From positions 1-64,000 of the forward strand of contig JAUTCS010000074.1 of assembly GCA_030673825.1 (NCBI GenBank): a stretch of 64,000 bases of DNA. The letters are read 5' to 3'. Of the stretch, positions 1 through 64,000 are shown in pieces. The translations under genes and the position numbers were made by a program. Origin of the DNA: Verrucomicrobiota bacterium JB024. Its GTDB lineage: Bacteria; Verrucomicrobiota; Verrucomicrobiia; Opitutales; Cerasicoccaceae. The notes under the pieces are model-generated. The model had not been told where the DNA came from and did no database searches. It saw only the letters and a list, made by a program, of their open reading frames with translations. Each line of letters opens with the position of its first letter. Positions within the stretch are counted from its first letter, which is position 1.

Positions 1-235
1 TGCGTTGAGATGACGATCGACATGGATACACAGGCTCTCGCGAGTGTACTCGTCGAGTACTGTGAGCATGCGGATCGATCCGCCTTTGGCCGTGCGGTCA
101 GCGACGAAGTCGCAGCTCCACACGTGGTTGCGATGCGTGCCCTTCGTCGGCAGGCCGCCCGCGCCTAACATCTGCCCTGCGACACCAGGCGTTGCGCTAA
201 CTCGCGCTTGTGTGCAGGACTTGCCATTTTTTCAA
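1..235 (-). pseudogene. IS3-family transposase remnant (OrfB), internally deleted and cut by the window edge
   Basis: On the minus strand, 171 to 1 is open and reads the start of an IS3-type DDE integrase core: NHVWSCDFVADRT, then RMLTVLDEYTRES, matching the usual first catalytic Asp region (WSxDFVxDRT). Immediately upstream and in a different frame, about 235 to 168, is KMASPAHKRELAQRLV followed by SQGRC and a stop at 165-167, which resembles the extreme N-terminus of OrfB in the same family. In an intact element roughly 100 residues separate these two parts; here they nearly abut and are out of frame. The copy is therefore internally deleted and inactive. The rest of the DDE domain would lie left of the window, so its fate is unknown. 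No terminal inverted repeat was recognised. Confidence 0.75.
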
Positions 236-497
236 GTGCCTCTGGCAGAGCCCCCTGAAGACGGTCCTCAAACTCGCGCCCAGGTTCGCCTCGGGCTGGG
301 CTCAATACGATTGTTGTTCTCGCGGTCAGTCGGCAGGGGAACAAGGCCTGAAAACTTTGTCTTGCGCTCTGCAACTTGATCCGGAGCAGACTTCTGCAGC
401 GAGGCAGGGGAGGGAAATGGTGGTTTAATGAGGATGGGAGGAGAGTCGACTGTTGTTGGAGGTCATGATTAATACCCTGCCCTAAAATACAAAGAGA

Positions 498-1412
498 TTA
501 ATCGGGGATCCAGGAGTCAACCAGCGGATTGTTACGAGCCATCCAATCGCGAGCTACATCATCAGGGTCTGTGCCCGGATCGGCGTTGTTGATGGCATCC
601 ATTAAGTCAAGTAGTTGGTCTTCGGTCAGGCTGTAGTTGATGAAGAACTGTGCGAGATCCGGGTAATCCTCTCTGAAGTTATCACGAGCGACAACTTTGA
701 CCGCGTCGATCGGATACACGCCCTGCGGGTCCTTCAGGACTTTGAGGTCAAAGCGCGAGAACATCCAGTGCGGTTTCCAGCCGGTTACGACAATCGGCTT
801 ATGGTTGTCAATGGCCTGCTGAAGCGCTGCTGTCATGGCTGGTCCCGAGGATGCCACTTGTTCGAGCTTCAAATCGTAGGCATCGATCGCCTTATCGGTG
901 CTCTTGTAAATGCCCGCGCCTGTGCCGATGCCGATGATTTTTCCGTCCAACTGATCCGAGATGCTGTTCAGGTCCTCGATGGAATTGACATCCATATAGC
1001 TTGGGACGACGAGCCCCGTGACGCCATAGCCAAAGACCGGCCCTAGAACCTCGAGGTTTTCGCCGTACTTGTCCCAGTAGGATTTGTGTGTGTTGGGCAG
1101 CCAAGCGTCGATCATCACGTCTTGGCCGCTGTTGGCCAGAGCCGTGTAAATCGTGCCTGGGTCGGCTTGGGTTAGCTCGATATCATAACCGAGTTTATCC
1201 TCGATCACGGCCTTGGCAAGGTGCGTCATGGCAATGCCTTCGGCCCAGTTGGGATAGGCGACCTTGATCGTGTTACTCAAAGGAGCTCGCTGGGTGTCAG
1301 CGGTGCTTGTGGTCTTTTCACCCGTGGTGGACTTGTTACTGCAGCCACTCACGATGAGCGTAGCCGCCGCCAGCATGAGGGCGATTGCGGTGTTACGTTT
1401 GTTCGTCTTCAT
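498..1412 (-). CDS. proX: Glycine betaine/proline ABC transporter substrate-binding lipoprotein (ProX/OpuAC type)
   Basis: A 304-residue periplasmic solute-binding protein. The N-terminus is a lipoprotein signal ending in the lipobox VSGC (Cys24), followed by a Ser/Thr-rich linker. The body matches the OpuAC fold of quaternary-amine binders, with aromatic-rich segments typical of cation-pi betaine cages (YPNWAEG near residue 55, WLPNTHKSYWDKY near 105, GWKPHWMFSRFDL near 210). It is the last gene of a minus-strand set, 21 bp after the permease stop codon, and should deliver compatible solute (betaine, choline or proline betaine) to ProW/ProV. The exact ligand cannot be read from sequence. No convincing terminator is visible between its stop and the transposase remnant. 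Confidence 0.9.
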   Translation of the reverse strand: MKTNKRNTAIALMLAAATLIVSGCSNKSTTGEKTTSTADTQRAPLSNTIKVAYPNWAEGIAMTHLAKAVIEDKLGYDIELTQADPGTIYTALANSGQDVMIDAWLPNTHKSYWDKYGENLEVLGPVFGYGVTGLVVPSYMDVNSIEDLNSISDQLDGKIIGIGTGAGIYKSTDKAIDAYDLKLEQVASSGPAMTAALQQAIDNHKPIVVTGWKPHWMFSRFDLKVLKDPQGVYPIDAVKVVARDNFREDYPDLAQFFINYSLTEDQLLDLMDAINNADPGTDPDDVARDWMARNNPLVDSWIPD

Positions 1413-1433
1413 AAAAATAGAGAGGGTAGAGGG

Positions 1434-2954
1434 TTAGCTTTTCTTTTTGCTGCCCATCGCCTGAGTCAGGCGGTCCAGATAGATGGCGAGGATGACAATG
1501 GAGAGACCACTTTCGAATCCATAGCCCATTTCCATCTGCTGGATACCGCTCAAGACAGCCTCACCTAGGCCACCGGCCCCGATCATGCCGACGATGACGA
1601 CCATCGACAACGAGAGCATTATGGTCTGGTTCAAGCCCGCCATGATCGTTGGCATCGCTATCGGAAGTTGAGCCTTGATCAGCATCTGCCAGTCACTGGC
1701 GCCAAATGCATCGGCAGCCTCGACGACTTCTTCGGGAACCTGTCGAATGCCAAGGGTGGTAAAGCGAACCGCTGGTGGCATGGCAAAAATGAGTGTGGCA
1801 AAAGCCCCGGGTACAACCCCGAGGCTGAAAAAGAACACGGCCGGGATCAGGTACACGAAGGCTGGCAGTGTCTGCATAAAGTCCAGCACCGGGCGGATGA
1901 CTTTTTCCGAGGATTTGCTGCGTGCGGCTAGCACTCCCAATGGCACCCCGAGGATGAGCGCAAACAGTGTCGCGGAAACAACCATGGCCAGTGTCAACAT
2001 AGTCAGATCCCACATGCCCATTGACATGATGAGCAGAAATCCGATGACGCACATGGAGAGCATGCCCACTCCGGAGGCGACAAAAGCCAGCAGCGCTAAC
2101 AGGGCAAGCATAAGCGCCTTGGACATCCAGGCAAGACGAACCGGGTCCAGGTTTTCCAGTGATGAGAGGGCCTTTGTCGTTGTCGCGCGGACCGATTCAT
2201 CCGGGAATGTTTTTTCCGCGACCTGCATCTTGTCGGTGATGCGCGAATACGTCCGTGTATTTAAAATATCGATACGTGCCTTGGGCTCATCGAGCGACGA
2301 AAGAATGCGCTGGACGGGTTCGACATCCTTGATGAGGCTAAAGCTTTCGTAGTAGCTGATGCCATCATTGAGGGCGGCGAGTTGCTCCTCGGTCATGCCT
2401 TCTTCTTTTGCGCGATCATGGAGTTTGTCGAGCGTGGCAAGAATGGTTTGATAATCGTCCGCAGAGACACCGCGCAGGCTTCGCTCCGCCACGCGAGTCT
2501 GGCGGGCAAGCTTGCTGCCGCGTTCGACCTGCGATGAAAAGGCCTGGATTGCTTCTGATGCTGACTGCGTACTGGTCGGGGCAGCGCTTTCATAGCTCTT
2601 CACCATGTCCGCAATGTCCTGCTGGATGGCTTCTTTCTGTGGACCAGAAAGCTCCTTATGCAGCGTATCAAGCCGATAGGCTTCGACCCCGCCGATAATT
2701 ACAGTCACGCATATCCCGAAAAGAACGGCGACATATGTCCGTACTTTTTTGCGTATAGCCAGACCGGCGAGGAGGCCAAAGAGAAGCGCCACAATGATGG
2801 AGGGATAGAGCACATGGGACTCGAGGAGAAAGATATCCTCAAGGAATACGATGACAGCCTTGACTGCTGTGCTGATCGCATCGAAGAACCCCTGCAAATG
2901 GTGCTTGAGGAAGTATACGATGCTTTCGAAAAATTCACCTACTGGTATCTTCAT
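1434..2954 (-). CDS. proW: Glycine betaine/proline ABC transporter permease (ProW type) with an extra soluble domain
   Basis: A 506-residue inner-membrane permease. The C-terminal part, about residues 310-500, is a BPD_transp_1 permease domain with the EAA-type loop (EEVVEAADAFGASDWQMLIKAQLP) that docks to the ATPase. Ordinary ProW/OpuAB proteins are about 280-350 residues. Here, after two N-terminal membrane segments (about 50-90), there is a charged, mostly helical-looking stretch from about 92 to 270 before the membrane part resumes. This soluble insert could sense osmolality or contact ProX, but that is inference. It starts 5 bp after the proV stop codon and ends 21 bp before proX, so the three are almost certainly cotranscribed. 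Confidence 0.9.
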   Translation of the reverse strand: MKIPVGEFFESIVYFLKHHLQGFFDAISTAVKAVIVFLEDIFLLESHVLYPSIIVALLFGLLAGLAIRKKVRTYVAVLFGICVTVIIGGVEAYRLDTLHKELSGPQKEAIQQDIADMVKSYESAAPTSTQSASEAIQAFSSQVERGSKLARQTRVAERSLRGVSADDYQTILATLDKLHDRAKEEGMTEEQLAALNDGISYYESFSLIKDVEPVQRILSSLDEPKARIDILNTRTYSRITDKMQVAEKTFPDESVRATTTKALSSLENLDPVRLAWMSKALMLALLALLAFVASGVGMLSMCVIGFLLIMSMGMWDLTMLTLAMVVSATLFALILGVPLGVLAARSKSSEKVIRPVLDFMQTLPAFVYLIPAVFFFSLGVVPGAFATLIFAMPPAVRFTTLGIRQVPEEVVEAADAFGASDWQMLIKAQLPIAMPTIMAGLNQTIMLSLSMVVIVGMIGAGGLGEAVLSGIQQMEMGYGFESGLSIVILAIYLDRLTQAMGSKKKS

Positions 2955-2959
2955 GTCTC

Positions 2960-4162
2960 TCAGTCTCCCCCGATGGCTCCAAGGATGGCGGCACGCGTCA
3001 CGATCCCCTTAAAGTGTTTGTTCTTTTCAATGACGGCAATCGGCAGAGCCTGGGAGGAAGCATCTCCAAGCATGTCTGCTATCAGATCGTCAACATCCGC
3101 GGTGCGCATGTCTTTCTGGATGATCGCACGGAGGTTCCACTTGTCTCGATCATCCTCTGCACTGGGCACCTTTTTGCACAGGTGTATGACGTCATCGATT
3201 TTTACATAGCCGAGAAAGTGGCGGTCCTGGTTAACCACTACCATCGTCGAGGAGCCGATCTGGCGCATGCGACGCGCGCACTGGTGCGGCCCGGCTGTAT
3301 CATAAATGACATCGGTGGGGCGCATGATCGAACTGGCCGAGAGAACCTTAGAGCGATCGACATTTTCGACAAATGCGCTGACATAATCATCGGCCGGGTT
3401 CGATAAAATATCTTCTGGCGTACCTATCTGCACAACTGCGCCATCTTTCATGATGGCAATGCGCCCACCTAGTTTGAGCGCCTCGTCGAGATCGTGCGTG
3501 ATGAAGACGATGGTTTTGTGCATCGAGGCCTGCAACTCCAGCAACTCATCCTGAAGCTGCACGCGGATGAGTGGGTCGAGCGCGGAAAAGGCCTCGTCCA
3601 TAAGCAGGATTTTCGGATCGTTGGCCAAGGCACGCGCCAGGCCAACGCGCTGCTGCATACCGCCACTGAGTTCGTCGGTCATCTGGTATTCGTAGCCCTT
3701 CAGGCCGACCGTTTCGATCGCCTTCAACGCGCTTTCGTGTCGCTCCTCGCGAGCCACTTTTTGAATCTCAAGTCCGAAGGCAACATTGTCGATCACGCTA
3801 CGGTGAGGAAGTAAGCCAAAGCGTTGGAAAACCATCCCAAGTTTTTTTCGGCGAACCTGTCGCAGCCGATCTTTTGACATCTCGACAATGTTTTCGTCAT
3901 CGATTTTGACTTCACCTGATGTCGGATCGATCAAGCGATTGAGGCAACGGATGACGGTTGATTTGCCGCTCCCGGAAAGCCCCATCACGACAAATATCTC
4001 TCCTTCCTCGACTGTGAAAGACGCGTTGTTGATACCGACCGTACAGCCTGTTTTCTTTAGGATTTCCTTCTTGCTCTTGCCCTCTTTGAGCATCGGTAAA
4101 GCTCGCTCGGAAGGGTGGGGACCGAAGATTTTGTACAGGTTGTTAACCTCGATTAAACTCAT
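2960..4162 (-). CDS. proV: Glycine betaine/proline ABC transporter ATP-binding protein with CBS domains (ProV type)
   Basis: A 400-residue ABC ATPase. Walker A GLSGSGKST lies at residues 61-69, the signature LSGGM at 165-169 and Walker B ILLMDE at 185-190. The N-terminal extension KIFGPHPSERALPML is the characteristic ProV/OpuAA leader. The C-terminal part, about 275-400, is a CBS pair, known in this family to couple transport to ionic strength. A longer reading from 4192 is possible, but the ATG at 4162 gives the conserved MSLIEVNNLYKIFG start and has a purine-rich AAAGAGAG upstream. It lies 90 bp downstream of the porin gene on the same strand. Confidence 0.92.
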   Translation of the reverse strand: MSLIEVNNLYKIFGPHPSERALPMLKEGKSKKEILKKTGCTVGINNASFTVEEGEIFVVMGLSGSGKSTVIRCLNRLIDPTSGEVKIDDENIVEMSKDRLRQVRRKKLGMVFQRFGLLPHRSVIDNVAFGLEIQKVAREERHESALKAIETVGLKGYEYQMTDELSGGMQQRVGLARALANDPKILLMDEAFSALDPLIRVQLQDELLELQASMHKTIVFITHDLDEALKLGGRIAIMKDGAVVQIGTPEDILSNPADDYVSAFVENVDRSKVLSASSIMRPTDVIYDTAGPHQCARRMRQIGSSTMVVVNQDRHFLGYVKIDDVIHLCKKVPSAEDDRDKWNLRAIIQKDMRTADVDDLIADMLGDASSQALPIAVIEKNKHFKGIVTRAAILGAIGGD

Positions 4163-4252
4163 GCTCTCTTTAAGTCGTACCGTGATAAGCAAGGCAAAGT
4201 CCAGAGTTTATCTGACTTTCCCGGGAATCTGAGGTTATAAAAAGCTGTCAGA

Positions 4253-5674
4253 TCAGAAATAATAACCAAAATTGATATTAATTCTATACTCCCACGTTGC
4301 GTTTAAGTTAGCACCAAAGTTGGTGAACGGATCGCCACCGACGAAGTAGTTCCCGTTGGAGAATGCAGTCTCCGTGTAGATATACCAGCGGCCAGCGGCC
4401 CAAGCTGCACCGACCGTTGAAAGTGCACTGTTTTTGAAGGCCTGACCGGTGGAGTCATCGTGCCCGAACTTGATGATATTGCTGTACTCGATGTACGGCG
4501 TGATCGAGTCCAGCCACTCGAGTTGATCGACTTCGTAAAAATAACTCAGGCTGACGGCCGGGATGAGACCTTCGGTGGCGACGCCCTCCTCGTAGGCATA
4601 GGCCCCCATCGGGATAAGCTCGTTATCGCCCAAGCCATTTTTATCAATGCTGTAGTTGTAGTAACTGAGCTGCGTCTGGAGCGTCCAGTTTCCGAGGCGA
4701 TGGACGGCGAAGCCAGAGACCGCGTACATGCTGCCGTCGTCATAGCCACCTGTCCCATTGAGATGCCCTACCATGGCTGAGCTGCCCAGGTCTGCTTCCA
4801 GTCCGAGATACTGCGTATGGTAAATCCCGCGCAGGTTTAGTTGTCCGTCTTTCTGATAGCCACGGCCATAGGCCGCTTTGACCGGATCGTAGGAGTAGCG
4901 CGCGGAGTCCGAGTAGGCGTCGTTCGGGCCATCGGGACCGAGCCAGCTGCCCTCACCGCAAGCATAGATGCCGGCGTCCAGCGACCAGTTGCCGACTTCC
5001 GTCGTATATTTGACGCCTGTATCCATATTATCTGACAAACCGACGTAGTAGTGCTGATCGAAGAACCAACTGTTGGATATGCCATATGGTCCGGGACCAA
5101 AGGGAATGCGGTTGATTCCTGCCTGGATTTCCGAGCCGTCCTCGAAGCGATAGCCGATCCAGCAGGTATGCATGAAGCTGTAGCCATCGTACCAACGGTA
5201 CTCAAGTTTGCCGATCAGCCAGTTTTTGTAGTCGAGGTCCAGATTGATGCGAAAGGTATCAAGCTCAAAATTCCCGCCGTCGCTGCCACGTGAAGGGCCA
5301 TCGGTGCCAACATAATCGCCGTAGATGTAGTTTGCACGAATCGCACCACCAACCGTTACGGGACCGATTTTAAAATCATCAGGGTCGAAGACATAAAACA
5401 CCTTTTCCTGAGCATCTTCCATTGACTTCTGTACTTGTTCAGGATTTCCCGTCTCATCTTCAAGGATAGCCGCTTCATCAAGAGGCGCATCCGGTTTGGC
5501 GCTGGCAGCAAGCTGCTTTTGCGCAAGCTGGGCCTGAGCTTCCTGCAACTGGATTTGCAGTTGCTGGATTTGTGCCTGCAATTCCTCAACGGTAGGCTCG
5601 GCAGCAAAAATCGAGTGGGCCAAACCTACGCATGTTACAACTATAGCGAGTGTGTTTCTGCGTAGATAGATCAT
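4253..5674 (-). CDS. Outer-membrane beta-barrel porin (OprO/OprP-like) with N-terminal coiled coil
   Basis: A predicted 473-residue outer-membrane porin. From the ATG at 5674 it has a clean signal peptide (IYLRRNTLAIVVTC, cut near FA-AEP), then a Gln/Leu heptad coiled coil (EELQAQIQQLQIQLQEAQ) that probably trimerises or tethers the barrel to the wall. About 340 residues of alternating aromatic strands follow, ending in INFGYYF with a terminal Phe, the usual barrel-insertion signal. The frame stays open upstream to 5827, but those residues lack signal character. It resembles phosphate-selective porin-like families common in Verrucomicrobiota; the substrate is unknown. Its position 90 bp ahead of proV suggests an outer-membrane entry route for the same osmolyte, but a separate transcript is not excluded. 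Confidence 0.78.
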   Translation of the reverse strand: MIYLRRNTLAIVVTCVGLAHSIFAAEPTVEELQAQIQQLQIQLQEAQAQLAQKQLAASAKPDAPLDEAAILEDETGNPEQVQKSMEDAQEKVFYVFDPDDFKIGPVTVGGAIRANYIYGDYVGTDGPSRGSDGGNFELDTFRINLDLDYKNWLIGKLEYRWYDGYSFMHTCWIGYRFEDGSEIQAGINRIPFGPGPYGISNSWFFDQHYYVGLSDNMDTGVKYTTEVGNWSLDAGIYACGEGSWLGPDGPNDAYSDSARYSYDPVKAAYGRGYQKDGQLNLRGIYHTQYLGLEADLGSSAMVGHLNGTGGYDDGSMYAVSGFAVHRLGNWTLQTQLSYYNYSIDKNGLGDNELIPMGAYAYEEGVATEGLIPAVSLSYFYEVDQLEWLDSITPYIEYSNIIKFGHDDSTGQAFKNSALSTVGAAWAAGRWYIYTETAFSNGNYFVGGDPFTNFGANLNATWEYRININFGYYF

Positions 5675-5843
5675 TTGACTGTAGAGACGCTCAATCAAAA
5701 GCGTCATTACGGACGACATCGCTTTCGACAACGCCATGGTCCGATAAGTTTTTCGCTGCAACAACAGGCTCTCATGTGCAGAGTAACCAAACAGCGAAAG
5801 TGAGCAGCATCCCCAACGAAGACTCAAATGAGCTTCAGCAGAT

Positions 5844-5887
5844 GCCTATGTGTGGGGCATAGGCTCAAAAGGACATCTAATGATGTC
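5844..5887. repeat. Two adjacent perfect inverted repeats between sulfatase and porin genes
   Basis: GCCTATG and CATAGGC (5844-5850 and 5858-5864) form a 7-bp stem with a 7-nt loop. Directly beside it GACATC-TAAT-GATGTC (5872-5887) forms a 6-bp stem with a 4-nt loop. Both lie after the sulfatase stop codon and about 170-210 bp upstream of the porin start. They may be a terminator for the sulfatase transcript, or operator sites for the porin. No run of T follows on the minus strand, which weakens the terminator reading. Confidence 0.4.
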
Positions 5888-5943
5888 AAAGGAAAATATT
5901 ATTTTTTTAAATCGACCGAGCGTTGAGCTGGGTGGGGAAGATT

Positions 5944-7335
5944 TTAGTGGGCCGAGGCGCTTATTTCCGGGAGGTTGAATTCCCGCTGGCTTTCATTCCA
6001 TGGCTCCAGCAGTCCGCACCAGGGGATCAGGACGTCGGGATCATAGTAGGCGTCATGTTTCTCCACGAGTGTATCCAGCGTCCGGCCAAGACTTCGGACG
6101 TCCTGCGCGCCCTCGGGGCGGTCGATGAGGTTGCTTAGTTGCAGCGGGTCCTTCTTGAGGTCGAAGAAGAGCCATGGGCTTCCGTCGCTCGTTTTGGCAA
6201 ATAGATGATCCTGGGTTCGGATGGCACGCCAGGCGGGCGTGCCGCGGTCGAATGATTGATGGCAAGCCGTGTAGTCCATCAGGTATATCTGGTCGGGACC
6301 GGGAGCTGTGCTGTCGGTGAGGAGACTGCTCAAATCCTGTCCGTCGATGGCGTTGGGGAATGCGAGGCCCGCCGCCCCCAGGAGGGTGGGGGCCAGGTCG
6401 GCTAGGCCGATCAGCTGTTGGCGGCGCCCTCTCAGGCCTTGGGCGGGCCACCGCATCAGGAGCGGGACGTGGATGGATTCCTCGTAGGGCAGTTGCTTGT
6501 CCCGGCAGCCGTGGCTGCCCAGCATGTCGCCGTGATCGCTGGTGTAAACGACAAGCGTCTGGCTTTCCTGGCCAGTCTGTTCGAGACATTGCAGGATGCG
6601 CCCGAACTCAGCATCCAGAGCGGAAATGTGGGCGTAGTACCCTTGCATGGCCTGGCGTAGTTGTGCCTCGTCCCAGATGTTTTGGGGGTTCTTGGTGACA
6701 GGGAGGCGAACGTTCGGGGCCAGCGACAGCTTGTCCGCGGGGTACAGGTCGAGCCAGGGTTGGGGAATGGCTCGATACGGGTCATGAGGCGGTCCCCATG
6801 AGAGCCACAGGGCCCAGGGCTCCTCTTGGTTACGGTTTCGCTTGATAAAGTCGATGGCCAGGTCGGTTTGAGTCGTGGGTTCATAGCCCTCAATCGGATG
6901 GCGCCGACAGTCCTCGTCGTCGAAATACGAGTTCATGTAGTCATGCGAGCAATTCGCGACTTTCCACTCATTGAAACCCAGGCGGCCGCGGCCAGGCAGG
7001 ACCGCCTGATCCCGGGGGATACCGGCCAGGTGCCACTTGCCGACGTAGCCTGTGTGGTAGCCAGCCAGGTTGAGTACATCAGCTACGCTGGTGGTTTCGG
7101 GGCGGATGGGCAGGTCGTTGCCGATCGCCCCATGTTTGAGCGGCAGCTGCCCGGTCAGGAGCGTGCCGCGGGCCGGCACACACAGCGGACAGTTGGACAG
7201 GCAGTTATCGAAGCAAACGCCATCCTCGGCAAAAGCGTCGAAATGCGGCGACTTAACTTCCTGGTGGCCATAGCATCCCAGGTCGCTCCAGCGATGCTGG
7301 TCGCTGAATACAAAGAGAATATTGGGTCGAGCCAT
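5944..7335 (-). CDS. S1-family sulfatase without signal peptide
   Basis: A 463-residue type I sulfatase. The formylglycine motif is CVPARGTLLTG with the modifiable Cys at residue 52. Metal-binding elements include FSDQHRW near residue 10 and YTSDHGDMLGSHG in the C-terminal half. Length is normal for arylsulfatase-like S1 enzymes. The protein begins directly with MARPNILFVFSDQH, so there is no export signal; it most likely acts in the cytoplasm on imported sulfated sugars. Activity would need an anaerobic sulfatase-maturating enzyme, not present in this window. It is divergent from the pseudopilin gene at 7452. The exact S1 subfamily and substrate cannot be assigned by eye. Confidence 0.9.
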   Translation of the reverse strand: MARPNILFVFSDQHRWSDLGCYGHQEVKSPHFDAFAEDGVCFDNCLSNCPLCVPARGTLLTGQLPLKHGAIGNDLPIRPETTSVADVLNLAGYHTGYVGKWHLAGIPRDQAVLPGRGRLGFNEWKVANCSHDYMNSYFDDEDCRRHPIEGYEPTTQTDLAIDFIKRNRNQEEPWALWLSWGPPHDPYRAIPQPWLDLYPADKLSLAPNVRLPVTKNPQNIWDEAQLRQAMQGYYAHISALDAEFGRILQCLEQTGQESQTLVVYTSDHGDMLGSHGCRDKQLPYEESIHVPLLMRWPAQGLRGRRQQLIGLADLAPTLLGAAGLAFPNAIDGQDLSSLLTDSTAPGPDQIYLMDYTACHQSFDRGTPAWRAIRTQDHLFAKTSDGSPWLFFDLKKDPLQLSNLIDRPEGAQDVRSLGRTLDTLVEKHDAYYDPDVLIPWCGLLEPWNESQREFNLPEISASAH

Positions 7336-7415
7336 GATATACGCGCGGTGATTAATCCGACGGGCCTTTTTGAGGCGTGTCGGATGGTCGTCTCACTTTC
7401 TTTTAGAGATGGGAG

Positions 7416-7444
7416 TTGACAGAATGCTTATGTATTGCTCTACT
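7416..7444 (+). promoter_or_regulatory. Putative sigma70-type promoter of the pseudopilin/PEP-CTERM module
   Basis: TTGACA at 7416-7421, a 17-bp spacer and TCTACT at 7439-7444. The -35 is perfect and the -10 is weak. The predicted transcription start would fall within about 10 bases of the TTG at 7452, so the leader would be almost absent or translation would begin at the in-frame GTG at 7461. Confidence 0.45.
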
Positions 7445-7451
7445 CTAAAAA

Positions 7452-8189
7452 TTGCCCGACGTGCGTAAAGAAAAAAATATCCGCAAAGCATTCTCATTGC
7501 TTGAGTTACTGGTTGTGATCGCAGTCATTGCGTTGCTTGCTGCCATTTGTATTCCGGTGGTGGACAGCGTGAGGAGTTCCGCCCGGCGTGCGGACTCGGT
7601 CCATAAGCTGCATTCGATCGGCGTGGCCGTGTCGATGTATGCGGCTGAAAATAACAATGAGATCGTTGCTTGGGAAATGGCTGGCGAAACGTCGCAGGGC
7701 TATTGCTACTTTTTGGCTCCATACCTGTGGACCGGCAAGGCTACGTCGAGGATCACGATGGAGCAGGCTTGGCAAGGCATGGCTTCGAGCGAGGTGCCGT
7801 CCGAGTATCGCTACTACGATGGGAATATGCTCGCTGACGGTTTGCCGGGGCTGACTTTCGCCTCTAACGCATATTTCAATTACAAGCAGACGGCGACGAT
7901 TCCGCAGGCTCCCAAGGGCAGGAATGTGCGCATGACGGATATTTCCGATCCGGCCAAGGTGGTGCACTTTGTGGTCGGATGGGCACAGTTTTTTACGGAT
8001 GCGGGGCAAGTCCAAATGACTTTTCCCTCTCAGACTACAGACCCCGGTGTCTGCGCACGGACGGAGCGGGTTTATTTCCCGGATGGGGATACCACTCCAG
8101 CATTGTTTCTCGACGGGAGTGTGCGTGCCCTGGAGCACCCCATTGAGAGAGACGCGGTTAACTTCTGGGGTGTGTATTCGATTCCGTAG
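7452..8189 (+). CDS. Type II secretion/type IV pilin-like pseudopilin
   Basis: A 245-residue protein with a prepilin-type N-terminus, KAFSLLELLVVIAVIALLAA: short basic leader, cleavage before Phe, Glu at +5, and a long hydrophobic helix. The rest is the Verrucomicrobiota/Planctomycetota-type extracellular domain with LHSIGVAVSMYAAENN after the helix. No other secretion or pilus gene lies nearby. The start is unclear: the open frame begins with TTG at 7452, and a GTG at 7461 is an alternative that gives a tidier leader (VRKEKNIRKAFSL). Located just ahead of a PEP-CTERM gene, as repeatedly seen in this window. Confidence 0.85.
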   Translation: MPDVRKEKNIRKAFSLLELLVVIAVIALLAAICIPVVDSVRSSARRADSVHKLHSIGVAVSMYAAENNNEIVAWEMAGETSQGYCYFLAPYLWTGKATSRITMEQAWQGMASSEVPSEYRYYDGNMLADGLPGLTFASNAYFNYKQTATIPQAPKGRNVRMTDISDPAKVVHFVVGWAQFFTDAGQVQMTFPSQTTDPGVCARTERVYFPDGDTTPALFLDGSVRALEHPIERDAVNFWGVYSIP

Positions 8190-8284
8190 ACAAGCCGTAT
8201 TATCAGAGCGACATGAGAATCATTGTCCAGATTCGCCATTGACTTTCCTTGATTCTGAAATTTTAAAATATAGCAATTATTAAG

Positions 8285-8300
8285 CAATAAACCTAACCCC
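8285..8300 (+). promoter_or_regulatory. Leader motif CAATAA(A)CCTAACCCC shared with another PEP-CTERM gene
   Basis: CAATAA-A-CCTAACCCC, ending 8 bases before the ATG of the PEP-CTERM gene at 8309. The same sequence without the extra A occurs at 19471-19485 before the PEP-CTERM gene at 19500. It may be an unusual translation or promoter element; the function is unknown. Confidence 0.35.
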
Positions 8301-8308
8301 CAATCCTT

Positions 8309-8974
8309 ATGAAAAGCATCATCGCGATTGTAGCCGCCCTGGTCTCCCTGTCCTCCGTCGGATTTGGCCAGGTCGTTATCTATCCCAGTCAGGACCGAAC
8401 CATCTCCTACGACAGCTCATCGGAGTCCTACGCACTTTACAGTGTTAACGACGCGCAGATATTCTCAGGCGCGGGTGCATCTAGTACGTCTGAGCTGCGT
8501 GGGCTCTTTAATTTCAGTCTCGATGGCTCGACAGCTGAGATCAGCGCAGCCTCATCCATCCAACTGAGTTTGACGCGTAGTTCCGCAACGGGAACGATTG
8601 CCTATTACGAGCTTATTCATATTACGGTTCCGGCTGACAGCGCTACGATTGGAACATCGGCCTTCGATGCGGCGGGTGTGGTGGTCGATACTTTCGACGC
8701 CGCGGCTCTGAGCAATAATGAAACCATCGACTTCGATGTGACTTCGTATGTGCAGGACGATGTGGACGCGGGCTATTCGTATTCGCTGTTTCGTGTGCAG
8801 GCGGTGACGGTCGCTGGATCGAGTAATAATGTGCGCTTTTATCCGGGGCAGGGAACCAGCGTTCCGGTCAATGTGGACTACCGCCCCCAACTGACTGTTA
8901 TTCCCGAACCGCGCACCGGCGCCTTGCTGTTCGCGTTGCTGGTGGGAGTCTGGGCCTTTCGCCGCGGGAAATAA
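8309..8974 (+). CDS. PEP-CTERM-anchored beta-sandwich (DNRLRE-like) protein
   Basis: A 221-residue exported protein. It has a signal peptide (IIAIVAALVSLSSVGFGQ), then a domain resembling DNRLRE/CBM-like sandwiches: QDRTISYD, ELRGLFNFSLDG, ETIDFDVTSYVQDD, FYPGQGTS. It ends with a classical PEP-CTERM tail: IPEPRTG, a transmembrane stretch, and RRGK. Exosortase-type systems would process it for surface or matrix display; no exosortase gene is in the window. The following gene (9020) is a close paralogue that lacks the tail. A structural or glycan-binding role is likely, but no enzymatic residue pattern is apparent. Confidence 0.85.
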   Translation: MKSIIAIVAALVSLSSVGFGQVVIYPSQDRTISYDSSSESYALYSVNDAQIFSGAGASSTSELRGLFNFSLDGSTAEISAASSIQLSLTRSSATGTIAYYELIHITVPADSATIGTSAFDAAGVVVDTFDAAALSNNETIDFDVTSYVQDDVDAGYSYSLFRVQAVTVAGSSNNVRFYPGQGTSVPVNVDYRPQLTVIPEPRTGALLFALLVGVWAFRRGK

Positions 8975-9019
8975 GCACGCAGCCGATCCCGGATTACCTA
9001 ACTACGAACAGGAGTCAAA

Positions 9020-9643
9020 ATGATGTCGTGTCTGCAATTTGTCCGGTCGTCCTTGCGCCAGGGAATGGTGTGCGGCGTTAGTCTGTTACTGGGGACGCTG
9101 CTGGCTGTTGGACAGGAGACCATCCTTCCCGTTCAGGACCGCACGCTCTCCCGAAGTGGCGATACCGTCCAGCTCTTCAGCGCGAATGATGCCCGGCTTT
9201 TTGCGGGCGCGGGTTCGGCTGAGGTAGGAGAGCTTCGGGCGCTGTTTAACTTCAAGCTGGATAAGTCTTCGGCCCAAATTACCCGTGCGACGACTGTTTT
9301 GCTGAAAATAACCCGCCAGTCCCAAACGGGAAAGATTGGAACGTACCGGCTGATCCATGTCACGGATGCTCCCGGCGCCGTCGTTATTGACAAGTCCGCC
9401 TTTGATGCGACTGGCGAACTTGTTAAGCGATTTGACGGTAGTGCGCTACGGGACAACGAGACACTGGCCATCAACGTTACGGCCTGTGTCAAGAAGGACA
9501 TCGAGGACGGACGCTCTTTCGCCCTTTTTCGGATCGAAGCGGAATCTCCTGGCGGAGTGAGTGATAATATCCGACTTTATCCGGGCCAGGGCGGTGGTAT
9601 CCCCTCCGACGCTTCTTACCGGGCTCAATTGCAAATTCAATAA
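9020..9643 (+). CDS. Secreted DNRLRE-like protein, paralogue of the preceding gene without PEP-CTERM tail
   Basis: A 207-residue protein with an N-terminal signal (SLLLGTLLAVGQ) and one DNRLRE-like domain. Aligned by eye it shares with its neighbour QDRTLS, NDARLFAGAG, ELRALFNFKLD, YRLIHVT, SAFDATG, DNETLAINVTA and LYPGQG. It stops right after the sandwich domain (AQLQIQ), so the sortase-like tail is missing. A strong AGGAG lies 7 bases before the ATG. Only 3 bases separate its stop codon from the ATG of the regulator at 9647, implying cotranscription. Together the pair could give one anchored and one freely secreted form. Confidence 0.8.
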   Translation: MMSCLQFVRSSLRQGMVCGVSLLLGTLLAVGQETILPVQDRTLSRSGDTVQLFSANDARLFAGAGSAEVGELRALFNFKLDKSSAQITRATTVLLKITRQSQTGKIGTYRLIHVTDAPGAVVIDKSAFDATGELVKRFDGSALRDNETLAINVTACVKKDIEDGRSFALFRIEAESPGGVSDNIRLYPGQGGGIPSDASYRAQLQIQ

Positions 9644-9646
9644 CTC

Positions 9647-10939
9647 ATGGGAGATAAGACAGAGAACGGACGTCGTCTGACATCGGCGGCACGCCCATTG
9701 GTTTATGAGCAGGTGGCTCAGGCTGTCATCGATATGCTGCGCTCTGATGGTTATCGCAAAGGCGACCGGCTACCCTCTGAACGGAAGATTTCCGAGTTGC
9801 TGAGTATCAATTACCTGTCCGTTCGCCGTGGAATGCTGCTGCTTGTCGAGCAAGGGATGATCGAAAGGCATGTCGGGCAGGGGACGTTCCTCTTGCTCGA
9901 ACCCGAGGCGATTCAGGATATCGTGAGCGTCAACCGGACGGCAGGGCTGCTGACTCGGGAGACCGCCAAGCAGCCCCGGGAGGCCAAGTTTGCAGTTGTG
10001 TTGCTCGAGCCCTATGAACCTTTTCATCTCGAACTGGTTGGGGAGGTGCTCGCTGATCTTGGCCGTCTGGGGTGCGGTATGAGCTACTGTGCCACCAACT
10101 CCACGCTGCCCCGCATACAGAGTGAAATCGAGCTCTATTCCAAGCAGGGGGTGACCGGTGCGGTTCTGCTGAATACATCCGATACGGAACGCGCTTCGCG
10201 CAAGATGGTTGCTCTATGCCGGAATGCGGCTGTACCACTTGTATTGGGGAAACGCTACGAAAATCTCCCTGATCACTTTTATGGTGTGAAACACGATCTC
10301 TGTGCGGGATGGAACGAGTATATTTTCAGCCGTCTGGGCTGCGCCTACCTTGCGGGACTGGGGATGAAGCACGTGTATTATCTGACGCCCCCGGTCGGAG
10401 AGAGCCTGACGCGTCGGCGACGTGTGCAGGGTTTTCTCGGCTCCGCCCGTGACTATCCGGTCAAGAGCGAGGTTATCGAGAGCCCGGTCCGCCGAAAGGA
10501 CCTGGCACCCTTTTTGTCGCGCCTCAAGCGTGTCCGCGGGGAAGCCGCTGTCTTCTGCTACGATGACGAAACTGCTGTCGGTTTCATGATGGCGGCGGCG
10601 AACGCAGGTCTGAGCGTTCCCCAGGATGTTGCGGTGCTCGGTGCCAATAACATCCGCATGGCATCCATGGCCGATCCGTCGATCACCACCATGACTTTCG
10701 ACTATGCGTACATCTCTCGTTCGATTGTTTGTAAGCTCTTGTCCAGCGCCGGCTTCAAGGCACCGGTCTGGCCGATGCCTTCCGCCCCGAGCCTGATCGT
10801 ACGCGAAAGCTGCGGGATACATGACCGACTGAATGGTGCGGAGAAGATCCGCGCATACATCAAGAGTATCCAGGATCAGGTCATGTCCATGATGAATGAC
10901 TACCGGTCTACCCCCGCCGCAACGGGTGTTGCGGAATAA
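9647..10939 (+). CDS. GntR/LacI hybrid transcriptional regulator (AraR-type architecture)
   Basis: A 430-residue regulator with two parts. Residues about 17-85 are a GntR winged helix (YEQVAQAVIDMLRSDGYRKGDRLPSE, then RKISELLSINYLSVRRGMLL and HVGQGTFLL). Residues about 115-385 are a LacI-like periplasmic-binding-protein fold for sugar effectors (FAVVLLEPYEPFHLELV, GAVLLNTSD, AVFCYDDETAVGFMMAA, DVAVLGANNIRMASMADPSITTM). This is the arrangement known from AraR. It sits between the secreted sandwich proteins and the GH42-like enzyme, so it is the likely local regulator. Its operator was not identified; the predicted promoter at 7416 is a candidate target. Confidence 0.88.
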   Translation: MGDKTENGRRLTSAARPLVYEQVAQAVIDMLRSDGYRKGDRLPSERKISELLSINYLSVRRGMLLLVEQGMIERHVGQGTFLLLEPEAIQDIVSVNRTAGLLTRETAKQPREAKFAVVLLEPYEPFHLELVGEVLADLGRLGCGMSYCATNSTLPRIQSEIELYSKQGVTGAVLLNTSDTERASRKMVALCRNAAVPLVLGKRYENLPDHFYGVKHDLCAGWNEYIFSRLGCAYLAGLGMKHVYYLTPPVGESLTRRRRVQGFLGSARDYPVKSEVIESPVRRKDLAPFLSRLKRVRGEAAVFCYDDETAVGFMMAAANAGLSVPQDVAVLGANNIRMASMADPSITTMTFDYAYISRSIVCKLLSSAGFKAPVWPMPSAPSLIVRESCGIHDRLNGAEKIRAYIKSIQDQVMSMMNDYRSTPAATGVAE

Positions 10940-10975
10940 CCGGACCCTTTTTGCTAATTTAAAGCAGGTTGATTG

Positions 10976-13084
10976 ATGAAGCAGTTGTTTGTTGCCGCGA
11001 TGGTTTGTTGTCTGATGGCTCCGTCACTTTCGGGTGATGTGCAGAGCCCGGACGACGTCCACTCTTCGAGCATCCGTATCTGGCTGCCACCCGATGGCAG
11101 CAACTACCTGCTGCGTGCCATGCCGGAGGATCAGCGGGCGGCTTATCTTGAGGGGCTGGGTGTTCGCAGCCTGATTATCGGCACGATGGGAGCCTCCGGC
11201 CCTCCACGGCAGGAGGCCTTTGACTTCAGTGGCTTGGACCGGACCATTGAAAAGATTTACCAGGCGGGTGCGACGGTGGAGCTCGTCATAAAACCGCAGC
11301 TCGGACGTGCTTTCGAGGATGCGCCTCCGCAAGGAGAGGAGACCTTTAAGGGAAGTGGTCGAAACGGCCAGAAGTGGGAAGACGTGGTGGACATTTTCAA
11401 CCCGAAAGCTCGCGATCTTTACCTTCAGTGGATCGAGGCTCTTGTTCAGTATTATGGCCAGGATGAGCGCCTGGACTCTTTCGCACTTTACGGTACGACT
11501 GGCCTGGCCGAGTGGGGTTACCCGAAGATCGGTCACTCCCCGGCGGCCTATAGCCCATCCGCGATTCAGGCCTTTCGCACTTACCTGAGCGAGCGTTACG
11601 ACGGGGATATTGAGGCGCTCAACAGCCGATGGGGGACGGGCTATGCCTCCTTTGAAGAGATCGACCCGCCCGTGCCTATGCATGGGGTGGAAAAGAGTGT
11701 TGATCGCAGGCCGGAGTGGATGGATTTTATCGCCTGGTACGTCGAGTCGATGGATGCGTTCCTTGAGGACTCGTTGCAGACGATTCGCCCGCTGACGGAC
11801 AAGCCGCTCGGGGTCATGTTCGGTGGTCAGGTGATGGGAATGTTCTTCGCCAACTCGGCGGCCCAGGTCGGGCCGGTGCTGGACACGCTATCGCGCTACA
11901 AGCCGACATTCTTTAAAGGCCCCGCGCTGGAGCTCTTCCCCGTCGGTTACCAGGCGGCGGCATCCCGCTGGTACGGAGTGGAGTTTCGCGCGGAAAATCC
12001 GGGTGTGGTGGCATCCTATAAAGTCGGAGAGGGGAAGGGCGATATGCTGGTACGTGGGCTGAGCGCTCGTGAATGGATGGCATCCTGGGGGTTGAACCTG
12101 TTGGCGGGTAACCTCGCCTCCACGCATTTCATGGGGATGCAGGCCATGTTGAACTCCAACGGCGAGCCCACCGAGCTGACTGCTCTGATGGCTTCCCTTT
12201 TCCATCTGTACCGCTCAGCCGAGGTCGATGTCGCCCCCCGTTCCATTGCTTATTTGGACTGCATCGACGATGCCTATTACAGGGCTCCCCGGTACGTCTG
12301 TTACGACGCAGTTCAGACCTACGAGAAAACCTTGGCTCCGGTCGTGGACGGTGGTGGCGCCTACTTGTCGTTGGGGCGTACGCTGGGGTTCCCGGACGTC
12401 ATCGATACGCGTATGGTCGAGGATGGCGCGCTCGATCAATATCAGGTTCTGGTCATCCCTCAGTCCATGCCCGCGGTACTGAGTAAAGAAGCCGTAGAGG
12501 ATATTCTGGATTGGGTGAGAGTAGGCGGTCTGTTGATTATTGCTGGCGATTTGGACCCGGCCTGTGTTTTTGACCGTGACGAGCATGCCTTCATCGATGC
12601 TGGGTCGCCGCTTTATCAGGAACTTGCGTCTTTGGGCATGGATAGCCCGACTGATCCCCGGGAAGCGGGGGAAGTTCGCCCCTACGGTCAGGGAGAGATC
12701 GCTGTGTGGCAGCAATACCTGAGCCCCGCGCTTTCCGCTGAGGGCGAGCAAGCGCTTACCGATTGGATAAGCTCTGTCCTGGCCCGTCGTGGTATTTCGG
12801 TTTATCAGTACGTTGACGCCGACAGGCTCAATGTCATCTCATTGGGAACGGATGCCCGTGACGGTAAACAGGTGTTTTTGGTTTATCCGCCGGACGCGGG
12901 GGTAGCGAATGAGACGACGAGCATCACCCTGGACCCGCCGGTGGACGACCAGACGGGTTCGCGCTATTACATCGTTTCCCGCCGCCTGAGTGGGAGCAAT
13001 GCGCCCATGCATAATCTCTACCCGAATCTGCTTTGGGTTGCGGAGGTGATGCCAGGCGAGGCATTGATCCTCGACTACAAGTAA
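10976..13084 (+). CDS. Exported GH42-like beta-galactosidase family protein
   Basis: A 702-residue protein with a signal peptide (LFVAAMVCCLMAPSLSG). The TIM-barrel part (about 30-400) carries GH42-like landmarks: AIQAFRTYLSERYDGDIEALN and RWGTGYASFEEIDPP. The second part (about 420-560) resembles the beta-galactosidase trimerisation/glutamine-amidotransferase-like domain (YQVLVIPQSMPAVLSKEAV, then WVRVGGLLIIAGD). Candidate catalytic acids are Glu179 in TTGLAEWGY and Glu336 in YGVEFRAENPG, but the usual NE pair of GH42 is not obvious, so the assignment is to family level only. The ATG at 10976 is preferred over the TTG at 10973. It follows the GntR/LacI regulator by 36 bp. Confidence 0.72.
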   Translation: MKQLFVAAMVCCLMAPSLSGDVQSPDDVHSSSIRIWLPPDGSNYLLRAMPEDQRAAYLEGLGVRSLIIGTMGASGPPRQEAFDFSGLDRTIEKIYQAGATVELVIKPQLGRAFEDAPPQGEETFKGSGRNGQKWEDVVDIFNPKARDLYLQWIEALVQYYGQDERLDSFALYGTTGLAEWGYPKIGHSPAAYSPSAIQAFRTYLSERYDGDIEALNSRWGTGYASFEEIDPPVPMHGVEKSVDRRPEWMDFIAWYVESMDAFLEDSLQTIRPLTDKPLGVMFGGQVMGMFFANSAAQVGPVLDTLSRYKPTFFKGPALELFPVGYQAAASRWYGVEFRAENPGVVASYKVGEGKGDMLVRGLSAREWMASWGLNLLAGNLASTHFMGMQAMLNSNGEPTELTALMASLFHLYRSAEVDVAPRSIAYLDCIDDAYYRAPRYVCYDAVQTYEKTLAPVVDGGGAYLSLGRTLGFPDVIDTRMVEDGALDQYQVLVIPQSMPAVLSKEAVEDILDWVRVGGLLIIAGDLDPACVFDRDEHAFIDAGSPLYQELASLGMDSPTDPREAGEVRPYGQGEIAVWQQYLSPALSAEGEQALTDWISSVLARRGISVYQYVDADRLNVISLGTDARDGKQVFLVYPPDAGVANETTSITLDPPVDDQTGSRYYIVSRRLSGSNAPMHNLYPNLLWVAEVMPGEALILDYK

Positions 13085-13468
13085 GCCGACGAGAATAGAG
13101 TGCCCGGGGTTAACCTTAGCCCGGTATCGGGTATGGGGCAGAGTGGTCCGGTGATTGCTTGGTGAAATTACCTCCTGCCGCGGAGTGATGTGCCCGTGGC
13201 AACATCGACCAGGTTACAACTGAAAATGCGTACGCTCAAGCTGAGCCGTCGAACACAGCAGATGTTCGTTACATTTTTCTGGTCAATTAGGATAATAATC
13301 TCTTAGTGGAAAATACACCCGACTGCCCGGCCAGGCAGCGAATGTTCACCGTCTTTCGTTCCCGCCAACCCAAGTTCAAGGCGAAGAATTCGCCGGTCTT
13401 GTTCTGACGCTATGTCGTCAAGCCCAGGTTTCGTGGGGCAAAAAGACTCATACGGATCATTGATAAAA
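13085..13468. other. 384-bp intergenic region with a candidate promoter
   Basis: No convincing gene. On the plus strand TTACAT at 13269-13274, a 16-bp spacer and GATAAT at 13291-13296 make a plausible promoter for the esterase at 13469. A short CCGGG/CCCGG inverted pair lies near 13106-13126, soon after the preceding stop codon, and may be a weak terminator. An open frame on the minus strand reaching into this region is the antisense shadow of the esterase. Confidence 0.4.
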
Positions 13469-15526
13469 ATGCCTAACCAAGAGACCAAAACCTCCAGCTC
13501 AGCGACTGTTTCGCGGGCTTCGAATCGTCCCGTCCGGCTTGTCGTCCATCCGCTTTTTTCCGACCACGCCGTCCTCCTGAGAGCTGAAAGCGTTCCGATC
13601 TGGGGACATGCCATGCCCCATGAAACGGTCAAGGTGGAGATCGCCGGTGTCACCGGGCATGCCGTGGCTAACGACGCGGGAAACTGGAGAGTCACTCTTG
13701 ATTTATCCGGTGTGGATTCGCAGCCCCACGAGATGACGATTGTCGCCGGAGACGAGGTACGAGTCGTTTCCGATGTGCTGGTCGGGGAAGTGTGGATCGG
13801 TTCCGGACAGTCAAACATGGAGTGGCCGCTTGAGCTGACCACAGATGCCGAACAGGAACTTGCCCGCCCCGAAAACCCCTTGCTGCGCTTCTTCACGGTG
13901 GCAAAAGTCACTGCGCCCCAGCCGCTGGATTCCGTGGAAGGAAAGTGGGTTTTAGCATCTCCTGCTGCATTGGCGAACCTCAGCGCCACCGGCTACTACT
14001 TTTCCAGAAATATCCAGGTGGAGCTGGGGACGCCGGTCGGATTTATCAATGCAAGCTGGGGCGGCTCTCCGGTGGAGGCCTGGACGAGCATGGAAAGTCT
14101 GGTCAGGGATGAAGAGCTGGGACCACGCGCCGCATCGATAACGCAGTACCACGCCGACTTTCCTGCCCTGACCGCGGCCTTCAAGAAATCCTTCGGAGCG
14201 TGGTGCCAGCAGTTGTCCCGCCAGGACATTCCTCAAGGTCAACCCGAGGACTACAACCGGGTTCACGCGTTCAAAGGGCCATGGGAAAAGGTCAAACTGC
14301 CGGGGCTGCTGGCTGATTCCGGGGCGCCGGATGCGGGTGCTTTCTGGGTGAAGAAAACGATCCAGATCCCCTATGAGATGGACGGACTCCAGCAATCCGT
14401 CCACTTGGGCAGGATCAGCGGGTTCTGCCAGATCTACTGGAACGGAGAGCTGATTCGGGAGGTTTCATCCGAGACCGGCGCGCAGTCGGACATCATCATC
14501 TATACGGACCCGAGCATTATCCACGAAGGCGAGGCCACGCTCGCCATCCGCATCTTCAACCCCGGCTCGGGGACGGGAATTTTCTGCGACGATTTTTGCG
14601 TGGGTGGTTCCATTCCTCTGAGCGGGGACTGGGACCTGTTCGTCGAGAAGGAGCTGGCTCCGCTGACCGTCCCAGAGTTGGAGGCCATGCCTATGCTACC
14701 GTTGGCGCCCGTGGCGGACTACCACACGGCGACTTTCACCTATAACGGTATGATCGCCCCGGTCATCCCTTATGCGATCAGAGGCGTTATCTGGTTCCAG
14801 GGGGAGACAAATGTCACGCGTGCCTGGCAATATCGGCGGGCATTCCCGCTGCTGATCGAAGACTGGCGGGCGAAGTGGCAACAGGGGGATTTACCGTTCT
14901 TTTTTTGCCAGTTGGCGAATTTCGAGGGCAAGGTCTCGGACCCGAATTTCCCCGAGGCGCTGCCCGAGCTTCGCGAAGCCCAGTCCTTAGCCTTGACGCT
15001 GCCCGAAACCGGACAGGCGGTTCTGATCGATGTGGGAGAGGAGGGCGATATTCACTTTCGCAACAAAACCGAGGTCGGCTACCGCTTGGCGCAGATCGCG
15101 CTGGCCAGGGTTTACGGTCGCGACCGGGAGTACTCGGGACCGGTGTATGAATCCCATCGGCAGGAGGGGAAGGTGATCCGTCTGGCGTTTACCCATGCGG
15201 ACAGTGGCCTGGTTGCCAAGCCGCTCCCGAACGAGTACCTGTTGCGGACCACGGGAGCCACCGTCAGGCAACTCAAGCGCAACAGCCCCGGCAGTGAGCT
15301 GGAGGGCTTTGCGATTTGCGGAGCCGACCGCAAGTGGTATTGGGCAGATGCCAGGGTCGAAGGAAACTCTGTCGTTGTGTCCTCGCCTGATGTCCCGGTC
15401 CCGACGGCGGTTCGTTATGCATGGGCGTCGAACCCGACCTGCAATCTCTACAACCAGGCAGGGTTCCCGGCAGCCCCGTTCCGGACGGACGATTTCGAGC
15501 TCAGTACCGTGCAGGTGAGATACTAA
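13469..15526 (+). CDS. Sialate O-acetylesterase family (SASA, SGNH-type) protein
   Basis: A 685-residue carbohydrate esterase-like protein. An N-terminal Ig-like region (about 20-105) precedes the SGNH catalytic domain: nucleophile block GSGQSNMEWPL (about 110-120), a middle block GVIWFQGETNV, and the Asp-His block DIHFRNKTEVGYRLA. A jelly-roll insert (about 285-390, AFWVKKTIQIP to LAIRIFNPGSGTG) is inserted in the catalytic region, as in many SASA proteins. There is no signal peptide at either start candidate (13412 or 13469), so cytoplasmic action on imported oligosaccharides is likely. The family includes sialate 9-O-acetylesterases and acetylxylan esterases; next to a GH10 xylanase the latter is at least as likely. 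Confidence 0.85.
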   Translation: MPNQETKTSSSATVSRASNRPVRLVVHPLFSDHAVLLRAESVPIWGHAMPHETVKVEIAGVTGHAVANDAGNWRVTLDLSGVDSQPHEMTIVAGDEVRVVSDVLVGEVWIGSGQSNMEWPLELTTDAEQELARPENPLLRFFTVAKVTAPQPLDSVEGKWVLASPAALANLSATGYYFSRNIQVELGTPVGFINASWGGSPVEAWTSMESLVRDEELGPRAASITQYHADFPALTAAFKKSFGAWCQQLSRQDIPQGQPEDYNRVHAFKGPWEKVKLPGLLADSGAPDAGAFWVKKTIQIPYEMDGLQQSVHLGRISGFCQIYWNGELIREVSSETGAQSDIIIYTDPSIIHEGEATLAIRIFNPGSGTGIFCDDFCVGGSIPLSGDWDLFVEKELAPLTVPELEAMPMLPLAPVADYHTATFTYNGMIAPVIPYAIRGVIWFQGETNVTRAWQYRRAFPLLIEDWRAKWQQGDLPFFFCQLANFEGKVSDPNFPEALPELREAQSLALTLPETGQAVLIDVGEEGDIHFRNKTEVGYRLAQIALARVYGRDREYSGPVYESHRQEGKVIRLAFTHADSGLVAKPLPNEYLLRTTGATVRQLKRNSPGSELEGFAICGADRKWYWADARVEGNSVVVSSPDVPVPTAVRYAWASNPTCNLYNQAGFPAAPFRTDDFELSTVQVRY

Positions 15527-15547
15527 CGCAGTGCGTGTTTCTTGCTT

Positions 15548-15565
15548 ATCGAGTTAACGATTTAA
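15548..15565. promoter_or_regulatory. Candidate operator, 18-mer identical to one upstream of the PEP-CTERM gene at 19500
   Basis: ATCGAGTTAACGATTTAA, about 100 bp upstream of the GH10 xylanase start. The identical 18-mer occurs at 19299-19316, and a 14-bp version with one substitution lies at 32527-32540 before a LacI-family gene. The 10-mer GTTAACGATT was found only at these three places in the window, all intergenic. The probable binder is the LacI regulator at 31400-32515. Confidence 0.65.
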
Positions 15566-15667
15566 TGATCTGGCCCCTTGTGAAGATGGAACGAGCGGGT
15601 AAGCCTCTCATCATGCCGGTGGAATCCGCCGGGCATATGTTTGTCACCCCAAACCCCAGGATCTATC

Positions 15668-17764
15668 ATGCAAAGATTGGAGCTGAGCAGAGCCTCTGGC
15701 CTGCCTCTCAAGCTGTGCCTGACGGGCGCATTACCCCTGATTGTTGCCAGCCTTACCCATGCAGCCCCACCCATGCCCGAGGGCGAGCGTCTGCGAGTGC
15801 TGGCGGAGGCCTCTGACATCTGGATTGGCGCGGCTGTTGGAGACTATCAATTCTACCTGGTCGATTCCGACGACTTCCGTACCGTCGTCAGCCGCGAGTA
15901 TTCGTTCTTCACTTCGTTGAACGAGATGAAGATGGCCATCACGGAGCCTGTACAGGAGCAGTTCAGCTACAGCACGGGAGAGGACCTCGTTGACTTGGCC
16001 AGCACTGCCAGTGCGGATGTGCATGGGCATACGCTGGTCTGGTTCACCGGCGGCGGAATGCCTTCCTGGGTTTCCTCAGGCTCGTGGACCGCTACCACGT
16101 TGACGGATGTCATGTACAAGCACATCGACAATGTCGTCGGCCATTGGGCGGGTGATATTGCCGTATGGGATGTTGTCAACGAGGCGTTTGCCTATTCATC
16201 GCAGATGACCGAGGCCACCGATGGTGACGGGCAACCCTGGACCAACAGCCTGCGCGGGGCCAAGACGAGCGGAGTCGATATCTGGTACGATGTCATCGGC
16301 TCCTCCTATGTCGAAAAGGCCTTTATCCGTGCCGCCGCGGCTGATCCAAACGCCTTGCTGATCTACAATGACTATTCCACCGAGGAGGATAACTACAAGT
16401 CCCGCGCTGTGCGCAAAATGGTGGCGGACTTTCAGGCCAGGGGAATCCCCATCGACGGCGTGGGCACGCAGATGCACATGTCGGTCGGTCACAACCAGCC
16501 CGACTCTACGCTCCGGACCAACTTCGATGCGCTTTCGGCGCTGGGTGTCAACGTGTTCATCACGGAGTTCGACTGCCCCGCGACGGTTCTGGTATCCGAT
16601 GGATCGGGAGGCTATGCGGCCGTCGCCGATTCTGATCCCCCCACGCCGTTCGGGTTGGATCGCCAGGCCAGATCCTATTACAACACGCTGGACATGGCCT
16701 TGCGGTCGAGCGGCTTTGTCGGCTTTCAAACCTGGGGCGTGCAGAATCCGCCCACTGGTACCGCCACCATGCCGTTCAGCGCCACGGGATTCGTACCGGA
16801 GCCGGCGTATTATGCGATGCAGGACGCACTCGGCATGCAGGTGCGCGAGCAGTTAGCTTCAAACCCCGGCATGGAAGACGGAGCCATCTCTCCCTGGATA
16901 AATGTCGCTTCAACGCTGACCCTGTCGTCCATGAACCCTCATTCTGGCTCGTCATCTCTCGCGGTGACGCAGCGCAGCGTGAGCTATGCGGGGCCGCGGC
17001 AGAATGTGACCAGTGCCCTGAAGGCCGAGGGCGCCGGGCGCTACTTCATGCGGGGATGGATGCGCACCGCCTCGGGTTCAGCCACGGGAAAGGTAACGCT
17101 ATGCCTACAGGATGGAGCCGGTACGCACTACATCGGTATTTCCCAACCGATCTCGTCCACCTGGACCGAGGTTTCCGGCTGGATCAACGCCGTCTGGTTC
17201 AAGGAGCTGACCTCCGCGACGCTTTATGCGGAGACGCCGGGCTCGAGCGTCGATTTCTACCTCGATGATGTGAGCTTGAGCGACGGGAATCTCGCCAGGA
17301 ATGGCAACTTCAGTGACGGCCTCAATGCGTGGGCGGCCTATACCGGCGGCTCGATTTCGCCGGTGACTGACGACACCAATCTCAACCTCGTGTACAAGTA
17401 TGGCTCGGCAGGCTGTCTGGCCAGCGGACGGAGCGCTTCCTCCCAGGGGCCCGGCCAAAAAGTCAAAGACGCCTTGCTTGCCGCCGGTCCTGGTACCTAC
17501 CAGGTCCAGGCCTGGGTAAAGCTTCAAAAGCCCGACGCCGTCACGACCCTGGCCGGAACCGGGAAACTCACGATCCAATTAAAATACGGCGGTCAGGCTC
17601 ATTACATCGGTATTTCCAAAGCCATATCGTCGGACCAGTGGACACGCATCAGCGGCCCGTTGGACCTTGAGTGGGACGGTGAGCTGACATCCGCGCTGCT
17701 CTATGTCGAAACACCCGGGTCGACCGCACCGGTTTACATCGACGAAATCATGCTGCGCAAATAA
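15668..17764 (+). CDS. Exported GH10 endo-1,4-beta-xylanase with two C-terminal carbohydrate-binding modules
   Basis: A 698-residue secreted xylanase. The start at 15668 has an AGGA 7 bases upstream and gives a signal peptide (LPLKLCLTGALPLIVASLTHA). The GH10 barrel spans about 40-390, with HGHTLVW at 119-125, the acid/base WDVVNEAF (Glu172) and the nucleophile VFITEFDC (Glu300). Two similar CBM4/9-like sandwich domains follow (about 398-540 and 545-698), each with HYIGIS and an LYxETPGS...YxDDV/YIDEI pattern. The whole protein is intact. A rho-independent terminator follows. The 18-bp putative operator lies about 100 bp upstream. Confidence 0.95.
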   Translation: MQRLELSRASGLPLKLCLTGALPLIVASLTHAAPPMPEGERLRVLAEASDIWIGAAVGDYQFYLVDSDDFRTVVSREYSFFTSLNEMKMAITEPVQEQFSYSTGEDLVDLASTASADVHGHTLVWFTGGGMPSWVSSGSWTATTLTDVMYKHIDNVVGHWAGDIAVWDVVNEAFAYSSQMTEATDGDGQPWTNSLRGAKTSGVDIWYDVIGSSYVEKAFIRAAAADPNALLIYNDYSTEEDNYKSRAVRKMVADFQARGIPIDGVGTQMHMSVGHNQPDSTLRTNFDALSALGVNVFITEFDCPATVLVSDGSGGYAAVADSDPPTPFGLDRQARSYYNTLDMALRSSGFVGFQTWGVQNPPTGTATMPFSATGFVPEPAYYAMQDALGMQVREQLASNPGMEDGAISPWINVASTLTLSSMNPHSGSSSLAVTQRSVSYAGPRQNVTSALKAEGAGRYFMRGWMRTASGSATGKVTLCLQDGAGTHYIGISQPISSTWTEVSGWINAVWFKELTSATLYAETPGSSVDFYLDDVSLSDGNLARNGNFSDGLNAWAAYTGGSISPVTDDTNLNLVYKYGSAGCLASGRSASSQGPGQKVKDALLAAGPGTYQVQAWVKLQKPDAVTTLAGTGKLTIQLKYGGQAHYIGISKAISSDQWTRISGPLDLEWDGELTSALLYVETPGSTAPVYIDEIMLRK

Positions 17765-17785
17765 CCCGCCATCTTGCTGAACCAA

Positions 17786-17819
17786 CCCCGCGGGTCTTGC
17801 GGTCGCCCGCGGAGTTTTT
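17786..17819 (+). terminator. Rho-independent terminator after the xylanase gene
   Basis: CCGCGGG (17788-17794) and CCCGCGG (17806-17812) form a perfect 7-bp GC stem with an 11-nt loop, followed by AG and TTTTT (17815-17819). It separates the xylanase from the sulfatase. Confidence 0.8.
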
Positions 17820-17858
17820 CCGCCATTCGCTTAAGCACATCGCCCAATTCGCCTTTTC

Positions 17859-19205
17859 ATGAACATCGTTTACCTTCACGCCCACGACGCGGGTCGCATC
17901 ATCCAGCCGTACGGCTACCCGGTTGAAACGCCCCACCTGATGAACTTCGCGCGGGAGTCTGTGCTGTTCCGCAAGGCCTTCTGTGTCTCTCCGACCTGCG
18001 GTCCCTCCCGGGCGGCCCTCCTCACCGGTCAATATCCGCACCAGATCGGGATGTATGGTCTGCCTGGTTTCCAGGGATGGGCCCTCGATGATCCCGCCAA
18101 GCACTGGGCCCGGCAATTCCGTGCGTGGGGCTACGAAACCATCCTGGCGGGGGTGCAGCACGAGGCCGACCATCACGATTTTTCCTCCCTCGGCTACGAG
18201 TGTATGCTTGAGAATCAGGTTCCCGCCCGCTCGCAGGCAGGGGAGTTTTATCCCGAGACCATCACCAAGGTCGAAAGCCTTCTGGCCACCCGTCCCAAGG
18301 GCCCTGACGTTCGCCCGTTTTTCCTCTCCGTCGGCATCGATGAGCCCCACCGCGACAACATTGCCCGGCCCGAGATGAATCTCCATGGCGAGGGCGACCG
18401 CTTCAGCAAAACCCGTTACTACGATCCTGCCAAGCTCGACGCCCGCTACACCGCACCGCTGCCCTGGCTACCCGATCTCCCCGAGGTCCGGCAGGACATG
18501 GAAAGCTACCGTGTCGGCGTGAAAATCATGGATGAGTACATGGGCCGGGTTCTCGACGCGCTCCGCCACAACGGTTATGACGACAACACTCTCGTCATCG
18601 TGACGACGGATCACGGCATCGAATTTCCCGGTGGCAAAAAGACCCTCTCCGACCAGGGGACCGAGGTAATGCTCATGGTGCGCGGCCCCGAATCCCACCC
18701 GTTGGCCTCTGCGTTCAGGGGAGGGCGGGTGATCGAGCCGCTTGTCACCCACCTCGATCTCTATCCCACGCTTTGCGAGCTTCTCGGGCGCACGGTGGCC
18801 CATCCTCTCGAAGGCAAGAGCATGCTTCCGCTTGTGCGCGGAGAGGTCTCCTACCTGCATGAAGCCGTTTTCGCCGAGCAGACTTACCACGGTAAATTCG
18901 AACCCCTCCGAAGCATTCGCACCGAGCGTTACAAGTACATCCGCCGCCATTTCCCGAACGGCCCCATCATGACTCACGACGGTCCGGCTTCGCCGATTGT
19001 GCAAAAGTTCGGCTGGTATGACCGGCCCATCGGACATGAGGAGCTTTTCGACCTTTATCTCGATCCCATGGAGGCGTGCAACCGTATCGACGATCCATCC
19101 ATGGCTGAGGTCAGGGGAGACCTTGCCGCGTGTCTTGAGGAGCATTTGGTCGCCAGCGGCGATCCGTTTCTGTCCGGAGAGTTTCCCTCTCCTTGTGTCG
19201 GCTAA
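17859..19205 (+). CDS. S1-family sulfatase (sulfamidase/heparan N-sulfatase-like) without signal peptide
   Basis: A 448-residue sulfatase beginning MNIVYLHAHDAGR and lacking an export signal. The formylglycine motif is CGPSRAALLTG with Cys47. A second conserved block is VIVTTDHGIEFPGGKKTLSDQG, near residues 245-265. The HAHDAGR start and QPYGYPVETP segment are typical of the sulfamidase-like group of S1 enzymes. The C-terminus has the usual LFDLYLDPMEACN block. It follows the xylanase and the esterase on the same strand, after a terminator. As with the sulfatase at 5944, cytoplasmic location implies desulfation after import. The true substrate is not deducible. Confidence 0.9.
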   Translation: MNIVYLHAHDAGRIIQPYGYPVETPHLMNFARESVLFRKAFCVSPTCGPSRAALLTGQYPHQIGMYGLPGFQGWALDDPAKHWARQFRAWGYETILAGVQHEADHHDFSSLGYECMLENQVPARSQAGEFYPETITKVESLLATRPKGPDVRPFFLSVGIDEPHRDNIARPEMNLHGEGDRFSKTRYYDPAKLDARYTAPLPWLPDLPEVRQDMESYRVGVKIMDEYMGRVLDALRHNGYDDNTLVIVTTDHGIEFPGGKKTLSDQGTEVMLMVRGPESHPLASAFRGGRVIEPLVTHLDLYPTLCELLGRTVAHPLEGKSMLPLVRGEVSYLHEAVFAEQTYHGKFEPLRSIRTERYKYIRRHFPNGPIMTHDGPASPIVQKFGWYDRPIGHEELFDLYLDPMEACNRIDDPSMAEVRGDLAACLEEHLVASGDPFLSGEFPSPCVG

Positions 19206-19280
19206 TGGGCTCAGGAAGTCCGTTTTACGTCTGCTATCCATAGCGATTCACTGGGCGACGAATTGAACTTCCTGTGGCAA

Positions 19281-19316
19281 TTGACATCAGGGGAAAACAT
19301 CGAGTTAACGATTTAA
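19281..19316 (+). promoter_or_regulatory. Candidate promoter -35 box with overlapping operator upstream of the PEP-CTERM gene
   Basis: TTGACA at 19281-19286 is followed 12 bp later by ATCGAGTTAACGATTTAA (19299-19316). Within it GTTAA-CGAT-TTAAC (19304-19317) is a perfect inverted repeat, placed where the -10 box should be. This arrangement suits repression. It is identical over 18 bp to the site at 15548, which lies before the xylanase gene. Confidence 0.6.
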
Positions 19317-19470
19317 CTGCCGGACTTCTTGAGCGTATGAATGTTCTTTGGCACACTTTACTTCATGCAAGCGATATGGGCTAAGTCCGATACCGGATTC
19401 CCTCCAGATACGCCTGATCTTTAGCGCCCGTGTCGGTGTGAGCCCAATACTTTTTCTCCACCCGAGATTA

Positions 19471-19485
19471 CAATAACCTAACCCC
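19471..19485 (+). promoter_or_regulatory. Leader motif CAATAACCTAACCCC before a PEP-CTERM gene
   Basis: The same leader seen at 8285-8300 before another PEP-CTERM gene. It ends 14 bases before the ATG at 19500, and no Shine-Dalgarno sequence is otherwise evident. Confidence 0.35.
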
Positions 19486-19499
19486 AAAAACCTCCCAAT

Positions 19500-20357
19500 A
19501 TGAAGATATTCACCTGTATGCTTGGATTGTCGTTCGCCGCACTGGCTTCGAGTCACGCGACGGTTCTTTTCTCCGAAAACTTCGATAGTTACACCTCAGG
19601 CGAGAGCATCGCCGTCGCAGGTCCTGCCAACTGGGCCCAGTCCAACAACCTGACGGGCATTTCCGCCGATATTGTGCAGACCGATACGAACGACTACTTC
19701 GGTGCCGGTACCGGAAACAAGATGGGCCAGATTTCCCAGCTCTCCCCGAACGGTAACCTCGCGATTCTCAACAGCACGACCGCGACCTCGTTTGGGCTCA
19801 CCGGCCAGGTGTCATTCGACTACGTGGTGCCGCCCTACGATACCGTTTCGCCCACCTCCCAGCCTTACGTCACGGATTCATCTTCTCAGGATGGTATTGT
19901 CTTCCGCATCGGCAGCGCCGCTGGCAATAGCAACTCGGCGTTTGGTTTGCTCTTCAAGGACAGTAGCCTCTACGCCGTCAGCGGCAGCAGCCTCGGCGCT
20001 CCTGTCCTGCTCGCTTCAGCGGCGGCGTCCACCATGCACAGCCTGTCCATCGTCTATAACAACCAGTCCACCTCCTTCAACTACGATGGCGGCAGCCTGG
20101 CAGCACAATCGATGGACGTCTATCTGGACGGTGTGCTCGTTGGTGATGACCTCGCCCATGGCGCCCTCGCCGCCGATACCGCCATCGCCAGTCTGGGCTT
20201 TATCACCAAGACGGCCAATAGCACGGTCCTCACGATGTACACAGACAACTTCGTCGTCTCCGACACGGTTGTGATTCCCGAGCCCAGTACGCTGTCTCTC
20301 GCTGGTCTGGGTGCGCTGTTGGCCGTTGTTATGCTCCGTCGGCGCAAGCGCGACTGA
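19500..20357 (+). CDS. PEP-CTERM protein with LamG/concanavalin-like sandwich domain
   Basis: A 285-residue exported protein with signal peptide (TCMLGLSFAALASSHA). The body begins VLFSENFDSYTSGE, the usual opening of sandwich domains in PEP-CTERM proteins, and is rich in Ser/Thr. The tail is IPEPSTLSLAGLG, a transmembrane helix and RRRKRD, a textbook exosortase signal. It lies under a candidate operator shared with the xylanase, so it may be part of the xylan response. The function is probably surface or matrix attachment or glycan binding; no catalytic motif is visible. Confidence 0.85.
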   Translation: MKIFTCMLGLSFAALASSHATVLFSENFDSYTSGESIAVAGPANWAQSNNLTGISADIVQTDTNDYFGAGTGNKMGQISQLSPNGNLAILNSTTATSFGLTGQVSFDYVVPPYDTVSPTSQPYVTDSSSQDGIVFRIGSAAGNSNSAFGLLFKDSSLYAVSGSSLGAPVLLASAAASTMHSLSIVYNNQSTSFNYDGGSLAAQSMDVYLDGVLVGDDLAHGALAADTAIASLGFITKTANSTVLTMYTDNFVVSDTVVIPEPSTLSLAGLGALLAVVMLRRRKRD

Positions 20358-20479
20358 GTTTGCATCTTTTTTTCTCGTTGTATATATTTTGCCCCGGGTT
20401 TTCGGCAGCAGTTCTGCTGAGCGGCGCTGCTGTAACTGGAGCCCGGGTCTTAACTCCACGTTAGCCATATCCCAGCATC

Positions 20480-23400
20480 ATGTATCGAGCCAAAAACCAT
20501 CGCGGCTTTGCTCTGATCATCACGCTTACGCTGCTTGCGTTTGTCGTGTTGCTGATGGTTTCCTTTGCCTCGCTTACCCGGGTGGAAATGCAGGCGGCCA
20601 CCTATTCGCAGCACCATGCTCAGGCCCGCCAGAACGCGATCATGGCGCTCTCGATCGCGATCGGGCAAGTGCAGAAACTCACCGGTCCCGATCAGCGGGC
20701 GACCGCCACCGCTGATCTCAACGGGAGCGGACAGGATGGTACGCATACCTGGACGGGCGTGTGGGGTAATACCAGTGCCTCCGATGACTATGTCAGTTCG
20801 CCTCAGTTGCTGGGCTGGCTGGTGAGTGGTAACGAGGGCGGGGATGTTGAGGTGGATTTCTCCGCGGCTTCCTTCGGGACGATTCAGGCCGCTCCGGCCC
20901 CGGCCTACTCGCCGTCCGATGCGGTGGCTCTCGGTAGCGCGGCTGCCCAGGGTGCGCTGGCCACCGATATTCAGCTGCGAAACCAGCCTGCGCAGCTCCT
21001 GGTCGGGCCGGGAAGTGTGGTCGACGAGCAGGACTATGTCGTAGCTCCGTTGGTTGAGGTTGAAGCTTCCGAAAACGGAACGACCTCGGTGCTTGGCCGT
21101 TACGCCTGGTGGGTGGGTGACGAGGGGGTGAAGGCCCGGTTCAACCTTACCGATCCATGGGCATCCACTGCTGAAGACCGGCAGGAGCGTTTCAACCGTC
21201 TTCTGCTGTCGCAGCGTTCCGGCATTGAGCTGATGACCCGTGACGGCAGCACGGTTTTCGGCTCCTCGCTCTACGACGCCGATGGGAACGACTCCGCCAG
21301 CCGCCAATTCTGCGATGCCTTGAGCCAAACCCATTCCTATTCGCAGGTGCCCCTGCTTGCCGGCTTCAGCTCCGACGACATCCGCACCGCCTTGCGGCGG
21401 CGCTATCACGACATCACGATGAGCTCACGTGGGGTGTTGGCTGATCAACTGCGCGGTGGCTTGCGCAGGGATCTCACCGTTTTGTTTGACCAGGACCCCT
21501 CGTCGTGGACCGGGTCGCTCAAGACAAGTCTGGACAATGTGAGCTACTCCTATGCGGGCGCCAGGCGTATCGCCGACTTCCAAAATCCGCGCCTGTACGG
21601 GGCGAGCTACTCCATGGACCCGAGCCGAAGCCCGGATTCCCGCTCTCCCGCCGCGGCAACCTGGGAGCAGGTGCGCAGTTTTTACGACTACGCTACGACC
21701 AACAGCACGGGGATCGTCAATGTGACACCGCAGACTGACACGCAGATGGGGGTCTTTCCTCTTGTGCTGCGCTGGGGCGTGTCGTTCGATGTGAGCGCCT
21801 CGTCCGGCGGTACGGGGGAACTCCATATTTTTCCCCATGTGGTTCTGTGGAACCCCTACAATGTCACTCTGCGCGGCAGCTACCGCATGAGAATAGAGTT
21901 TGCCAACACGGATGACTCGACGGCCAAGTATCTCTACCTCGTCACCCCCCGTCTTGAGGCCGATGGGGTGACTCCCATCTATGCTGCGCCTTACAACGTT
22001 TACCATCAGGAGATTTTCGCTCCGGAGACCCCTGGCACGGGGAAGTACAGCCAGCGCACGATGGAGTTTCTCATCGAGGCTGTGGATATCCCGCCGGGCG
22101 AGGCTTACGTTTTTACGCCGCCATCGACTCAGGCCTATAATACCTCCGGGGATAACATCCTCGCTAACACCTATAACACCACGGCCTCCTTTACCCGTAC
22201 GATCGCCCACGCCTTCACCCCCGAGGAAGCCGCGGCCTCCGCGCTGGTGCTGGCCAATGTTTCGGGGGGTAAGGGCGGTACGATGTCCTTTCATCTTCTC
22301 GATGCTGCCGGAAACCAACTCCAGTTGATCGATGCCGTGGGACTGGCGAACACGGTGACCGTGAACAATAACCAAGGCAGCGCAACACAGGTTACGGCTG
22401 CGACCCCGAACGGTGCGTTTGGCCTATTCCGGGATATTTCAGTGGGGCCGGTATCTTCGCGAAACGAGGTGGGTTTTTCTTTCCTGAATGCGCTTCAACG
22501 CATCGATGCCCGCTACAATTGGCTGGCGAACTACAACCAGCGGGCTCCCTCCATCGGACGCGCCTGGTTTGAGTGGAGCAGTGGATTTATCTCGACGGCC
22601 AACTGGTCAACCTGCCCGGGCCGTGCGGATCCAAGCGTATCGGAGTGGAACATCGATCTGTTTTCCAGCGATCCGGCCCGGGCCTATACCGGACCGAGCA
22701 TGCTCGCCGAGCATGGTGTTCTGCAGGCGATCCTGTTTAATCTGCCCACGACCAACACGCCGGTGCTGTCCCTCGGGCAGCTCCAGCATGCCGCGCTCAC
22801 TTTCAGCACCTCAGGACATGAGCCGACGTATCCGTTTGGCAATGCCTATGCCGCGCCGGAAATCCGTCAGAATCGCCTGCTTAACCCCAATGGCTACGGC
22901 TCCAGCTCTTTTCCTGGCTCCGAGCCTCACCTGACCGATGTTTCGTATCTGCTGAACCGCTCGCTCTGGGACCGTTTCTTTTTCTCGGGCACTCCCAATG
23001 TCTCTGACGCTGAGTTACAGGCCAGGATCGATGCCGAGGAACCGCTTCCAGACGGACGCCTGCATTATACTGAGGGGGCCACCGCTGCCGACGTGCGAAG
23101 TTTCGACGGCGCGGCTGCTCACCTGATGGTGGATGGAGCTTTCAACGTCAATTCTACATCGGTCGAGGCGTGGACCGCGCTTTTTGCCAGTCTTCGCGGT
23201 GTGGATGTTTCGCCTGCCAACGGATCGATATCCACGGCGGTAAACGACACTCCCTACGTGCGGACTCCCTTTGTGCCGGGCGGAGATAACACCAATTCCC
23301 AGGCTGATCAATGGTCCGGCTATCGGAGCCTGACCGACGCGCAGGTACGCTCGCTTGCTGAGTCCATGGTTGAAGAGGTGAAGACCCGTGGGCCGTTCCT

Positions 23401-23986
23401 CTCGATGGCGGACTTTGTCAACCGCCGGCTGGTTGCCTATCCTGACGAAACCGGGCTCAATGGAACTTTGCAAGCGGCGATGGACCGGGTAAACAACCTG
23501 AACTCCCGGGTTTTGGAAATGGACCGCCCTGATATTGGCGACGGAGTTCAGGTGCCTGACCTCTCCACCGAGATCTGGAGTGTGAACGGTGCCGATTACT
23601 ACTTGCAGAATATCAAGGCTCCGCGAAAGAACTTTGCCTATACCGGACGGAGTAAGGGAGCTCTCGCCCCGGGGTTCATCAGCCAGGCGGACCTGCTTCA
23701 AGCCCTCGGACCGGCTCTCATGGCCCGTTCCGATACGTTTGTGATCCGGGCTTACGGGGAATCGGTCAACCCCATGCTTTCGAGTGACGATGCCGGTTAT
23801 ATCACAGGACGCGCATGGTGCGAGGCTGTGGTGCAGCGGCTGCCCGACTATGTGGATACGAGTGGCAATGCCGCTGAGGATGCTCCGGTGTTGGATGGAG
23901 CCGTCAATCTCACCGCCGTCAATCAGCGTTTAGGACGACGCTACCAGGTGGTGTCCTTCCGTTGGCTTACACCTGAGGAACTATGA
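20480..23986 (+). CDS. Giant pseudopilin-like protein of the Verru_Chthon cassette A type
   Basis: A 1168-residue protein with a prepilin-like N-terminus, HRGFALIITLTLLAFVVLLM: cleavable before Phe, but without the Glu at +5 typical of pilins. After the helix comes RQNAIMALSIAIGQVQKLTGPDQR. This block, and the C-terminal FVIRAYGESVNPM ... ITGRAWCEAVVQRLPDYVD, recall the Verru_Chthon cassette protein A family. Comparison is from memory and by eye. Related minor pseudopilins (GspK-like) also contain large extracellular domains. The remaining members of a four-gene cassette are not adjacent. Its stop overlaps the next ATG by 4 bp, so the 262-residue protein downstream is translationally coupled and a likely partner. 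Confidence 0.72.
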   Translation: MYRAKNHRGFALIITLTLLAFVVLLMVSFASLTRVEMQAATYSQHHAQARQNAIMALSIAIGQVQKLTGPDQRATATADLNGSGQDGTHTWTGVWGNTSASDDYVSSPQLLGWLVSGNEGGDVEVDFSAASFGTIQAAPAPAYSPSDAVALGSAAAQGALATDIQLRNQPAQLLVGPGSVVDEQDYVVAPLVEVEASENGTTSVLGRYAWWVGDEGVKARFNLTDPWASTAEDRQERFNRLLLSQRSGIELMTRDGSTVFGSSLYDADGNDSASRQFCDALSQTHSYSQVPLLAGFSSDDIRTALRRRYHDITMSSRGVLADQLRGGLRRDLTVLFDQDPSSWTGSLKTSLDNVSYSYAGARRIADFQNPRLYGASYSMDPSRSPDSRSPAAATWEQVRSFYDYATTNSTGIVNVTPQTDTQMGVFPLVLRWGVSFDVSASSGGTGELHIFPHVVLWNPYNVTLRGSYRMRIEFANTDDSTAKYLYLVTPRLEADGVTPIYAAPYNVYHQEIFAPETPGTGKYSQRTMEFLIEAVDIPPGEAYVFTPPSTQAYNTSGDNILANTYNTTASFTRTIAHAFTPEEAAASALVLANVSGGKGGTMSFHLLDAAGNQLQLIDAVGLANTVTVNNNQGSATQVTAATPNGAFGLFRDISVGPVSSRNEVGFSFLNALQRIDARYNWLANYNQRAPSIGRAWFEWSSGFISTANWSTCPGRADPSVSEWNIDLFSSDPARAYTGPSMLAEHGVLQAILFNLPTTNTPVLSLGQLQHAALTFSTSGHEPTYPFGNAYAAPEIRQNRLLNPNGYGSSSFPGSEPHLTDVSYLLNRSLWDRFFFSGTPNVSDAELQARIDAEEPLPDGRLHYTEGATAADVRSFDGAAAHLMVDGAFNVNSTSVEAWTALFASLRGVDVSPANGSISTAVNDTPYVRTPFVPGGDNTNSQADQWSGYRSLTDAQVRSLAESMVEEVKTRGPFLSMADFVNRRLVAYPDETGLNGTLQAAMDRVNNLNSRVLEMDRPDIGDGVQVPDLSTEIWSVNGADYYLQNIKAPRKNFAYTGRSKGALAPGFISQADLLQALGPALMARSDTFVIRAYGESVNPMLSSDDAGYITGRAWCEAVVQRLPDYVDTSGNAAEDAPVLDGAVNLTAVNQRLGRRYQVVSFRWLTPEEL

Positions 23987-24771
23987 TGATACGTAATCTT
24001 CCCTTGTTTTTTGTGTGCGTGGCCGGTTGCTTTTTCCAGCCAAACCTACACGCCCAGTCGTATGAACCTTCGCGAAAGATATCTCTGCGCGTGCTCGCCT
24101 TCGAGGGCTACCTGACCGATCTCGCCGTTCGCTCACCGGAGGGGCGCACCCGCGTGGTGGCCCGATCCAGCGCTTTCAGCCCGGAAATTATAGCCCAGTC
24201 AACAGGAGGTGAGGTCGATTTCTTCCGTTATTCTCCTTCTTCGGAGAGAATCGCGCCGTCCGCGGCCGGTGAAACCGCTGCCTCTCCGGTCGCCCGTATC
24301 GCCGTGCAACCTGATGTAAACCGCTACTTGGTGATTTTGGACGGACGTGGGGAGGCTGACGAGCGTGTTTACAGTGCCTATGCCATCCCTGATGCCGCTG
24401 GCTCATTGCCCGTGGGTTCGGCCCGCGTGATTAACTTTACCAACGCTCCGCTGGCTGTGCAGCTGGGGGAGAGCTCGGCCATTGTTCTCCCTGCTGAGTC
24501 CTCCGTGTTGGCATGCCCACCCGAAGGCGACGGGCATGTTAACCTCCAGTTGGCCTGTCCCGGCGATGAGCAAAAATGGAAGCTGGTTAACCGGACTCGT
24601 GTCGCCATGCCGAAAGACCGGCGGCTGTTGTTACTGGTAACTCCTTCTCACCGCCAGTCTTCACCCGACGGAGGCGTGGTCATGGCCGAAGCAGGCTCAC
24701 TCAACCTCAATATACTCTACGACGCCGCGCTGTCTCCGTCGGCTTCTCTTAGCGCTTTAACTTCTCGTTAA
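23983..24771 (+). CDS. Secreted protein of unknown function, translationally coupled to the giant pseudopilin
   Basis: A 262-residue protein that I do not recognise. It has a signal peptide (NLPLFFVCVAGCFFQPNLHAQ) and then two apparent halves. Residues about 30-130 contain ISLRVLAFEGYLTDLAVRSPEG and a Ser/Ala-rich part. Residues about 140-250 resemble a small beta domain (RVINFTNAPLAVQLGESSAIVLPAESS, then KWKLVNRTRVAMPKDRRLLLLVTP). The ATGA overlap with the preceding stop and a GAGGA ribosome-binding site show coupling to the cassette-A-like protein, which suggests that the two act together at the cell surface. No catalytic motif is seen. Confidence 0.7.
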   Translation: MMIRNLPLFFVCVAGCFFQPNLHAQSYEPSRKISLRVLAFEGYLTDLAVRSPEGRTRVVARSSAFSPEIIAQSTGGEVDFFRYSPSSERIAPSAAGETAASPVARIAVQPDVNRYLVILDGRGEADERVYSAYAIPDAAGSLPVGSARVINFTNAPLAVQLGESSAIVLPAESSVLACPPEGDGHVNLQLACPGDEQKWKLVNRTRVAMPKDRRLLLLVTPSHRQSSPDGGVVMAEAGSLNLNILYDAALSPSASLSALTSR

Positions 24772-24776
24772 ACATT

Positions 24777-25472
24777 ATGAACAACCATCATTGCTCCCTC
24801 TTTGCCTGCATCGGACTCGTTTTGGGTCTGGCGGGAACCGTATCAGCCTCGCCGGTTACTTCACCTGAGGTGAACGCGCTTCAACTGCGACCCAACGGGA
24901 CGTTTACCTTCGACGAGGTTGATGTTTTCGCGGGTCATTTCTCCCCACATTTTTCACTGCGCCTGGACCAGGAGTCTCAGCAAGTGACCTCCGGCTATCC
25001 GAAGCTGGACGGTTCGTCTTGGCAGACCTGTCTCGATTTCTACCTGCCGGATGTTCCCGAGCCCATCACCCTGACCGAAAGTGTGGATAAGGCGGGTGCC
25101 GACTCCTTCAGCGTCACCTACGACGCGAGCCATCCGACGGGTGTCCCTTCCCAGGAGATGTTCGTGCAGATGGAGATCCCCATCTCGGTTGCTTCAGGGA
25201 AGTCCATCCTCCTCGATGGTAAGCCCATCGAACTTCCCGTCGATCAGGCCTCCGGTCAATTGTTTATGGACTATGACTTGAGTCCCCACGTGTTGGTGCT
25301 CCCATCGGCATCGGGGACCGTGACCGTGAAGGGCACGTTCCGGGTGATTGTGCAGGACCAGCGTCAATGGGGTAGCGATGTTTACTCCGTCCGTCTGCCC
25401 TTCGAACCAATGGGGAAAGTGCTCACTCACGAGGAAATACAGGTGACCCTGAGCCATACCCCGAAGAGCTAA
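24777..25472 (+). CDS. Secreted single-domain protein homologous to the N-terminus of the next gene
   Basis: A 231-residue protein with signal peptide (LFACIGLVLGLAGTVSA). Its whole mature part matches the first 220 or so residues of the hydrolase at 25586. Shared landmarks are FDEVDVFAGHF against FDQISVFAGHF, SQEMFVQMEIPISVASGKSI against TQEMFLQLELPLSVAAGKSI, PHVLVLPSASGTVTVKG against PHTLVLPGATGTVTVEG, and QDQRQW against QDQRKW. It is likely a beta-sandwich binding module produced alone. Six bp separate it from the preceding stop codon, so it belongs to the same transcript. The function is unknown; glycan binding or enzyme docking is inference. Confidence 0.75.
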   Translation: MNNHHCSLFACIGLVLGLAGTVSASPVTSPEVNALQLRPNGTFTFDEVDVFAGHFSPHFSLRLDQESQQVTSGYPKLDGSSWQTCLDFYLPDVPEPITLTESVDKAGADSFSVTYDASHPTGVPSQEMFVQMEIPISVASGKSILLDGKPIELPVDQASGQLFMDYDLSPHVLVLPSASGTVTVKGTFRVIVQDQRQWGSDVYSVRLPFEPMGKVLTHEEIQVTLSHTPKS

Positions 25473-25585
25473 ACTGAAAAGTCGATCAAGTGGGGCGTAA
25501 CCCGCACTGATGTCGTAGCGTTATCACGTGCCCGACTTCGTTGACCGCGCCCTGATATTGCCAACCTATCCACGATTTCCGCTTC

Positions 25586-28500
25586 ATGAATACCGTATCG
25601 CGTCTTTTGCTGCCTTCATTATTCGCCGTCGGCCTGTCTGTTCTCGCGCAGGCGGCCCCGGTGTCTCCTCCTGAGATCACTACCCTGAGAGTGCAGCCGA
25701 GCGGAGAATTCAACTTCGATCAGATTTCGGTGTTCGCCGGACATTTTGCTCCGGGCTGGAGCCGTACGGATCAAGGTTCGTCAGCGCCGGAGGCCGGTTA
25801 TCCGAAGTGGGTGGATTCGCTCTGGGAGACGCGGGTGGCCCTGCTGCCGAAGGGAACCACTGAGCCCATCCTTTTGAGCGAAGAGCTGGAGCGCCTGGAC
25901 AGTACCTCGTTTTTAGTGGACTACGAGGCGACTCATCCCAGTGGCGTAGAGACACAGGAGATGTTCCTTCAGTTGGAGTTGCCGCTCTCGGTCGCTGCGG
26001 GGAAGTCAATCACCCTGGACGGCGTCTCATACGATTTGCCGGTTGAGTTCGGTGAGACCGTGCTGTTTTCAGCCTACGAGGCGGGTCCTCACACGCTGGT
26101 TCTGCCGGGGGCGACCGGCACGGTGACTGTCGAAGGTGAGTTCAGCGTACTCGCCCAGGACCAGCGGAAGTGGAAGATCGACTCGTATGGGGTTCGCCTG
26201 CGCTTCTCGCCCGCGAGCAAGCGGCTCATTCGTCAGTCGTTGCAGGCCGAGTTCAGGTACGAGCCCTACGCGAGTACTCCGATCTCCATCCGTTCCGCTG
26301 CCAATTTCGGGTTTTCCGATGACGCTCCCAAAGACGGCCAGGGAGGCTGGACCGATCAAGGCCCCGAGAACGACATGCGCTCGCTGCCTTCCGGGCCGCT
26401 TCTGGCCGCGGGCGTTACGTTCGAGATCATCGATGAGGCATCCAACAACGGGAACGGGGCTATCGTCCTGGGAAAGTCGGATCAGGATTTCCTGCCCAAG
26501 GCGGTCACGGTTCAGATTCCCGAGGATGCATCGGTGGAGGATTGGAACAATCTATACCTGCTGCACGCCTCTGGCTGGACGCCCCCGTCGGGCGAAGTCG
26601 TTGGGTACGTCGTTCTGTGTCACGCCGACGGTTCGGAAACGAAACGTGAAATCGTGAGCGGGCGCGACGTCGGTAACTGGTGGGCGCCGGTCCGGTTGGA
26701 CAATGCAGCTATCGGGTGGGAGGGCGAAAACCCGAGCAGCAGTATCGGCCTGTATGTCTCGAAGGTTCCGCTCGGCGACGAGCCCGTGACGGCCATCCGG
26801 CTGGAATCTGCCGGACCCGCCATGTGGTTCGTGGTCGGCCTTTCCGCTTCGGCTGACGACATCGTGCCCTTCGCACCCAGCGTGCCGTGGACCTCGGCGG
26901 CCAATCACGAATGGGTGCCTTACAAGCACGAATTGGCAATCGAGTCGGGCAGTGTCTTCGATTTTTCACGCATGATCGACGCCCCCGCCGGGAAATACGG
27001 TGAGCTTATCGTCGGTCCTGACGGACATTTCGAGTTTGCCGGTCGTCCCGGTGAGCGTGCCCGCTTCTGGGGAGTGAACCTGTGCTTCGGCGCTAATTAT
27101 CTGAGCAAGGAAGTGGCAGACGATCTGGCCGAGCGCTTTGTGCGCTCCGGCTACAACACGGTCCGCTTGCATCACTACGACCGTGAGCTCCAGCTCAAGG
27201 GCGGCGCCTCATGGGAACTCGACCCCGAGCAGCTCGATCGTCTCGACTACCTCTTTGCCGCGATGAAAAAGCGCGGCATCTACATCAACATCGACCTCTA
27301 CACCATTCGCGACTTTTCCCAAGAGGAGCTGGACGCCATCGGGTTGGGCGACGCCGTCGGAGCGAAGGCCCATGGCATGCATTGGCGGTTCAAGGCGCTC
27401 ATGCCGGTGTCGGAGAAAGTCTTCGATCTGTGGGCGAAGTTTGCGGAAAACCTGCTGAGGCACCGCAACCCCTACACGGGCATGACCTGGGGAGAAGATC
27501 CGGCCCTTATCGGGATCTGCCCGGTCAACGAGGACCCGCCCAGCGACCTGATTAACAGTGACCCGGTCGTCAAGCGTCTGTACGAGGAGGCTTTCGAAAG
27601 CTGGTGGGCACAGCCCGCGAACCACGCGTTGGCCGGTGATGACCGGACACACGCTTTCAACCGCTTCGTTTACGAAATGCAGATTAAGCAGGAGAACCGT
27701 TTGCGCGACTTTATCCGGGGGCTTGGCGTGAAGACTCTGCTCACCGGGACCAACTGCCACAACGACCAGGACCTCTCGTATGTGCGCGCCACCTTCGACT
27801 ATGTTGATAACCACTGCTACTGGGACCATCCGTCCTTCCCGCAGGTAGCGTTCAAGTTCCCGTTCCAGTACCGCCAGACAAGCGCGGTGTCCTCCTTTGC
27901 CCAGACGCCGAGAGGTGTGATGCCGACCCGTATCTTCGGCAAGCCTTTCGCGGTGACGGAATTCAACTTCGTCTTCCCCAACCGCTACCGCTCTGAGGGC
28001 TCGGTCATCATGCCAGCCTACGCCGGACTTCAGGACTGGGACGCGCTCTATAACTTCGACTACTCCAGTAATGCGAACGGTGTGGCCTGGCCCAGCGCGG
28101 GGGGGAGCACATTTTCGATCAGCAGCGACCCGATCGGGCTGATCGGTGATCGCCTCGCTGCGATGGTTTTCCTGCGCGGCGATGTGGCTCCGGCGAAGAG
28201 CCGGATCGGTTTCGCGGTACAGGCGGACACGGCATTCGCCAGCTTGCAAACACCGTTCCCGTCGACGTTTTCCAAGTTAGGGCTCGTTACTGGGATCGGC
28301 TCGGCTCCCGCGCTTCCGGAAACCTTGCTCGAAGAGCAGTCCCTGGCTGCTGTTGTGGTGGCATCAGCCGATGATCATGGCGAAGCAGGAATGCCGGTTT
28401 ACTCTGCAAATGATGAACTCGGTGCGAATCTGATGAGCGATGGCATTCTCCCCGCCGGTTCGATTTCTCCGGATGGCGCAGGCTTCGTGAGCGACACCGG

Positions 28501-28972
28501 ACAGACGGAGCTCCGCACGGATGAGGGCACCCTCAAGGTCGTGACTCCTCGCAGCGAGCTTTTTGTACTGCCCGCTCAGACCCGATTGAACGGTGACTTT
28601 GCGTCCGTGCGCAACGGCGATACGTTCTGCTCCGTCGCCGTTGTGGCCGTGGATGAACAGCCACTGGTGGAGAGCTCCCGTTTGCTGATCGCGCATCTGA
28701 CCGATGTGCTGCCAACTGGCGTTCTTTTTGATAGCTCTGATCGAAAGATACAGGAGTCTGTCGGTCGTCTTCCGCTTTTGGTGAGGCGTGGCTCGTGCGA
28801 GCTGACCTTGAAACTGGCACCTGATGGCGACTACCGGGCGTGGGCGGTTTCCTCGACTGGGGCGCGCTTGCGTGAAGTTTTGCTCTCCCGGACGGATGAG
28901 GGCTGGGTCTTGCAGGCCAGTACAGTCACCCCCGAGGGAACCCAGCTCGCCTACGAAATCCAACGCAACTGA
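25586..28972 (+). CDS. Exported multidomain clan GH-A (GH5-like) glycoside hydrolase
   Basis: A 1128-residue secreted enzyme. Order: signal peptide (LLLPSLFAVGLSVLAQA), a sandwich domain (about 25-220) also encoded alone by the preceding gene, a second jelly-roll-like domain (about 230-430), then a TIM barrel beginning near RFWGVNLCFGANYL (about 490) and a C-terminal beta-rich region (about 900-1125). Barrel residues fit clan GH-A: acid/base in GICPVNEDPP (Glu649) and nucleophile in FAVTEFNF (Glu792), with YNTVRLHHYD on an early strand as in GH5-type enzymes. The precise GH family and substrate are not certain. It precedes a GPH symporter, as if the product were imported directly. Confidence 0.82.
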   Translation: MNTVSRLLLPSLFAVGLSVLAQAAPVSPPEITTLRVQPSGEFNFDQISVFAGHFAPGWSRTDQGSSAPEAGYPKWVDSLWETRVALLPKGTTEPILLSEELERLDSTSFLVDYEATHPSGVETQEMFLQLELPLSVAAGKSITLDGVSYDLPVEFGETVLFSAYEAGPHTLVLPGATGTVTVEGEFSVLAQDQRKWKIDSYGVRLRFSPASKRLIRQSLQAEFRYEPYASTPISIRSAANFGFSDDAPKDGQGGWTDQGPENDMRSLPSGPLLAAGVTFEIIDEASNNGNGAIVLGKSDQDFLPKAVTVQIPEDASVEDWNNLYLLHASGWTPPSGEVVGYVVLCHADGSETKREIVSGRDVGNWWAPVRLDNAAIGWEGENPSSSIGLYVSKVPLGDEPVTAIRLESAGPAMWFVVGLSASADDIVPFAPSVPWTSAANHEWVPYKHELAIESGSVFDFSRMIDAPAGKYGELIVGPDGHFEFAGRPGERARFWGVNLCFGANYLSKEVADDLAERFVRSGYNTVRLHHYDRELQLKGGASWELDPEQLDRLDYLFAAMKKRGIYINIDLYTIRDFSQEELDAIGLGDAVGAKAHGMHWRFKALMPVSEKVFDLWAKFAENLLRHRNPYTGMTWGEDPALIGICPVNEDPPSDLINSDPVVKRLYEEAFESWWAQPANHALAGDDRTHAFNRFVYEMQIKQENRLRDFIRGLGVKTLLTGTNCHNDQDLSYVRATFDYVDNHCYWDHPSFPQVAFKFPFQYRQTSAVSSFAQTPRGVMPTRIFGKPFAVTEFNFVFPNRYRSEGSVIMPAYAGLQDWDALYNFDYSSNANGVAWPSAGGSTFSISSDPIGLIGDRLAAMVFLRGDVAPAKSRIGFAVQADTAFASLQTPFPSTFSKLGLVTGIGSAPALPETLLEEQSLAAVVVASADDHGEAGMPVYSANDELGANLMSDGILPAGSISPDGAGFVSDTGQTELRTDEGTLKVVTPRSELFVLPAQTRLNGDFASVRNGDTFCSVAVVAVDEQPLVESSRLLIAHLTDVLPTGVLFDSSDRKIQESVGRLPLLVRRGSCELTLKLAPDGDYRAWAVSSTGARLREVLLSRTDEGWVLQASTVTPEGTQLAYEIQRN

Positions 28973-29076
28973 TTCAGGCCATCTCACGGTGCTCTAGGCA
29001 TCTTCAGCACCTTGCGTTAGCACTGAGTCCACCATTTTGCACTTTTATGCGGTCGTCTTGACCGCGCTCTTTCCGC

Positions 29077-30591
29077 ATGTCCCATTCCCATCCCATCGCC
29101 GCGTCCGATCGCATCCCTTTGCTGCAAAAAATCAGCTTCGCCGCTGGCGTGAACATGGACTATGCGGCGACCGGGCTGATGTACATGCTGTGGATGCCGG
29201 TCTTCAATATCGGATTTGGCATCAGCCCGGTGGTGCTGGGAGGCATCCTCATGATCTTTCGGGGGTGGGATGCCCTGACCGACCCCGTCATGGGGACGAT
29301 CTCTGACAACACCCACACGCGGTGGGGGCGCCGTCGGCCCTTTATGTTTGCCGGGGCGATCCTGACGGCATCGATCTATCCTTTTTTCTGGTTCATGCCG
29401 ATGGAGTGGGGCGAACACGCCAAGCAGATTTACCTGACCTGTGTGGGGCTTGTCTTCTTCACCATGTTCACGACTTGGTCGATGCCCTACTACGGCATGC
29501 AGATGGAGCTGACGCCGAATTATGACGAGCGCTCTCGCCTCACCGTCTGGATGGCCTTCTTTGGAAAGCTGTTCTTCCTAGGAATAAGTTGGTTCATGCC
29601 TTTCGTCTTGGTGGTGGGGGCGCTGGCACTCGGAGACTCGGAATCGATTACCGACGAAGGGGCTTTTCTGGCCAAGATGCTTGCGCCGCTTCAATCGTGG
29701 CTGTCCACGCTTCCCGGTGTGAACGCCGGTGAAAAGCCCATCGTGGTGGGTATGCGGATCGCCTGCTGGCTGGTGGTCATTTCGATTCTTGTCTTTGGCT
29801 TGCTGCCCGCGCTGCTGGTCAAGGAACGCTATTACAAGAAAGCTACCGCCAAACAGCCGAAGGAACGGTTCTGGAAGAGCATCGGGGAGTCACTGCGCTG
29901 TAAGCCGCTCTGGGTGCTCATCGGTGTTTCCTTCTTCCTTTCTCTGGGCACGCATGCGGTGAAAAGCCTCGGCCTCTACGTGAATATTTATTACGTCAAT
30001 TACGGCGACCTGACCAAAGCCACGGTCATTAATGGATGGCGTGAGACGGTCAGCATTTTTGTTGGCCTTGCGACTCTCCCGATCCTCATCAAAACGGCTG
30101 AGATTTTTGACAAGCGCCTGCTTACGCTGACGGTGCTGGGGATTGCCACCGCCGGGCATATGCTCAACTATGTTTGTATGACGCCGGATCATCCGTATCT
30201 GGTGATTTTGCCCGGAGTCTTCGAGTCCTGCGCGTTGAGTGCGTTCTGGATGTTTCTCCCGTCGATGAAAGCCGATGTGGCCGACTACGATGAGCTCTAT
30301 ACCGAGCGTCGCCGCGAAGGCTCGATCAACGCGTTTTACTCCTGGTTCGTGAAGGTCGCCGGTACGCTTGCGCTCGGTTTGGGCGGACTGGTACTCCAGC
30401 TCAGCGGTTTCGACATCGAGGTGGGGCCGCACCAACCCGACGTGGTTCTGAACAGGATGTTCCTCATCTATCTGTTGATTCCCCTGTTTACCTGGGGTGT
30501 GGCTATCGCCCTGCTTTGGCACTATCCGCTTGGCCGGGCGCGTGCGGAGGAAATCCGAGCCACCCTGGAAGCCCGGCGTGGCAAGCTCTGA
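29077..30591 (+). CDS. GPH-family (MFS) glycoside/sugar:cation symporter
   Basis: A 504-residue inner-membrane transporter with about 12 membrane helices. The signature of the glycoside-pentoside-hexuronide symporters is clear: GWDALTDPVMGTISDNTHTRWGRRRPFM (about 65-95), including the conserved DxxxDPxxGxxSDxTxxRWGRRRP pattern and its cation-site acidic residues. A central cytoplasmic loop (KERYYKKATAKQPKERFWK) separates the two halves. It lies between the multidomain hydrolase and a pseudopilin gene. It probably imports di- or oligosaccharides released by the adjacent hydrolase. The protein is intact. Confidence 0.92.
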   Translation: MSHSHPIAASDRIPLLQKISFAAGVNMDYAATGLMYMLWMPVFNIGFGISPVVLGGILMIFRGWDALTDPVMGTISDNTHTRWGRRRPFMFAGAILTASIYPFFWFMPMEWGEHAKQIYLTCVGLVFFTMFTTWSMPYYGMQMELTPNYDERSRLTVWMAFFGKLFFLGISWFMPFVLVVGALALGDSESITDEGAFLAKMLAPLQSWLSTLPGVNAGEKPIVVGMRIACWLVVISILVFGLLPALLVKERYYKKATAKQPKERFWKSIGESLRCKPLWVLIGVSFFLSLGTHAVKSLGLYVNIYYVNYGDLTKATVINGWRETVSIFVGLATLPILIKTAEIFDKRLLTLTVLGIATAGHMLNYVCMTPDHPYLVILPGVFESCALSAFWMFLPSMKADVADYDELYTERRREGSINAFYSWFVKVAGTLALGLGGLVLQLSGFDIEVGPHQPDVVLNRMFLIYLLIPLFTWGVAIALLWHYPLGRARAEEIRATLEARRGKL

Positions 30592-30609
30592 CCTCACCCC
30601 TCATCTTCT

Positions 30610-31341
30610 ATGAAACCGACCCACTTCACACGAGGTAAAGCCGCCTTCACGCTGATCGAGCTTCTGACGGTGATTGCCATCATCGGTGTCCTTGCGGGGA
30701 TCATCGTCGCCATCACGGGAAGGGCCAGTACCTCAGCTCAGGATGTGGCCTGTACCAGTAACCTGCGGCAGATCGGACTGGCCGTTCAGCTCTATGGGGG
30801 CGAACACAAGATATATCCGCCAGCGTTGGGCGGTGGCACTTACGAGCCCAGTGGCTATCTGTGGTACCGCACGCTCCGGCCCTACATGGAGGGGCAAAAG
30901 CCCGAGGAAGAGAGCAAGGTCTACAACAGCCCGGTGATCGTTTGTCCGGGCCGTACGATCACATCGGTACCATCGGACGGGACTTTGTCCTCTTATGCCG
31001 CCCATCCCTTGTTGTTTTTTGACGAAACGAATCCCAACCGTGTCCCGAGACGCATGGGCTCGCTGGAGAGGCCGGCCGAGATTATCATGATGGCCGATGC
31101 GACACAGCGGGCATCCGGTGAAGCCTACGGTAACTTTTTCAGCGTTAGTGAATGCTATGCTCCCACGACCAACCCTGCCTACGGCCATATGCCGGTTGGT
31201 GTTGGGCCGGACAAGGATGGAGACTATTCCTGGTTCCGCTACCGCCACAATGGCCACATGAATGTGGCGTTTGCTGACGGCCATGTGGGCTTCTTCCAGA
31301 AGGGCGAGGTGCTGAGGCGCAACGTGCAGGTGAATTATTGA
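30610..31341 (+). CDS. Type II secretion/type IV pilin-like pseudopilin
   Basis: A 243-residue pseudopilin. The prepilin signal is KAAFTLIELLTVIAIIGVLA, cleaved before Phe with Glu at +5. DVACTSNLRQIGLAVQLYGGEHK follows the helix, and the C-terminal block RYRHNGHMNVAFADGHVGFF is the H-X9-DG motif typical of Verrucomicrobiota/Planctomycetota pseudopilins. It follows the GPH symporter by 18 bp and converges on the LacI gene. No dedicated secretion apparatus is near. Confidence 0.9.
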   Translation: MKPTHFTRGKAAFTLIELLTVIAIIGVLAGIIVAITGRASTSAQDVACTSNLRQIGLAVQLYGGEHKIYPPALGGGTYEPSGYLWYRTLRPYMEGQKPEEESKVYNSPVIVCPGRTITSVPSDGTLSSYAAHPLLFFDETNPNRVPRRMGSLERPAEIIMMADATQRASGEAYGNFFSVSECYAPTTNPAYGHMPVGVGPDKDGDYSWFRYRHNGHMNVAFADGHVGFFQKGEVLRRNVQVNY

Positions 31342-31345
31342 GCGC

Positions 31346-31375
31346 ACCGGCCCTCTTGACCAGTCGGAGGCCGGT
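31346..31375. terminator. Hairpin between convergent pseudopilin and LacI genes
   Basis: ACCGGCC(C)TC and GAGGCCGGT pair over 9 bp with a single bulged C around an 11-nt loop. It lies only 4 bp after the pseudopilin stop and 25 bp from the LacI stop on the opposite strand. There is no T run, but the position suits a bidirectional transcription block. Confidence 0.5.
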
Positions 31376-31399
31376 TCCGCCCCCAAGCTCTGGCAAGTG

Positions 31400-32515
31400 C
31401 TACTGGCCGGAGGGTGGGGTGGACAGCAGAAAAGGTGGCATCCCCAGTCTCCAGTCCTTCACGGAGTCATCATTATCCGCTACACTTGGCCGGGTGGTTT
31501 TTCCGGGTTTCCACAGACCGGGGATTGTGATCACGCGGGGGATGGTGGGAAGCCCGATCTCGTTGCTCTCGATCTGCTCCACCACCAGGTCAACGGAGAT
31601 TGCCCCGAGGCGCTCGGGCATCGGATCGACTCCCGACATCTCGGGGGCACTCGGGCAGCGGTTCAGCACCGCCACGCTCACGTCCTCTGGTACGCGGATT
31701 CCGGCGGAGCCCAGCCATTCCGGGATCGTCCAGTCGAAGGTCAGCACCGCATCAGGTTTGACGCGCCGAAACCACTTCATGAAGAACTGCTCGTCCCACT
31801 GCCGCGAATCCTCGGGGATACACACCGCTGGCATGCTGGAGAACGTGCCGCGCGCCCTCAACATGAATTCGTGATAGGCGGCCGAGCTTTCGAGCCGGGC
31901 GCTGCGGGCATGCTGGTGATTGTGCGCCATGCCAATCCGTCGGCATCCGCTTTTCCACAGGTGAGTCATCGCCTGGATGACGTTGCCGAAGTAGTCTTCC
32001 TTGATTCGGTGGATTAGCGGCCCGAGAATGAAATCGCTCTGTGTGGCCACGGCGAACTTGTCCCAGGCGAGGTCGATGCCGGTCTCGTACTCGCGAAACA
32101 GGGATAACACCAGGCCGCGTATACCCCGGGCCTCCAGAATGCGCCCCAGCCGCTCGGGAGAGCAGTCCGGGTCGTTGTACCAGAATGTCTGCGCACGGTA
32201 GCCTCTCTCCGCCAGGCGAGTTTCCATGCCCTGGAAACGTCGCTCGATAAAGACATACCGCTTGCGAGCGTCACGCTCGGGGTGCGCAAACACCAGTGCG
32301 ACGGGGGAAGGGCGCGGCAGGTTTTTCCGTCCCTGCCGTATATGCCGCATGAGTGAGGACACGTGAGCATTGCGGCGGTAACCGAGCGAATTGGCGATTC
32401 GCAGGATTTCCTCTTTTTTTGCCGTTGAGACGTTGGGCGCACCGCGTAAAGCCAGCGAGACTGTCGCAATCGTTGTGCCCGCCTCGCGGGCGATATCCTT
32501 GAGAGTCGTAGCCAT
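31400..32515 (-). CDS. LacI-family transcriptional regulator
   Basis: A 371-residue regulator. The N-terminal helix-turn-helix is canonical for LacI (TTLKDIAREAGTTIATVSLAL, then RIANSLGYRRNAHVSSLMRHIR). A sugar-binding-protein-like domain follows from about 70 (SPVALVFAHPERDARKRYV, RGLVLSLFREYE, PDAVLTFDWTIPEWL, VPEDVSVAVLN). Its promoter region contains AGTTAACGATTCAA (32527-32540), a variant of the site found upstream of the xylanase and the PEP-CTERM gene at 19500. Autoregulation plus control of those two loci, and possibly the divergent alpha-galactosidase, is the simplest reading. The inducer is unknown. Confidence 0.92.
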   Translation of the reverse strand: MATTLKDIAREAGTTIATVSLALRGAPNVSTAKKEEILRIANSLGYRRNAHVSSLMRHIRQGRKNLPRPSPVALVFAHPERDARKRYVFIERRFQGMETRLAERGYRAQTFWYNDPDCSPERLGRILEARGIRGLVLSLFREYETGIDLAWDKFAVATQSDFILGPLIHRIKEDYFGNVIQAMTHLWKSGCRRIGMAHNHQHARSARLESSAAYHEFMLRARGTFSSMPAVCIPEDSRQWDEQFFMKWFRRVKPDAVLTFDWTIPEWLGSAGIRVPEDVSVAVLNRCPSAPEMSGVDPMPERLGAISVDLVVEQIESNEIGLPTIPRVITIPGLWKPGKTTRPSVADNDDSVKDWRLGMPPFLLSTPPSGQ

Positions 32516-32874
32516 TCGGGTACCTAAGTTAACGATTCAATTAACGAACATATAGACAAGCCGTTGCGGTAATCAATACTTGTTTGAAGTTTGACCACAG
32601 CCCCATGGAAACCCCTTGGGGAAATTGCATTTTCGGCGCCCGGGCAAGTATCGAACCGGGTGCCTTGCCACCTCCTTTTTCAACTCCATGAATATCCGCC
32701 TGCCAATTGATAAGCGGCATCTGTACCGCCCTTCAACATGCTCTTGCACGACTCCGGTTCGAAAAGCGGCGGCATCCCGCTATTCCTGAGCTACCAGTAG
32801 CAACGAAACACTGTCTGGTGCATCTGGCAAACACGCTGTATCTCCAGGCGATCAGCCCGGCTTAGCATCATCTC
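32516..32874. other. 359-bp divergent intergenic region between LacI and alpha-galactosidase genes
   Basis: Contains the LacI promoter and candidate operator described separately at its left end. The remaining 300 bp up to the alpha-galactosidase start hold no gene, no strong hairpin and no second copy of the operator that I can see. Confidence 0.5.
32527..32576 (-). promoter_or_regulatory. LacI gene promoter with overlapping candidate operator
   Basis: Reading toward the LacI gene: TTGATT (32576-32571), a 16-bp spacer, TATATG (32554-32549), then the operator-like AGTTAACGATTCAA (32540-32527, written in plus-strand orientation) close to the predicted start site. A second TTAACG follows within the region (32541-32546), making a direct repeat of TTAACGA. 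This placement suits autorepression. Confidence 0.5.
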
Positions 32875-34719
32875 ATGATTGCAAACTCCCCTCTGCTCAT
32901 ACGTAGTCTAGATTCCGGATTCGATTTCGATCTGCAATGCGAGCGGTTGCCCGCTGAGCCCGGTGTGGATCTGGAACGTATCACCCTGAGCTTTTCATCG
33001 AAAGTCATACCGGCCCGATTTGAGATCGAGTGGGGGGTGCCCATTGTCGATATCGCTGGCAAGTGGCACCCGGCCATTGGTTTCGACCGCTCCCTGACCG
33101 CTGACTGGGGGCGCTGTCTGGAAAGCTACGCTACGATGAACGCTCCCGTCATCAGCCTGTTTTCCGCGACGGACCGTAATCGCCTTACCTTTGCGCTTTC
33201 TGACGTTATTTCTCCCATCAAGCTCCAGGCGATGGTTAACGAAGAGCGGGCGGAGATGCGCTGCCGTATCCTTCTTTTCGATGCGCCCACGCCTGCGATG
33301 GAAGGCTACAGCCTCATTGTGCGGCGCGACTGGAGAAATACCGAGTATTCGCAGGCGCTTGGCGAGGTCTCTGACTGGTGGGCCGCGATGCCCGCTTACC
33401 GGCCAGCTACTGTTCCCGCTGCTGGCCTGGAGCCGGTTTATTCTACCTGGTACGGGTTTCACCAACAACTCTCCCCTGAAACCATCGAGGACGAATGTCG
33501 CTGGGCGCGTGACCTCGGCTGCGGGACTGTGATCGTAGATGACGGCTGGCAATGCGACGACAGTAACAAGGGTTACGACTACTGTGGAGACTGGGAGGTG
33601 GCGGCGTCTAAATTCCCCGATTTCCCGGCGCACGTGCGACGTATCCAAGGGCTGGGGATGAAATACCTTTTGTGGTTTTCCGTGCCCTATGCCGGGGTGA
33701 AAAGCCAGGCCTGGAGACGCTTTCAAAACCGTTTGCTGGCGAAGCCCCGGACATGGGCAGATTGCCTGGACCCCCGTTTTAAGGAGGTTCGCGACTACTT
33801 GGTTGAGTGCTATCGTCGAGCGGTGGAAGACTGGGGGGTGGACGGACTGAAACTTGATTTCGTGGACCGGTTTACCGCTGAGATTTTGAGCGAGGGGTGC
33901 GCGGAGCAAGCTGACATGGTGTCCGTTCCCGAAGCGGCTGACCGTCTCCTGGGCGAGGTCAACCGTGTCCTCTCCTCAATCAACCCTGACGTCATTATTG
34001 AGTTTCGCCAAAAATATATCGGTCCCGCCATGCGCAAGTATGGCCACCTTTTTCGTGCCAACGATTGTCCGGCGGATGCTCTGAGCAATCGCGTCCGCAC
34101 CATCGATATGCGTCTCCTGGCTGGCGATACGGCTGTCCACTCCGATATGATCATGTGGCATTCCTGCGAGACGCCTGAGCAGGTCGCGATTCAGCTCTGG
34201 GCTACGCTTTTTTCGGTGCCGCAAATCTCGGTGCGGCGTGCCGCTATCACTCGTGATCATGAATGTGTACTTCGGTTCTACCTAGATTTCTGGCGCTCTC
34301 ATCGTGAGCTGCTGCTGTCCGGTCGCTTCCGTCCCTGTTCTCCAGCGGCGTTGTATCCAGTTGTCAATACCGATGATGGCAAGGGGACGCTGCTCATCGC
34401 CGTTTACGTCGGGAGTATTGTTGCGATCGATTCCTCACCCTATCACCGGATTATTCTTGTCAATGCCACTGACCGTCCCTCCCTCGCGGTAGAGTTCGCG
34501 TGTGTTTCCATCCTGGAGGCTGCCCAAGGACGTGATTGCATGGGAGCACCTATCGGTATGGATATTGCGAAAGACCCCGCTGGATTATACATTATTCCTG
34601 TGCCCGTTGGGGGTGTTTGCGAGTTGTTGTTTCAACACGAGGATGTGGCCCCGTCGTATTCGCTAAGTACGAACACGGAAGAATGCTGCGGACAACCGAC
34701 ATTGCGGGTTGATCGTTAA
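32875..34719 (+). CDS. GH36-like alpha-galactosidase (clan GH-D), cytoplasmic
   Basis: A 614-residue enzyme without signal peptide. After a beta-rich N-terminal domain (about 1-180) comes a clan GH-D barrel: TWYGFHQQLS (about 191-200), VIVDDGWQ (219-226), the nucleophile in GVDGLKLDFVD (Asp328) and the likely acid/base in RANDCP (Asp397). Overall pattern and length fit GH36-type alpha-galactosidases or raffinose-synthase-like relatives. It stands divergent to the LacI gene and probably acts on galactosides brought in by the symporter at 29077. Substrate specificity within GH36 is not readable here. Confidence 0.85.
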   Translation: MIANSPLLIRSLDSGFDFDLQCERLPAEPGVDLERITLSFSSKVIPARFEIEWGVPIVDIAGKWHPAIGFDRSLTADWGRCLESYATMNAPVISLFSATDRNRLTFALSDVISPIKLQAMVNEERAEMRCRILLFDAPTPAMEGYSLIVRRDWRNTEYSQALGEVSDWWAAMPAYRPATVPAAGLEPVYSTWYGFHQQLSPETIEDECRWARDLGCGTVIVDDGWQCDDSNKGYDYCGDWEVAASKFPDFPAHVRRIQGLGMKYLLWFSVPYAGVKSQAWRRFQNRLLAKPRTWADCLDPRFKEVRDYLVECYRRAVEDWGVDGLKLDFVDRFTAEILSEGCAEQADMVSVPEAADRLLGEVNRVLSSINPDVIIEFRQKYIGPAMRKYGHLFRANDCPADALSNRVRTIDMRLLAGDTAVHSDMIMWHSCETPEQVAIQLWATLFSVPQISVRRAAITRDHECVLRFYLDFWRSHRELLLSGRFRPCSPAALYPVVNTDDGKGTLLIAVYVGSIVAIDSSPYHRIILVNATDRPSLAVEFACVSILEAAQGRDCMGAPIGMDIAKDPAGLYIIPVPVGGVCELLFQHEDVAPSYSLSTNTEECCGQPTLRVDR

Positions 34720-34804
34720 CGGGGACAACAGAAAAGATGCCGCTCGTCGACAGACAACAAGTACTGCGCAAAGAGCTATCGGTTTTCCGAAGTACGTGTA
34801 CTCC

Positions 34805-35857
34805 CTATCGGCCTAACGCCAGCAGGGCGGCGCCGGTGGCCTGGGAGAGTTCGCCGAGGCTGGCCTCGTGGAAGTGCAGTTTATCTATTTCTACCCAGAC
34901 GTATTCGGCGGTGGAGTGCTTGATGCCCTCCAGATAGCGTTGGCGGAAGGCCGGCGTCGTCGCCTCGGGGTCGATCAGGCCGCCGCCGATCACGATGTGG
35001 GTCGGGTCATAGGCCATGCATCCTGTGGCGACGGCGGCACCCATTGCCCTGGCCTGAAGATCAAAAATAGCCAATGCGAGCGGATCGCCCTGCTGGGCGA
35101 GCTCCCGAAGGGCCAGCGCCTTCTCCTTTGCCGGGCTGGCTGGGCTGGCCAGTGAGTGGTTTGGAAACTGAGGCAAAAAGTGGGAGAGCAGCTGAGGCAG
35201 ACCGGAGAGGGAGGTGTAGGCTTCGAAGCAGCCCCAGTCGCGGCCGCACCCGCACTGAAAGGGCGGGAGGCCCAGCTTCACATGGGGGGCCGGCATGTGG
35301 CAGAGAATGGCCGCGGCCCGGTGATCGCCCTCCAGCAGTGTGCCATCTGCATGGACGTAGGAGCAGCCTAGGCCGGAGCCGGGGACGAGCATAAGGACCC
35401 CGCCGGGGGTGATTGCCTGTACCCGCTTCGCTTCGCCCAGCCCGGCGAGCTGACCGTCGTTGGCGGTGACGACCGTGATTTCGCGGCGGGCGGCTTTGGC
35501 GACGGAGGCGGTCAAGTCATCCAGAAAATGCCAGCCATCGAGACTTCTGGGAAGATTGGGTTGCGGGCCGAGTATTCCGTAATCCTGGTACGGACCTGGA
35601 ATAGCCAACCCGACGCCGCCCACGTCATCCCAGCTCAATCCTTCGTCGCGCAAGAAAGCGTCCGCGCCCTCCATCCAGCCTTCGATGATCGCCACCGGTC
35701 CGTCCTCGCCACGGGTGGGACGCTGCCGCAGGGTAGTGGAAATAATCGCGCCGCGAGCGTCGACGCCGCCGATTTTTGAGGTGGTCGCGCCGCAGTCGAT
35801 ACCGAGGTAAACGGGAGTCGCGTGAGGCATTTTTGTGAAAGAGACGTTATCCATCAT
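34805..35857 (-). CDS. ROK-family sugar kinase
   Basis: About 350 residues. The N-terminal phosphate-binding loop is YLGIDCGATTSKIGGVD, and the zinc-binding ROK signature is FQCGCGRDWGCFEAYTS in the middle. GGLIDPEA near the C-terminus belongs to the second ATP-site lobe. The frame remains open to 36103, but the upstream residues are not ROK-like. Starts at 35857 (MMDN) or 35830 (MPHA) are possible. The first places the ATG 5 bp after the stop of the isomerase gene upstream, favouring coupling. With phosphomannose and phosphoglucose isomerases in the same operon it probably phosphorylates a hexose such as mannose, fructose or glucose; N-acetylmannosamine is an alternative given the lyase at 52596. 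Confidence 0.85.
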   Translation of the reverse strand: MMDNVSFTKMPHATPVYLGIDCGATTSKIGGVDARGAIISTTLRQRPTRGEDGPVAIIEGWMEGADAFLRDEGLSWDDVGGVGLAIPGPYQDYGILGPQPNLPRSLDGWHFLDDLTASVAKAARREITVVTANDGQLAGLGEAKRVQAITPGGVLMLVPGSGLGCSYVHADGTLLEGDHRAAAILCHMPAPHVKLGLPPFQCGCGRDWGCFEAYTSLSGLPQLLSHFLPQFPNHSLASPASPAKEKALALRELAQQGDPLALAIFDLQARAMGAAVATGCMAYDPTHIVIGGGLIDPEATTPAFRQRYLEGIKHSTAEYVWVEIDKLHFHEASLGELSQATGAALLALGR

Positions 35858-35862
35858 TGGTA

Positions 35863-37659
35863 TCAGGCATTGACGCGCAAGAATGCTTTCATGGTAGCGC
35901 ACTCCTTGCCCACCGCCGGGCCATGGGGGCGGATGGTGTACTTGCCGACCGAGGCGGGCACGATAAACGTCTCGGCGTAGTGGACGACGAAGGGCACGAA
36001 GGCATCGTCCGGGCTTTCCACAACGGCCTCTGCTCCCTCGGCCAAGTTGAGGACATGGACGCTCTCGTGGCGGGTGTCGTGCGGCACGGTTCCGGTGAAC
36101 CAATGGCGGCGTGTTTCGAAGGCTTCGCTTTGGTAAAGGCCGGTGCGTTCTTCGCGCCAGCCTTCGCCTGTGGACACGGGCTCAATGGCGTTAACCAGGC
36201 GCGGCTCGACCCAACTGCGCGTGCGGTCCCACTGGATGTTGGCGGCGCCGCGTTCGAGGTTGATTGGACGGGGCAGCCCGTTCAAATCCAGACGCGCCCA
36301 GTCCCAGAGCTTGAAGGTGAAAATGTACGGCGTGTGGCTGATCTCCAGCACCATGCTGTTCGCGCCCGAGCAGTGGCAGGTTCCCGCCGGGATGAGGAAG
36401 TGGTCGTGCTTTTTCGCCGGGAAGCGCTGGACGTGCTTCGTATCGGGGAAGGGCTTGGCGGGGTCTTCGGCGGCGGCTTTCAAGTCGGCCAGCATGGCCT
36501 TGGGGTCGACATCGTCTTTCAGTCCGAGGTACACCTCGGCCTCCGGCTCGGCATCGAGGATGTAGTAACTCTCATCCTGCGTGTAACGCAGCCCGAAGTG
36601 TTCGTGGGCGTAGTCGATGAGTGGATGCACCTGAAAGCTCAGGTTCTGCCCCCGCATGGTGTCGAGGAAGTCGAAGCGAATCGGGAACTCCGCCCCGTAG
36701 CGACCGTAAACCGGTTCGCCCAGCAATTCCACGGGATGTGCGAAGACCAGGTCGAGCGAAGGAACCTCCACCCGCGTCTCGCCGAAACCGAGCAGCAGGC
36801 TGTTCTCCTCCGGCACGCAGTCGAAGCACCAAGCGTAGTTGGGCGGACCGTCCGGCAGGTTGCACACCTCGCGCATCCACTGTCCGCCCCAGACACCCGG
36901 ATCGAAAAAGGGAACAACGCGGAAGGGGCGCTGTGTCGCGGCGATGAGACCGGCGCGAAAAGCGTCGCCGGAGATAAGCTTCGGGTCGCCCTCGGTGCAG
37001 GTATCCAGCAGGAAATCCCAATGGGCGAAGGTGGCGCGCTTGAGTTTATCACAGACGCGCCAGTCGATGAAAAAGCTGCGCTTGTATTGCAGCGAGGCTT
37101 TGAGCTCGCGATTGTTCACTCCCAGATTGCTGATCCTGTTGGCGCGCTGGCGCAGCTGTGCCTCCCAGCGTGCCATGTCCGCGTACACGCTGATGTCCGG
37201 CTCGCAACAGAGTAGGGAACCAGGGCCGTACACCACGACGAGCCCGCTTTCTATGGCATCAATGCGTGCGCGGATGTGGTCGCGTTTTTCCGGATCGAGA
37301 AAATCCTCTAGCGTGAGACGTGTCAGGCGGCCAAAGATCGGATCGTCCCCGCCCAGGTCGGGGGCTAGCAGCGTGTCGATTTCTGAGGAAGGCTTGAAGG
37401 CTTCTCGTTCGCTCTCGATCCAGAGTTTCGGTTGCAGGCCGTCTCGAAGTGAGGGCACGACCTCTTCGTCGATGATGCCCGAATAGCATTCGACCGCGAC
37501 GACTGTTTTGACGAGCGATTGCTCCGCGATGGTCGACTTCAGTTGGGCGACGATCGTGTCCCAACCGCGCCAGCAGGCGTCGTTGTATCCATCGACCGCG
37601 ACAAAGGGTTTCAGGTCGTAGCTGGCTTTGCCGAGACCGAGTTTTTGCAGGTAGCTCAT
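35863..37659 (-). CDS. manA: Long-form class I mannose-6-phosphate isomerase
   Basis: A 598-residue protein. The C-terminal half is a class I (zinc cupin) phosphomannose isomerase: LSFQVHPLIDYAHEHFG, then KKHDHFLIPAGTCHCSG, which supply the metal ligands. The N-terminal 200 residues (KPFVAVDGYNDACWRGWDTIV, VVAVECYSG, DFLDPEKRDHIRARIDA) resemble a uridine-kinase-like fold but show no P-loop, so it is probably not a working kinase. Similar two-part proteins exist in other bacteria. The ATG at 37659 is preferred to the TTG at 37671. It interconverts mannose-6-phosphate and fructose-6-phosphate and lies between a small cupin gene and the ROK kinase. Confidence 0.85.
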   Translation of the reverse strand: MSYLQKLGLGKASYDLKPFVAVDGYNDACWRGWDTIVAQLKSTIAEQSLVKTVVAVECYSGIIDEEVVPSLRDGLQPKLWIESEREAFKPSSEIDTLLAPDLGGDDPIFGRLTRLTLEDFLDPEKRDHIRARIDAIESGLVVVYGPGSLLCCEPDISVYADMARWEAQLRQRANRISNLGVNNRELKASLQYKRSFFIDWRVCDKLKRATFAHWDFLLDTCTEGDPKLISGDAFRAGLIAATQRPFRVVPFFDPGVWGGQWMREVCNLPDGPPNYAWCFDCVPEENSLLLGFGETRVEVPSLDLVFAHPVELLGEPVYGRYGAEFPIRFDFLDTMRGQNLSFQVHPLIDYAHEHFGLRYTQDESYYILDAEPEAEVYLGLKDDVDPKAMLADLKAAAEDPAKPFPDTKHVQRFPAKKHDHFLIPAGTCHCSGANSMVLEISHTPYIFTFKLWDWARLDLNGLPRPINLERGAANIQWDRTRSWVEPRLVNAIEPVSTGEGWREERTGLYQSEAFETRRHWFTGTVPHDTRHESVHVLNLAEGAEAVVESPDDAFVPFVVHYAETFIVPASVGKYTIRPHGPAVGKECATMKAFLRVNA

Positions 37660-37695
37660 TCGTATGCCCAATATCTCTGTGCCGCGCTGAGGCGT

Positions 37696-38088
37696 TTATT
37701 CGCCCCGATCCGGGCGCTTGAAATCGTCTTCGTAGCGGGTGATGTCGGCTTGCTGCCAGTTACCGAAGGCTACCTCCAGCACGCGACAGGGTTTGTCTCC
37801 GACGCAGCTCAGGCGATGCTTTTCGTTGGCGGGGATCCAGATTTCCTCCCAGGGCTGGCACTCGCGTACCTCGTCGCCGACCTGCACCTGCGCGCCGGCA
37901 TCCATGACGATCCACAGTTCGGCGCGACCGGTGTGACTTTGCAGGCTCAGGCGCATGCCGGGTTTCACCTCCATCAGGCTGACCGTGCAGTCCTCGTTGA
38001 AGGCGTATTGCTTGAACTGCCCCCACGGTCGGACGACGTGGTCGGTTTCGGGCTTGTCAGTGGGGATGGGCTTGGTGACGTAGTTCAT
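37696..38088 (-). CDS. Single-domain cupin, phosphomannose-isomerase type II-like
   Basis: A 130-residue cupin. The pattern RPWGQFKQYAFNEDCTVSLMEVKPG, then LSLQSHTGRAELWIVMDAGAQVQVGD and WIPANEKHRLSCVG matches the C-terminal isomerase domain of type II phosphomannose isomerases, with the metal ligands His (SLQSH), Glu (AELW) and His (EKHRL). There is no attached nucleotidyltransferase. It sits 36 bp ahead of the long isomerase on the same strand. It may be a second mannose-6-phosphate isomerase or act on a related sugar phosphate. Confidence 0.83.
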   Translation of the reverse strand: MNYVTKPIPTDKPETDHVVRPWGQFKQYAFNEDCTVSLMEVKPGMRLSLQSHTGRAELWIVMDAGAQVQVGDEVRECQPWEEIWIPANEKHRLSCVGDKPCRVLEVAFGNWQQADITRYEDDFKRPDRGE

Positions 38089-38116
38089 CGGAAAATGAGG
38101 TTTATCGAAAATTTTG

Positions 38117-38689
38117 CTACATCGCGGTGCGATCTTTCAGGACAGGTTGACCGTTCTCATCGACCAGGACTTTGAGAAAATTTCGCTCGGCGATTGCACC
38201 GTAATCGTGCCCCGCGTTCGCTGGATAGACGCCGAAATAGGTGAGCGGTTCCGAGCCGGTGTTCATTGTTCGGTGGGCCGTGTGGCCGGGCACGTAAACA
38301 ATCTTGCCTTCGCCGAGTCGCTCCAGTCGGCTCTCGCCGGTTGTTTCGTCTTCGAGCAGCATCATGCCTTGACCAGTCAAACCGATGTAAACCTCCGCCG
38401 CCTCCCGCGTGCGGTGTAGGTGGCCTTTGGTCAGGAAATACTCGTTGCCCACTTTGCCGGGAAAAAGCACGCCCAGGCCATAGTGAAGGTCGCCAAGCCC
38501 AGTGGCGGGCTCGATGGCGGTGACGCGGTACAGAAGGGTATCTGCCTGCGCCAGCGCGGCCTCGTAAGCGGCCTCATCGGCGAAGCAGCCACGTAGCTGG
38601 CTGAGGCGTCGCTCGACCACTGTTCCGCCTTCCAGGCGGGCTGTGCCTGCGTCGTACAGGTGGGTCAAAACCGGAAATGCTTCAAGCAT
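38117..38689 (-). CDS. Cupin-type glucose-6-phosphate isomerase
   Basis: A 190-residue protein of the archaeal/bacterial cupin phosphoglucose isomerase family (not the classical PGI fold). Metal-site motifs are present: TKGHLHRTREAAEVYIGLTG (His, His, Glu) and VYVPGHTAHRTMN (His). LGVLFPGKVGNEYFLTKGH is the typical lead-in. The ATG at 38689 is preferred to an upstream start at 38755, because the extra 22 residues would overlap the regulatory repeats. It is the first gene of the operon toward the ROK kinase and is divergent from the DeoR regulator. Confidence 0.88.
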   Translation of the reverse strand: MLEAFPVLTHLYDAGTARLEGGTVVERRLSQLRGCFADEAAYEAALAQADTLLYRVTAIEPATGLGDLHYGLGVLFPGKVGNEYFLTKGHLHRTREAAEVYIGLTGQGMMLLEDETTGESRLERLGEGKIVYVPGHTAHRTMNTGSEPLTYFGVYPANAGHDYGAIAERNFLKVLVDENGQPVLKDRTAM

Positions 38690-38731
38690 GCTATGAGTTT
38701 GACTCAGGCATATAGACTGTCGATGGTAATT

Positions 38732-38763
38732 AACATTTATAACACAACTAAACATTTATAACA
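38732..38763. promoter_or_regulatory. Tandem direct repeat, candidate DeoR operator
   Basis: AACATTTATAACA occurs at 38732-38744 and again at 38751-38763, with start-to-start spacing of 19 bp (about two helical turns). The second copy runs into the ATG of the DeoR gene (38763). It lies in the short divergent region between the regulator and the isomerase operon. DeoR-type repressors commonly use such direct repeats. Confidence 0.65.
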
Positions 38764-39527
38764 TGCCGCTCTTTCCTGCCGAACGCCACCGATGCATACT
38801 GAAACTTCTGGAGACGCAGGGGACGGTGAGTTCTTTCGAACTTGAACAAGAGCTGGAGGTGACCGCTATGACCGTGTGGCGGGACTTGAAGCTCCTTGAA
38901 GAGCGTGGACAGCTCAAGCGTATGCGCGGTGGTGCCGTACGGCTGAGCGGCCCGGCCGAAATCGACTTTCACCAGAAGGCTATTCATGCGCGGGCCGCCA
39001 AGGCGCGTATTGCTCGTTATGTTGCGCGGAAGCTGTTACAGGCAGGTGATATCTTGATCCTCGATGGGGGCACGACGATCGCGTCCTTGGCGGAGCAGCC
39101 CTTGCCCGCCCGGCTGACCCTATTGACAAACAGCCTTCCCATCGCCGAGGCCATGCAGCATCACCGTGCCCGTCCCAGCGTTTACCTGAGCGGCGGGCTT
39201 CTGCGCCCTGAGTCCGGGACTTTGGTAGGCCGGGAGGCCATCACGTTCTTCAGCCGACGGCGCGCGGTCAAATTCCTCATGAGCGCCACCGGACTTGATG
39301 CCGAGGCAGGCGTCAGTGATCCCAACCCGCAGGAGATTGAAGTCAAGCAGGCCATGGCCTGCCGGGCTCAGGAAGTTATCCTCATGGCCGATGCCTCCAA
39401 GCTCGGAGTCGTCTCCCTGATGCAAACCCTTCCCTGGCGGCGTATCGACCGCTTGGTGACGGATGCGCCCCTTAATGACCCGCGGTTGCAGGGCACACTT
39501 TCGCCGAAGCGTGTTTGTTCGGTGTAA
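38763..39527 (+). CDS. DeoR-family transcriptional repressor
   Basis: A 254-residue regulator. It has a DeoR winged helix at the N-terminus (ERHRCILKLLETQGTVSSFEL, VTAMTVWRDLKLLEERG, MRGGAV) and a DeoRC effector domain (ILDGGTTIASLAE, LLTNSLPIAEAM, LSGGLLRPESGTLVGREA, FLMSATGLDAEAGVSD). The effector is normally a sugar phosphate, which fits the divergent operon of hexose-phosphate isomerases and a ROK kinase. Its start codon overlaps one copy of the direct repeat, consistent with autoregulation. Confidence 0.93.
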   Translation: MPLFPAERHRCILKLLETQGTVSSFELEQELEVTAMTVWRDLKLLEERGQLKRMRGGAVRLSGPAEIDFHQKAIHARAAKARIARYVARKLLQAGDILILDGGTTIASLAEQPLPARLTLLTNSLPIAEAMQHHRARPSVYLSGGLLRPESGTLVGREAITFFSRRRAVKFLMSATGLDAEAGVSDPNPQEIEVKQAMACRAQEVILMADASKLGVVSLMQTLPWRRIDRLVTDAPLNDPRLQGTLSPKRVCSV

Positions 39528-39564
39528 GCGTTCTTTACCTGCGGTCGTTACGGTCTTCGGTTTT

Positions 39565-42500
39565 TCATGAGTCAAATCTCCGTTCCGGGTTAATAGCGAA
39601 CCACTTGTACAGCGCCGGAATGACCAGCAGCGTTAGCAAAGTGGAGGACAGAAGCCCGCCGATGACAACCAGCGCCAATGGCCGCTGGACCTCGCTACCC
39701 GTCCCGGTCGCCAGCAGCAGCGGAAGCAGCCCCAGCAGGGTTGTGCCCGCGGTCATCAGCACCGGGCGCACGCGCAGGCAGGCGCCTTCGATACTGGCCA
39801 CGTCAACGTTTTTGCCTTCGAGGACCAACTGGTTGAGGTAAGTGACGAGGACCATGCCGTTGCCCAGGGCGATGCCGAAGAGCGCGATGAAGCCGATGCT
39901 GGAGGGCACGGAGAGATTCTCTCCGGCCAGCCAGAGGCCAGCCACACCCCCGACCAGTGCGAGCGGGATATTCAGCAGGATAAGCGCCGTGTTCTTTATC
40001 GAGCCAAAGGACATGTAGATCAAAAGCATGATGAGGGCGAGTGTCACCGGTACGACGACAGCCAGGCGCTTGTTGGCCTCCTGCTGAAGTTCGTACTGGC
40101 CTCCCCATGACACCAGGTAGCCCGGCGGAAGCTCGACCTGAGAATCGATGACGGCTTGCGCTTCGGTCACGAATCCGCCGATGTCGCGGCCCACGACGTT
40201 GGCCTGGACTTCCAGATAACGTTGGTTGTTCTCGCGGACGATCTGGCGTGGGCCGACGACTTCCTCGATCGTGGCTACCTCGTCCAGCGGGATCAGCGTG
40301 CCCTCGGCGGTCCGCACGATCAAGTGACGCAGGTCTTCAACCGAATCACGGGCCTGCTCCTGATAGCGTACGTAGATGTCGTAACGCTGGACCCCCTCGT
40401 AGATCTGCCCGGCTTCGACACCGCCCACCGCGGCCTCGATCAGCTCCTGCACCTCGGAGAGGTTGAGCCCATGGCGGGCGATGGCTTCGCGGTCGGGGCG
40501 GATTACGATTTGAGGAGAGCCGATGACCTGCCCGGTCTGCACGTCGGCGGCGCCGTCGATTCCGTCGACGACGGCGGCAATGGCTTCACCCTTCGCCTTG
40601 AGCACATCCAGGTCGGGCCCGAATAGCTTGATCGCGAGCTGGGCCTTGGAGCCGCCGATAAGCTCGTCCACCGAGAGCTGGATCGGCTGGGTGATGTTGA
40701 CCTGCACGCCCGGCATGCCCTCCAGCGCCTCGCGCATGGCGTTTTCGACATCGATCTGGGTGAAGCCCGCCCGCCATTGGTCTTGCGGCTTGAGCACGAC
40801 CATCATGTGCACGGTGTTGATCGGATCGGCGTGGGCGCCGACTTCGCCGCGACCGATGCGGGAGACGGCTTGTTCGATCTCGGGAATCTTCAGCAGGCGT
40901 TTTTCTGCGATCAGGCTGTTACGCATGGTTTCTCCGAGGGAAACGGACGGCGCCATCGTGAGGTTGGCAATAATGTCTCCCTCCATCAGGCGCGGCGTGA
41001 ACTCCGACCCCAGCCGGGGGAATATCCACGCGCCCAGTGCGAGCAGCAGCACCGAGAGTGCAACGGCCAGTATCCGGAAGCGGACGAATATCCCCACTAT
41101 CGGGCGATAACCGGTCACCAGCGCGCGAACGATCCAGATGTCCCGGCTCTCGCCGGGGGGTGAACCCGCCTTGCGTCTGGGCTTGCGCATCAGCAGGGTG
41201 GAGTAAACCGGTGCGCCCACCAGCGCGTAGATCAGCGAGCCAAACATGGCCAGCGCCACGGTGTAGGCCAGGGGGCGGAACATCTTGCCCTCGACCCCTT
41301 GCAGCGTGAACAGCGGGATAAACACCAGCACGACGATAAGGATGGCGAACGTGATCGGCTGCGCGACCTCCCGGCAGGCCCGCCCGATCACGTGAAGTTT
41401 GGATTCGTCCGCCTCGGCCCTCCGCAGGAGGCGATCGGAGTTCTCCACCATCACGATGGTGCCGTCCACCAGCATCCCGATGGCGATGGCGAGTCCGCCC
41501 AGCGACATGAGGTTGGCGGAGATTCCGAAGCGGTACATGGCGATCGCCGCGAACAAGACCGAGAACGGTATCGAGATCGCCACGACAAGACTCGCTCGAA
41601 AGCCGCCGATGAAGACCAGCAGGATCAGCACCACGAGCCCGATGCCTTGCAGAAGCGCACTGGTGACGGTGCCGACGGCTGCCTGCACGAGCGTCTTTTG
41701 CTGGTAGTAGGCATCGATGGTGACGCCCTCAGGCAGTGCTTTTTCGATCTCGACCAGCTTCTTTTCCACCGCCTCAATTACGGTCGAAGAGTTTGTGCCG
41801 TAGAGCTTGATTACCATGCCGGAGACGACTTCGCCCTCGCCGTTGCGAGTCTGCATGCCCTGGCGGATTTCGCCTCCGATATCCACGGTGGCGACATCTT
41901 CCAGGTACACTGGGGTGCCGTCTTCGTGGGTGACCACGATACGCTCCAGGTCGCGCTGGTCACCCGCCAGGCCCTCTGAGCGCACGATGAACATCTCGCC
42001 GTTGCGCTCGATGAACTGTCCGCCGACGTTCTGGTTATTTGCCTCAATGCGCTCGATGACTTCACCCAGACTCAGGTTGTAGCGCAGGAGCGCGTCCGGA
42101 TCTATGTTCACCTGGAACTGCTTCACCTGCCCGCCGATGCCGAGCACCTCGGTGACGCCGGGCACGGTCTGGAGGTTGTACTTCACCACCCAGTCCTGGA
42201 TGCTGCGCAGTTCCTCCAGGCTGTACTGCCCGGTGGTGTCGATGAGGTTGTAGTAAAGCACGAGCCCCTGGCCGGTCGAGATCGGGCCCATCTGTGGCTC
42301 ACCGAAGCCGTCGTGAATTGCCTCGCGTGCTTCGGATAAGCGCTCTCCCACCAATTGCCGTGCGTGGTAAATGTCGGTGCCATCCTTGAAGTAGATGCTT
42401 ACCACGGATAGGCCGAAGTTGGAGACCGAGCGGATTTCCTCCACATCTGGCAGGCCGCTCATCGAGACCTCGACCGGAAAGGTGACGAACTTTTCGACCT

Positions 42501-42678
42501 CTTCGGGGCCGAGCCCGGAAGTCACGGTAAAAACCTGTACGAGAGCCGGAGAAACATCAGGAAAGGCGTCCACCGGTAAGTGCTTGTAGCTCCAGTAGCC
42601 GCTCGCCATCACGGCCAGCGTCAGGAGCACGACCACCAGCTTGTTGCGCAGGGCGATATCGATCAATTTATGTAACAT
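39565..42678 (-). CDS. Heavy-metal efflux RND transporter (CzcA/CusA family)
   Basis: A 1037-residue inner-membrane RND pump. It starts MLHKLIDIALRNKLVVV, typical for the HME class, and contains two large periplasmic loops and twelve predicted helices. The TM4 block reads GGLAIAIGMLVDGTIVMVENSDR, and the C-terminal half has GFIALFGIALGNGMVLVTYLNQL. The DG in TM4 fits divalent-cation or Cu/Ag pumps of the HME group, but metal specificity is not safely assignable. It is the last gene of a four-gene minus-strand operon with its adaptor and TolC-like channel. It converges with the DeoR gene. Confidence 0.92.
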   Translation of the reverse strand: MLHKLIDIALRNKLVVVLLTLAVMASGYWSYKHLPVDAFPDVSPALVQVFTVTSGLGPEEVEKFVTFPVEVSMSGLPDVEEIRSVSNFGLSVVSIYFKDGTDIYHARQLVGERLSEAREAIHDGFGEPQMGPISTGQGLVLYYNLIDTTGQYSLEELRSIQDWVVKYNLQTVPGVTEVLGIGGQVKQFQVNIDPDALLRYNLSLGEVIERIEANNQNVGGQFIERNGEMFIVRSEGLAGDQRDLERIVVTHEDGTPVYLEDVATVDIGGEIRQGMQTRNGEGEVVSGMVIKLYGTNSSTVIEAVEKKLVEIEKALPEGVTIDAYYQQKTLVQAAVGTVTSALLQGIGLVVLILLVFIGGFRASLVVAISIPFSVLFAAIAMYRFGISANLMSLGGLAIAIGMLVDGTIVMVENSDRLLRRAEADESKLHVIGRACREVAQPITFAILIVVLVFIPLFTLQGVEGKMFRPLAYTVALAMFGSLIYALVGAPVYSTLLMRKPRRKAGSPPGESRDIWIVRALVTGYRPIVGIFVRFRILAVALSVLLLALGAWIFPRLGSEFTPRLMEGDIIANLTMAPSVSLGETMRNSLIAEKRLLKIPEIEQAVSRIGRGEVGAHADPINTVHMMVVLKPQDQWRAGFTQIDVENAMREALEGMPGVQVNITQPIQLSVDELIGGSKAQLAIKLFGPDLDVLKAKGEAIAAVVDGIDGAADVQTGQVIGSPQIVIRPDREAIARHGLNLSEVQELIEAAVGGVEAGQIYEGVQRYDIYVRYQEQARDSVEDLRHLIVRTAEGTLIPLDEVATIEEVVGPRQIVRENNQRYLEVQANVVGRDIGGFVTEAQAVIDSQVELPPGYLVSWGGQYELQQEANKRLAVVVPVTLALIMLLIYMSFGSIKNTALILLNIPLALVGGVAGLWLAGENLSVPSSIGFIALFGIALGNGMVLVTYLNQLVLEGKNVDVASIEGACLRVRPVLMTAGTTLLGLLPLLLATGTGSEVQRPLALVVIGGLLSSTLLTLLVIPALYKWFAINPERRFDS

Positions 42679-42697
42679 GGATAGTGCTCTTTGAAGA

Positions 42698-43792
42698 TTA
42701 GTGCTGATGCCCGCCGAACGAGCCTTTACCCAGCTCTGCCTTGAGCGGGAGCGGGTTGCGCATCACGTAACTCTCCCCCGGCTTCAATCCGCTCTCCACG
42801 GCGAAGAACTCCGCATCGCTGTGCCCGAGCACGATGGGGCGAGGTTCGAGCCCCTCCTCGGTCTGCACAAACACGACCGTCTCCCCCTCATACTCCAGCA
42901 CCGCCGTGCGCGGGACGACCACGGCCTCCTTATGCTCCTCCACGGTGACTCCCCCCTTGATAAACTGGCCGGGCTTCCACAGGTTTTCGTCGTTATTCAC
43001 GACGACGCGGGCCAAGCCCGTGCGCGTGTGCTCGTCGATGACCGGAGCGATGTAGGCGACCTTTCCGCGAAACTCGCCTCCCTCGTGGCCGCCGGAGATG
43101 ACCACGGGTTGCCCACAGGCGACTTTTCCCAAGTCACGCTGATAAATACGCAAGTCGGCCCAGACGGTGGACAGATCAGCCACCGTGAACAGGGGCGAGC
43201 CCGCTTCGACGGTCTCCCCCAAGGTGACGGCGTAGGCAGTAATGACGCCGTCAAAGGGGGCTTTGACCTCGAAGGGGCGGAGGGTGTCCGTGCTTTCCAA
43301 AATCGCCAAAACCTGGCCCTTTTTCACTGGGTCGGCTAGGCGCGCCTTGATCTCCAACACGGTGCCGTCGTAGCGGGGTGTCACGTAGGCGACGTGCTCG
43401 CGGTTGAACTGGATTTCTCCGGGCAGGATCACTTCCTCGTGCAAGATTCCGGGCCCGGCCTGTGCCAACTGGATATCGAACTCCTCCATCACCTCGGTCG
43501 AGAGCACGACTACATCCTCGTCGTGACCGTGATGGTCGTCTTCCCCGCCATGTTCGTCAGTGTCGGTTTCTTCATGGGCGTGACTATGACCGGCGTGATC
43601 ATCGTGGTCGTGTGTATCCGGCTCTGAATACGCGGGAGTTGCCAGAAGCACCCCGATGAGTACTGCGGCGAATCGAAAGAGTGGTAATTTTATGGCCGAC
43701 GCCGCTCGTTCCGAATAATGAGAGGAGCTGTCGCGTTCGACGCTCGAAGACGGTGCGATCGGGGACTGTGATTTTAATTCAAAGTTGTTCAT
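42698..43792 (-). CDS. RND efflux periplasmic adaptor with His-rich N-terminus (CzcB/CusB type)
   Basis: A 364-residue membrane-fusion protein. Near residue 40 is a signal-like hydrophobic stretch (FRFAAVLIGVLLATPAYS), preceded by an unusually long 35-residue lead. Then comes an Asp/His-rich segment (about 59-92: HDHDDHAGHSHAHEETDTDEH and HHGHDED) likely to bind metal. The rest is adaptor: YDGTVLEIKARLADPVKKGQVLAIL (lipoyl-like half), GVITAYAVTLGETVEAGSPLF, and a beta-barrel part. It starts 30 bp after the TolC-like gene and ends 19 bp before the pump. Confidence 0.9.
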   Translation of the reverse strand: MNNFELKSQSPIAPSSSVERDSSSHYSERAASAIKLPLFRFAAVLIGVLLATPAYSEPDTHDHDDHAGHSHAHEETDTDEHGGEDDHHGHDEDVVVLSTEVMEEFDIQLAQAGPGILHEEVILPGEIQFNREHVAYVTPRYDGTVLEIKARLADPVKKGQVLAILESTDTLRPFEVKAPFDGVITAYAVTLGETVEAGSPLFTVADLSTVWADLRIYQRDLGKVACGQPVVISGGHEGGEFRGKVAYIAPVIDEHTRTGLARVVVNNDENLWKPGQFIKGGVTVEEHKEAVVVPRTAVLEYEGETVVFVQTEEGLEPRPIVLGHSDAEFFAVESGLKPGESYVMRNPLPLKAELGKGSFGGHQH

Positions 43793-43822
43793 TTCAAGAA
43801 ATACTCGGGTTGAAAGGAGGGT

Positions 43823-45088
43823 TTACAGCGAGCGGTTGACGGGGCGTGTGAGCGCCTGAACCTCAGCCTGGGCAGCGGCATAACGCTGAAGGGCATCGAG
43901 GTAGGCCTCGCGGATATCGAAGAGCGTTTCACAGCTGGTCAGCACATCCAGTTGGGTGTACTGACCGCGGTCGTAGCCTGCCGACACGTCCGCCAGTGCC
44001 TGTTCCGCGCTGGGCATCAACTGCTCCCGTACGGATTGCGCCTCGGCATGTGCACTGACGAGTGCCTGATACGAGCGGTTGAGCCGGATCAGCATTTCTC
44101 GCCGTAGTGCCTCCCGCTCATATTCGACGGCGCGTAACTGTGCCCGTGCCGTGCGGATATTTCCCTGGTTTCGGTCGAAAAGCGGCCAGGGTACTTCCAC
44201 GCCAGCGACGAAACCGAAGTTTCCGTTATCCTCGTTGAAATAGCGTCCCCCGGCAAAAACTTCGAAGTCGGGGACCGCTTGCGCCTTTTCCAGTTCCAGG
44301 GCGGCCTCACGGCTGCTGCGGAGCGCTTCGTACTGCGCCAGGTGCGCGGTGTTGGTCAGGCTCGCGGCCAGATCAGCAAAGGCGGGCAGGTCAGGCTCGA
44401 TACCGACGGCTCCCTCGACGGTGAAATCCGTTGCAGCTTCGTCGCCCCAGAGCATGGCGAGGTTGGCCTTGGCCACGGCCAGCTGGCGTTGGGCTTGCTC
44501 AAGCGTGTAACGCTGCTGGCGCACAGCGAGCGCAGCCCGTGTCAACTCGACCTGTGGAGACCGTGCGGCCTCTACCAGGCGGGCGGTTTCCTGCTCGCTG
44601 AGCCCGGCCAGCTCGAGCTGCTCGTGCCGCAGACTCACCGATTGCTGGGCGAGCAGGACATTGATAAAGCTGGCCCTGACCTCGGCCTCCAGCTCCGAGA
44701 GCCTCACCTCGCGCTGCCAATCGACGAGATCCCGCTCGCGCCGGGCCAGCGCCGTGCGGCGGGCCTGCTTGTCCGCGGTTTCGATGACCTGGCTGATCCC
44801 GAGTGTCACCTCCAGGCCCTGGACGCCGGTAATGGGGCCTGTGCCGAGAAAGTTCTCCACCTCGGCCCCGATCACGGGGTTCGGGGGGAGGTCTGCCTGC
44901 TCGATCTGCCCGTCGGCCGCGTCGGCCAAGGTGGCGTTCAGTCCGAGCCGAGGGTCGTTTTGGATGGCGCGATGGAGCGCGGTTTGGAGGGTGATCGCCT
45001 GCGTTGCGCCTATGGGCTCGGCGGGTAGCGTGCCGGCAGAGACGCCCAGTATGAGTGTATACGTTGAAAGAGTGGAATATAAGTGCAT
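43823..45088 (-). CDS. TolC-family outer-membrane efflux protein (CzcC/CusC type)
   Basis: A 421-residue outer-membrane channel. The ATG at 45088 has AGGA 7 bases upstream and gives a signal peptide ending near SAGTLPAEP. The body shows the two TolC repeats, rich in Ala/Gln helices (AQQSVSLRHEQLELAGLSEQETARL, and VSAHAEAQSVREQLMPSAEQALAD with GYDRGQYTQLDVLTSCETLFD). Length matches CzcC-type subunits. It is the second gene of the metal-efflux operon and should pair with the adaptor and RND pump. Confidence 0.9.
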   Translation of the reverse strand: MHLYSTLSTYTLILGVSAGTLPAEPIGATQAITLQTALHRAIQNDPRLGLNATLADAADGQIEQADLPPNPVIGAEVENFLGTGPITGVQGLEVTLGISQVIETADKQARRTALARRERDLVDWQREVRLSELEAEVRASFINVLLAQQSVSLRHEQLELAGLSEQETARLVEAARSPQVELTRAALAVRQQRYTLEQAQRQLAVAKANLAMLWGDEAATDFTVEGAVGIEPDLPAFADLAASLTNTAHLAQYEALRSSREAALELEKAQAVPDFEVFAGGRYFNEDNGNFGFVAGVEVPWPLFDRNQGNIRTARAQLRAVEYEREALRREMLIRLNRSYQALVSAHAEAQSVREQLMPSAEQALADVSAGYDRGQYTQLDVLTSCETLFDIREAYLDALQRYAAAQAEVQALTRPVNRSL

Positions 45089-45187
45089 GAAAAATCCTGA
45101 TGCCAGTTGAAGGCATGCATCCCCTGTAAAACAGGTGTGCATCGACGCACTTTCCTTGACGGAGAGTGCCCAACAACAGGATCAGGA

Positions 45188-45586
45188 TCAGATGCGCAGT
45201 ACGACGGTACGCGTGATCAGCACACAGAGGTCTTTGGCAGGGGGAGCTCGGGCAGGATTCGGTCCTTTTGTCTCCACGCTATCGCCCCGGAAAACCTGCA
45301 CCGGAAGAATCTCGCCACTGTCGGCGAGCTGAAGCGGCGCGGGCGTATCGCTCACGCGAATCGCCTGCGCATAGGTGCTCTTGAGTTTAACATCGGTGCA
45401 GTCACCGCACTCCGGCGACTTGGGGCTCTCTGCATCATGGCAACAGCCCCCGCCGAAATTTACCACGGGAACCGCCGCCTGCTCCTGCGCATGCAGGCAC
45501 ACCAGCAGGGCTCCCATCGCGCCGCTCATGCCATTGATGGCGATGAGGCAAACAAGCCCTGCACTGATGATCTTTCTTAGCGGCAT
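45188..45586 (-). CDS. Small secreted Cys/His-rich protein at the head of the metal-efflux operon
   Basis: A 132-residue protein that I do not recognise by name. The ATG at 45586 gives a hydrophobic signal-like start (KIISAGLVCLIAINGMSGAMGALLVCLHAQ), followed by NFGGGCCHDAESPKSPECGDCTDVKL, a compact cluster of four Cys and one His. The arrangement suggests metal binding in the periplasm or at the membrane. It lies 99 bp upstream of the TolC-like gene on the same strand. Its role as metal sensor or chaperone is inference. The frame extends to 45631 but without a better signal. Confidence 0.65.
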   Translation of the reverse strand: MPLRKIISAGLVCLIAINGMSGAMGALLVCLHAQEQAAVPVVNFGGGCCHDAESPKSPECGDCTDVKLKSTYAQAIRVSDTPAPLQLADSGEILPVQVFRGDSVETKGPNPARAPPAKDLCVLITRTVVLRI

Positions 45587-45936
45587 CGGTTCAACGGTGC
45601 GTAAAGAGACGCATGTACCCGCATCTGTCAAGTGGCTTTAGGGAGTGAAGTCTGCTGTCAGGCAGAGACTGGAGCCATCGGGGTGATACGTGAGCTTTGT
45701 GTGGCAGGGTGGGGTGGGTTGGTCCAGCAAAGGGAGAAAAATCCGCCACACTAATATATCAACAGATATTTTTATGATTGACGCGGCCCGTTTGAGAAAA
45801 GATAGTCGCGGCATGCTATGAAGCCGGAGCCATTGTTTCCCTCGCTGCTGCTTTTCATGTAGAAGCGCCGGGAGGAGATGGAGACGGATTTGTCCACCGC
45901 TCATCAAGTTTAGCCCCAACCCACGTTATCCCTTTT
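45587..45936. other. 350-bp intergenic region between metal operon and sialidase-like gene
   Basis: Contains a candidate regulatory element and promoter for the sialidase-like gene (45752-45806). A minus-strand frame at 45638-45919 has no protein-like character and is not called. No hairpin terminator is obvious. Confidence 0.5.
45752..45806 (+). promoter_or_regulatory. Element TRATATAYYAACWGATATTT plus promoter upstream of the sialidase-like gene
   Basis: TAATATATCAACAGATATTT at 45752-45771 matches 16 of 20 positions of the element at 50715-50734. It contains ATATC-AACA-GATAT, a perfect inverted repeat. TTGACG at 45778-45783, a 17-bp spacer and GATAGT at 45801-45806 follow. The element ends 6 bp before the -35 box, the position of an activator site. 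Confidence 0.5.
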
Positions 45937-47043
45937 ATGAAGACAGACATTAAGCCTGAGTTCAAAATATGTGATCTATTTGAATCGGGTACTGACGGTT
46001 ATGTGACGGGTCGTATTCCGGTGTTGGCCCGGACACATGGCGGCACATTGCTGGCCGCCTGGGAGGCTCGCCACGGGGGAGAGGACGGCTATCCGGGCGA
46101 TTGGGTGGATATCGATATCCTTATGCGCCGCAGTGAAGACGGAGGGAATACCTGGAGCGCCGTGACCACGCTGGCAGATGCCGGCAAGCTGCCCACTCAC
46201 AATGCGAACCTGCTTGTCGATGCGGCGGGCACGGTTCACTTCCTTTACTTCGTCAACTACGAGCGCGCCTATTATTGCCAGAGCCGGGACGAGGGGCTGA
46301 CCTTCTCCGAGCCGAGGGACATTACCGCTGTTTTCGAAGGCTTCACCGACGCCTATGGATGGAATGTCATCGCGGGTGGTCCGGGGCATGGCGTCGTCAC
46401 CCGCGAGGGGCGGATGGTTGTTCCTGTCTGGCTGAGTAATGGCGGAAAGAAGCACCGTCCTTCCGTTGTGTCGTCGATCTACAGCGATGATGCGGGGGCG
46501 ACCTGGCACTGCGGGGAGTTGGTGCCCGCCACGCTCAAGAACATGAGCGAGACCGTGGGGGTGGAGTTGGAAGACGGGCGTATCCTTTTTAATATCCGCT
46601 CGGAAGACCCTGCCTTTCGGCGCGCTTTCTCCGTCAGTCCTGATGGGGCGACCGGGTGGACGGAACCCTGTTTGATCCCCGCATTGAAGGAACCGATCTG
46701 CATGGGCAACTTGTTGCGTTTGAATTTCTCCGAGGGGGATAAACCGGGGCGTATCATCTTCTGCAACCCGGACAACGACTATTACAGCGGCCGTTTTGGG
46801 CCCTCCTGGGATGGCAACAAGGACCGGGTAAATCTCACCCTGAAGATGAGCTCTGACGACGGAAAAACCTGGCCGGTCTCGCGCGTGATCGATCCCGGTA
46901 TCGCCGGTTACTGTGACCTGGCGTGCGATTCGTCGGAGACCATTTACGTCCTGTACGAGCGGGGCGGGGTCGATAACTCCATGTGGGTAAACCGCTATGT
47001 GTCCTTCGTTCGCCTCAATACTGCCTGGCTGATGGAGTCCTGA
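45937..47043 (+). CDS. Sialidase-like six-bladed propeller protein, cytoplasmic
   Basis: A 368-residue BNR/Asp-box protein. Asp boxes SEDGGNTWS, SRDEGLTFS, SDDAGATWH and SSDDGKTWP are spaced along the chain, and GYVTGRIPVLAR near the N-terminus resembles the FRIP motif that supplies a catalytic Arg in sialidases. ETVGVELEDGRILFNIRSED contains a further conserved Glu/Arg block. It lacks a signal peptide, so it would act on imported sialosides or related uronides. The lyase-type aldolase at 52596 supports a sialic-acid link, but sialidase-fold proteins also occur in other glycan clusters. Confidence 0.78.
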   Translation: MKTDIKPEFKICDLFESGTDGYVTGRIPVLARTHGGTLLAAWEARHGGEDGYPGDWVDIDILMRRSEDGGNTWSAVTTLADAGKLPTHNANLLVDAAGTVHFLYFVNYERAYYCQSRDEGLTFSEPRDITAVFEGFTDAYGWNVIAGGPGHGVVTREGRMVVPVWLSNGGKKHRPSVVSSIYSDDAGATWHCGELVPATLKNMSETVGVELEDGRILFNIRSEDPAFRRAFSVSPDGATGWTEPCLIPALKEPICMGNLLRLNFSEGDKPGRIIFCNPDNDYYSGRFGPSWDGNKDRVNLTLKMSSDDGKTWPVSRVIDPGIAGYCDLACDSSETIYVLYERGGVDNSMWVNRYVSFVRLNTAWLMES

Positions 47044-47098
47044 ATCCGTCGCTGTATCATTCACTCGCTTACTCTTTTATAAACCCCATTTCAAAATC

Positions 47099-49183
47099 AT
47101 GCACTTCCGTTATCTTATCGCCCTGTTGAGCTTGTTTACCGTCCTGCCCACTTTTGCCATCGCCCAGGAGCGGGTGGCACGGCTGGAGTTCCCCGGAAAC
47201 GGGGAGGGGATCGCTGTCTCGACAATAGGCTCCGGTCCGGCCGTTTTTACGGCCGAGCTGATCCGCCCGCAGGGCCAATGGCAAGCGCCGCAATGCGCAG
47301 TGGAAGTCCTGGATTTCTGGGACCGGGCGCAGTCGGGGTGGTCGGTCGATGCGCAGGTGAAGGGCGCGACCATAACGCTGACGGTGAGCGCTGAACAGCC
47401 CGAGCCGGGTTGGTACTGCCTTAACATCACGGTGCGTGATGGGGAAGGCGAGTGGACGGTCGACCGAACGCTCGACGATGGCATGGGCCGGGACATTCCG
47501 CAGCTTAAGAGCCCGATGATCTGTCTGGTGCCAGAACCGCGCACGATTGAGGACGTGCCGGACTGCCCGGTGGCGATCGATACTCTGATCACGAGCAGCA
47601 ATCGTGAGGTTTCAGATGAGATACAACTCGTTCTGACGCGATTGCTCGGAGTTCGCTGGGCACGTGAGCGTATTGCGTGGGGGTGGATCGAGTCCCGTCC
47701 GGGTAAATATGACATGGATGGTTCGTCTATGATTGGCAACCAGTACCAGCATGCCACGCGTGCCCGTGCCATTACTGATGATTTCTACAACAATGGGATC
47801 AGCGTGCTGGAGGTCTTCCATGGCGTTCCGGCCTGGACGACGGATGAGGAGGGCAATGAATTCAAGGTGTTTCCCAATGACCTGCGGGTGTTCTACCGCT
47901 GGCTCAAGGACATGGCCTCGATCTTCTCGCCCTCGGTCAAGGCCTGGTCGATCTGGAATGAGCAGGATATCGGCTTTTTCTGCGCGGAGCCCCCGGACCA
48001 GTATGCCGCCATGGTCAAGGCCGGGTCGCTGGCTTTGCGGGAATCACCCGCCCGCCCGCTGGTGTTCCTCGGCGCGTTTGCCCGGGACCCTCGCGTCGGC
48101 GGTTACGCGGAAATCCTCTTTGAGAACGGCGTTTCCCCCTATGTCGATGTGTATGACTTCCATTCCTATGCGCCGGTTAACAACGGCATGCTTGCAGAGG
48201 CCATCGATACGAATCTCACCGTCGCCCGTGAGCACGGTATCCCCCATGCATGGCTGACAGAAACCGCCTATGCTTTTCCAAAGTCGTCTCCGCCGACGCT
48301 ATCGGCAAGCCGTCAGAAGCAGGTTCGCTACCTGCTCGATGCCTACACGACGGCCTTCTCGCACGGGGTCAGCCATGCCTTCTGGCATTCGCTGCGGCCA
48401 GCTGCTCCGTTCGCGTCCCATCAGTTCGGGATGCTGAACGCCAATCTGGAGCCGTTCCCGGTTTATCAGGCGATGGCTGTGATGGCTAACCAGCTGGGCC
48501 GTGGACAATACCTGGGGAGTTTCACCAACGCCAATGGCGCGTCCGTCCAGCTTTATCAGGATGGAGATGTCGAGGTCGCCTACGTGGATGCCGATTCCGA
48601 CACCATCGTTATAGACTCGGAGGATTCATCTGGACTCGTTGCCACTGATGTGATGGGGGGCAGACTTGCCTTGAGTGCGGTTGACGGCGGCATGGCTGTG
48701 AAAAACGACGGCTGGCCCTTCTATGTGCGCGGTACTGCATGGAAAGGCCGGATCACGCAGCAGCCGGTGCCTCCCGTTGCTCCTGCGGACAATGAGGAGC
48801 CCTCCGGGGTTGTGGTGCGGCCGCGTTTTCCCCGGGAGTGTGTGCTGTTCACCCCCGACAAGCCCGCGTCGAACTGGGATGGAGTGGCGACGAACTGGGC
48901 TCCGCGTGGCTACGCTTTCAAGGAGGGCGAAAGTGTCCCCGCCTCGGTGGAGGTGTATAACTTCTCGTCCCGCACGGTCAGCGGTGATATCTGGGCCAAT
49001 ATGCCGGCGGGTGCGGAAGCTGATACGCAGACGCAACCCTATACGGTCGAGCCCGGTGGCCGCGCGGTGGTGACCTTTACACTCACCTTTGAGGGCGAGG
49101 GTGGGGTTGTAACTTTCGAAGCTGTGACGGCGGATGGCGACTTGGCTGACCTGTCCGTGTCCAAATGGACCCCGAAGCCGTAG
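47099..49183 (+). CDS. Exported clan GH-A glycoside hydrolase (GH39/GH5-like)
   Basis: A 694-residue secreted enzyme with signal peptide (YLIALLSLFTVLPTFAIAQ). An N-terminal sandwich (about 25-140) precedes a TIM barrel starting near LLGVRWARERIAWGWIE. Clan GH-A catalytic pair: SIWNEQD (Glu288, acid/base after Asn) and AWLTETAYA (Glu388, nucleophile). DVYDFHSYAPVN lies between them. A C-terminal beta domain ends the protein (about 560-694). By appearance it is closest to GH39-type xylosidase/iduronidase-like enzymes, which would fit the adjacent sulfatase, but the family is not certain. Confidence 0.75.
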   Translation: MHFRYLIALLSLFTVLPTFAIAQERVARLEFPGNGEGIAVSTIGSGPAVFTAELIRPQGQWQAPQCAVEVLDFWDRAQSGWSVDAQVKGATITLTVSAEQPEPGWYCLNITVRDGEGEWTVDRTLDDGMGRDIPQLKSPMICLVPEPRTIEDVPDCPVAIDTLITSSNREVSDEIQLVLTRLLGVRWARERIAWGWIESRPGKYDMDGSSMIGNQYQHATRARAITDDFYNNGISVLEVFHGVPAWTTDEEGNEFKVFPNDLRVFYRWLKDMASIFSPSVKAWSIWNEQDIGFFCAEPPDQYAAMVKAGSLALRESPARPLVFLGAFARDPRVGGYAEILFENGVSPYVDVYDFHSYAPVNNGMLAEAIDTNLTVAREHGIPHAWLTETAYAFPKSSPPTLSASRQKQVRYLLDAYTTAFSHGVSHAFWHSLRPAAPFASHQFGMLNANLEPFPVYQAMAVMANQLGRGQYLGSFTNANGASVQLYQDGDVEVAYVDADSDTIVIDSEDSSGLVATDVMGGRLALSAVDGGMAVKNDGWPFYVRGTAWKGRITQQPVPPVAPADNEEPSGVVVRPRFPRECVLFTPDKPASNWDGVATNWAPRGYAFKEGESVPASVEVYNFSSRTVSGDIWANMPAGAEADTQTQPYTVEPGGRAVVTFTLTFEGEGGVVTFEAVTADGDLADLSVSKWTPKP

Positions 49184-49238
49184 GTATTTCTTTTCTGCGA
49201 ATCGTAAGCGGGCATGCAACGTTACTCCTGAATGATTG

Positions 49239-50663
49239 ATGTGTAACCTCCTGACATACCTGAGCATGGCTACTTGCCTGACCACATTGACCAGTGCCAC
49301 CGCGCAAGCGGCGGACGCGCAGACTGGGGCGCGACCGAACGTTCTTTTCATCACCATCGATGACATGAACGATTGGACGAGCGTGTTCGATAAAGACAAC
49401 CCGATCCAGACGCCCAATCTTGAGCGCTTGGCAGACCGAGGGGCTTTCTTCACGCGTGCTTACTGCTCATCGCCTGCCTGCAACCCCTCCCGTGCATCGG
49501 TCATGACGGGAACCCGTCCACATAAGACCGGGATCTACGGTAACAGTGCGGACTGGCGGGGCACCCTCCCTGATATTCCGACCCTTCAGCGTTACTTCAA
49601 GGACAACGGCTATTTCGTCTGCGGGGCGGGCAAGATATTCCATCACCATCAGGACTGGGCGTTCCACGATAATGCTTCGTTTGACGAATACCTGATGATG
49701 GCGATTAACGAGCCCTATCCGCCGGAAAAGCTCAACGGCCTGCCGAACTATGGCTCCCGCAACACCGACTGGGGACCGTGGCCGGAGGATATCCGCAAAA
49801 CTGCCGACTACCGGACCTCCGAGTACGCGGTGCGCCAGCTTCAGCAGGAGCATGACCGTCCGTTTTTCCTGAACGTCGGCATCTACAAGCCACACTCGCC
49901 GTTTTTTGCTCCGCAGGAGTATTTTGATAGATATCCCACGGATGCGCTCGTCATGCCGCCGCTGCTGGACGGTGACCGTGAAGACCTTCCTGAGGGAGCA
50001 CGGAGTGTGCTCAAGCCCACCGATTGGTACTGGCGAGGGATGATGAAGGCGCAGTTGGAAAAGCCTAATGCTTACCGGGACTATGTTCGCGCCTATGAGG
50101 CTTGTGCTACTTTCGCCGATGAGATGATCGGCAAGGTCATCGACGCCCTCGATAAGAGCCCGTACCGTGACAACACCATTATCGTCCTATGGTCCGACCA
50201 CGGTTTTCATCTGGGCGAGAAGGAGCATTTTGAGAAATTCGCGCTTTGGGAGAAAACCACGCATATCCCGTTTATTATCATCGCCCCGGGTGTGACTGAC
50301 CCGGGGACGGTAATCGGAAAGCCGGTTGATATGACGACGATTTATCCGACACTGGTCGAGCTATGCGGGCTTGAAATGCCGCCGCACGTGGACGGCTTCA
50401 GCCTGGTGCCACTGCTGGAGAATCCCGAGACGGATATCCCACCTGCGTTGATGACGTACGAGAAGGGCAACCATGCTATCCGCACCGAGCGCTGGCGCTA
50501 CATTCAGTATGCCGATGGGTCGGCGGAATTGTACGACCACGAGAATGACGATAACGAGTGGACGAACGTGGTCGATAAGCCTGAAAATAAGGATGTTGTC
50601 GAAAGACTGAGAGCTTTCGTGCCGGTCGAAAACGCCGACGCCGTTCCCGACCTCGGGGGCTAA
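49239..50663 (+). CDS. Exported S1-family sulfatase (iduronate-2-sulfatase-like)
   Basis: A 474-residue sulfatase. Unlike the other two in this window it has an N-terminal signal-like stretch (MATCLTTLTSATAQAADA). The metal site NVLFITIDDMNDW and the formylglycine motif CNPSRASVMTG (Cys81) are intact. WSDHGFHLGEKEHFEKFALWEKTTHIPFII is a hallmark of the iduronate-2-sulfatase-like group. The C-terminus has ELYDHENDDNEWTNV. The ATG at 49239 is preferred over the TTG at 49236; an ATG at 49266 is possible. It lies 55 bp after the GH-A enzyme and is probably cotranscribed with it. Confidence 0.9.
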   Translation: MCNLLTYLSMATCLTTLTSATAQAADAQTGARPNVLFITIDDMNDWTSVFDKDNPIQTPNLERLADRGAFFTRAYCSSPACNPSRASVMTGTRPHKTGIYGNSADWRGTLPDIPTLQRYFKDNGYFVCGAGKIFHHHQDWAFHDNASFDEYLMMAINEPYPPEKLNGLPNYGSRNTDWGPWPEDIRKTADYRTSEYAVRQLQQEHDRPFFLNVGIYKPHSPFFAPQEYFDRYPTDALVMPPLLDGDREDLPEGARSVLKPTDWYWRGMMKAQLEKPNAYRDYVRAYEACATFADEMIGKVIDALDKSPYRDNTIIVLWSDHGFHLGEKEHFEKFALWEKTTHIPFIIIAPGVTDPGTVIGKPVDMTTIYPTLVELCGLEMPPHVDGFSLVPLLENPETDIPPALMTYEKGNHAIRTERWRYIQYADGSAELYDHENDDNEWTNVVDKPENKDVVERLRAFVPVENADAVPDLGG

Positions 50664-50714
50664 TTTAGGCCGCCTTTATCATCATGTGTTTGCATCGATT
50701 TATCGCCTTTGCAA

Positions 50715-50768
50715 TGATATACTAACTGATATTTCTGAATTGACATTCACCCTTCAAACTTTTCCAAT
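50715..50768 (+). promoter_or_regulatory. Element TRATATAYYAACWGATATTT plus promoter upstream of the PEP-CTERM gene
   Basis: TGATATACTAACTGATATTT at 50715-50734 is the second copy of the element before the sialidase-like gene. TTGACA at 50740-50745, a 17-bp spacer and TCCAAT at 50763-50768 follow. The element ends 5 bp before the -35 box, almost the same spacing as at the other locus. It contains TGATAT twice, 12 bp apart. Confidence 0.5.
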
Positions 50769-50777
50769 CAAACTACC

Positions 50778-51746
50778 ATGAATACACTATACCCAACTCG
50801 TCTCCGTAATCTTGTTTTCCCTTGCGTTCTTGCCGGGTTCGTTTGTTTTTCGGCCCTTTCCGCGCATGCAACCCTGATCGCCTATGATACGTTCACGACC
50901 GATCCGGGTGGCTACACGGTTGATACAAATATATTCGGGCAGTCCTCAACGATTGAGACTTACGGGTTCACCGGTGTCTGGGGTGGCACGAATTCCAACT
51001 TCTTCACGTCCCGCACACTGGGGATGCAAAAAGACGGTGTCATCACCTCTTCGGGAGTGGTGCGGCTGAGCACCAGCTCGGGTCTGTCCCGCTCGGATAA
51101 CCGTGGCTTCAATGCGCTTGCCGGCCAGAGCACGCTGTGGTTCGGCTCGTACATGCGCGTGGACGCCAATGCCCTCACGCCCTCCAATGGCGCCGAGCTG
51201 ATGTTCGGGTTTACATCGGGCGGGGTCCCCTTGGGGTCGACCGACTCGGCGACAGGCGCACTGTGGAGTACCAGCAACGGCGGAAGCCTCTCCGGTTTTC
51301 AGTGGGGGGTCAGCAGCAGCAATAGTCTGGTCGTGAAGTATCAGTCGGGCAGTAACACGGTTGATACGGTCGATAGTGGTTTTGTGCTCAGTTCGGCCTA
51401 TCCGACCACCTATTTCCTGGTGGCTCAGTTGCTCGTCAACGAGTCGGGCAACGACACGCTCAACGTATGGGTGCTGACGTCGACCCCGGTGGACGAGAGT
51501 GCGATCCTGAGCATCACGCCGACCCTCACGGTCAGCTCGGCCGACATCCTCTCCAACAGCAGCGAGCTGGACACCCTGCTGCTCAACTCGGGGGCGACCG
51601 GCTCCACGTCCTCGCTCAGCTTTGACGATACACACATCGGCACCACCTACGCCGACCTGACTTCTATCCCTGAGCCTGCCGAGGCCGCCGGGTTGGCCGG
51701 TGCTTTGGCTGTCCTCGCGGTTTTCCTTGCGCGTCGCCGTCGGTAA
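50778..51746 (+). CDS. PEP-CTERM protein
   Basis: A 322-residue exported protein with signal peptide (LVFPCVLAGFVCFSALSAHA) and opening LIAYDTFTTDPGGYTVDTN, common in autotransporter-like or sandwich-type PEP-CTERM proteins of this phylum. The mid-part is rich in Ser/Asn/Gly beta strands. The tail SIPEPAEAAGLAG, hydrophobic helix and RRRR is a complete PEP-CTERM signal. It has its own predicted promoter with the shared upstream element. A strong terminator follows. No enzymatic motif is evident. Confidence 0.85.
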   Translation: MNTLYPTRLRNLVFPCVLAGFVCFSALSAHATLIAYDTFTTDPGGYTVDTNIFGQSSTIETYGFTGVWGGTNSNFFTSRTLGMQKDGVITSSGVVRLSTSSGLSRSDNRGFNALAGQSTLWFGSYMRVDANALTPSNGAELMFGFTSGGVPLGSTDSATGALWSTSNGGSLSGFQWGVSSSNSLVVKYQSGSNTVDTVDSGFVLSSAYPTTYFLVAQLLVNESGNDTLNVWVLTSTPVDESAILSITPTLTVSSADILSNSSELDTLLLNSGATGSTSSLSFDDTHIGTTYADLTSIPEPAEAAGLAGALAVLAVFLARRRR

Positions 51747-51816
51747 ACAAGCGCAGGCCGCTGACGGGTGGCCATAGGGCATTTCAATTGTACTGGTAAA
51801 TCTTCCATGTGGATGG

Positions 51817-51847
51817 GTGGGGAAGGAGCCTCCGGTTCCTTCCCCAC
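51817..51847 (+). terminator. Strong hairpin terminator after the PEP-CTERM gene
   Basis: GTGGGGAAGGAGCC (51817-51830) pairs with GGTTCCTTCCCCAC (51834-51847), a 14-bp stem with one G-U and a 3-nt loop, followed by GCCCCTCGTTTCTTT. It lies just before the pseudopilin start at 51869 and may attenuate read-through rather than stop it completely. Confidence 0.75.
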
Positions 51848-51868
51848 GCCCCTCGTTTCTTTGCAGCG

Positions 51869-52576
51869 ATGAAAAACAGACTACCCCATCAAAGGACTGG
51901 CACCTCTTCCGCCTTTACGCTGATCGAGTGCCTGGTCGCGATAGTGGTTATTCTCATCGTGGTTTCCATCGCAGTTCCGGCGATCAATGGAGTGATTGAG
52001 CGAAGCCGGACGGTTTCCTGCCAGCAGAACCTGCGGCAGCAGTACATCGCTTTCAATACATTCGCGGCCGAGAATCAGAACCGCTGGCCGGCGCGTGTCG
52101 CCTTCAACGATGACGGTAATGTGCAGGGCAACTACGTGTACTTCATCCGGGAGTACTTGCCGGCGGCGAATAACTATGGCCGTTGCATCGGCAATCTGGG
52201 AAAGGTTTATATCTGCCCCGAAGTCGAAGATCTCAGGGAGTACACCGCCGGTACGAGCTACGGCATCAACGGTAATCTCTTCGAAAGCTTTTCCGGCCCC
52301 ACGCTTATCCGGGTCGATGGTATCGCTGTCCCGCCGAGGACGATCCTGCTTGGCGACGGTTGCTGGATCGGCAACCAGTTCACCTCATGGATTGACCAAA
52401 CGCGGCTCCCGGGGCGGACTTTTCCCGAGTCGAACCCATCTCCGTCCATGCATACGCAAGGCGGAGCTAATCTTCTTTTTTGCGACGGCCATGTCGAGTA
52501 CTGGCCGGACACCTCGATCCTGACGCAACGCCAATACCTGGATGGTGGCCCCAAGGATGTTTGGACCTTGAAATAG
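51869..52576 (+). CDS. Type II secretion/type IV pilin-like pseudopilin
   Basis: A 235-residue pseudopilin. The prepilin signal is SSAFTLIECLVAIVVILIVV, with Glu at +5 and the Leu that normally follows replaced by Cys (IECL instead of IELL). VSCQQNLRQQYIAFNTFAAENQ follows the helix, and the C-terminal HTQGGANLLFCDGHVEYW is the H-X9-DG-like block. The ATG at 51869 is chosen over the upstream frame opening, which overlaps the terminator hairpin. It precedes the aldolase gene by 19 bp, so it is in the catabolic transcript. Confidence 0.88.
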   Translation: MKNRLPHQRTGTSSAFTLIECLVAIVVILIVVSIAVPAINGVIERSRTVSCQQNLRQQYIAFNTFAAENQNRWPARVAFNDDGNVQGNYVYFIREYLPAANNYGRCIGNLGKVYICPEVEDLREYTAGTSYGINGNLFESFSGPTLIRVDGIAVPPRTILLGDGCWIGNQFTSWIDQTRLPGRTFPESNPSPSMHTQGGANLLFCDGHVEYWPDTSILTQRQYLDGGPKDVWTLK

Positions 52577-52595
52577 TCCTGTATCGCTCTGCTTT

Positions 52596-53630
52596 ATGAA
52601 GACAGTAACTGATGAATTTACCGGCCATAAGTCCGGACATGTTTCGCAGGCCAAGGACTCCGACACGGTGTCCTGCCAGATTTCGCGCTTCACCGGGCTT
52701 GTGGCCGCGCCGTTTACGCCGTTTCTGGGCGACGGCTCGCTCAACCTCGACGTTATTCCCGAGTACGCGCGCTTTCTGAAGCAGCGGGGCGTGAGTGCGG
52801 CGTTTATTTGCGGAACGACCGGTGAGTGTACCTCGCTCTCGATCTCGGAGCGGGAGGCCGTGGCAGAGGCATGGTTACACGAGCCGGTTCTTCCGGTTAT
52901 CGTGCATACTGGGCATACGACGTTGAGAGACGCGCGTCGTCTTGCCGTGCATGCGCAAGAATGTGGGGCCGTGGCTGTCGCCGCTTTCGCGCCTTTCTTC
53001 TTCAAGCCGCGTAATCCGGTTGAAATGGTCGAGTGGTGCGCGGCAATCGCGGAGGTGGTGCCGGAGTTGCCGTTTTATTACTACCATATCCCTTCGATGA
53101 CCGGGGCGGATATGCCGGTCGCCGAGATACTGGAATGTGCCGAATCTCGCATCCCTAACCTGGCCGGGGTCAAGTACACCTACGAGGATATCGACGACTT
53201 TGAAACCTGCCTGCGCTATCGGGATCATCGTTTCGACCTGCTGTTCGGGCGCGACGAGCTGCTGATGGAGGGCTGGCAGCACGGTGCCCGTGGAGCCGTC
53301 GGTAGCACCTATAACTATGCCTCCCCCCTCTATCTGCGCATTCTCAAGGCCTTGGAAAATGGTCACCCGGATGAAGCCCGCGCCCTGCAGGATCTGGCGA
53401 TCTCCATGATCGATATCTGCAACAGCGCGGGTGTCACGCATCTGGCTGCTTCGAAGGCGCTGATGGGCATGCTGGGGGTGGAATGCGGTCCGGTCCGCCT
53501 GCCGCTGGCGAATCCCACGCCGCGTCAACTGTCGGCTATGCGTGACAAGCTGGAGGCGTTGGGATTCTTCGCGCCGGATTTCGGCGGTGTTGTGAAGAAG
53601 ACGAGCGGGGCTGGCAACATCACTAAATAA
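52596..53630 (+). CDS. nanA: N-acetylneuraminate lyase/dihydrodipicolinate synthase family aldolase
   Basis: A 344-residue class I aldolase. The DapA/NAL barrel shows VAAPFTPFLGDGSLN, the substrate-carboxylate motif GTTGECTSLS, FYYYHIPSMTGADMP, and the Schiff-base lysine in AGVKYTYEDI. YYYHIP is the form seen in neuraminate lyases of the animal-like group rather than in dihydrodipicolinate synthases. The N-terminal 30 residues form an extra tail of no known function. With the sialidase-like gene upstream this suggests cleavage of sialic acid to N-acetylmannosamine and pyruvate. A related keto-acid aldolase role is possible, because no epimerase or NagA/NagB is in view. Confidence 0.8.
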   Translation: MKTVTDEFTGHKSGHVSQAKDSDTVSCQISRFTGLVAAPFTPFLGDGSLNLDVIPEYARFLKQRGVSAAFICGTTGECTSLSISEREAVAEAWLHEPVLPVIVHTGHTTLRDARRLAVHAQECGAVAVAAFAPFFFKPRNPVEMVEWCAAIAEVVPELPFYYYHIPSMTGADMPVAEILECAESRIPNLAGVKYTYEDIDDFETCLRYRDHRFDLLFGRDELLMEGWQHGARGAVGSTYNYASPLYLRILKALENGHPDEARALQDLAISMIDICNSAGVTHLAASKALMGMLGVECGPVRLPLANPTPRQLSAMRDKLEALGFFAPDFGGVVKKTSGAGNITK

Positions 53631-53678
53631 AAGAGGATTCTTTTTATCGTCCTTACGTTTTACCAGATCGCTCAATTT

Positions 53679-54491
53679 ATGACTGATTTTATGGACTCAA
53701 GTCTTCGACAGGAAACATTGGCCGACCCGCGCCCACAGGAGAATGCCAGCCGGATTACCCACCGGGAAATGCTCCAGCTTAAGCGTTGGAACACACCCAC
53801 CATTTACAACGGGTGGGAGCAAATTACCCATGCGGACATCGCAGCGGACGCTTTCAATCTGGAAGAGACCTGCGACTTTATGCCCTGGATGGGGCCCATG
53901 GTTGGGCGTGCCGTGACCGTCATGATCGAGCCTGGAAACACGGCCCATACCCGCAACGCTGCGGTGGCCTGGCGTGAGTATCGTGAATACCTTGCCTCGG
54001 TACCGGGGCCCAAGATCGTCGTGGTTCAGGACCTGGAAAAGCCGCGCACCATCGGGTCTTTTTGGGGAGAGGTTAATAGTAACGCGCATCGGGCATTGGG
54101 CTGTGTCGGCACCATCACCGACGGGGCGATTCGTGACTTGGACGAGATGGCCAACGCGGGGTTCAAGGCGCTGGCGCGTCGGCTCTGCGTCGGCCACGCG
54201 CATGTGACGCCGGTGCGCTGGAACGTTCCCGTCGAGGTTTTCGGGCGCACGGTGCGACCGGGGCAGCTCATACACGCCGATAAGCACGGCTTTATGGCCG
54301 TGCCCGAGGAAGACGAGCCGGGCTTGCTCGACGCCGTGCTTTTCATGGACGCCAACGAATGCAAGACCGTGATTCCCGCCGCTCGCGAGTCGGGGCGTTC
54401 GTTTGAGGCCATTATCCAAGACTTGGCCAAGGCGGGGCAGGCGTTCAGTCAGGCCGCCCAGGATAAATTCAATCGTCGGGGAGAGTGGTGA
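53679..54491 (+). CDS. RraA-family protein (aldolase/decarboxylase-like)
   Basis: A 270-residue RraA-like protein. The core motif is GEVNSNAHRALGCVGTITDGAIRD, which holds the Arg/Asp pair used by 4-hydroxy-4-methyl-2-oxoglutarate/oxaloacetate aldolases, and DKHGFMAVP follows in the C-terminal part. It begins 48 bp after the aldolase gene, in the same direction. In sugar-acid clusters these proteins often process keto acids, so it may act on the pyruvate-containing branch; the true substrate is unknown. Regulation of RNase E is not implied by the fold alone. Confidence 0.8.
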   Translation: MTDFMDSSLRQETLADPRPQENASRITHREMLQLKRWNTPTIYNGWEQITHADIAADAFNLEETCDFMPWMGPMVGRAVTVMIEPGNTAHTRNAAVAWREYREYLASVPGPKIVVVQDLEKPRTIGSFWGEVNSNAHRALGCVGTITDGAIRDLDEMANAGFKALARRLCVGHAHVTPVRWNVPVEVFGRTVRPGQLIHADKHGFMAVPEEDEPGLLDAVLFMDANECKTVIPAARESGRSFEAIIQDLAKAGQAFSQAAQDKFNRRGEW

Positions 54492-54564
54492 ATCCCTCCA
54501 CCCAGCTCGCCTGTTCTCCTTTATCTTTCATTATTATTACGTTTACTTGATATATATTATAAAA

Positions 54565-56436
54565 ATGTTTTCTCATGCCCCTTCACGCCCTTTTACTCGC
54601 ATCTTTACCTCGGGTAAGCACATAGGATACACACTGCTTCTGGCTCTTGCCATGCAGACGACACTGGCGCAAGAACCTGCGGTGCTGAAGGGAACCGAGC
54701 TTGGGCTCGTTCCCGACACGGGAGAGATTATCCCGTTGGAAACGGTTCGTCGCGCAGTGGCCCGTGTCGCCGAAGAGTCAAGCGCCCGGCTGGTTCTGGA
54801 ACCGGGGCGTTACGATTTTGCCGCTCCCGCTGATCCGTCCGAGGCCAATGTCTTCGACTTCAGCAGTGCGACGAATCTTGAGATCGACGGGCAGGGAGCG
54901 CTTCTGGTCTTCCGCGGTAAGGCGACTGCCTTCCGTTTTACCCGAAGCCGTGACGTCCGGCTGTCGAACGTGCAGGTTGACTGGGATGTGCCACCGTTTG
55001 CGCAGGGAACGATTACCGCCTCAGGGGAGGACTACATCGACGTACGTCTGGATCCCGGCTATCCCTACGCGGGCGAAAGGATCGAAGGGCTGATGGATTA
55101 TGACCCGGAAACACGCCTGCCAATCGGAAATTTCGACATGTTCCGGGACTACATTCTCTCGGTTGAGAGGGTCGAGCCTGAGACGCTGCGTCTGACTTTC
55201 GACATCCATAAACACGCCGACAAGACCGAGTATGTCCGGCAGTGCCTGCAGCATATCGTGGGTAACAAAGTTATCCTGCGCTACAGTGTTTATGGTCACT
55301 ATGGTGTGCTGCTGACGCGCTGCGAAGATGTCCGGCTGGAGGGTGTGCGCATCTATACCGTCCCCGGGATGGCCGTTCAGGCGAACCGTTGCGAGGGCCT
55401 TACGCTGGACCGTGTCGAGGTGCGTCCGCGTCCGGGTACCGACTGGCTGATGTCCACGACGGCGGATTGCATCTTTCTGACACACTGCACCGGTGAAATT
55501 CTGATCCAGGACTGCCATTTTGAGGCTACCGGTGATGACGGACTGAACATTACCGGGGCTAAATACTGGCACCTGAGTCAGATGAGCGAACGTAAAAACC
55601 TGCTGGTAGCCCCCCCTCCGGGGGTGTGGGAAGGTCCCGTGCCGGAGCCGGGAGACGTGTTGGAATTCGCCGGGGCGAGGGACCTCGTGGTGGTGGCCAA
55701 GGTTCCGGTTCGCCAAGCCGTGTGGAACCCGAAGACCCGGTTATTTGAAATCGAGCTGACCGAGCCGCTTCCTGACAATGTTCGGCTGGGCGATTTCGTG
55801 GTGAGCCGCCGCTATTGTGGGCAGGCGAAAATTGTGCGCTCGACTTATCGGGGCATCCGTTCGCGGGCCATCGTCCTGTCCGCTGACGATGTGGTGATCG
55901 AAAACTGCTACTTCGAGGGGATGCCCGAACCGGCCATCATGCTGAAGGGGGGAGACCGCCACCATCAGGAGGGGCCCGTGTGCAACCGCATCTTTGTGCG
56001 CAATAATGTTTTTGAGCGTGTTGGCGGTCCTGTGGTCCAAGCCTCGGCGGGAGCAACTGACCCGGGGGCGGATGTCGTCCACGATGTGGTGATCGAGGGC
56101 AATGTGGTGCTGGCCGATCCGGCCTTCCGGGCTAAACGGGTCTTTCACTGCTATGATCGCTGGGCCTACCTGAACTCAGGGCTCAGCCTGGCCTCAATCA
56201 CCGGGATGAGCATCCGTAACAACGTCTTCGATGGGCTTTCCGGTAACGTGATCTTTCTGGACCGGGTTAGTGACGTGGACGTGGAGGGGAATCGCTCGCT
56301 CTCGGGCGGCGACATTGTGGTGGATGAGGGAACCTGCTCCAGTGTCCGGGTGGGCGCCAATCCCGGCCTGACCCTCTCCCCGAATGAAAACGGTTACTAC
56401 ACCTCGCACCCCCGGCGTATCAGTGACCTACGCTGA
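54565..56436 (+). CDS. Exported right-handed beta-helix glycosidase, GH110-like (alpha-1,3-galactosidase type)
   Basis: A 623-residue protein from the ATG at 54565, with signal peptide (GYTLLLALAMQTTLAQ). After ARLVLEPGRYDF come many short beta-helix coils: LEIDGQGALLVFRG, VRLSNVQVDWDVPP, VRLEGVRIYTVPGMAVQANRCE. PGTDWLMSTTADCIFLTHC and the acidic FEATGDDGLNI lie where GH110 enzymes keep their catalytic Asp residues. Length also fits GH110. A different parallel beta-helix enzyme (pectinase-like) is the main alternative. The frame is open further upstream but without a signal. Its 3' end overlaps the convergent GntR gene by 17 bp. Confidence 0.72.
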   Translation: MFSHAPSRPFTRIFTSGKHIGYTLLLALAMQTTLAQEPAVLKGTELGLVPDTGEIIPLETVRRAVARVAEESSARLVLEPGRYDFAAPADPSEANVFDFSSATNLEIDGQGALLVFRGKATAFRFTRSRDVRLSNVQVDWDVPPFAQGTITASGEDYIDVRLDPGYPYAGERIEGLMDYDPETRLPIGNFDMFRDYILSVERVEPETLRLTFDIHKHADKTEYVRQCLQHIVGNKVILRYSVYGHYGVLLTRCEDVRLEGVRIYTVPGMAVQANRCEGLTLDRVEVRPRPGTDWLMSTTADCIFLTHCTGEILIQDCHFEATGDDGLNITGAKYWHLSQMSERKNLLVAPPPGVWEGPVPEPGDVLEFAGARDLVVVAKVPVRQAVWNPKTRLFEIELTEPLPDNVRLGDFVVSRRYCGQAKIVRSTYRGIRSRAIVLSADDVVIENCYFEGMPEPAIMLKGGDRHHQEGPVCNRIFVRNNVFERVGGPVVQASAGATDPGADVVHDVVIEGNVVLADPAFRAKRVFHCYDRWAYLNSGLSLASITGMSIRNNVFDGLSGNVIFLDRVSDVDVEGNRSLSGGDIVVDEGTCSSVRVGANPGLTLSPNENGYYTSHPRRISDLR

Positions 56437-57124
56437 TGGGCTGGTCGGCTCCCGACCAGGAGCGCTCGAAGAGCCGGGGCATACTTCTGCGCAGGTGCTG
56501 ACGCATGAGGTTTTCTGCTTCGTCGGGCTCGGCTTCCATCAGATTCTCCAGTAGCCGGACGTGATTGTCGCGGCTGCTGGGGATATGGGTGGAGATGTAC
56601 AGGTTGAGTGCGCTGAACAGCTTCTGCTGCATGACCGTACGGAAAGCGGCCTCCATCTGCGGGCAATCCATGCACTGGATCAGACCCATGTGGAAGGCGT
56701 ATTCGGCATCCCATTCTTCGCCGTACCGGGGGTTCTCCAGTTCGTCAATGACAAGGGCGAGCTTATGGAGCTCATCTTTACGCGCGCGGATGGGGTCCCC
56801 ACAGTAGTAGCGGGCAGCTTCACATTCCAGCGCTTCACGTACGATCACCTGCCCGCGCAGATCCGTGATGCTGACAGCGCGTACGAGTGTGCCTTTCCTG
56901 GGCAAAGTTTCCAGATAGCCTTCGGACTCGAGCCGGACCATTGCCTCCAGCACCGGTGCGACGCTCATGTTGAGTTCTTGCGCGATCTCTCGGCGATTCA
57001 AGAGCGTGCCAGGTGAGTAACGGTGATCCAGTAGTCTGGCGAGAATCATCTGGTAAGACTGGTCGGCCAGAGAGCCATTCTTCTTGGCTTTTCGTGGTGT
57101 GAAATTTTTATTGATCTTTGACAT
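56420..57124 (-). CDS. GntR-family regulator, FCD (FadR-like) subgroup
   Basis: About 234 residues. The winged helix covers about 15-80 (DQSYQMILARLLDHRYSPGTLLNRREI, LNMSVAPVLEAMVRLESEGYLE). The FCD domain follows (VIVREALECEAARYYCG, HMGLIQCM, NHVRLLENLM, AENLMRQHLRR) with its metal/ligand Asp/His pattern. FCD regulators usually sense sugar acids or keto acids, fitting the aldolase and RraA-like genes. A GTG at 57163 would add 13 residues. It lies downstream of the AraC gene on the same strand. Its target sites are not established; the AT-rich element before 45937 and 50778 is a candidate. Confidence 0.88.
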   Translation of the reverse strand: MSKINKNFTPRKAKKNGSLADQSYQMILARLLDHRYSPGTLLNRREIAQELNMSVAPVLEAMVRLESEGYLETLPRKGTLVRAVSITDLRGQVIVREALECEAARYYCGDPIRARKDELHKLALVIDELENPRYGEEWDAEYAFHMGLIQCMDCPQMEAAFRTVMQQKLFSALNLYISTHIPSSRDNHVRLLENLMEAEPDEAENLMRQHLRRSMPRLFERSWSGADQPISVGH

Positions 57125-57212
57125 GATATATGCCGAATCATGTTCCGGATGCTGTTCAGACACAAGCAGATTTACACGGCTGAGGCTTGAGGAAACGGAA
57201 GGGGAATATGGG

Positions 57213-58055
57213 CTAATTCGGGGCCACTTTGTTCGACCCCTTCAGGCGGAAAGCTCCCGGCGGCTGACCGGTATGGCGCCGGAACACGGATGAAAAGTAG
57301 TATTCGTCGCGAAAGCCGCAGAGGGTTGAGATTTGCTTGAGGGGGAGCTTTGAGTGGGTCAGCAAGGACTTTGCCCGCTCCAGTTTTACCTGGGTTAGAA
57401 AAGCGATCAGGCTGGTGCCGCGTTGTTCGCGGAAAAGGTGGCGTAGCCGGTCGTTGCTGATCGCTGCCTGCTCGGAGACCTCTTGCATGGAGTCGATGGT
57501 GGCGAAATGCTCGCGGATGTATTCTTCGGCGCGCCGCACGGCGGCATGCTCGGCTGAGCGCGTGTCTTCTTCGGGAGCGATACATTCGCGCAACATCGCC
57601 AACAGGGTGGCGGTGGCCCGGAGGTTCAGGATTTCCTTTTCGAGCTCGCTGGTTGGTCTTCTCCCAGAGCTGAGCTGGTCCCAGTCGTCCGAGAGCTGGT
57701 TCGCGGCGTTTCTCACGACGAGGCAGCCGTGTATTTGTTTTCTGATACGGGGAGAGACTGCGAGCTGAACGCAAATATCCTCGCCCGGGGTATCCATAAC
57801 CTGGTCATGTGGGAGATCGGGGGCATAGATCACGCAACTGCCTTCTGGAAAAGAGACCAGCTCGTTTTGTCGGTTCCCAAGCCGAGTGATACCGCTCCCG
57901 GTGCGGTGGTAGACCATCTCGATGGCTGGGTGAGAGTGTACCTGGCAAGTCACTCCCAGCTCAACCGGTGTTCGCCATCCGGCGAGAAAGTGAAGTGTCT
58001 TTCCCGCCGTTTTCTTAACCAGGTCCTGCCATGCGTCTTTGGCCATTTTATCCAT
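57213..58055 (-). CDS. AraC-family transcriptional regulator
   Basis: A 280-residue regulator. An N-terminal cupin sensor (about 30-110: CQVHSHPAIEMVYHRTGSGI, CVIYAPDLPHD) precedes a C-terminal double helix-turn-helix (ISNDRLRHLFREQRGTSLIAF, KQISTLCGFRDEYYFSSVFRR, HTGQPPGAFR). It is divergent from the dehydrogenase/isomerase pair at 58163 and is the probable activator of that transcript. It may also act on the elements upstream of 45937 and 50778, which sit where AraC-type activators bind; that is inference. Confidence 0.93.
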   Translation of the reverse strand: MDKMAKDAWQDLVKKTAGKTLHFLAGWRTPVELGVTCQVHSHPAIEMVYHRTGSGITRLGNRQNELVSFPEGSCVIYAPDLPHDQVMDTPGEDICVQLAVSPRIRKQIHGCLVVRNAANQLSDDWDQLSSGRRPTSELEKEILNLRATATLLAMLRECIAPEEDTRSAEHAAVRRAEEYIREHFATIDSMQEVSEQAAISNDRLRHLFREQRGTSLIAFLTQVKLERAKSLLTHSKLPLKQISTLCGFRDEYYFSSVFRRHTGQPPGAFRLKGSNKVAPN

Positions 58056-58162
58056 GGTTCACTTTCTATTAAATGTGAGCAGTTGAAATATCAGCCGTTT
58101 TTTATAAAGATTAGCCATTTCCTCATCTTGTTCAAGAATGCATCTCGGTTCAGGATGGAGGT

Positions 58163-59161
58163 ATGAAAACCAATTCCTCGTTTCGTCTCGTTTTTCATGG
58201 CAAGCAGCAGGTAGAGCTGGAGCCTTTTGAGTTGCCTGAGGTCGCTGCCGGGCAGGTGAAAGTGAAGGTCCATTGCACCCTGATGAGCACCGGCACGGAG
58301 AACATCGTGTTCAACCGGTTGTTCGATGAAGGCACGCACTGGGACAAGTGGGTCAAGTATCCGTTTTACCCCGGCTATGCGGCGGGGGGTGAAGTCGAAT
58401 CGGTCGGCGACGGCGTCGAAACGCTCAAACCGGGCGACCGCGTTGTATTTCGAGGAGGGCATGCCTCCCATGCCGTCGTTAACGCCGGGGAGTGTTATCC
58501 GGTACCGGCAGAGGTGCCGTTGTCCGAGGCGGTTTGGTTTGCGCTGGCAAAGATCGCATTTCACGGCGCTGTCGCCGCGAACTACCGACTGGGCGACCGT
58601 GTCTTGATTATCGGTGCTGGCCCGATTGGGCAAATGTCGTTGCGTTGGGCCCGGGCGGCAGGTGCTTTAAAAGTGCTCGTGGCCGACCCGTTAAAAGAGC
58701 GTGAGACCATCGCCCTCACCGGCGGGGCCTCCGCATATATCTCCAGTCCGGCGGGGGAAGCGCGTGAGGAGATACTGGAGGCCGACGACGGCTGCCCGCC
58801 CAACGTGGTGATCGACTCCACCGGGCACCCGGCGGTCTTTGCGGCAGCTTTGGACCTGGCAGGCAAGGGCGGCCGCGTGGTTATCCTCGGCGATACAGGG
58901 CAACCCGCCCGACAGACCCTGACCGGGGATGTCATGATGAAGGGCTTGAGCATCGTCGGCGCGCACGATGGCCATCAGATACCGGGATGGGATCAGGGCG
59001 CGATCACCGGGCTGTTTTTCTCGCTGGTGCGGGACGGGCGTTTCTCGCTCGGAGGACTCAATACGCACACCTTCGTGCCGGACCAGTGCGTGGAGGCGTA
59101 CACGTGCGCCAACCGAGACCGCTCCAAGACGATGGGCATTCTCTTCAACTGGAAATCCTGA
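58163..59161 (+). CDS. Medium-chain dehydrogenase/reductase lacking the usual zinc ligands
   Basis: A 332-residue MDR-family oxidoreductase. The GroES-like N-terminal half has HCTLMSTGTENIVF, where alcohol dehydrogenases keep their catalytic Cys; here the residue pattern is STGTE, so the catalytic zinc site is altered. No structural-zinc Cys cluster is seen. The Rossmann half has VLIIGAGPIGQMSLRWARAAG and VLVADP, suggesting NAD(H). A strong GGAGG lies just ahead of the ATG. It is coupled to the isomerase-like gene 12 bp downstream. It probably oxidises a sugar, sugar acid or polyol; the substrate is unknown. Confidence 0.83.
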   Translation: MKTNSSFRLVFHGKQQVELEPFELPEVAAGQVKVKVHCTLMSTGTENIVFNRLFDEGTHWDKWVKYPFYPGYAAGGEVESVGDGVETLKPGDRVVFRGGHASHAVVNAGECYPVPAEVPLSEAVWFALAKIAFHGAVAANYRLGDRVLIIGAGPIGQMSLRWARAAGALKVLVADPLKERETIALTGGASAYISSPAGEAREEILEADDGCPPNVVIDSTGHPAVFAAALDLAGKGGRVVILGDTGQPARQTLTGDVMMKGLSIVGAHDGHQIPGWDQGAITGLFFSLVRDGRFSLGGLNTHTFVPDQCVEAYTCANRDRSKTMGILFNWKS

Positions 59162-59173
59162 ACCTGATTTGAC

Positions 59174-59938
59174 ATGAGCACTTTGAAACAATCTTTCTCC
59201 TGGTGGTGTTACGCCAACAAGGGTGTCGAGGCTCCTGAGTTGCTGAAGGCTGCCGCCCGCATTGGCTATGCCGGTGTCGAGCTGATCGAGCCGGAACTGT
59301 GGCAAATGGCGCGCGACGAGGGCCTGACTATCGTCAGTGTGGGCGGGCATGCATCCATCGAACAAGGTATGAACCGACCGGATAACGCCGCCCGTATCGA
59401 ACGCGAACTTCACGAGAATATCGACCGGGCGGTGGCGTTCGGCATCCCCAACCTGATCTGCTTTTCGGGTAACAGGGATGGGATTAGTGATGTGGCGGGA
59501 CTGGATAACTGCGCGCAAGTGCTTGAGCGGGTCGCGCCGGTGGCCGAGCAGGCAGGCGTCACACTGATCATGGAACTGCTTAACAGCAAGGTGGACCACC
59601 GCGACTACCAGTGCGACCATTCCGCCTGGGGAGTCGAGCTGTGCCAGCGCGTGAACTCGCCGGCCTTCAAGCTCCTCTACGATATTTACCACATGCAGAT
59701 CATGGAGGGGGACGTCATCCGGACGATCGGTGAGCATCACACGTGGTTCGCCCACTACCACACGGCGGGCAACCCGGGCCGAGGCTTTATCGGCGAGGAA
59801 CAGGAGGTCAACTATCCGGCGGTTGTCCGGGCTATCGAGAAAACCGGCTACACCGGCTATATCGGACACGAGTTCCTTCCTTCCGGCGATCCTCTTCAGG
59901 AACTGCAAGAGGCCTTCGACCTATGTCAGGGGGCCTGA
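59174..59938 (+). CDS. Hydroxypyruvate isomerase-like TIM-barrel protein
   Basis: A 254-residue xylose-isomerase-like TIM barrel. Characteristic blocks are SFSWWCYANKG, LIMELLNSKVDHRDYQ (catalytic-type Glu), LLYDIYHMQIMEGD, HYHTAGNPGRGF and YIGHEFLPSG (second Glu), which match hydroxypyruvate isomerases and related aldose-ketose epimerases. With the dehydrogenase 12 bp upstream it forms a two-gene redox/isomerisation unit divergent from the AraC regulator. The substrate could also be another hydroxyketo sugar. Confidence 0.83.
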   Translation: MSTLKQSFSWWCYANKGVEAPELLKAAARIGYAGVELIEPELWQMARDEGLTIVSVGGHASIEQGMNRPDNAARIERELHENIDRAVAFGIPNLICFSGNRDGISDVAGLDNCAQVLERVAPVAEQAGVTLIMELLNSKVDHRDYQCDHSAWGVELCQRVNSPAFKLLYDIYHMQIMEGDVIRTIGEHHTWFAHYHTAGNPGRGFIGEEQEVNYPAVVRAIEKTGYTGYIGHEFLPSGDPLQELQEAFDLCQGA

Positions 59939-59945
59939 TTGATTG

Positions 59946-60617
59946 TTATCTGACCTCAAAGGCTTCAGGATCGTTCCAGGGCCAGGCGTTGTTGTCGCAT
60001 ACCTCGATCGCCTCGACGTGCCAGTCCGCGAAGAGGAAAACGGCTTTGCTTCCGTAATTCGGAGAGGGACCGAAGCGGTTTGTCGGTCCGGCATATCCCA
60101 GTTGCAAAGCCTTGGGCGGAGGACCGTATCTTTGAAGCCGCAGACCCCCGCCGTCTTCGGCATCGCTGGTTGCCAGCAGGGGGAATCGGTCGGGGCGGGT
60201 CAGGGACTCCAGCTTGATGGGGCTGTCGTCTCCCTCTGTTGCTTCCAGCTCCACATTGTAGCCGAAGATGCCCGGGGCATCCGAGGAAAACACTTCCTGA
60301 GAAGGGTCTTTTAGGATGGGCTGTTTGTATAGCTTACCCGTGGGAAGATCTTCGAACCCCAAGTAGGCTTTCAAGAGGATGGGCCAGCGTTGCGTGGCCT
60401 CGTTACGGGGGCGAAGCAACTCCAGCTGATTGTCCAGACTGTAGGCTTGCAGCGCTGCTCCCAGGGTTCGCTCTCGACCGACGCAGGAAACCATCTGCGC
60501 TTTTTCCCGGGCCTTGTTCAAGCCGACCGTGACGAGCGAGGCCAGGATGGCGATGACCGCCAAAGCGGCTAGCAGCTCGATCAGGCTGAAGGCGTGACGG
60601 GGGTGGGGGGCAGGCAT
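59946..60617 (-). CDS. Type II secretion/type IV pilin-like pseudopilin
   Basis: A 223-residue pseudopilin encoded opposite to its neighbours. The signal RHAFSLIELLAALAVIAILAS has Glu at +5, and MVSCVGRERTLGAALQAYSLDNQ follows the helix. The C-terminus carries FLFADWHVEAIEV, a degenerate form of the family's terminal motif. It converges with the isomerase-like gene (8-bp gap) and is divergent from the LacI gene 60 bp away, so the operator copy at 60657 lies in its promoter region too. Confidence 0.88.
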   Translation of the reverse strand: MPAPHPRHAFSLIELLAALAVIAILASLVTVGLNKAREKAQMVSCVGRERTLGAALQAYSLDNQLELLRPRNEATQRWPILLKAYLGFEDLPTGKLYKQPILKDPSQEVFSSDAPGIFGYNVELEATEGDDSPIKLESLTRPDRFPLLATSDAEDGGGLRLQRYGPPPKALQLGYAGPTNRFGPSPNYGSKAVFLFADWHVEAIEVCDNNAWPWNDPEAFEVR

Positions 60618-60656
60618 GTTGGGAGTATCGGTTTTTTTATTGCCCCAGGCAATGGC

Positions 60657-60681
60657 TTTGTCACTTTACCTGGTGAATGAA
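60657..60681. promoter_or_regulatory. Candidate LacI operator, copy 1 of a perfect 25-bp inverted duplicate
   Basis: Begins TTTGTCACTTTACC and continues TGGTGAATGAA; the identical 25 bp occurs in reverse orientation at 61817-61841. Internally TTTACC-T-GGTGAA (60666-60678) is a near-perfect palindrome, and TCAC/GTGA flank it. It overlaps the ATG of the LacI gene (60677) and lies between that gene and the divergent pseudopilin. Confidence 0.75.
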
Positions 60682-61744
60682 GCCCCAACCCCGTGTCACG
60701 CTTCGTCAGGTCGCCAAGGCGGCGGGAGTCTCGCACTCCACGGTATCGTTGTGCCTGCGCAGCCATCCGTCCATCCCGGAAGCAACACGTGAGCGTATCG
60801 CGACCCTGGCCCGAGAGATGGGGTACCGCCCCGATCCGATGCTGACTTCGCTCAATTATTACCGTCAGCAGCGGAGCGGATATGGCTATCGCTCGACGCT
60901 GGCGTGGCTGAACGGCTATCGCAACCGCAAGCTCCTGCGCAGCAATCCAGATTTTAACTTCTACTGGACGGGGGCGCGTGAACAGGCTGAGCAGATCGGT
61001 TACGAACTGGAGGAGTTCTGGCTGCATGAGCCAAACATGTCACCCGAGCGTCTCGACCGTATTCTGAAAAGCCGACAGATCCAGGGGCTGTTGCTGCCGC
61101 CGATGCCGCAGGCGCATGATCTTATTCCGCTGCCTTGGGACGACTATACGGTGGTGGCTTTTGGTTACTCGCACGAACCCTTGTTTAACCTCGTGACGAG
61201 TGCGCAGTATCGGGGGGCGCGTTTGGCGATGCGCAGGCTGTACGAGATCGGGTACCGCTCGATCGCGATGTTCTCGTGGCCCGACTGGGAAGAGCGTACG
61301 GACTACAATTATTCCTCCGGCTATCACTGCGAGTGTTCCATTCTCAAGCTAAAGCCTATGATCTGCAAAGTCGCAGATACGCTGCCGGATCGCGGCGGGC
61401 AGGATGAGCAGATACTGAAAAAGTGGACCGAGCAGATGAATGCGTGGATGGAGAAGCGCCGTCCCGATGCTCTTCTCATGCCGGACCCGACCATCCTGAG
61501 CGGCATGCAGCGTGCCGGGTTGAAGACAGAGGGCAGGGGACTGGCGGTGATTTCACATTACGGCCAGGACGCGCGCTTTTCCGGCTTGTGCCAGAACCCG
61601 CGGGCGATCGGTGCCGAGGCAGTCAACCAACTCGTCAGCATGATCCAGCGCAATGAACGGGGTAAGCCCGAGTGCCCCTTACGGATACTGGTCGAGGGGT
61701 ACTGGGTTGAGGGCGCTTCTACGCCGGGTCCTAAAGCGATGTGA
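60677..61744 (+). CDS. LacI-family transcriptional regulator
   Basis: A 355-residue regulator. The LacI helix-turn-helix is VTLRQVAKAAGVSHSTVSLCL, with ERIATLAREMGYRPDPMLTSL completing the DNA-binding region. The effector domain follows from about 75 (STLAWLNGYRNRKLL, IQGLLLPPMPQAHDL, RPDALLMPDPTILSGMQ, GLAVISHYGQDARFSG). Its start codon is inside one copy of a 25-bp sequence, and the second copy lies downstream before the PEP-CTERM-like gene. Autorepression with joint control of the flanking pseudopilin and PEP-CTERM genes is the obvious model. Confidence 0.93.
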   Translation: MKPQPRVTLRQVAKAAGVSHSTVSLCLRSHPSIPEATRERIATLAREMGYRPDPMLTSLNYYRQQRSGYGYRSTLAWLNGYRNRKLLRSNPDFNFYWTGAREQAEQIGYELEEFWLHEPNMSPERLDRILKSRQIQGLLLPPMPQAHDLIPLPWDDYTVVAFGYSHEPLFNLVTSAQYRGARLAMRRLYEIGYRSIAMFSWPDWEERTDYNYSSGYHCECSILKLKPMICKVADTLPDRGGQDEQILKKWTEQMNAWMEKRRPDALLMPDPTILSGMQRAGLKTEGRGLAVISHYGQDARFSGLCQNPRAIGAEAVNQLVSMIQRNERGKPECPLRILVEGYWVEGASTPGPKAM

Positions 61745-61816
61745 GATACCTTGACCGGACGGTCGATGGGGCGCGTTTCACCTCGAATGGCTCTTGGATC
61801 TGATGGTCATTACATG

Positions 61817-61841
61817 TTCATTCACCAGGTAAAGTGACAAA
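61817..61841. promoter_or_regulatory. Candidate LacI operator, copy 2 of a perfect 25-bp inverted duplicate
   Basis: Begins TTCATTCACCAGGT and continues AAAGTGACAAA, the exact reverse complement of 60657-60681. It lies about 40 bp upstream of the PEP-CTERM-like gene at 61883. Palindromic core TTCACC-A-GGTAAA at 61820-61832. Confidence 0.75.
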
Positions 61842-61882
61842 TGCTTTGCTGCCTGTCATGTCTGCGGGCAGAGTGAAATGCC

Positions 61883-62668
61883 ATGAATACCCACTCCAAA
61901 ACCCTCATTGCATTGTTTTACTTCGCGGCTGTAGCCGCCCTGTCCACCACGGCTTCGGCGGTTGCCATTGATGACTGGACGATCAGCACGGGCAGTACAG
62001 CCTCCGACCTGAGCACGGACAGCCCCATCATCGGAGACGGCTCGTCGGCTTCCGCGCTGAACACCCTGATCGCATCGCCCACCGCCTCCTACAAGCTCAC
62101 CAGCGTGGGCGATAAAATCGACGTCACCGGAAGCGTGAACTTCAGCGGACTCAGTGGCTCATCGCTAGCGCACAGCTTCCGCTGGTCACTGATGAACACC
62201 AATGGCAGCTCCAACGTCAACGGCTGGCTCGGCTATGCCGGACAAAACTCCAGCGGCACCTCACCGGGCGACCTTTTCGAACGCGATAATCCGAATACCG
62301 CCTCGTGGTGGACGACCAATCAGGCGACGAAGCTGGGCAGCGCGGTGGACGCCTCCAGCGCCCTTTTGACTAACGGCACGTATGCACTGGCGATCTCGGT
62401 CGAGTTGACGGATACAAACGAGGTGACGATCGTGTGGTCGCTGATTGGAACTGGGTACTCCATGACCGGGACGGTGGTGGACGCCTCCCCGCAGACCCTG
62501 ACTTTTAACGTCGTCGGTGTCGGTAGTGCCGGTCTGAGCGCGAACCAGATTTCGCTTTCGAATATGGACATCACCTACACGCCGATCCCCGAGGCCTCCG
62601 CCCTGTGGTACCTGGTCCTGGCCTCTGCTGTGCCGCTGCTGTGGCGCCGTCTCCGGGCCCGTCGTTAG
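61883..62668 (+). CDS. PEP-CTERM-like exported protein with variant PEA tail
   Basis: A 261-residue protein with signal peptide (LIALFYFAAVAALSTTASA), then a Ser/Thr/Gly-rich beta domain (DDWTISTGSTASDLSTDSPI, LSNMDITYTPI). The tail is PIPEASALWYLVLASAVP followed by RRLRARR: organisation of a PEP-CTERM signal but with Ala instead of the second Pro. Whether an exosortase accepts this variant is unknown. One copy of the 25-bp operator lies directly upstream, so it is probably under the LacI protein at 60677. Confidence 0.78.
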   Translation: MNTHSKTLIALFYFAAVAALSTTASAVAIDDWTISTGSTASDLSTDSPIIGDGSSASALNTLIASPTASYKLTSVGDKIDVTGSVNFSGLSGSSLAHSFRWSLMNTNGSSNVNGWLGYAGQNSSGTSPGDLFERDNPNTASWWTTNQATKLGSAVDASSALLTNGTYALAISVELTDTNEVTIVWSLIGTGYSMTGTVVDASPQTLTFNVVGVGSAGLSANQISLSNMDITYTPIPEASALWYLVLASAVPLLWRRLRARR

Positions 62669-62786
62669 GCACCGGCCGTCCATGATCCGATCCCGCTACC
62701 GGTGGCGGAGGATTATTTCAACCTTCTCCAGTCAGCATTATCGATAAGACAAGTGTGCGGCGCATGCGCCCATGCGTAGGAGTCCC

Positions 62787-64000
62787 ATGTCCAAGCCCTT
62801 CTCCCATCATGCCACCCGGCCCGAAGATCGCGTGCCGATTATCGAAAAGATCGGTATCGGCCTGGGCCGTGTGGCGGCTGACGGCACCGCCGGCACCCTC
62901 CATACCTTGGTCAACCAGGTGTACAATATGATGCTGGGCGTGAACCCCGCCTTGTTGAGCACTGCGGTATTCATACAGCGCATTTGGGATGCGATGCTCG
63001 ACCCGCTCTGGGGGCAGTTCTCGGACAATTTCCGTTCGCGCTGGGGGCGGCGTCTTCCGCTCATGGCGGTGGCGGCTTTGCCGATGGCTTTCCTGTTCGG
63101 AGCCATCTGGTGGTTTCCGCGTAGCATGGGCACGACGGGGCTGTTCGTCTATCTGGTGGTGGCCTCGCTGCTGTTTTACCTGTTTCAGTCCATGTACGCC
63201 ATGCCGCTGAACGGCCTGCTGATCGAGGCGACCGACGACTACCACGAGCGCACACGGGTGGCGACGGTGGCCATCGTCTTTGCCCTGGTATTCATGATCG
63301 TGGGCCAGTGGGTATTTCCGCTCATGCAGCTGAATGTCTTCGCCGATGCGGTGACCGGGGTTCGCTGGGTGGCGTCGGGCTGCGCACTGTTGTTTCTGGT
63401 GGTCGCGCTGATGCCAGTTTTTCTGTGCCGGGAAAAACACTACAAGCGCGTCGCCGCGCAGCAGGCGAAGATCTCGCTACGCGAGGGGCTGGTGCATGTC
63501 CGCCATAACCGCCCCCTGCGCTACGTGATCATCGCCCGCCTGATCGCGAGCTTTACCTACAATGTCGTTGGGATGTTCGGCATCTACATGAACACGTACT
63601 ATGTGTTCGGCGGGGACATCAAGCGCGCGGCTCCGTTCTACGGCGTGTTAGGCTCGGCGTACATGATCGCCGGTGCGCTCTGTTCGGTTTTCCTTTATCC
63701 GAGGCTCTCTCGCCTGATCGGCAAGAAGCGGACCTTCCAGCTATCGGCGGCGATTTTGGTGCTTGGCTGTCTGGCCAAGCTCGTGGTTTACCGCCCGGGA
63801 GAACCCTGGCTGCAACTGATCGTGCTCATCGCCAACGGGGCCTCCGGCGCGGGGATGACGGTGATGGTCACGGCCATGCTGGGCGACATCGCCGACTACA
63901 ACGAGCTTCACACCGGCCAGCGCAACGAAGCTTTTCTCGGGGCGATGATCACGTGGTTTGACAAGGCGGGCAATTCCCTCGGGGCGCTGCTGGGGGGATT
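62787..64000 (+). CDS. GPH-family (MFS) sugar:cation symporter, 3' end outside the window
   Basis: A partial transporter of 404 visible residues that remains open at the right edge. The ATG at 62787 has AGGAG 4 bases upstream (62778-62782). GPH signature: RIWDAMLDPLWGQFSDNF, then RSRWGRRLPLMAV. The central loop is REKHYKRVAAQQAKISLREGL. MLGDIADYNELHTGQRNEAF near the end is the typical second-half motif. It is the second GPH symporter of the window and follows the PEP-CTERM-like gene. The substrate is unknown, presumably a product of the 45.9-60 kb cluster. Confidence 0.9.
   Translation, partial: MSKPFSHHATRPEDRVPIIEKIGIGLGRVAADGTAGTLHTLVNQVYNMMLGVNPALLSTAVFIQRIWDAMLDPLWGQFSDNFRSRWGRRLPLMAVAALPMAFLFGAIWWFPRSMGTTGLFVYLVVASLLFYLFQSMYAMPLNGLLIEATDDYHERTRVATVAIVFALVFMIVGQWVFPLMQLNVFADAVTGVRWVASGCALLFLVVALMPVFLCREKHYKRVAAQQAKISLREGLVHVRHNRPLRYVIIARLIASFTYNVVGMFGIYMNTYYVFGGDIKRAAPFYGVLGSAYMIAGALCSVFLYPRLSRLIGKKRTFQLSAAILVLGCLAKLVVYRPGEPWLQLIVLIANGASGAGMTVMVTAMLGDIADYNELHTGQRNEAFLGAMITWFDKAGNSLGALLGG

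Follow-up and report, generated by a model that had tools for sequence, protein, structure and literature searches.

The stretch of DNA analysed here (the window) comprises 64,000 nucleotides of Verrucomicrobiota bacterium JB024 (contig JAUTCS010000074.1, positions 1 to 64,000), and it raises the question of what a giant pilin-like protein, encoded together with an exported partner, might do among genes for carbohydrate use. We refer to the two proteins as A and B. Their open reading frames, of 1168 and 262 residues, lie where the original prediction had placed them and overlap by 4 bp (Table 1). Carbohydrate genes flank the pair over about 5.9-34.7 kb, in agreement with the proposed placement in a glycan locus. 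In promoter and terminator scans there were five promoter-like sites, where shuffled sequence gave 2.3 (sd 1.5), and six terminator-like sites, where it gave 6.0.

Table 1. Features of the A-B locus, in window positions.
Feature	Position	Strand	Basis
Sulfatase	5944..7335	-	
GntR/sugar-binding regulator, GH42-like hydrolase and SASA-type acetylesterase (three genes)	9647..15526	+	
GH10 protein with two CBM4_9 stretches	15641..17764	+	Pfam
Sulfatase	17859..19205	+	Pfam
PEP-CTERM protein directly 5' of A	19500..20357	+	
A, putative giant GspK-like pseudopilin, 1168 aa	20480..23986	+	Open reading frame; predicted fold; 22 further copies in genome
A, leader (residues 1-9) and long N-terminal helix (10-68)	20480..20683	+	Sequence; DSSP on model
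A, variable beta-rich inserted region (residues about 421-660)	21740..22459	+	Model strands; borders approximate
B, exported partner, 262 aa, predicted beta-sandwich	23983..24771	+	Open reading frame; model; profile behind A in other genomes
231-aa protein behind B, without Pfam match	24777..25472	+	
1128-aa protein, weak GH5 match (E 0.0075, below cut-off)	25586..28972	+	Pfam
MFS_2 sugar transporter	29077..30591	+	
DUF1559-type pilin, outside the A-B pair	30610..31341	+	
LacI-type regulator	31400..32515	-	
Melibiase-like hydrolase	32875..34719	+	

A begins like a prepilin (NHRG|FALIITLTLL) and has Ile in position +5, so that the absence of Glu+5 originally pointed out is real. None of the 83 readable A-family rows carries this Glu (93 rows were considered, ten of which do not fit the motif pattern), and neither does any of the 26 readable GspK rows of the order. 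The prepilin site of GspK usually lacks Glu+5. Since the GspK-type pseudopilins of the order also lack it, its absence from A is not the oddity that it was taken to be.

Structure prediction had been suggested for the two proteins, including as a complex; modelled singly, A is predicted to be GspK-like and B to be a beta-sandwich. The AlphaFold2 model of A, based on 93 alignment rows, has a mean pLDDT of 81.6 and a pTM of 0.87. A Foldseek search with the whole model gave 151 matches, none of them below E 0.001, with glycosidase chains on top. VIA-align 2 was used to re-score 995 of 1000 Foldseek chains, a comparison that is therefore confined to Foldseek's list, and it placed three GspK-type chains ahead of all others: 5vtm_X of the Pseudomonas XcpVWX complex (Z 11.2; 226 of 259 residues at 3.0 Å), 9a1f_T of the Xcp pseudopilus filament model, taken here as its GspK subunit (Z 11.1; 268 of 295 residues at 3.4 Å), and 3ci0_K, the GspK of E. 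coli (Z 10.2; 246 of 280 residues at 3.4 Å). The next row scored Z 4.4, and the three alignments jointly cover residues 9-1168 of A.

Sequence profiles reach less far into the protein. Against the GspK model NF037980 of NCBIfam, A scores 23.2 bits, in the first helix only and below the cut-off of 130, a value which the GspK of the organism's own type II operon also does not attain (104.6 bits). Local profile-profile comparison with GspK (hhalign) supports the first helix (E 2e-4); beyond it, the second-best piece, at an FNVNST motif, is unsupported (E 0.2), and E 0.033 was attained with a reversed control. Searched as a profile against PDB sequences, A had no match up to E 10. Our preferred reading of A is that of a GspK-type tip protein which combines a GspK-like core with large insertions. 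One account has GspK capping the I-J-K complex, with its insertion thought to hold it at the tip (PMC7248040), and the tip complex is described in another as critical for cargo recognition (PMC6211770).

The alignment of A comprises 93 rows (22 own frames, two contig-end halves being excluded, and 71 of 86 frames from elsewhere, without partial or broken ones). Conservation is high in the helix and at residues 761-800, 881-920, 961-1000 and 1081-1120, and low at 481-520 and 601-720; the core residues of A are conserved. The beta-rich inserted region shows low conservation at 481-720, is absent from the compact relatives described below, and gave weak Ig-like matches over residues 421-692, with Z at most 4.4 in VIA-align.

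The resemblance to Verru_Chthon cassette A (TIGR02600) that had been proposed holds as a distant kinship and fails as a membership. A scores 37.9 bits over residues 9-71 (model positions 1-63 of 1296) where the cut-off is 332.3, a threshold that every own copy found also misses, and the helix is the sole portion of A that matches TIGR02600 and NF037980. A profile of seven TIGR02600 members recovers this helix at E 4e-10 and one later motif at E 0.0017. The two proteins are thus alike in giant size, first helix and one later motif; they differ in that the locus of a true member, one of the TIGR02600 proteins over the cut-off (present in 2 of 145 genomes), carries cassettes B and C over their cut-offs (L210), whereas A stands beside a B-type partner. 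In line with the original prediction, no cassette B, C or D member over its NCBIfam cut-off was found adjacent to A among eight window proteins, since the only other pilin scanned is the DUF1559-type one (19.7 bits with TIGR02596, cut-off 70; 11.7 bits with TIGR02599, cut-off 256.5). The term 'Verru_Chthon' led to no paper among open-licence PubMed Central articles.

B, described as an unrecognised secreted protein at the outset, has a signal peptide, as judged by eye from the sequence, and matches no Pfam or NCBIfam family. When 88 B rows were compared with Pfam, six families were hit by a single member each, the best being DUF4397 (E 5.8e-5); a profile search against PDB sequences gave six matches at E 0.39-1.5, which we took as chance. 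The model is strand-rich (mean pLDDT 87.7) and aligns with PepT ectodomains at Z 12.7, while residues 144-248 align with both AlgF domains at Z about 9, a score that other Ig-like domains equal. From these structural matches, B is read as two putative sandwich domains. The matches to PepT ectodomains, AlgF and cholesterol-dependent cytolysins are taken to reflect a widespread Ig-like sandwich and not to indicate a function.

The pair had been called an orphan; it is in fact one of 22 in the genome, many of which lie in carbohydrate loci. A search of the 4.60 Mb assembly (163 contigs) with A gave 65 matches in 24 frames, of which the two at contig ends, on C121 and C87, are identical where they overlap and were counted as one gene, for a total of 23 copies: 22 whole frames of 1008-1255 aa and one split by contig ends. 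All except one are followed by an open reading frame of 218-275 aa that starts -58 to +48 bp from the A stop (distances use first possible starts), and the 22 B proteins so defined form one divergent family. Conversely, each of the 16 matches of a B sequence search of the genome adjoins an A. The B-less copy, on contig C119 (L077, 8473-11499), is 1008 aa long and sits on a long branch near the B-less copies found beside a type II operon.

This pairing extends to named public genomes, where a B profile built from the own copies was found behind 72 of the 80 A frames that leave 700 bp or more downstream. The remaining eight comprise three first halves of broken frames with B after the second half (L095, L138 and L139), one partial frame (L152), and four that truly lack B (L154, L079, L093 and L134). 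Across 145 genomes of the phylum, searched at E 1e-10 for A and E 1e-5 for B, A was detected in 39 and B in 22, all within those 39 (22/39 against 0/106 A-negative genomes; Fisher p 9e-16, a value that ignores kinship); the best five A and 19 B candidates were scored per genome, so that copy numbers are lower bounds. B was not found at this threshold in 17 of the 39 A-positive genomes, ten of which belong to genus g20 and four of which have a compact A. A contig scan yielded 133 relatives, and the best 80 of the 133 are all, by title, from Verrucomicrobiota or Kiritimatiellota. Among 21 of the genome's own pairs, divergence in A and divergence in B are correlated (r 0.59, p 2e-4). The pair is a real, conserved, two-gene unit. 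The original prediction had staked its case on a match to the cassette A model and on conserved pairing of the two genes, of which the former falls short of the cut-off and the latter, with a coupled exported partner, is strongly borne out.

Are these units tied to carbohydrate loci in general? Among 85 proteins encoded within two genes on each side of the own A copies, the window included, Pfam identifies 11 sulfatases. A control of 96 proteins from 11 regions of the same contigs holds at most one, a bound that follows from the absence of sulfatase among families with two or more members (Fisher p 0.0016 when one is taken). The same 85 neighbours include four GH42-like, three LacI, three AraC-type and three beta-helix proteins and a few sugar transporters. 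When the window neighbours themselves were used as queries, sulfatases appeared in 10 of the 23 own A regions and MFS_2 matches in several, the GH10 and 1128-aa proteins gave single weak matches, and no relative of the PEP-CTERM or 231-aa protein was matched beside another A copy. In other genomes, GH5 and GDSL esterases (five each), GH16 and LacI (four each), and GH1, sulfatase and CBM9 (three each) are among the commonest neighbours, in a size-limited set of 105 proteins from 66 loci that has no control of its own. Many A neighbours have nothing to do with glycans.

From genome to genome, lineages of A retain related neighbours. When A copies were compared between genomes (92 loci from 38 genomes), a shared neighbour at 300 bits or more was seen in 12 of 16 pairs with at least 60% identity, 45 of 165 at 40-60%, 9 of 203 at 35-40% and 17 of 3492 below 35%. 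Both this pattern and the co-divergence of A and B are also expected if the genes merely travel together.

Four compact family members of 432-446 aa (L218-L221) are missing the greater part of the extra region. Their matches to the A profile lie at about 8-301 (to 236 in L221), at about 804-863 in a short piece, and at about 974-1069 (979-1031 in L221). In L221, the compact A follows pilins like GspH/cassette D, cassette B and cassette C, and the one in L218 comes after G-, I- and C-like pilins, all of these matches being below curated cut-offs, as is that of the L218 protein itself to GspK (33.8 bits). In both cases the gene takes the GspK position, behind three pilins that resemble G/H, I and J or cassettes D, B and C. 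The adjoining B-, C- and D-like pilins also suggest that the Verru_Chthon cassettes are probably GspH/I/J/K-like tip sets. One relative, of 817 aa and six profile pieces (L222, 6148-8601), is intermediate in length between compact and giant forms.

B-less A copies stand upstream of type II operons in two cases. In L093, A ends about 200 bp before a GspG that passes its cut-off. Behind this GspG come more pilins, a match to GspK (60.9 bits) and genes resembling those that occupy the L and M places in the operon of the genome studied here. In L154, A lies upstream of a type II operon GspG with one called reading frame between. The own genome has a type II operon on contig C117 with a normal GspK, where only GspG passes its NCBIfam cut-off, the other genes are best full-length matches below theirs, and L and M are assigned by position. 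Since this GspK is present, A is additional to it and not a replacement. A GspK match was obtained in 45 of 52 Opitutales genomes searched, mostly one per genome. Because six secretin and ten assembly-ATPase matches occur on several contigs, the candidate machines for A are also several. A resembles GspK/XcpX, the minor pseudopilin that caps the pseudopilus of type II secretion, in predicted fold over 226-268 aligned residues, in a start without Glu+5 and in the gene position of its compact relatives; it differs in being three times longer, with large insertions, in its many copies per genome, in scoring below the NF037980 cut-off, in its pairing with B, and, for the window copy, in lying apart from the type II operon.

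We propose, with a probability of roughly 60%, that A and B form locus-specific, exchangeable pseudopilus tips. A would be cut by prepilin peptidase and would wait in the inner membrane until built into the tip of a filament, while B, exported alongside, would most likely bind it. Each locus, when induced, would supply its own pair, which would be fitted to a common machine of the type IV filament kind (type II secretion being the most likely) and handle the cargo of its locus, either by exporting its enzymes or by touching and pulling in its polysaccharide. The proposal is supported by the pairing (22/23 own, 72/80 elsewhere) and the confinement of B to A-positive genomes; by the GspK-like predicted fold, the compact A behind pilins and the B-less A near GspG; and by the sulfatase excess, the tracking of neighbours with A identity and the A-B distance correlation. 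Against it stand the restriction of GspK profile support to the first helix and the lack of a Foldseek match below E 0.001; the normal GspK of the genome, its other secretins and ATPases, and the 17 of 39 A-positive genomes in which B was not found; and the many non-glycan neighbours, together with the fact that genes travelling together would also show co-divergence and shared neighbours.

The presence of several machines in the genome would also suit a surface adhesin, in which A and B tip a type IV pilus that holds the cell on particles or polysaccharide and has no export role. A type IV-like pilus locus of Akkermansiaceae has been linked to glycan attachment (PMC13174399), and tip pilins such as ComZ are described as binding ligand through their inserted domains (PMC7248040). 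We consider this reading unlikely, given that the fold match of A is to GspK, that the linked machine genes, where seen, are GspG and GspK of a type II operon, and that PilX of P. aeruginosa, the type IV pilus counterpart, is reported to be without the GspK insertion (PMC7248040).

The pair might also never enter a filament: A, anchored by its helix, and B would then hold polysaccharide or enzymes in the periplasm. The great size of A would fit such a scaffold, its assembly into a filament is something that we infer, and neither a GspI- nor a GspJ-like partner, nor an H-type pseudopilin, stands beside the window copy (eight window proteins scanned with NCBIfam). The conserved prepilin site and helix, and the place of the compact relatives within a pseudopilin cluster, make it more improbable still than an adhesin. 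Least credible of all is that the copies simply spread with carbohydrate loci and have no function tied to them. In a quick tree the own A copies are indeed dispersed among those of other genera, L063 pairing with the Coraliomargarita copy L120; yet 22 of them are intact frames (1008-1255 aa), core residues are conserved, and the pairing is nearly strict.

The proposed exchangeable tips invite comparison with SusC/SusD of Bacteroidota, a tandem pair repeated in polysaccharide loci. The A-B unit may be analogous in this arrangement; it differs in that no relation of sequence or fold was found and that A and B are not an outer-membrane channel. The pair is also not SusC/SusD itself, an outer-membrane TonB channel with a SusD-type lipoprotein, as A and B have no Pfam match and A is pilin-like. 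More tentatively, and on balance doubtfully, the giant tips of Verrucomicrobiota and Kiritimatiellota could be the counterpart of SusC/SusD, one per polysaccharide locus on one shared filament machine, drawing polysaccharide to or through the secretin. If so, the A-B pair would mark polysaccharide loci in both phyla.

Glycan use in the phylum has been linked to pilins before. The Akkermansiaceae locus mentioned above, MUL2, ties a pilin-type protein to glycan use, although MUL2A is described as small, archaeal-type-IV-pilin-like and partnered by PilM (PMC13174399). Mucin use by Akkermansia has been the subject of separate reports (PMC11790493, PMC12418764). In Verruconatronum, also of the Opitutales, 67 PulG-like pseudopilin copies are reported, one of them in an alginate cluster, and another pseudopilin and two hypothetical proteins were raised on alginate; these share with A the order and a possible polysaccharide link, and are labelled PulG-like (PMC13274419).

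GspK-type tip proteins are already known, and the giant A with its partner B is a variant whose role is proposed here. How Verrucomicrobiota attack or take up large polysaccharides is little understood, and the A-B unit offers a testable candidate and a possible marker of carbohydrate loci. Should a single machine accept different tips in turn, the type II pseudopilus would have a modularity that is undescribed among the open-licence PubMed Central papers found.

Several minor observations were made. Type IV filament-type machines are encoded on contigs C117, C20, C88, C105 and C145 (L158, L214-L217), and a weak match (18.3 bits) to a later part of the GspK model lies in an 867-aa non-A frame at C20:8732-8914 (L170). 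A Kiritimatiellota chromosome (L133) carries two A-B pairs near each other, at 5279-9438 and 11289-15478, and the B-less A of L134 (279-4859) has an upstream pilin weakly like cassette C (24.2 bits). In the window, the DUF1559-type pilin shares its locus with the LacI-type regulator and the MFS_2 transporter, and, by eye, the 231-aa protein behind B resembles the N-terminal portion of the 1128-aa GH5-like protein encoded next.
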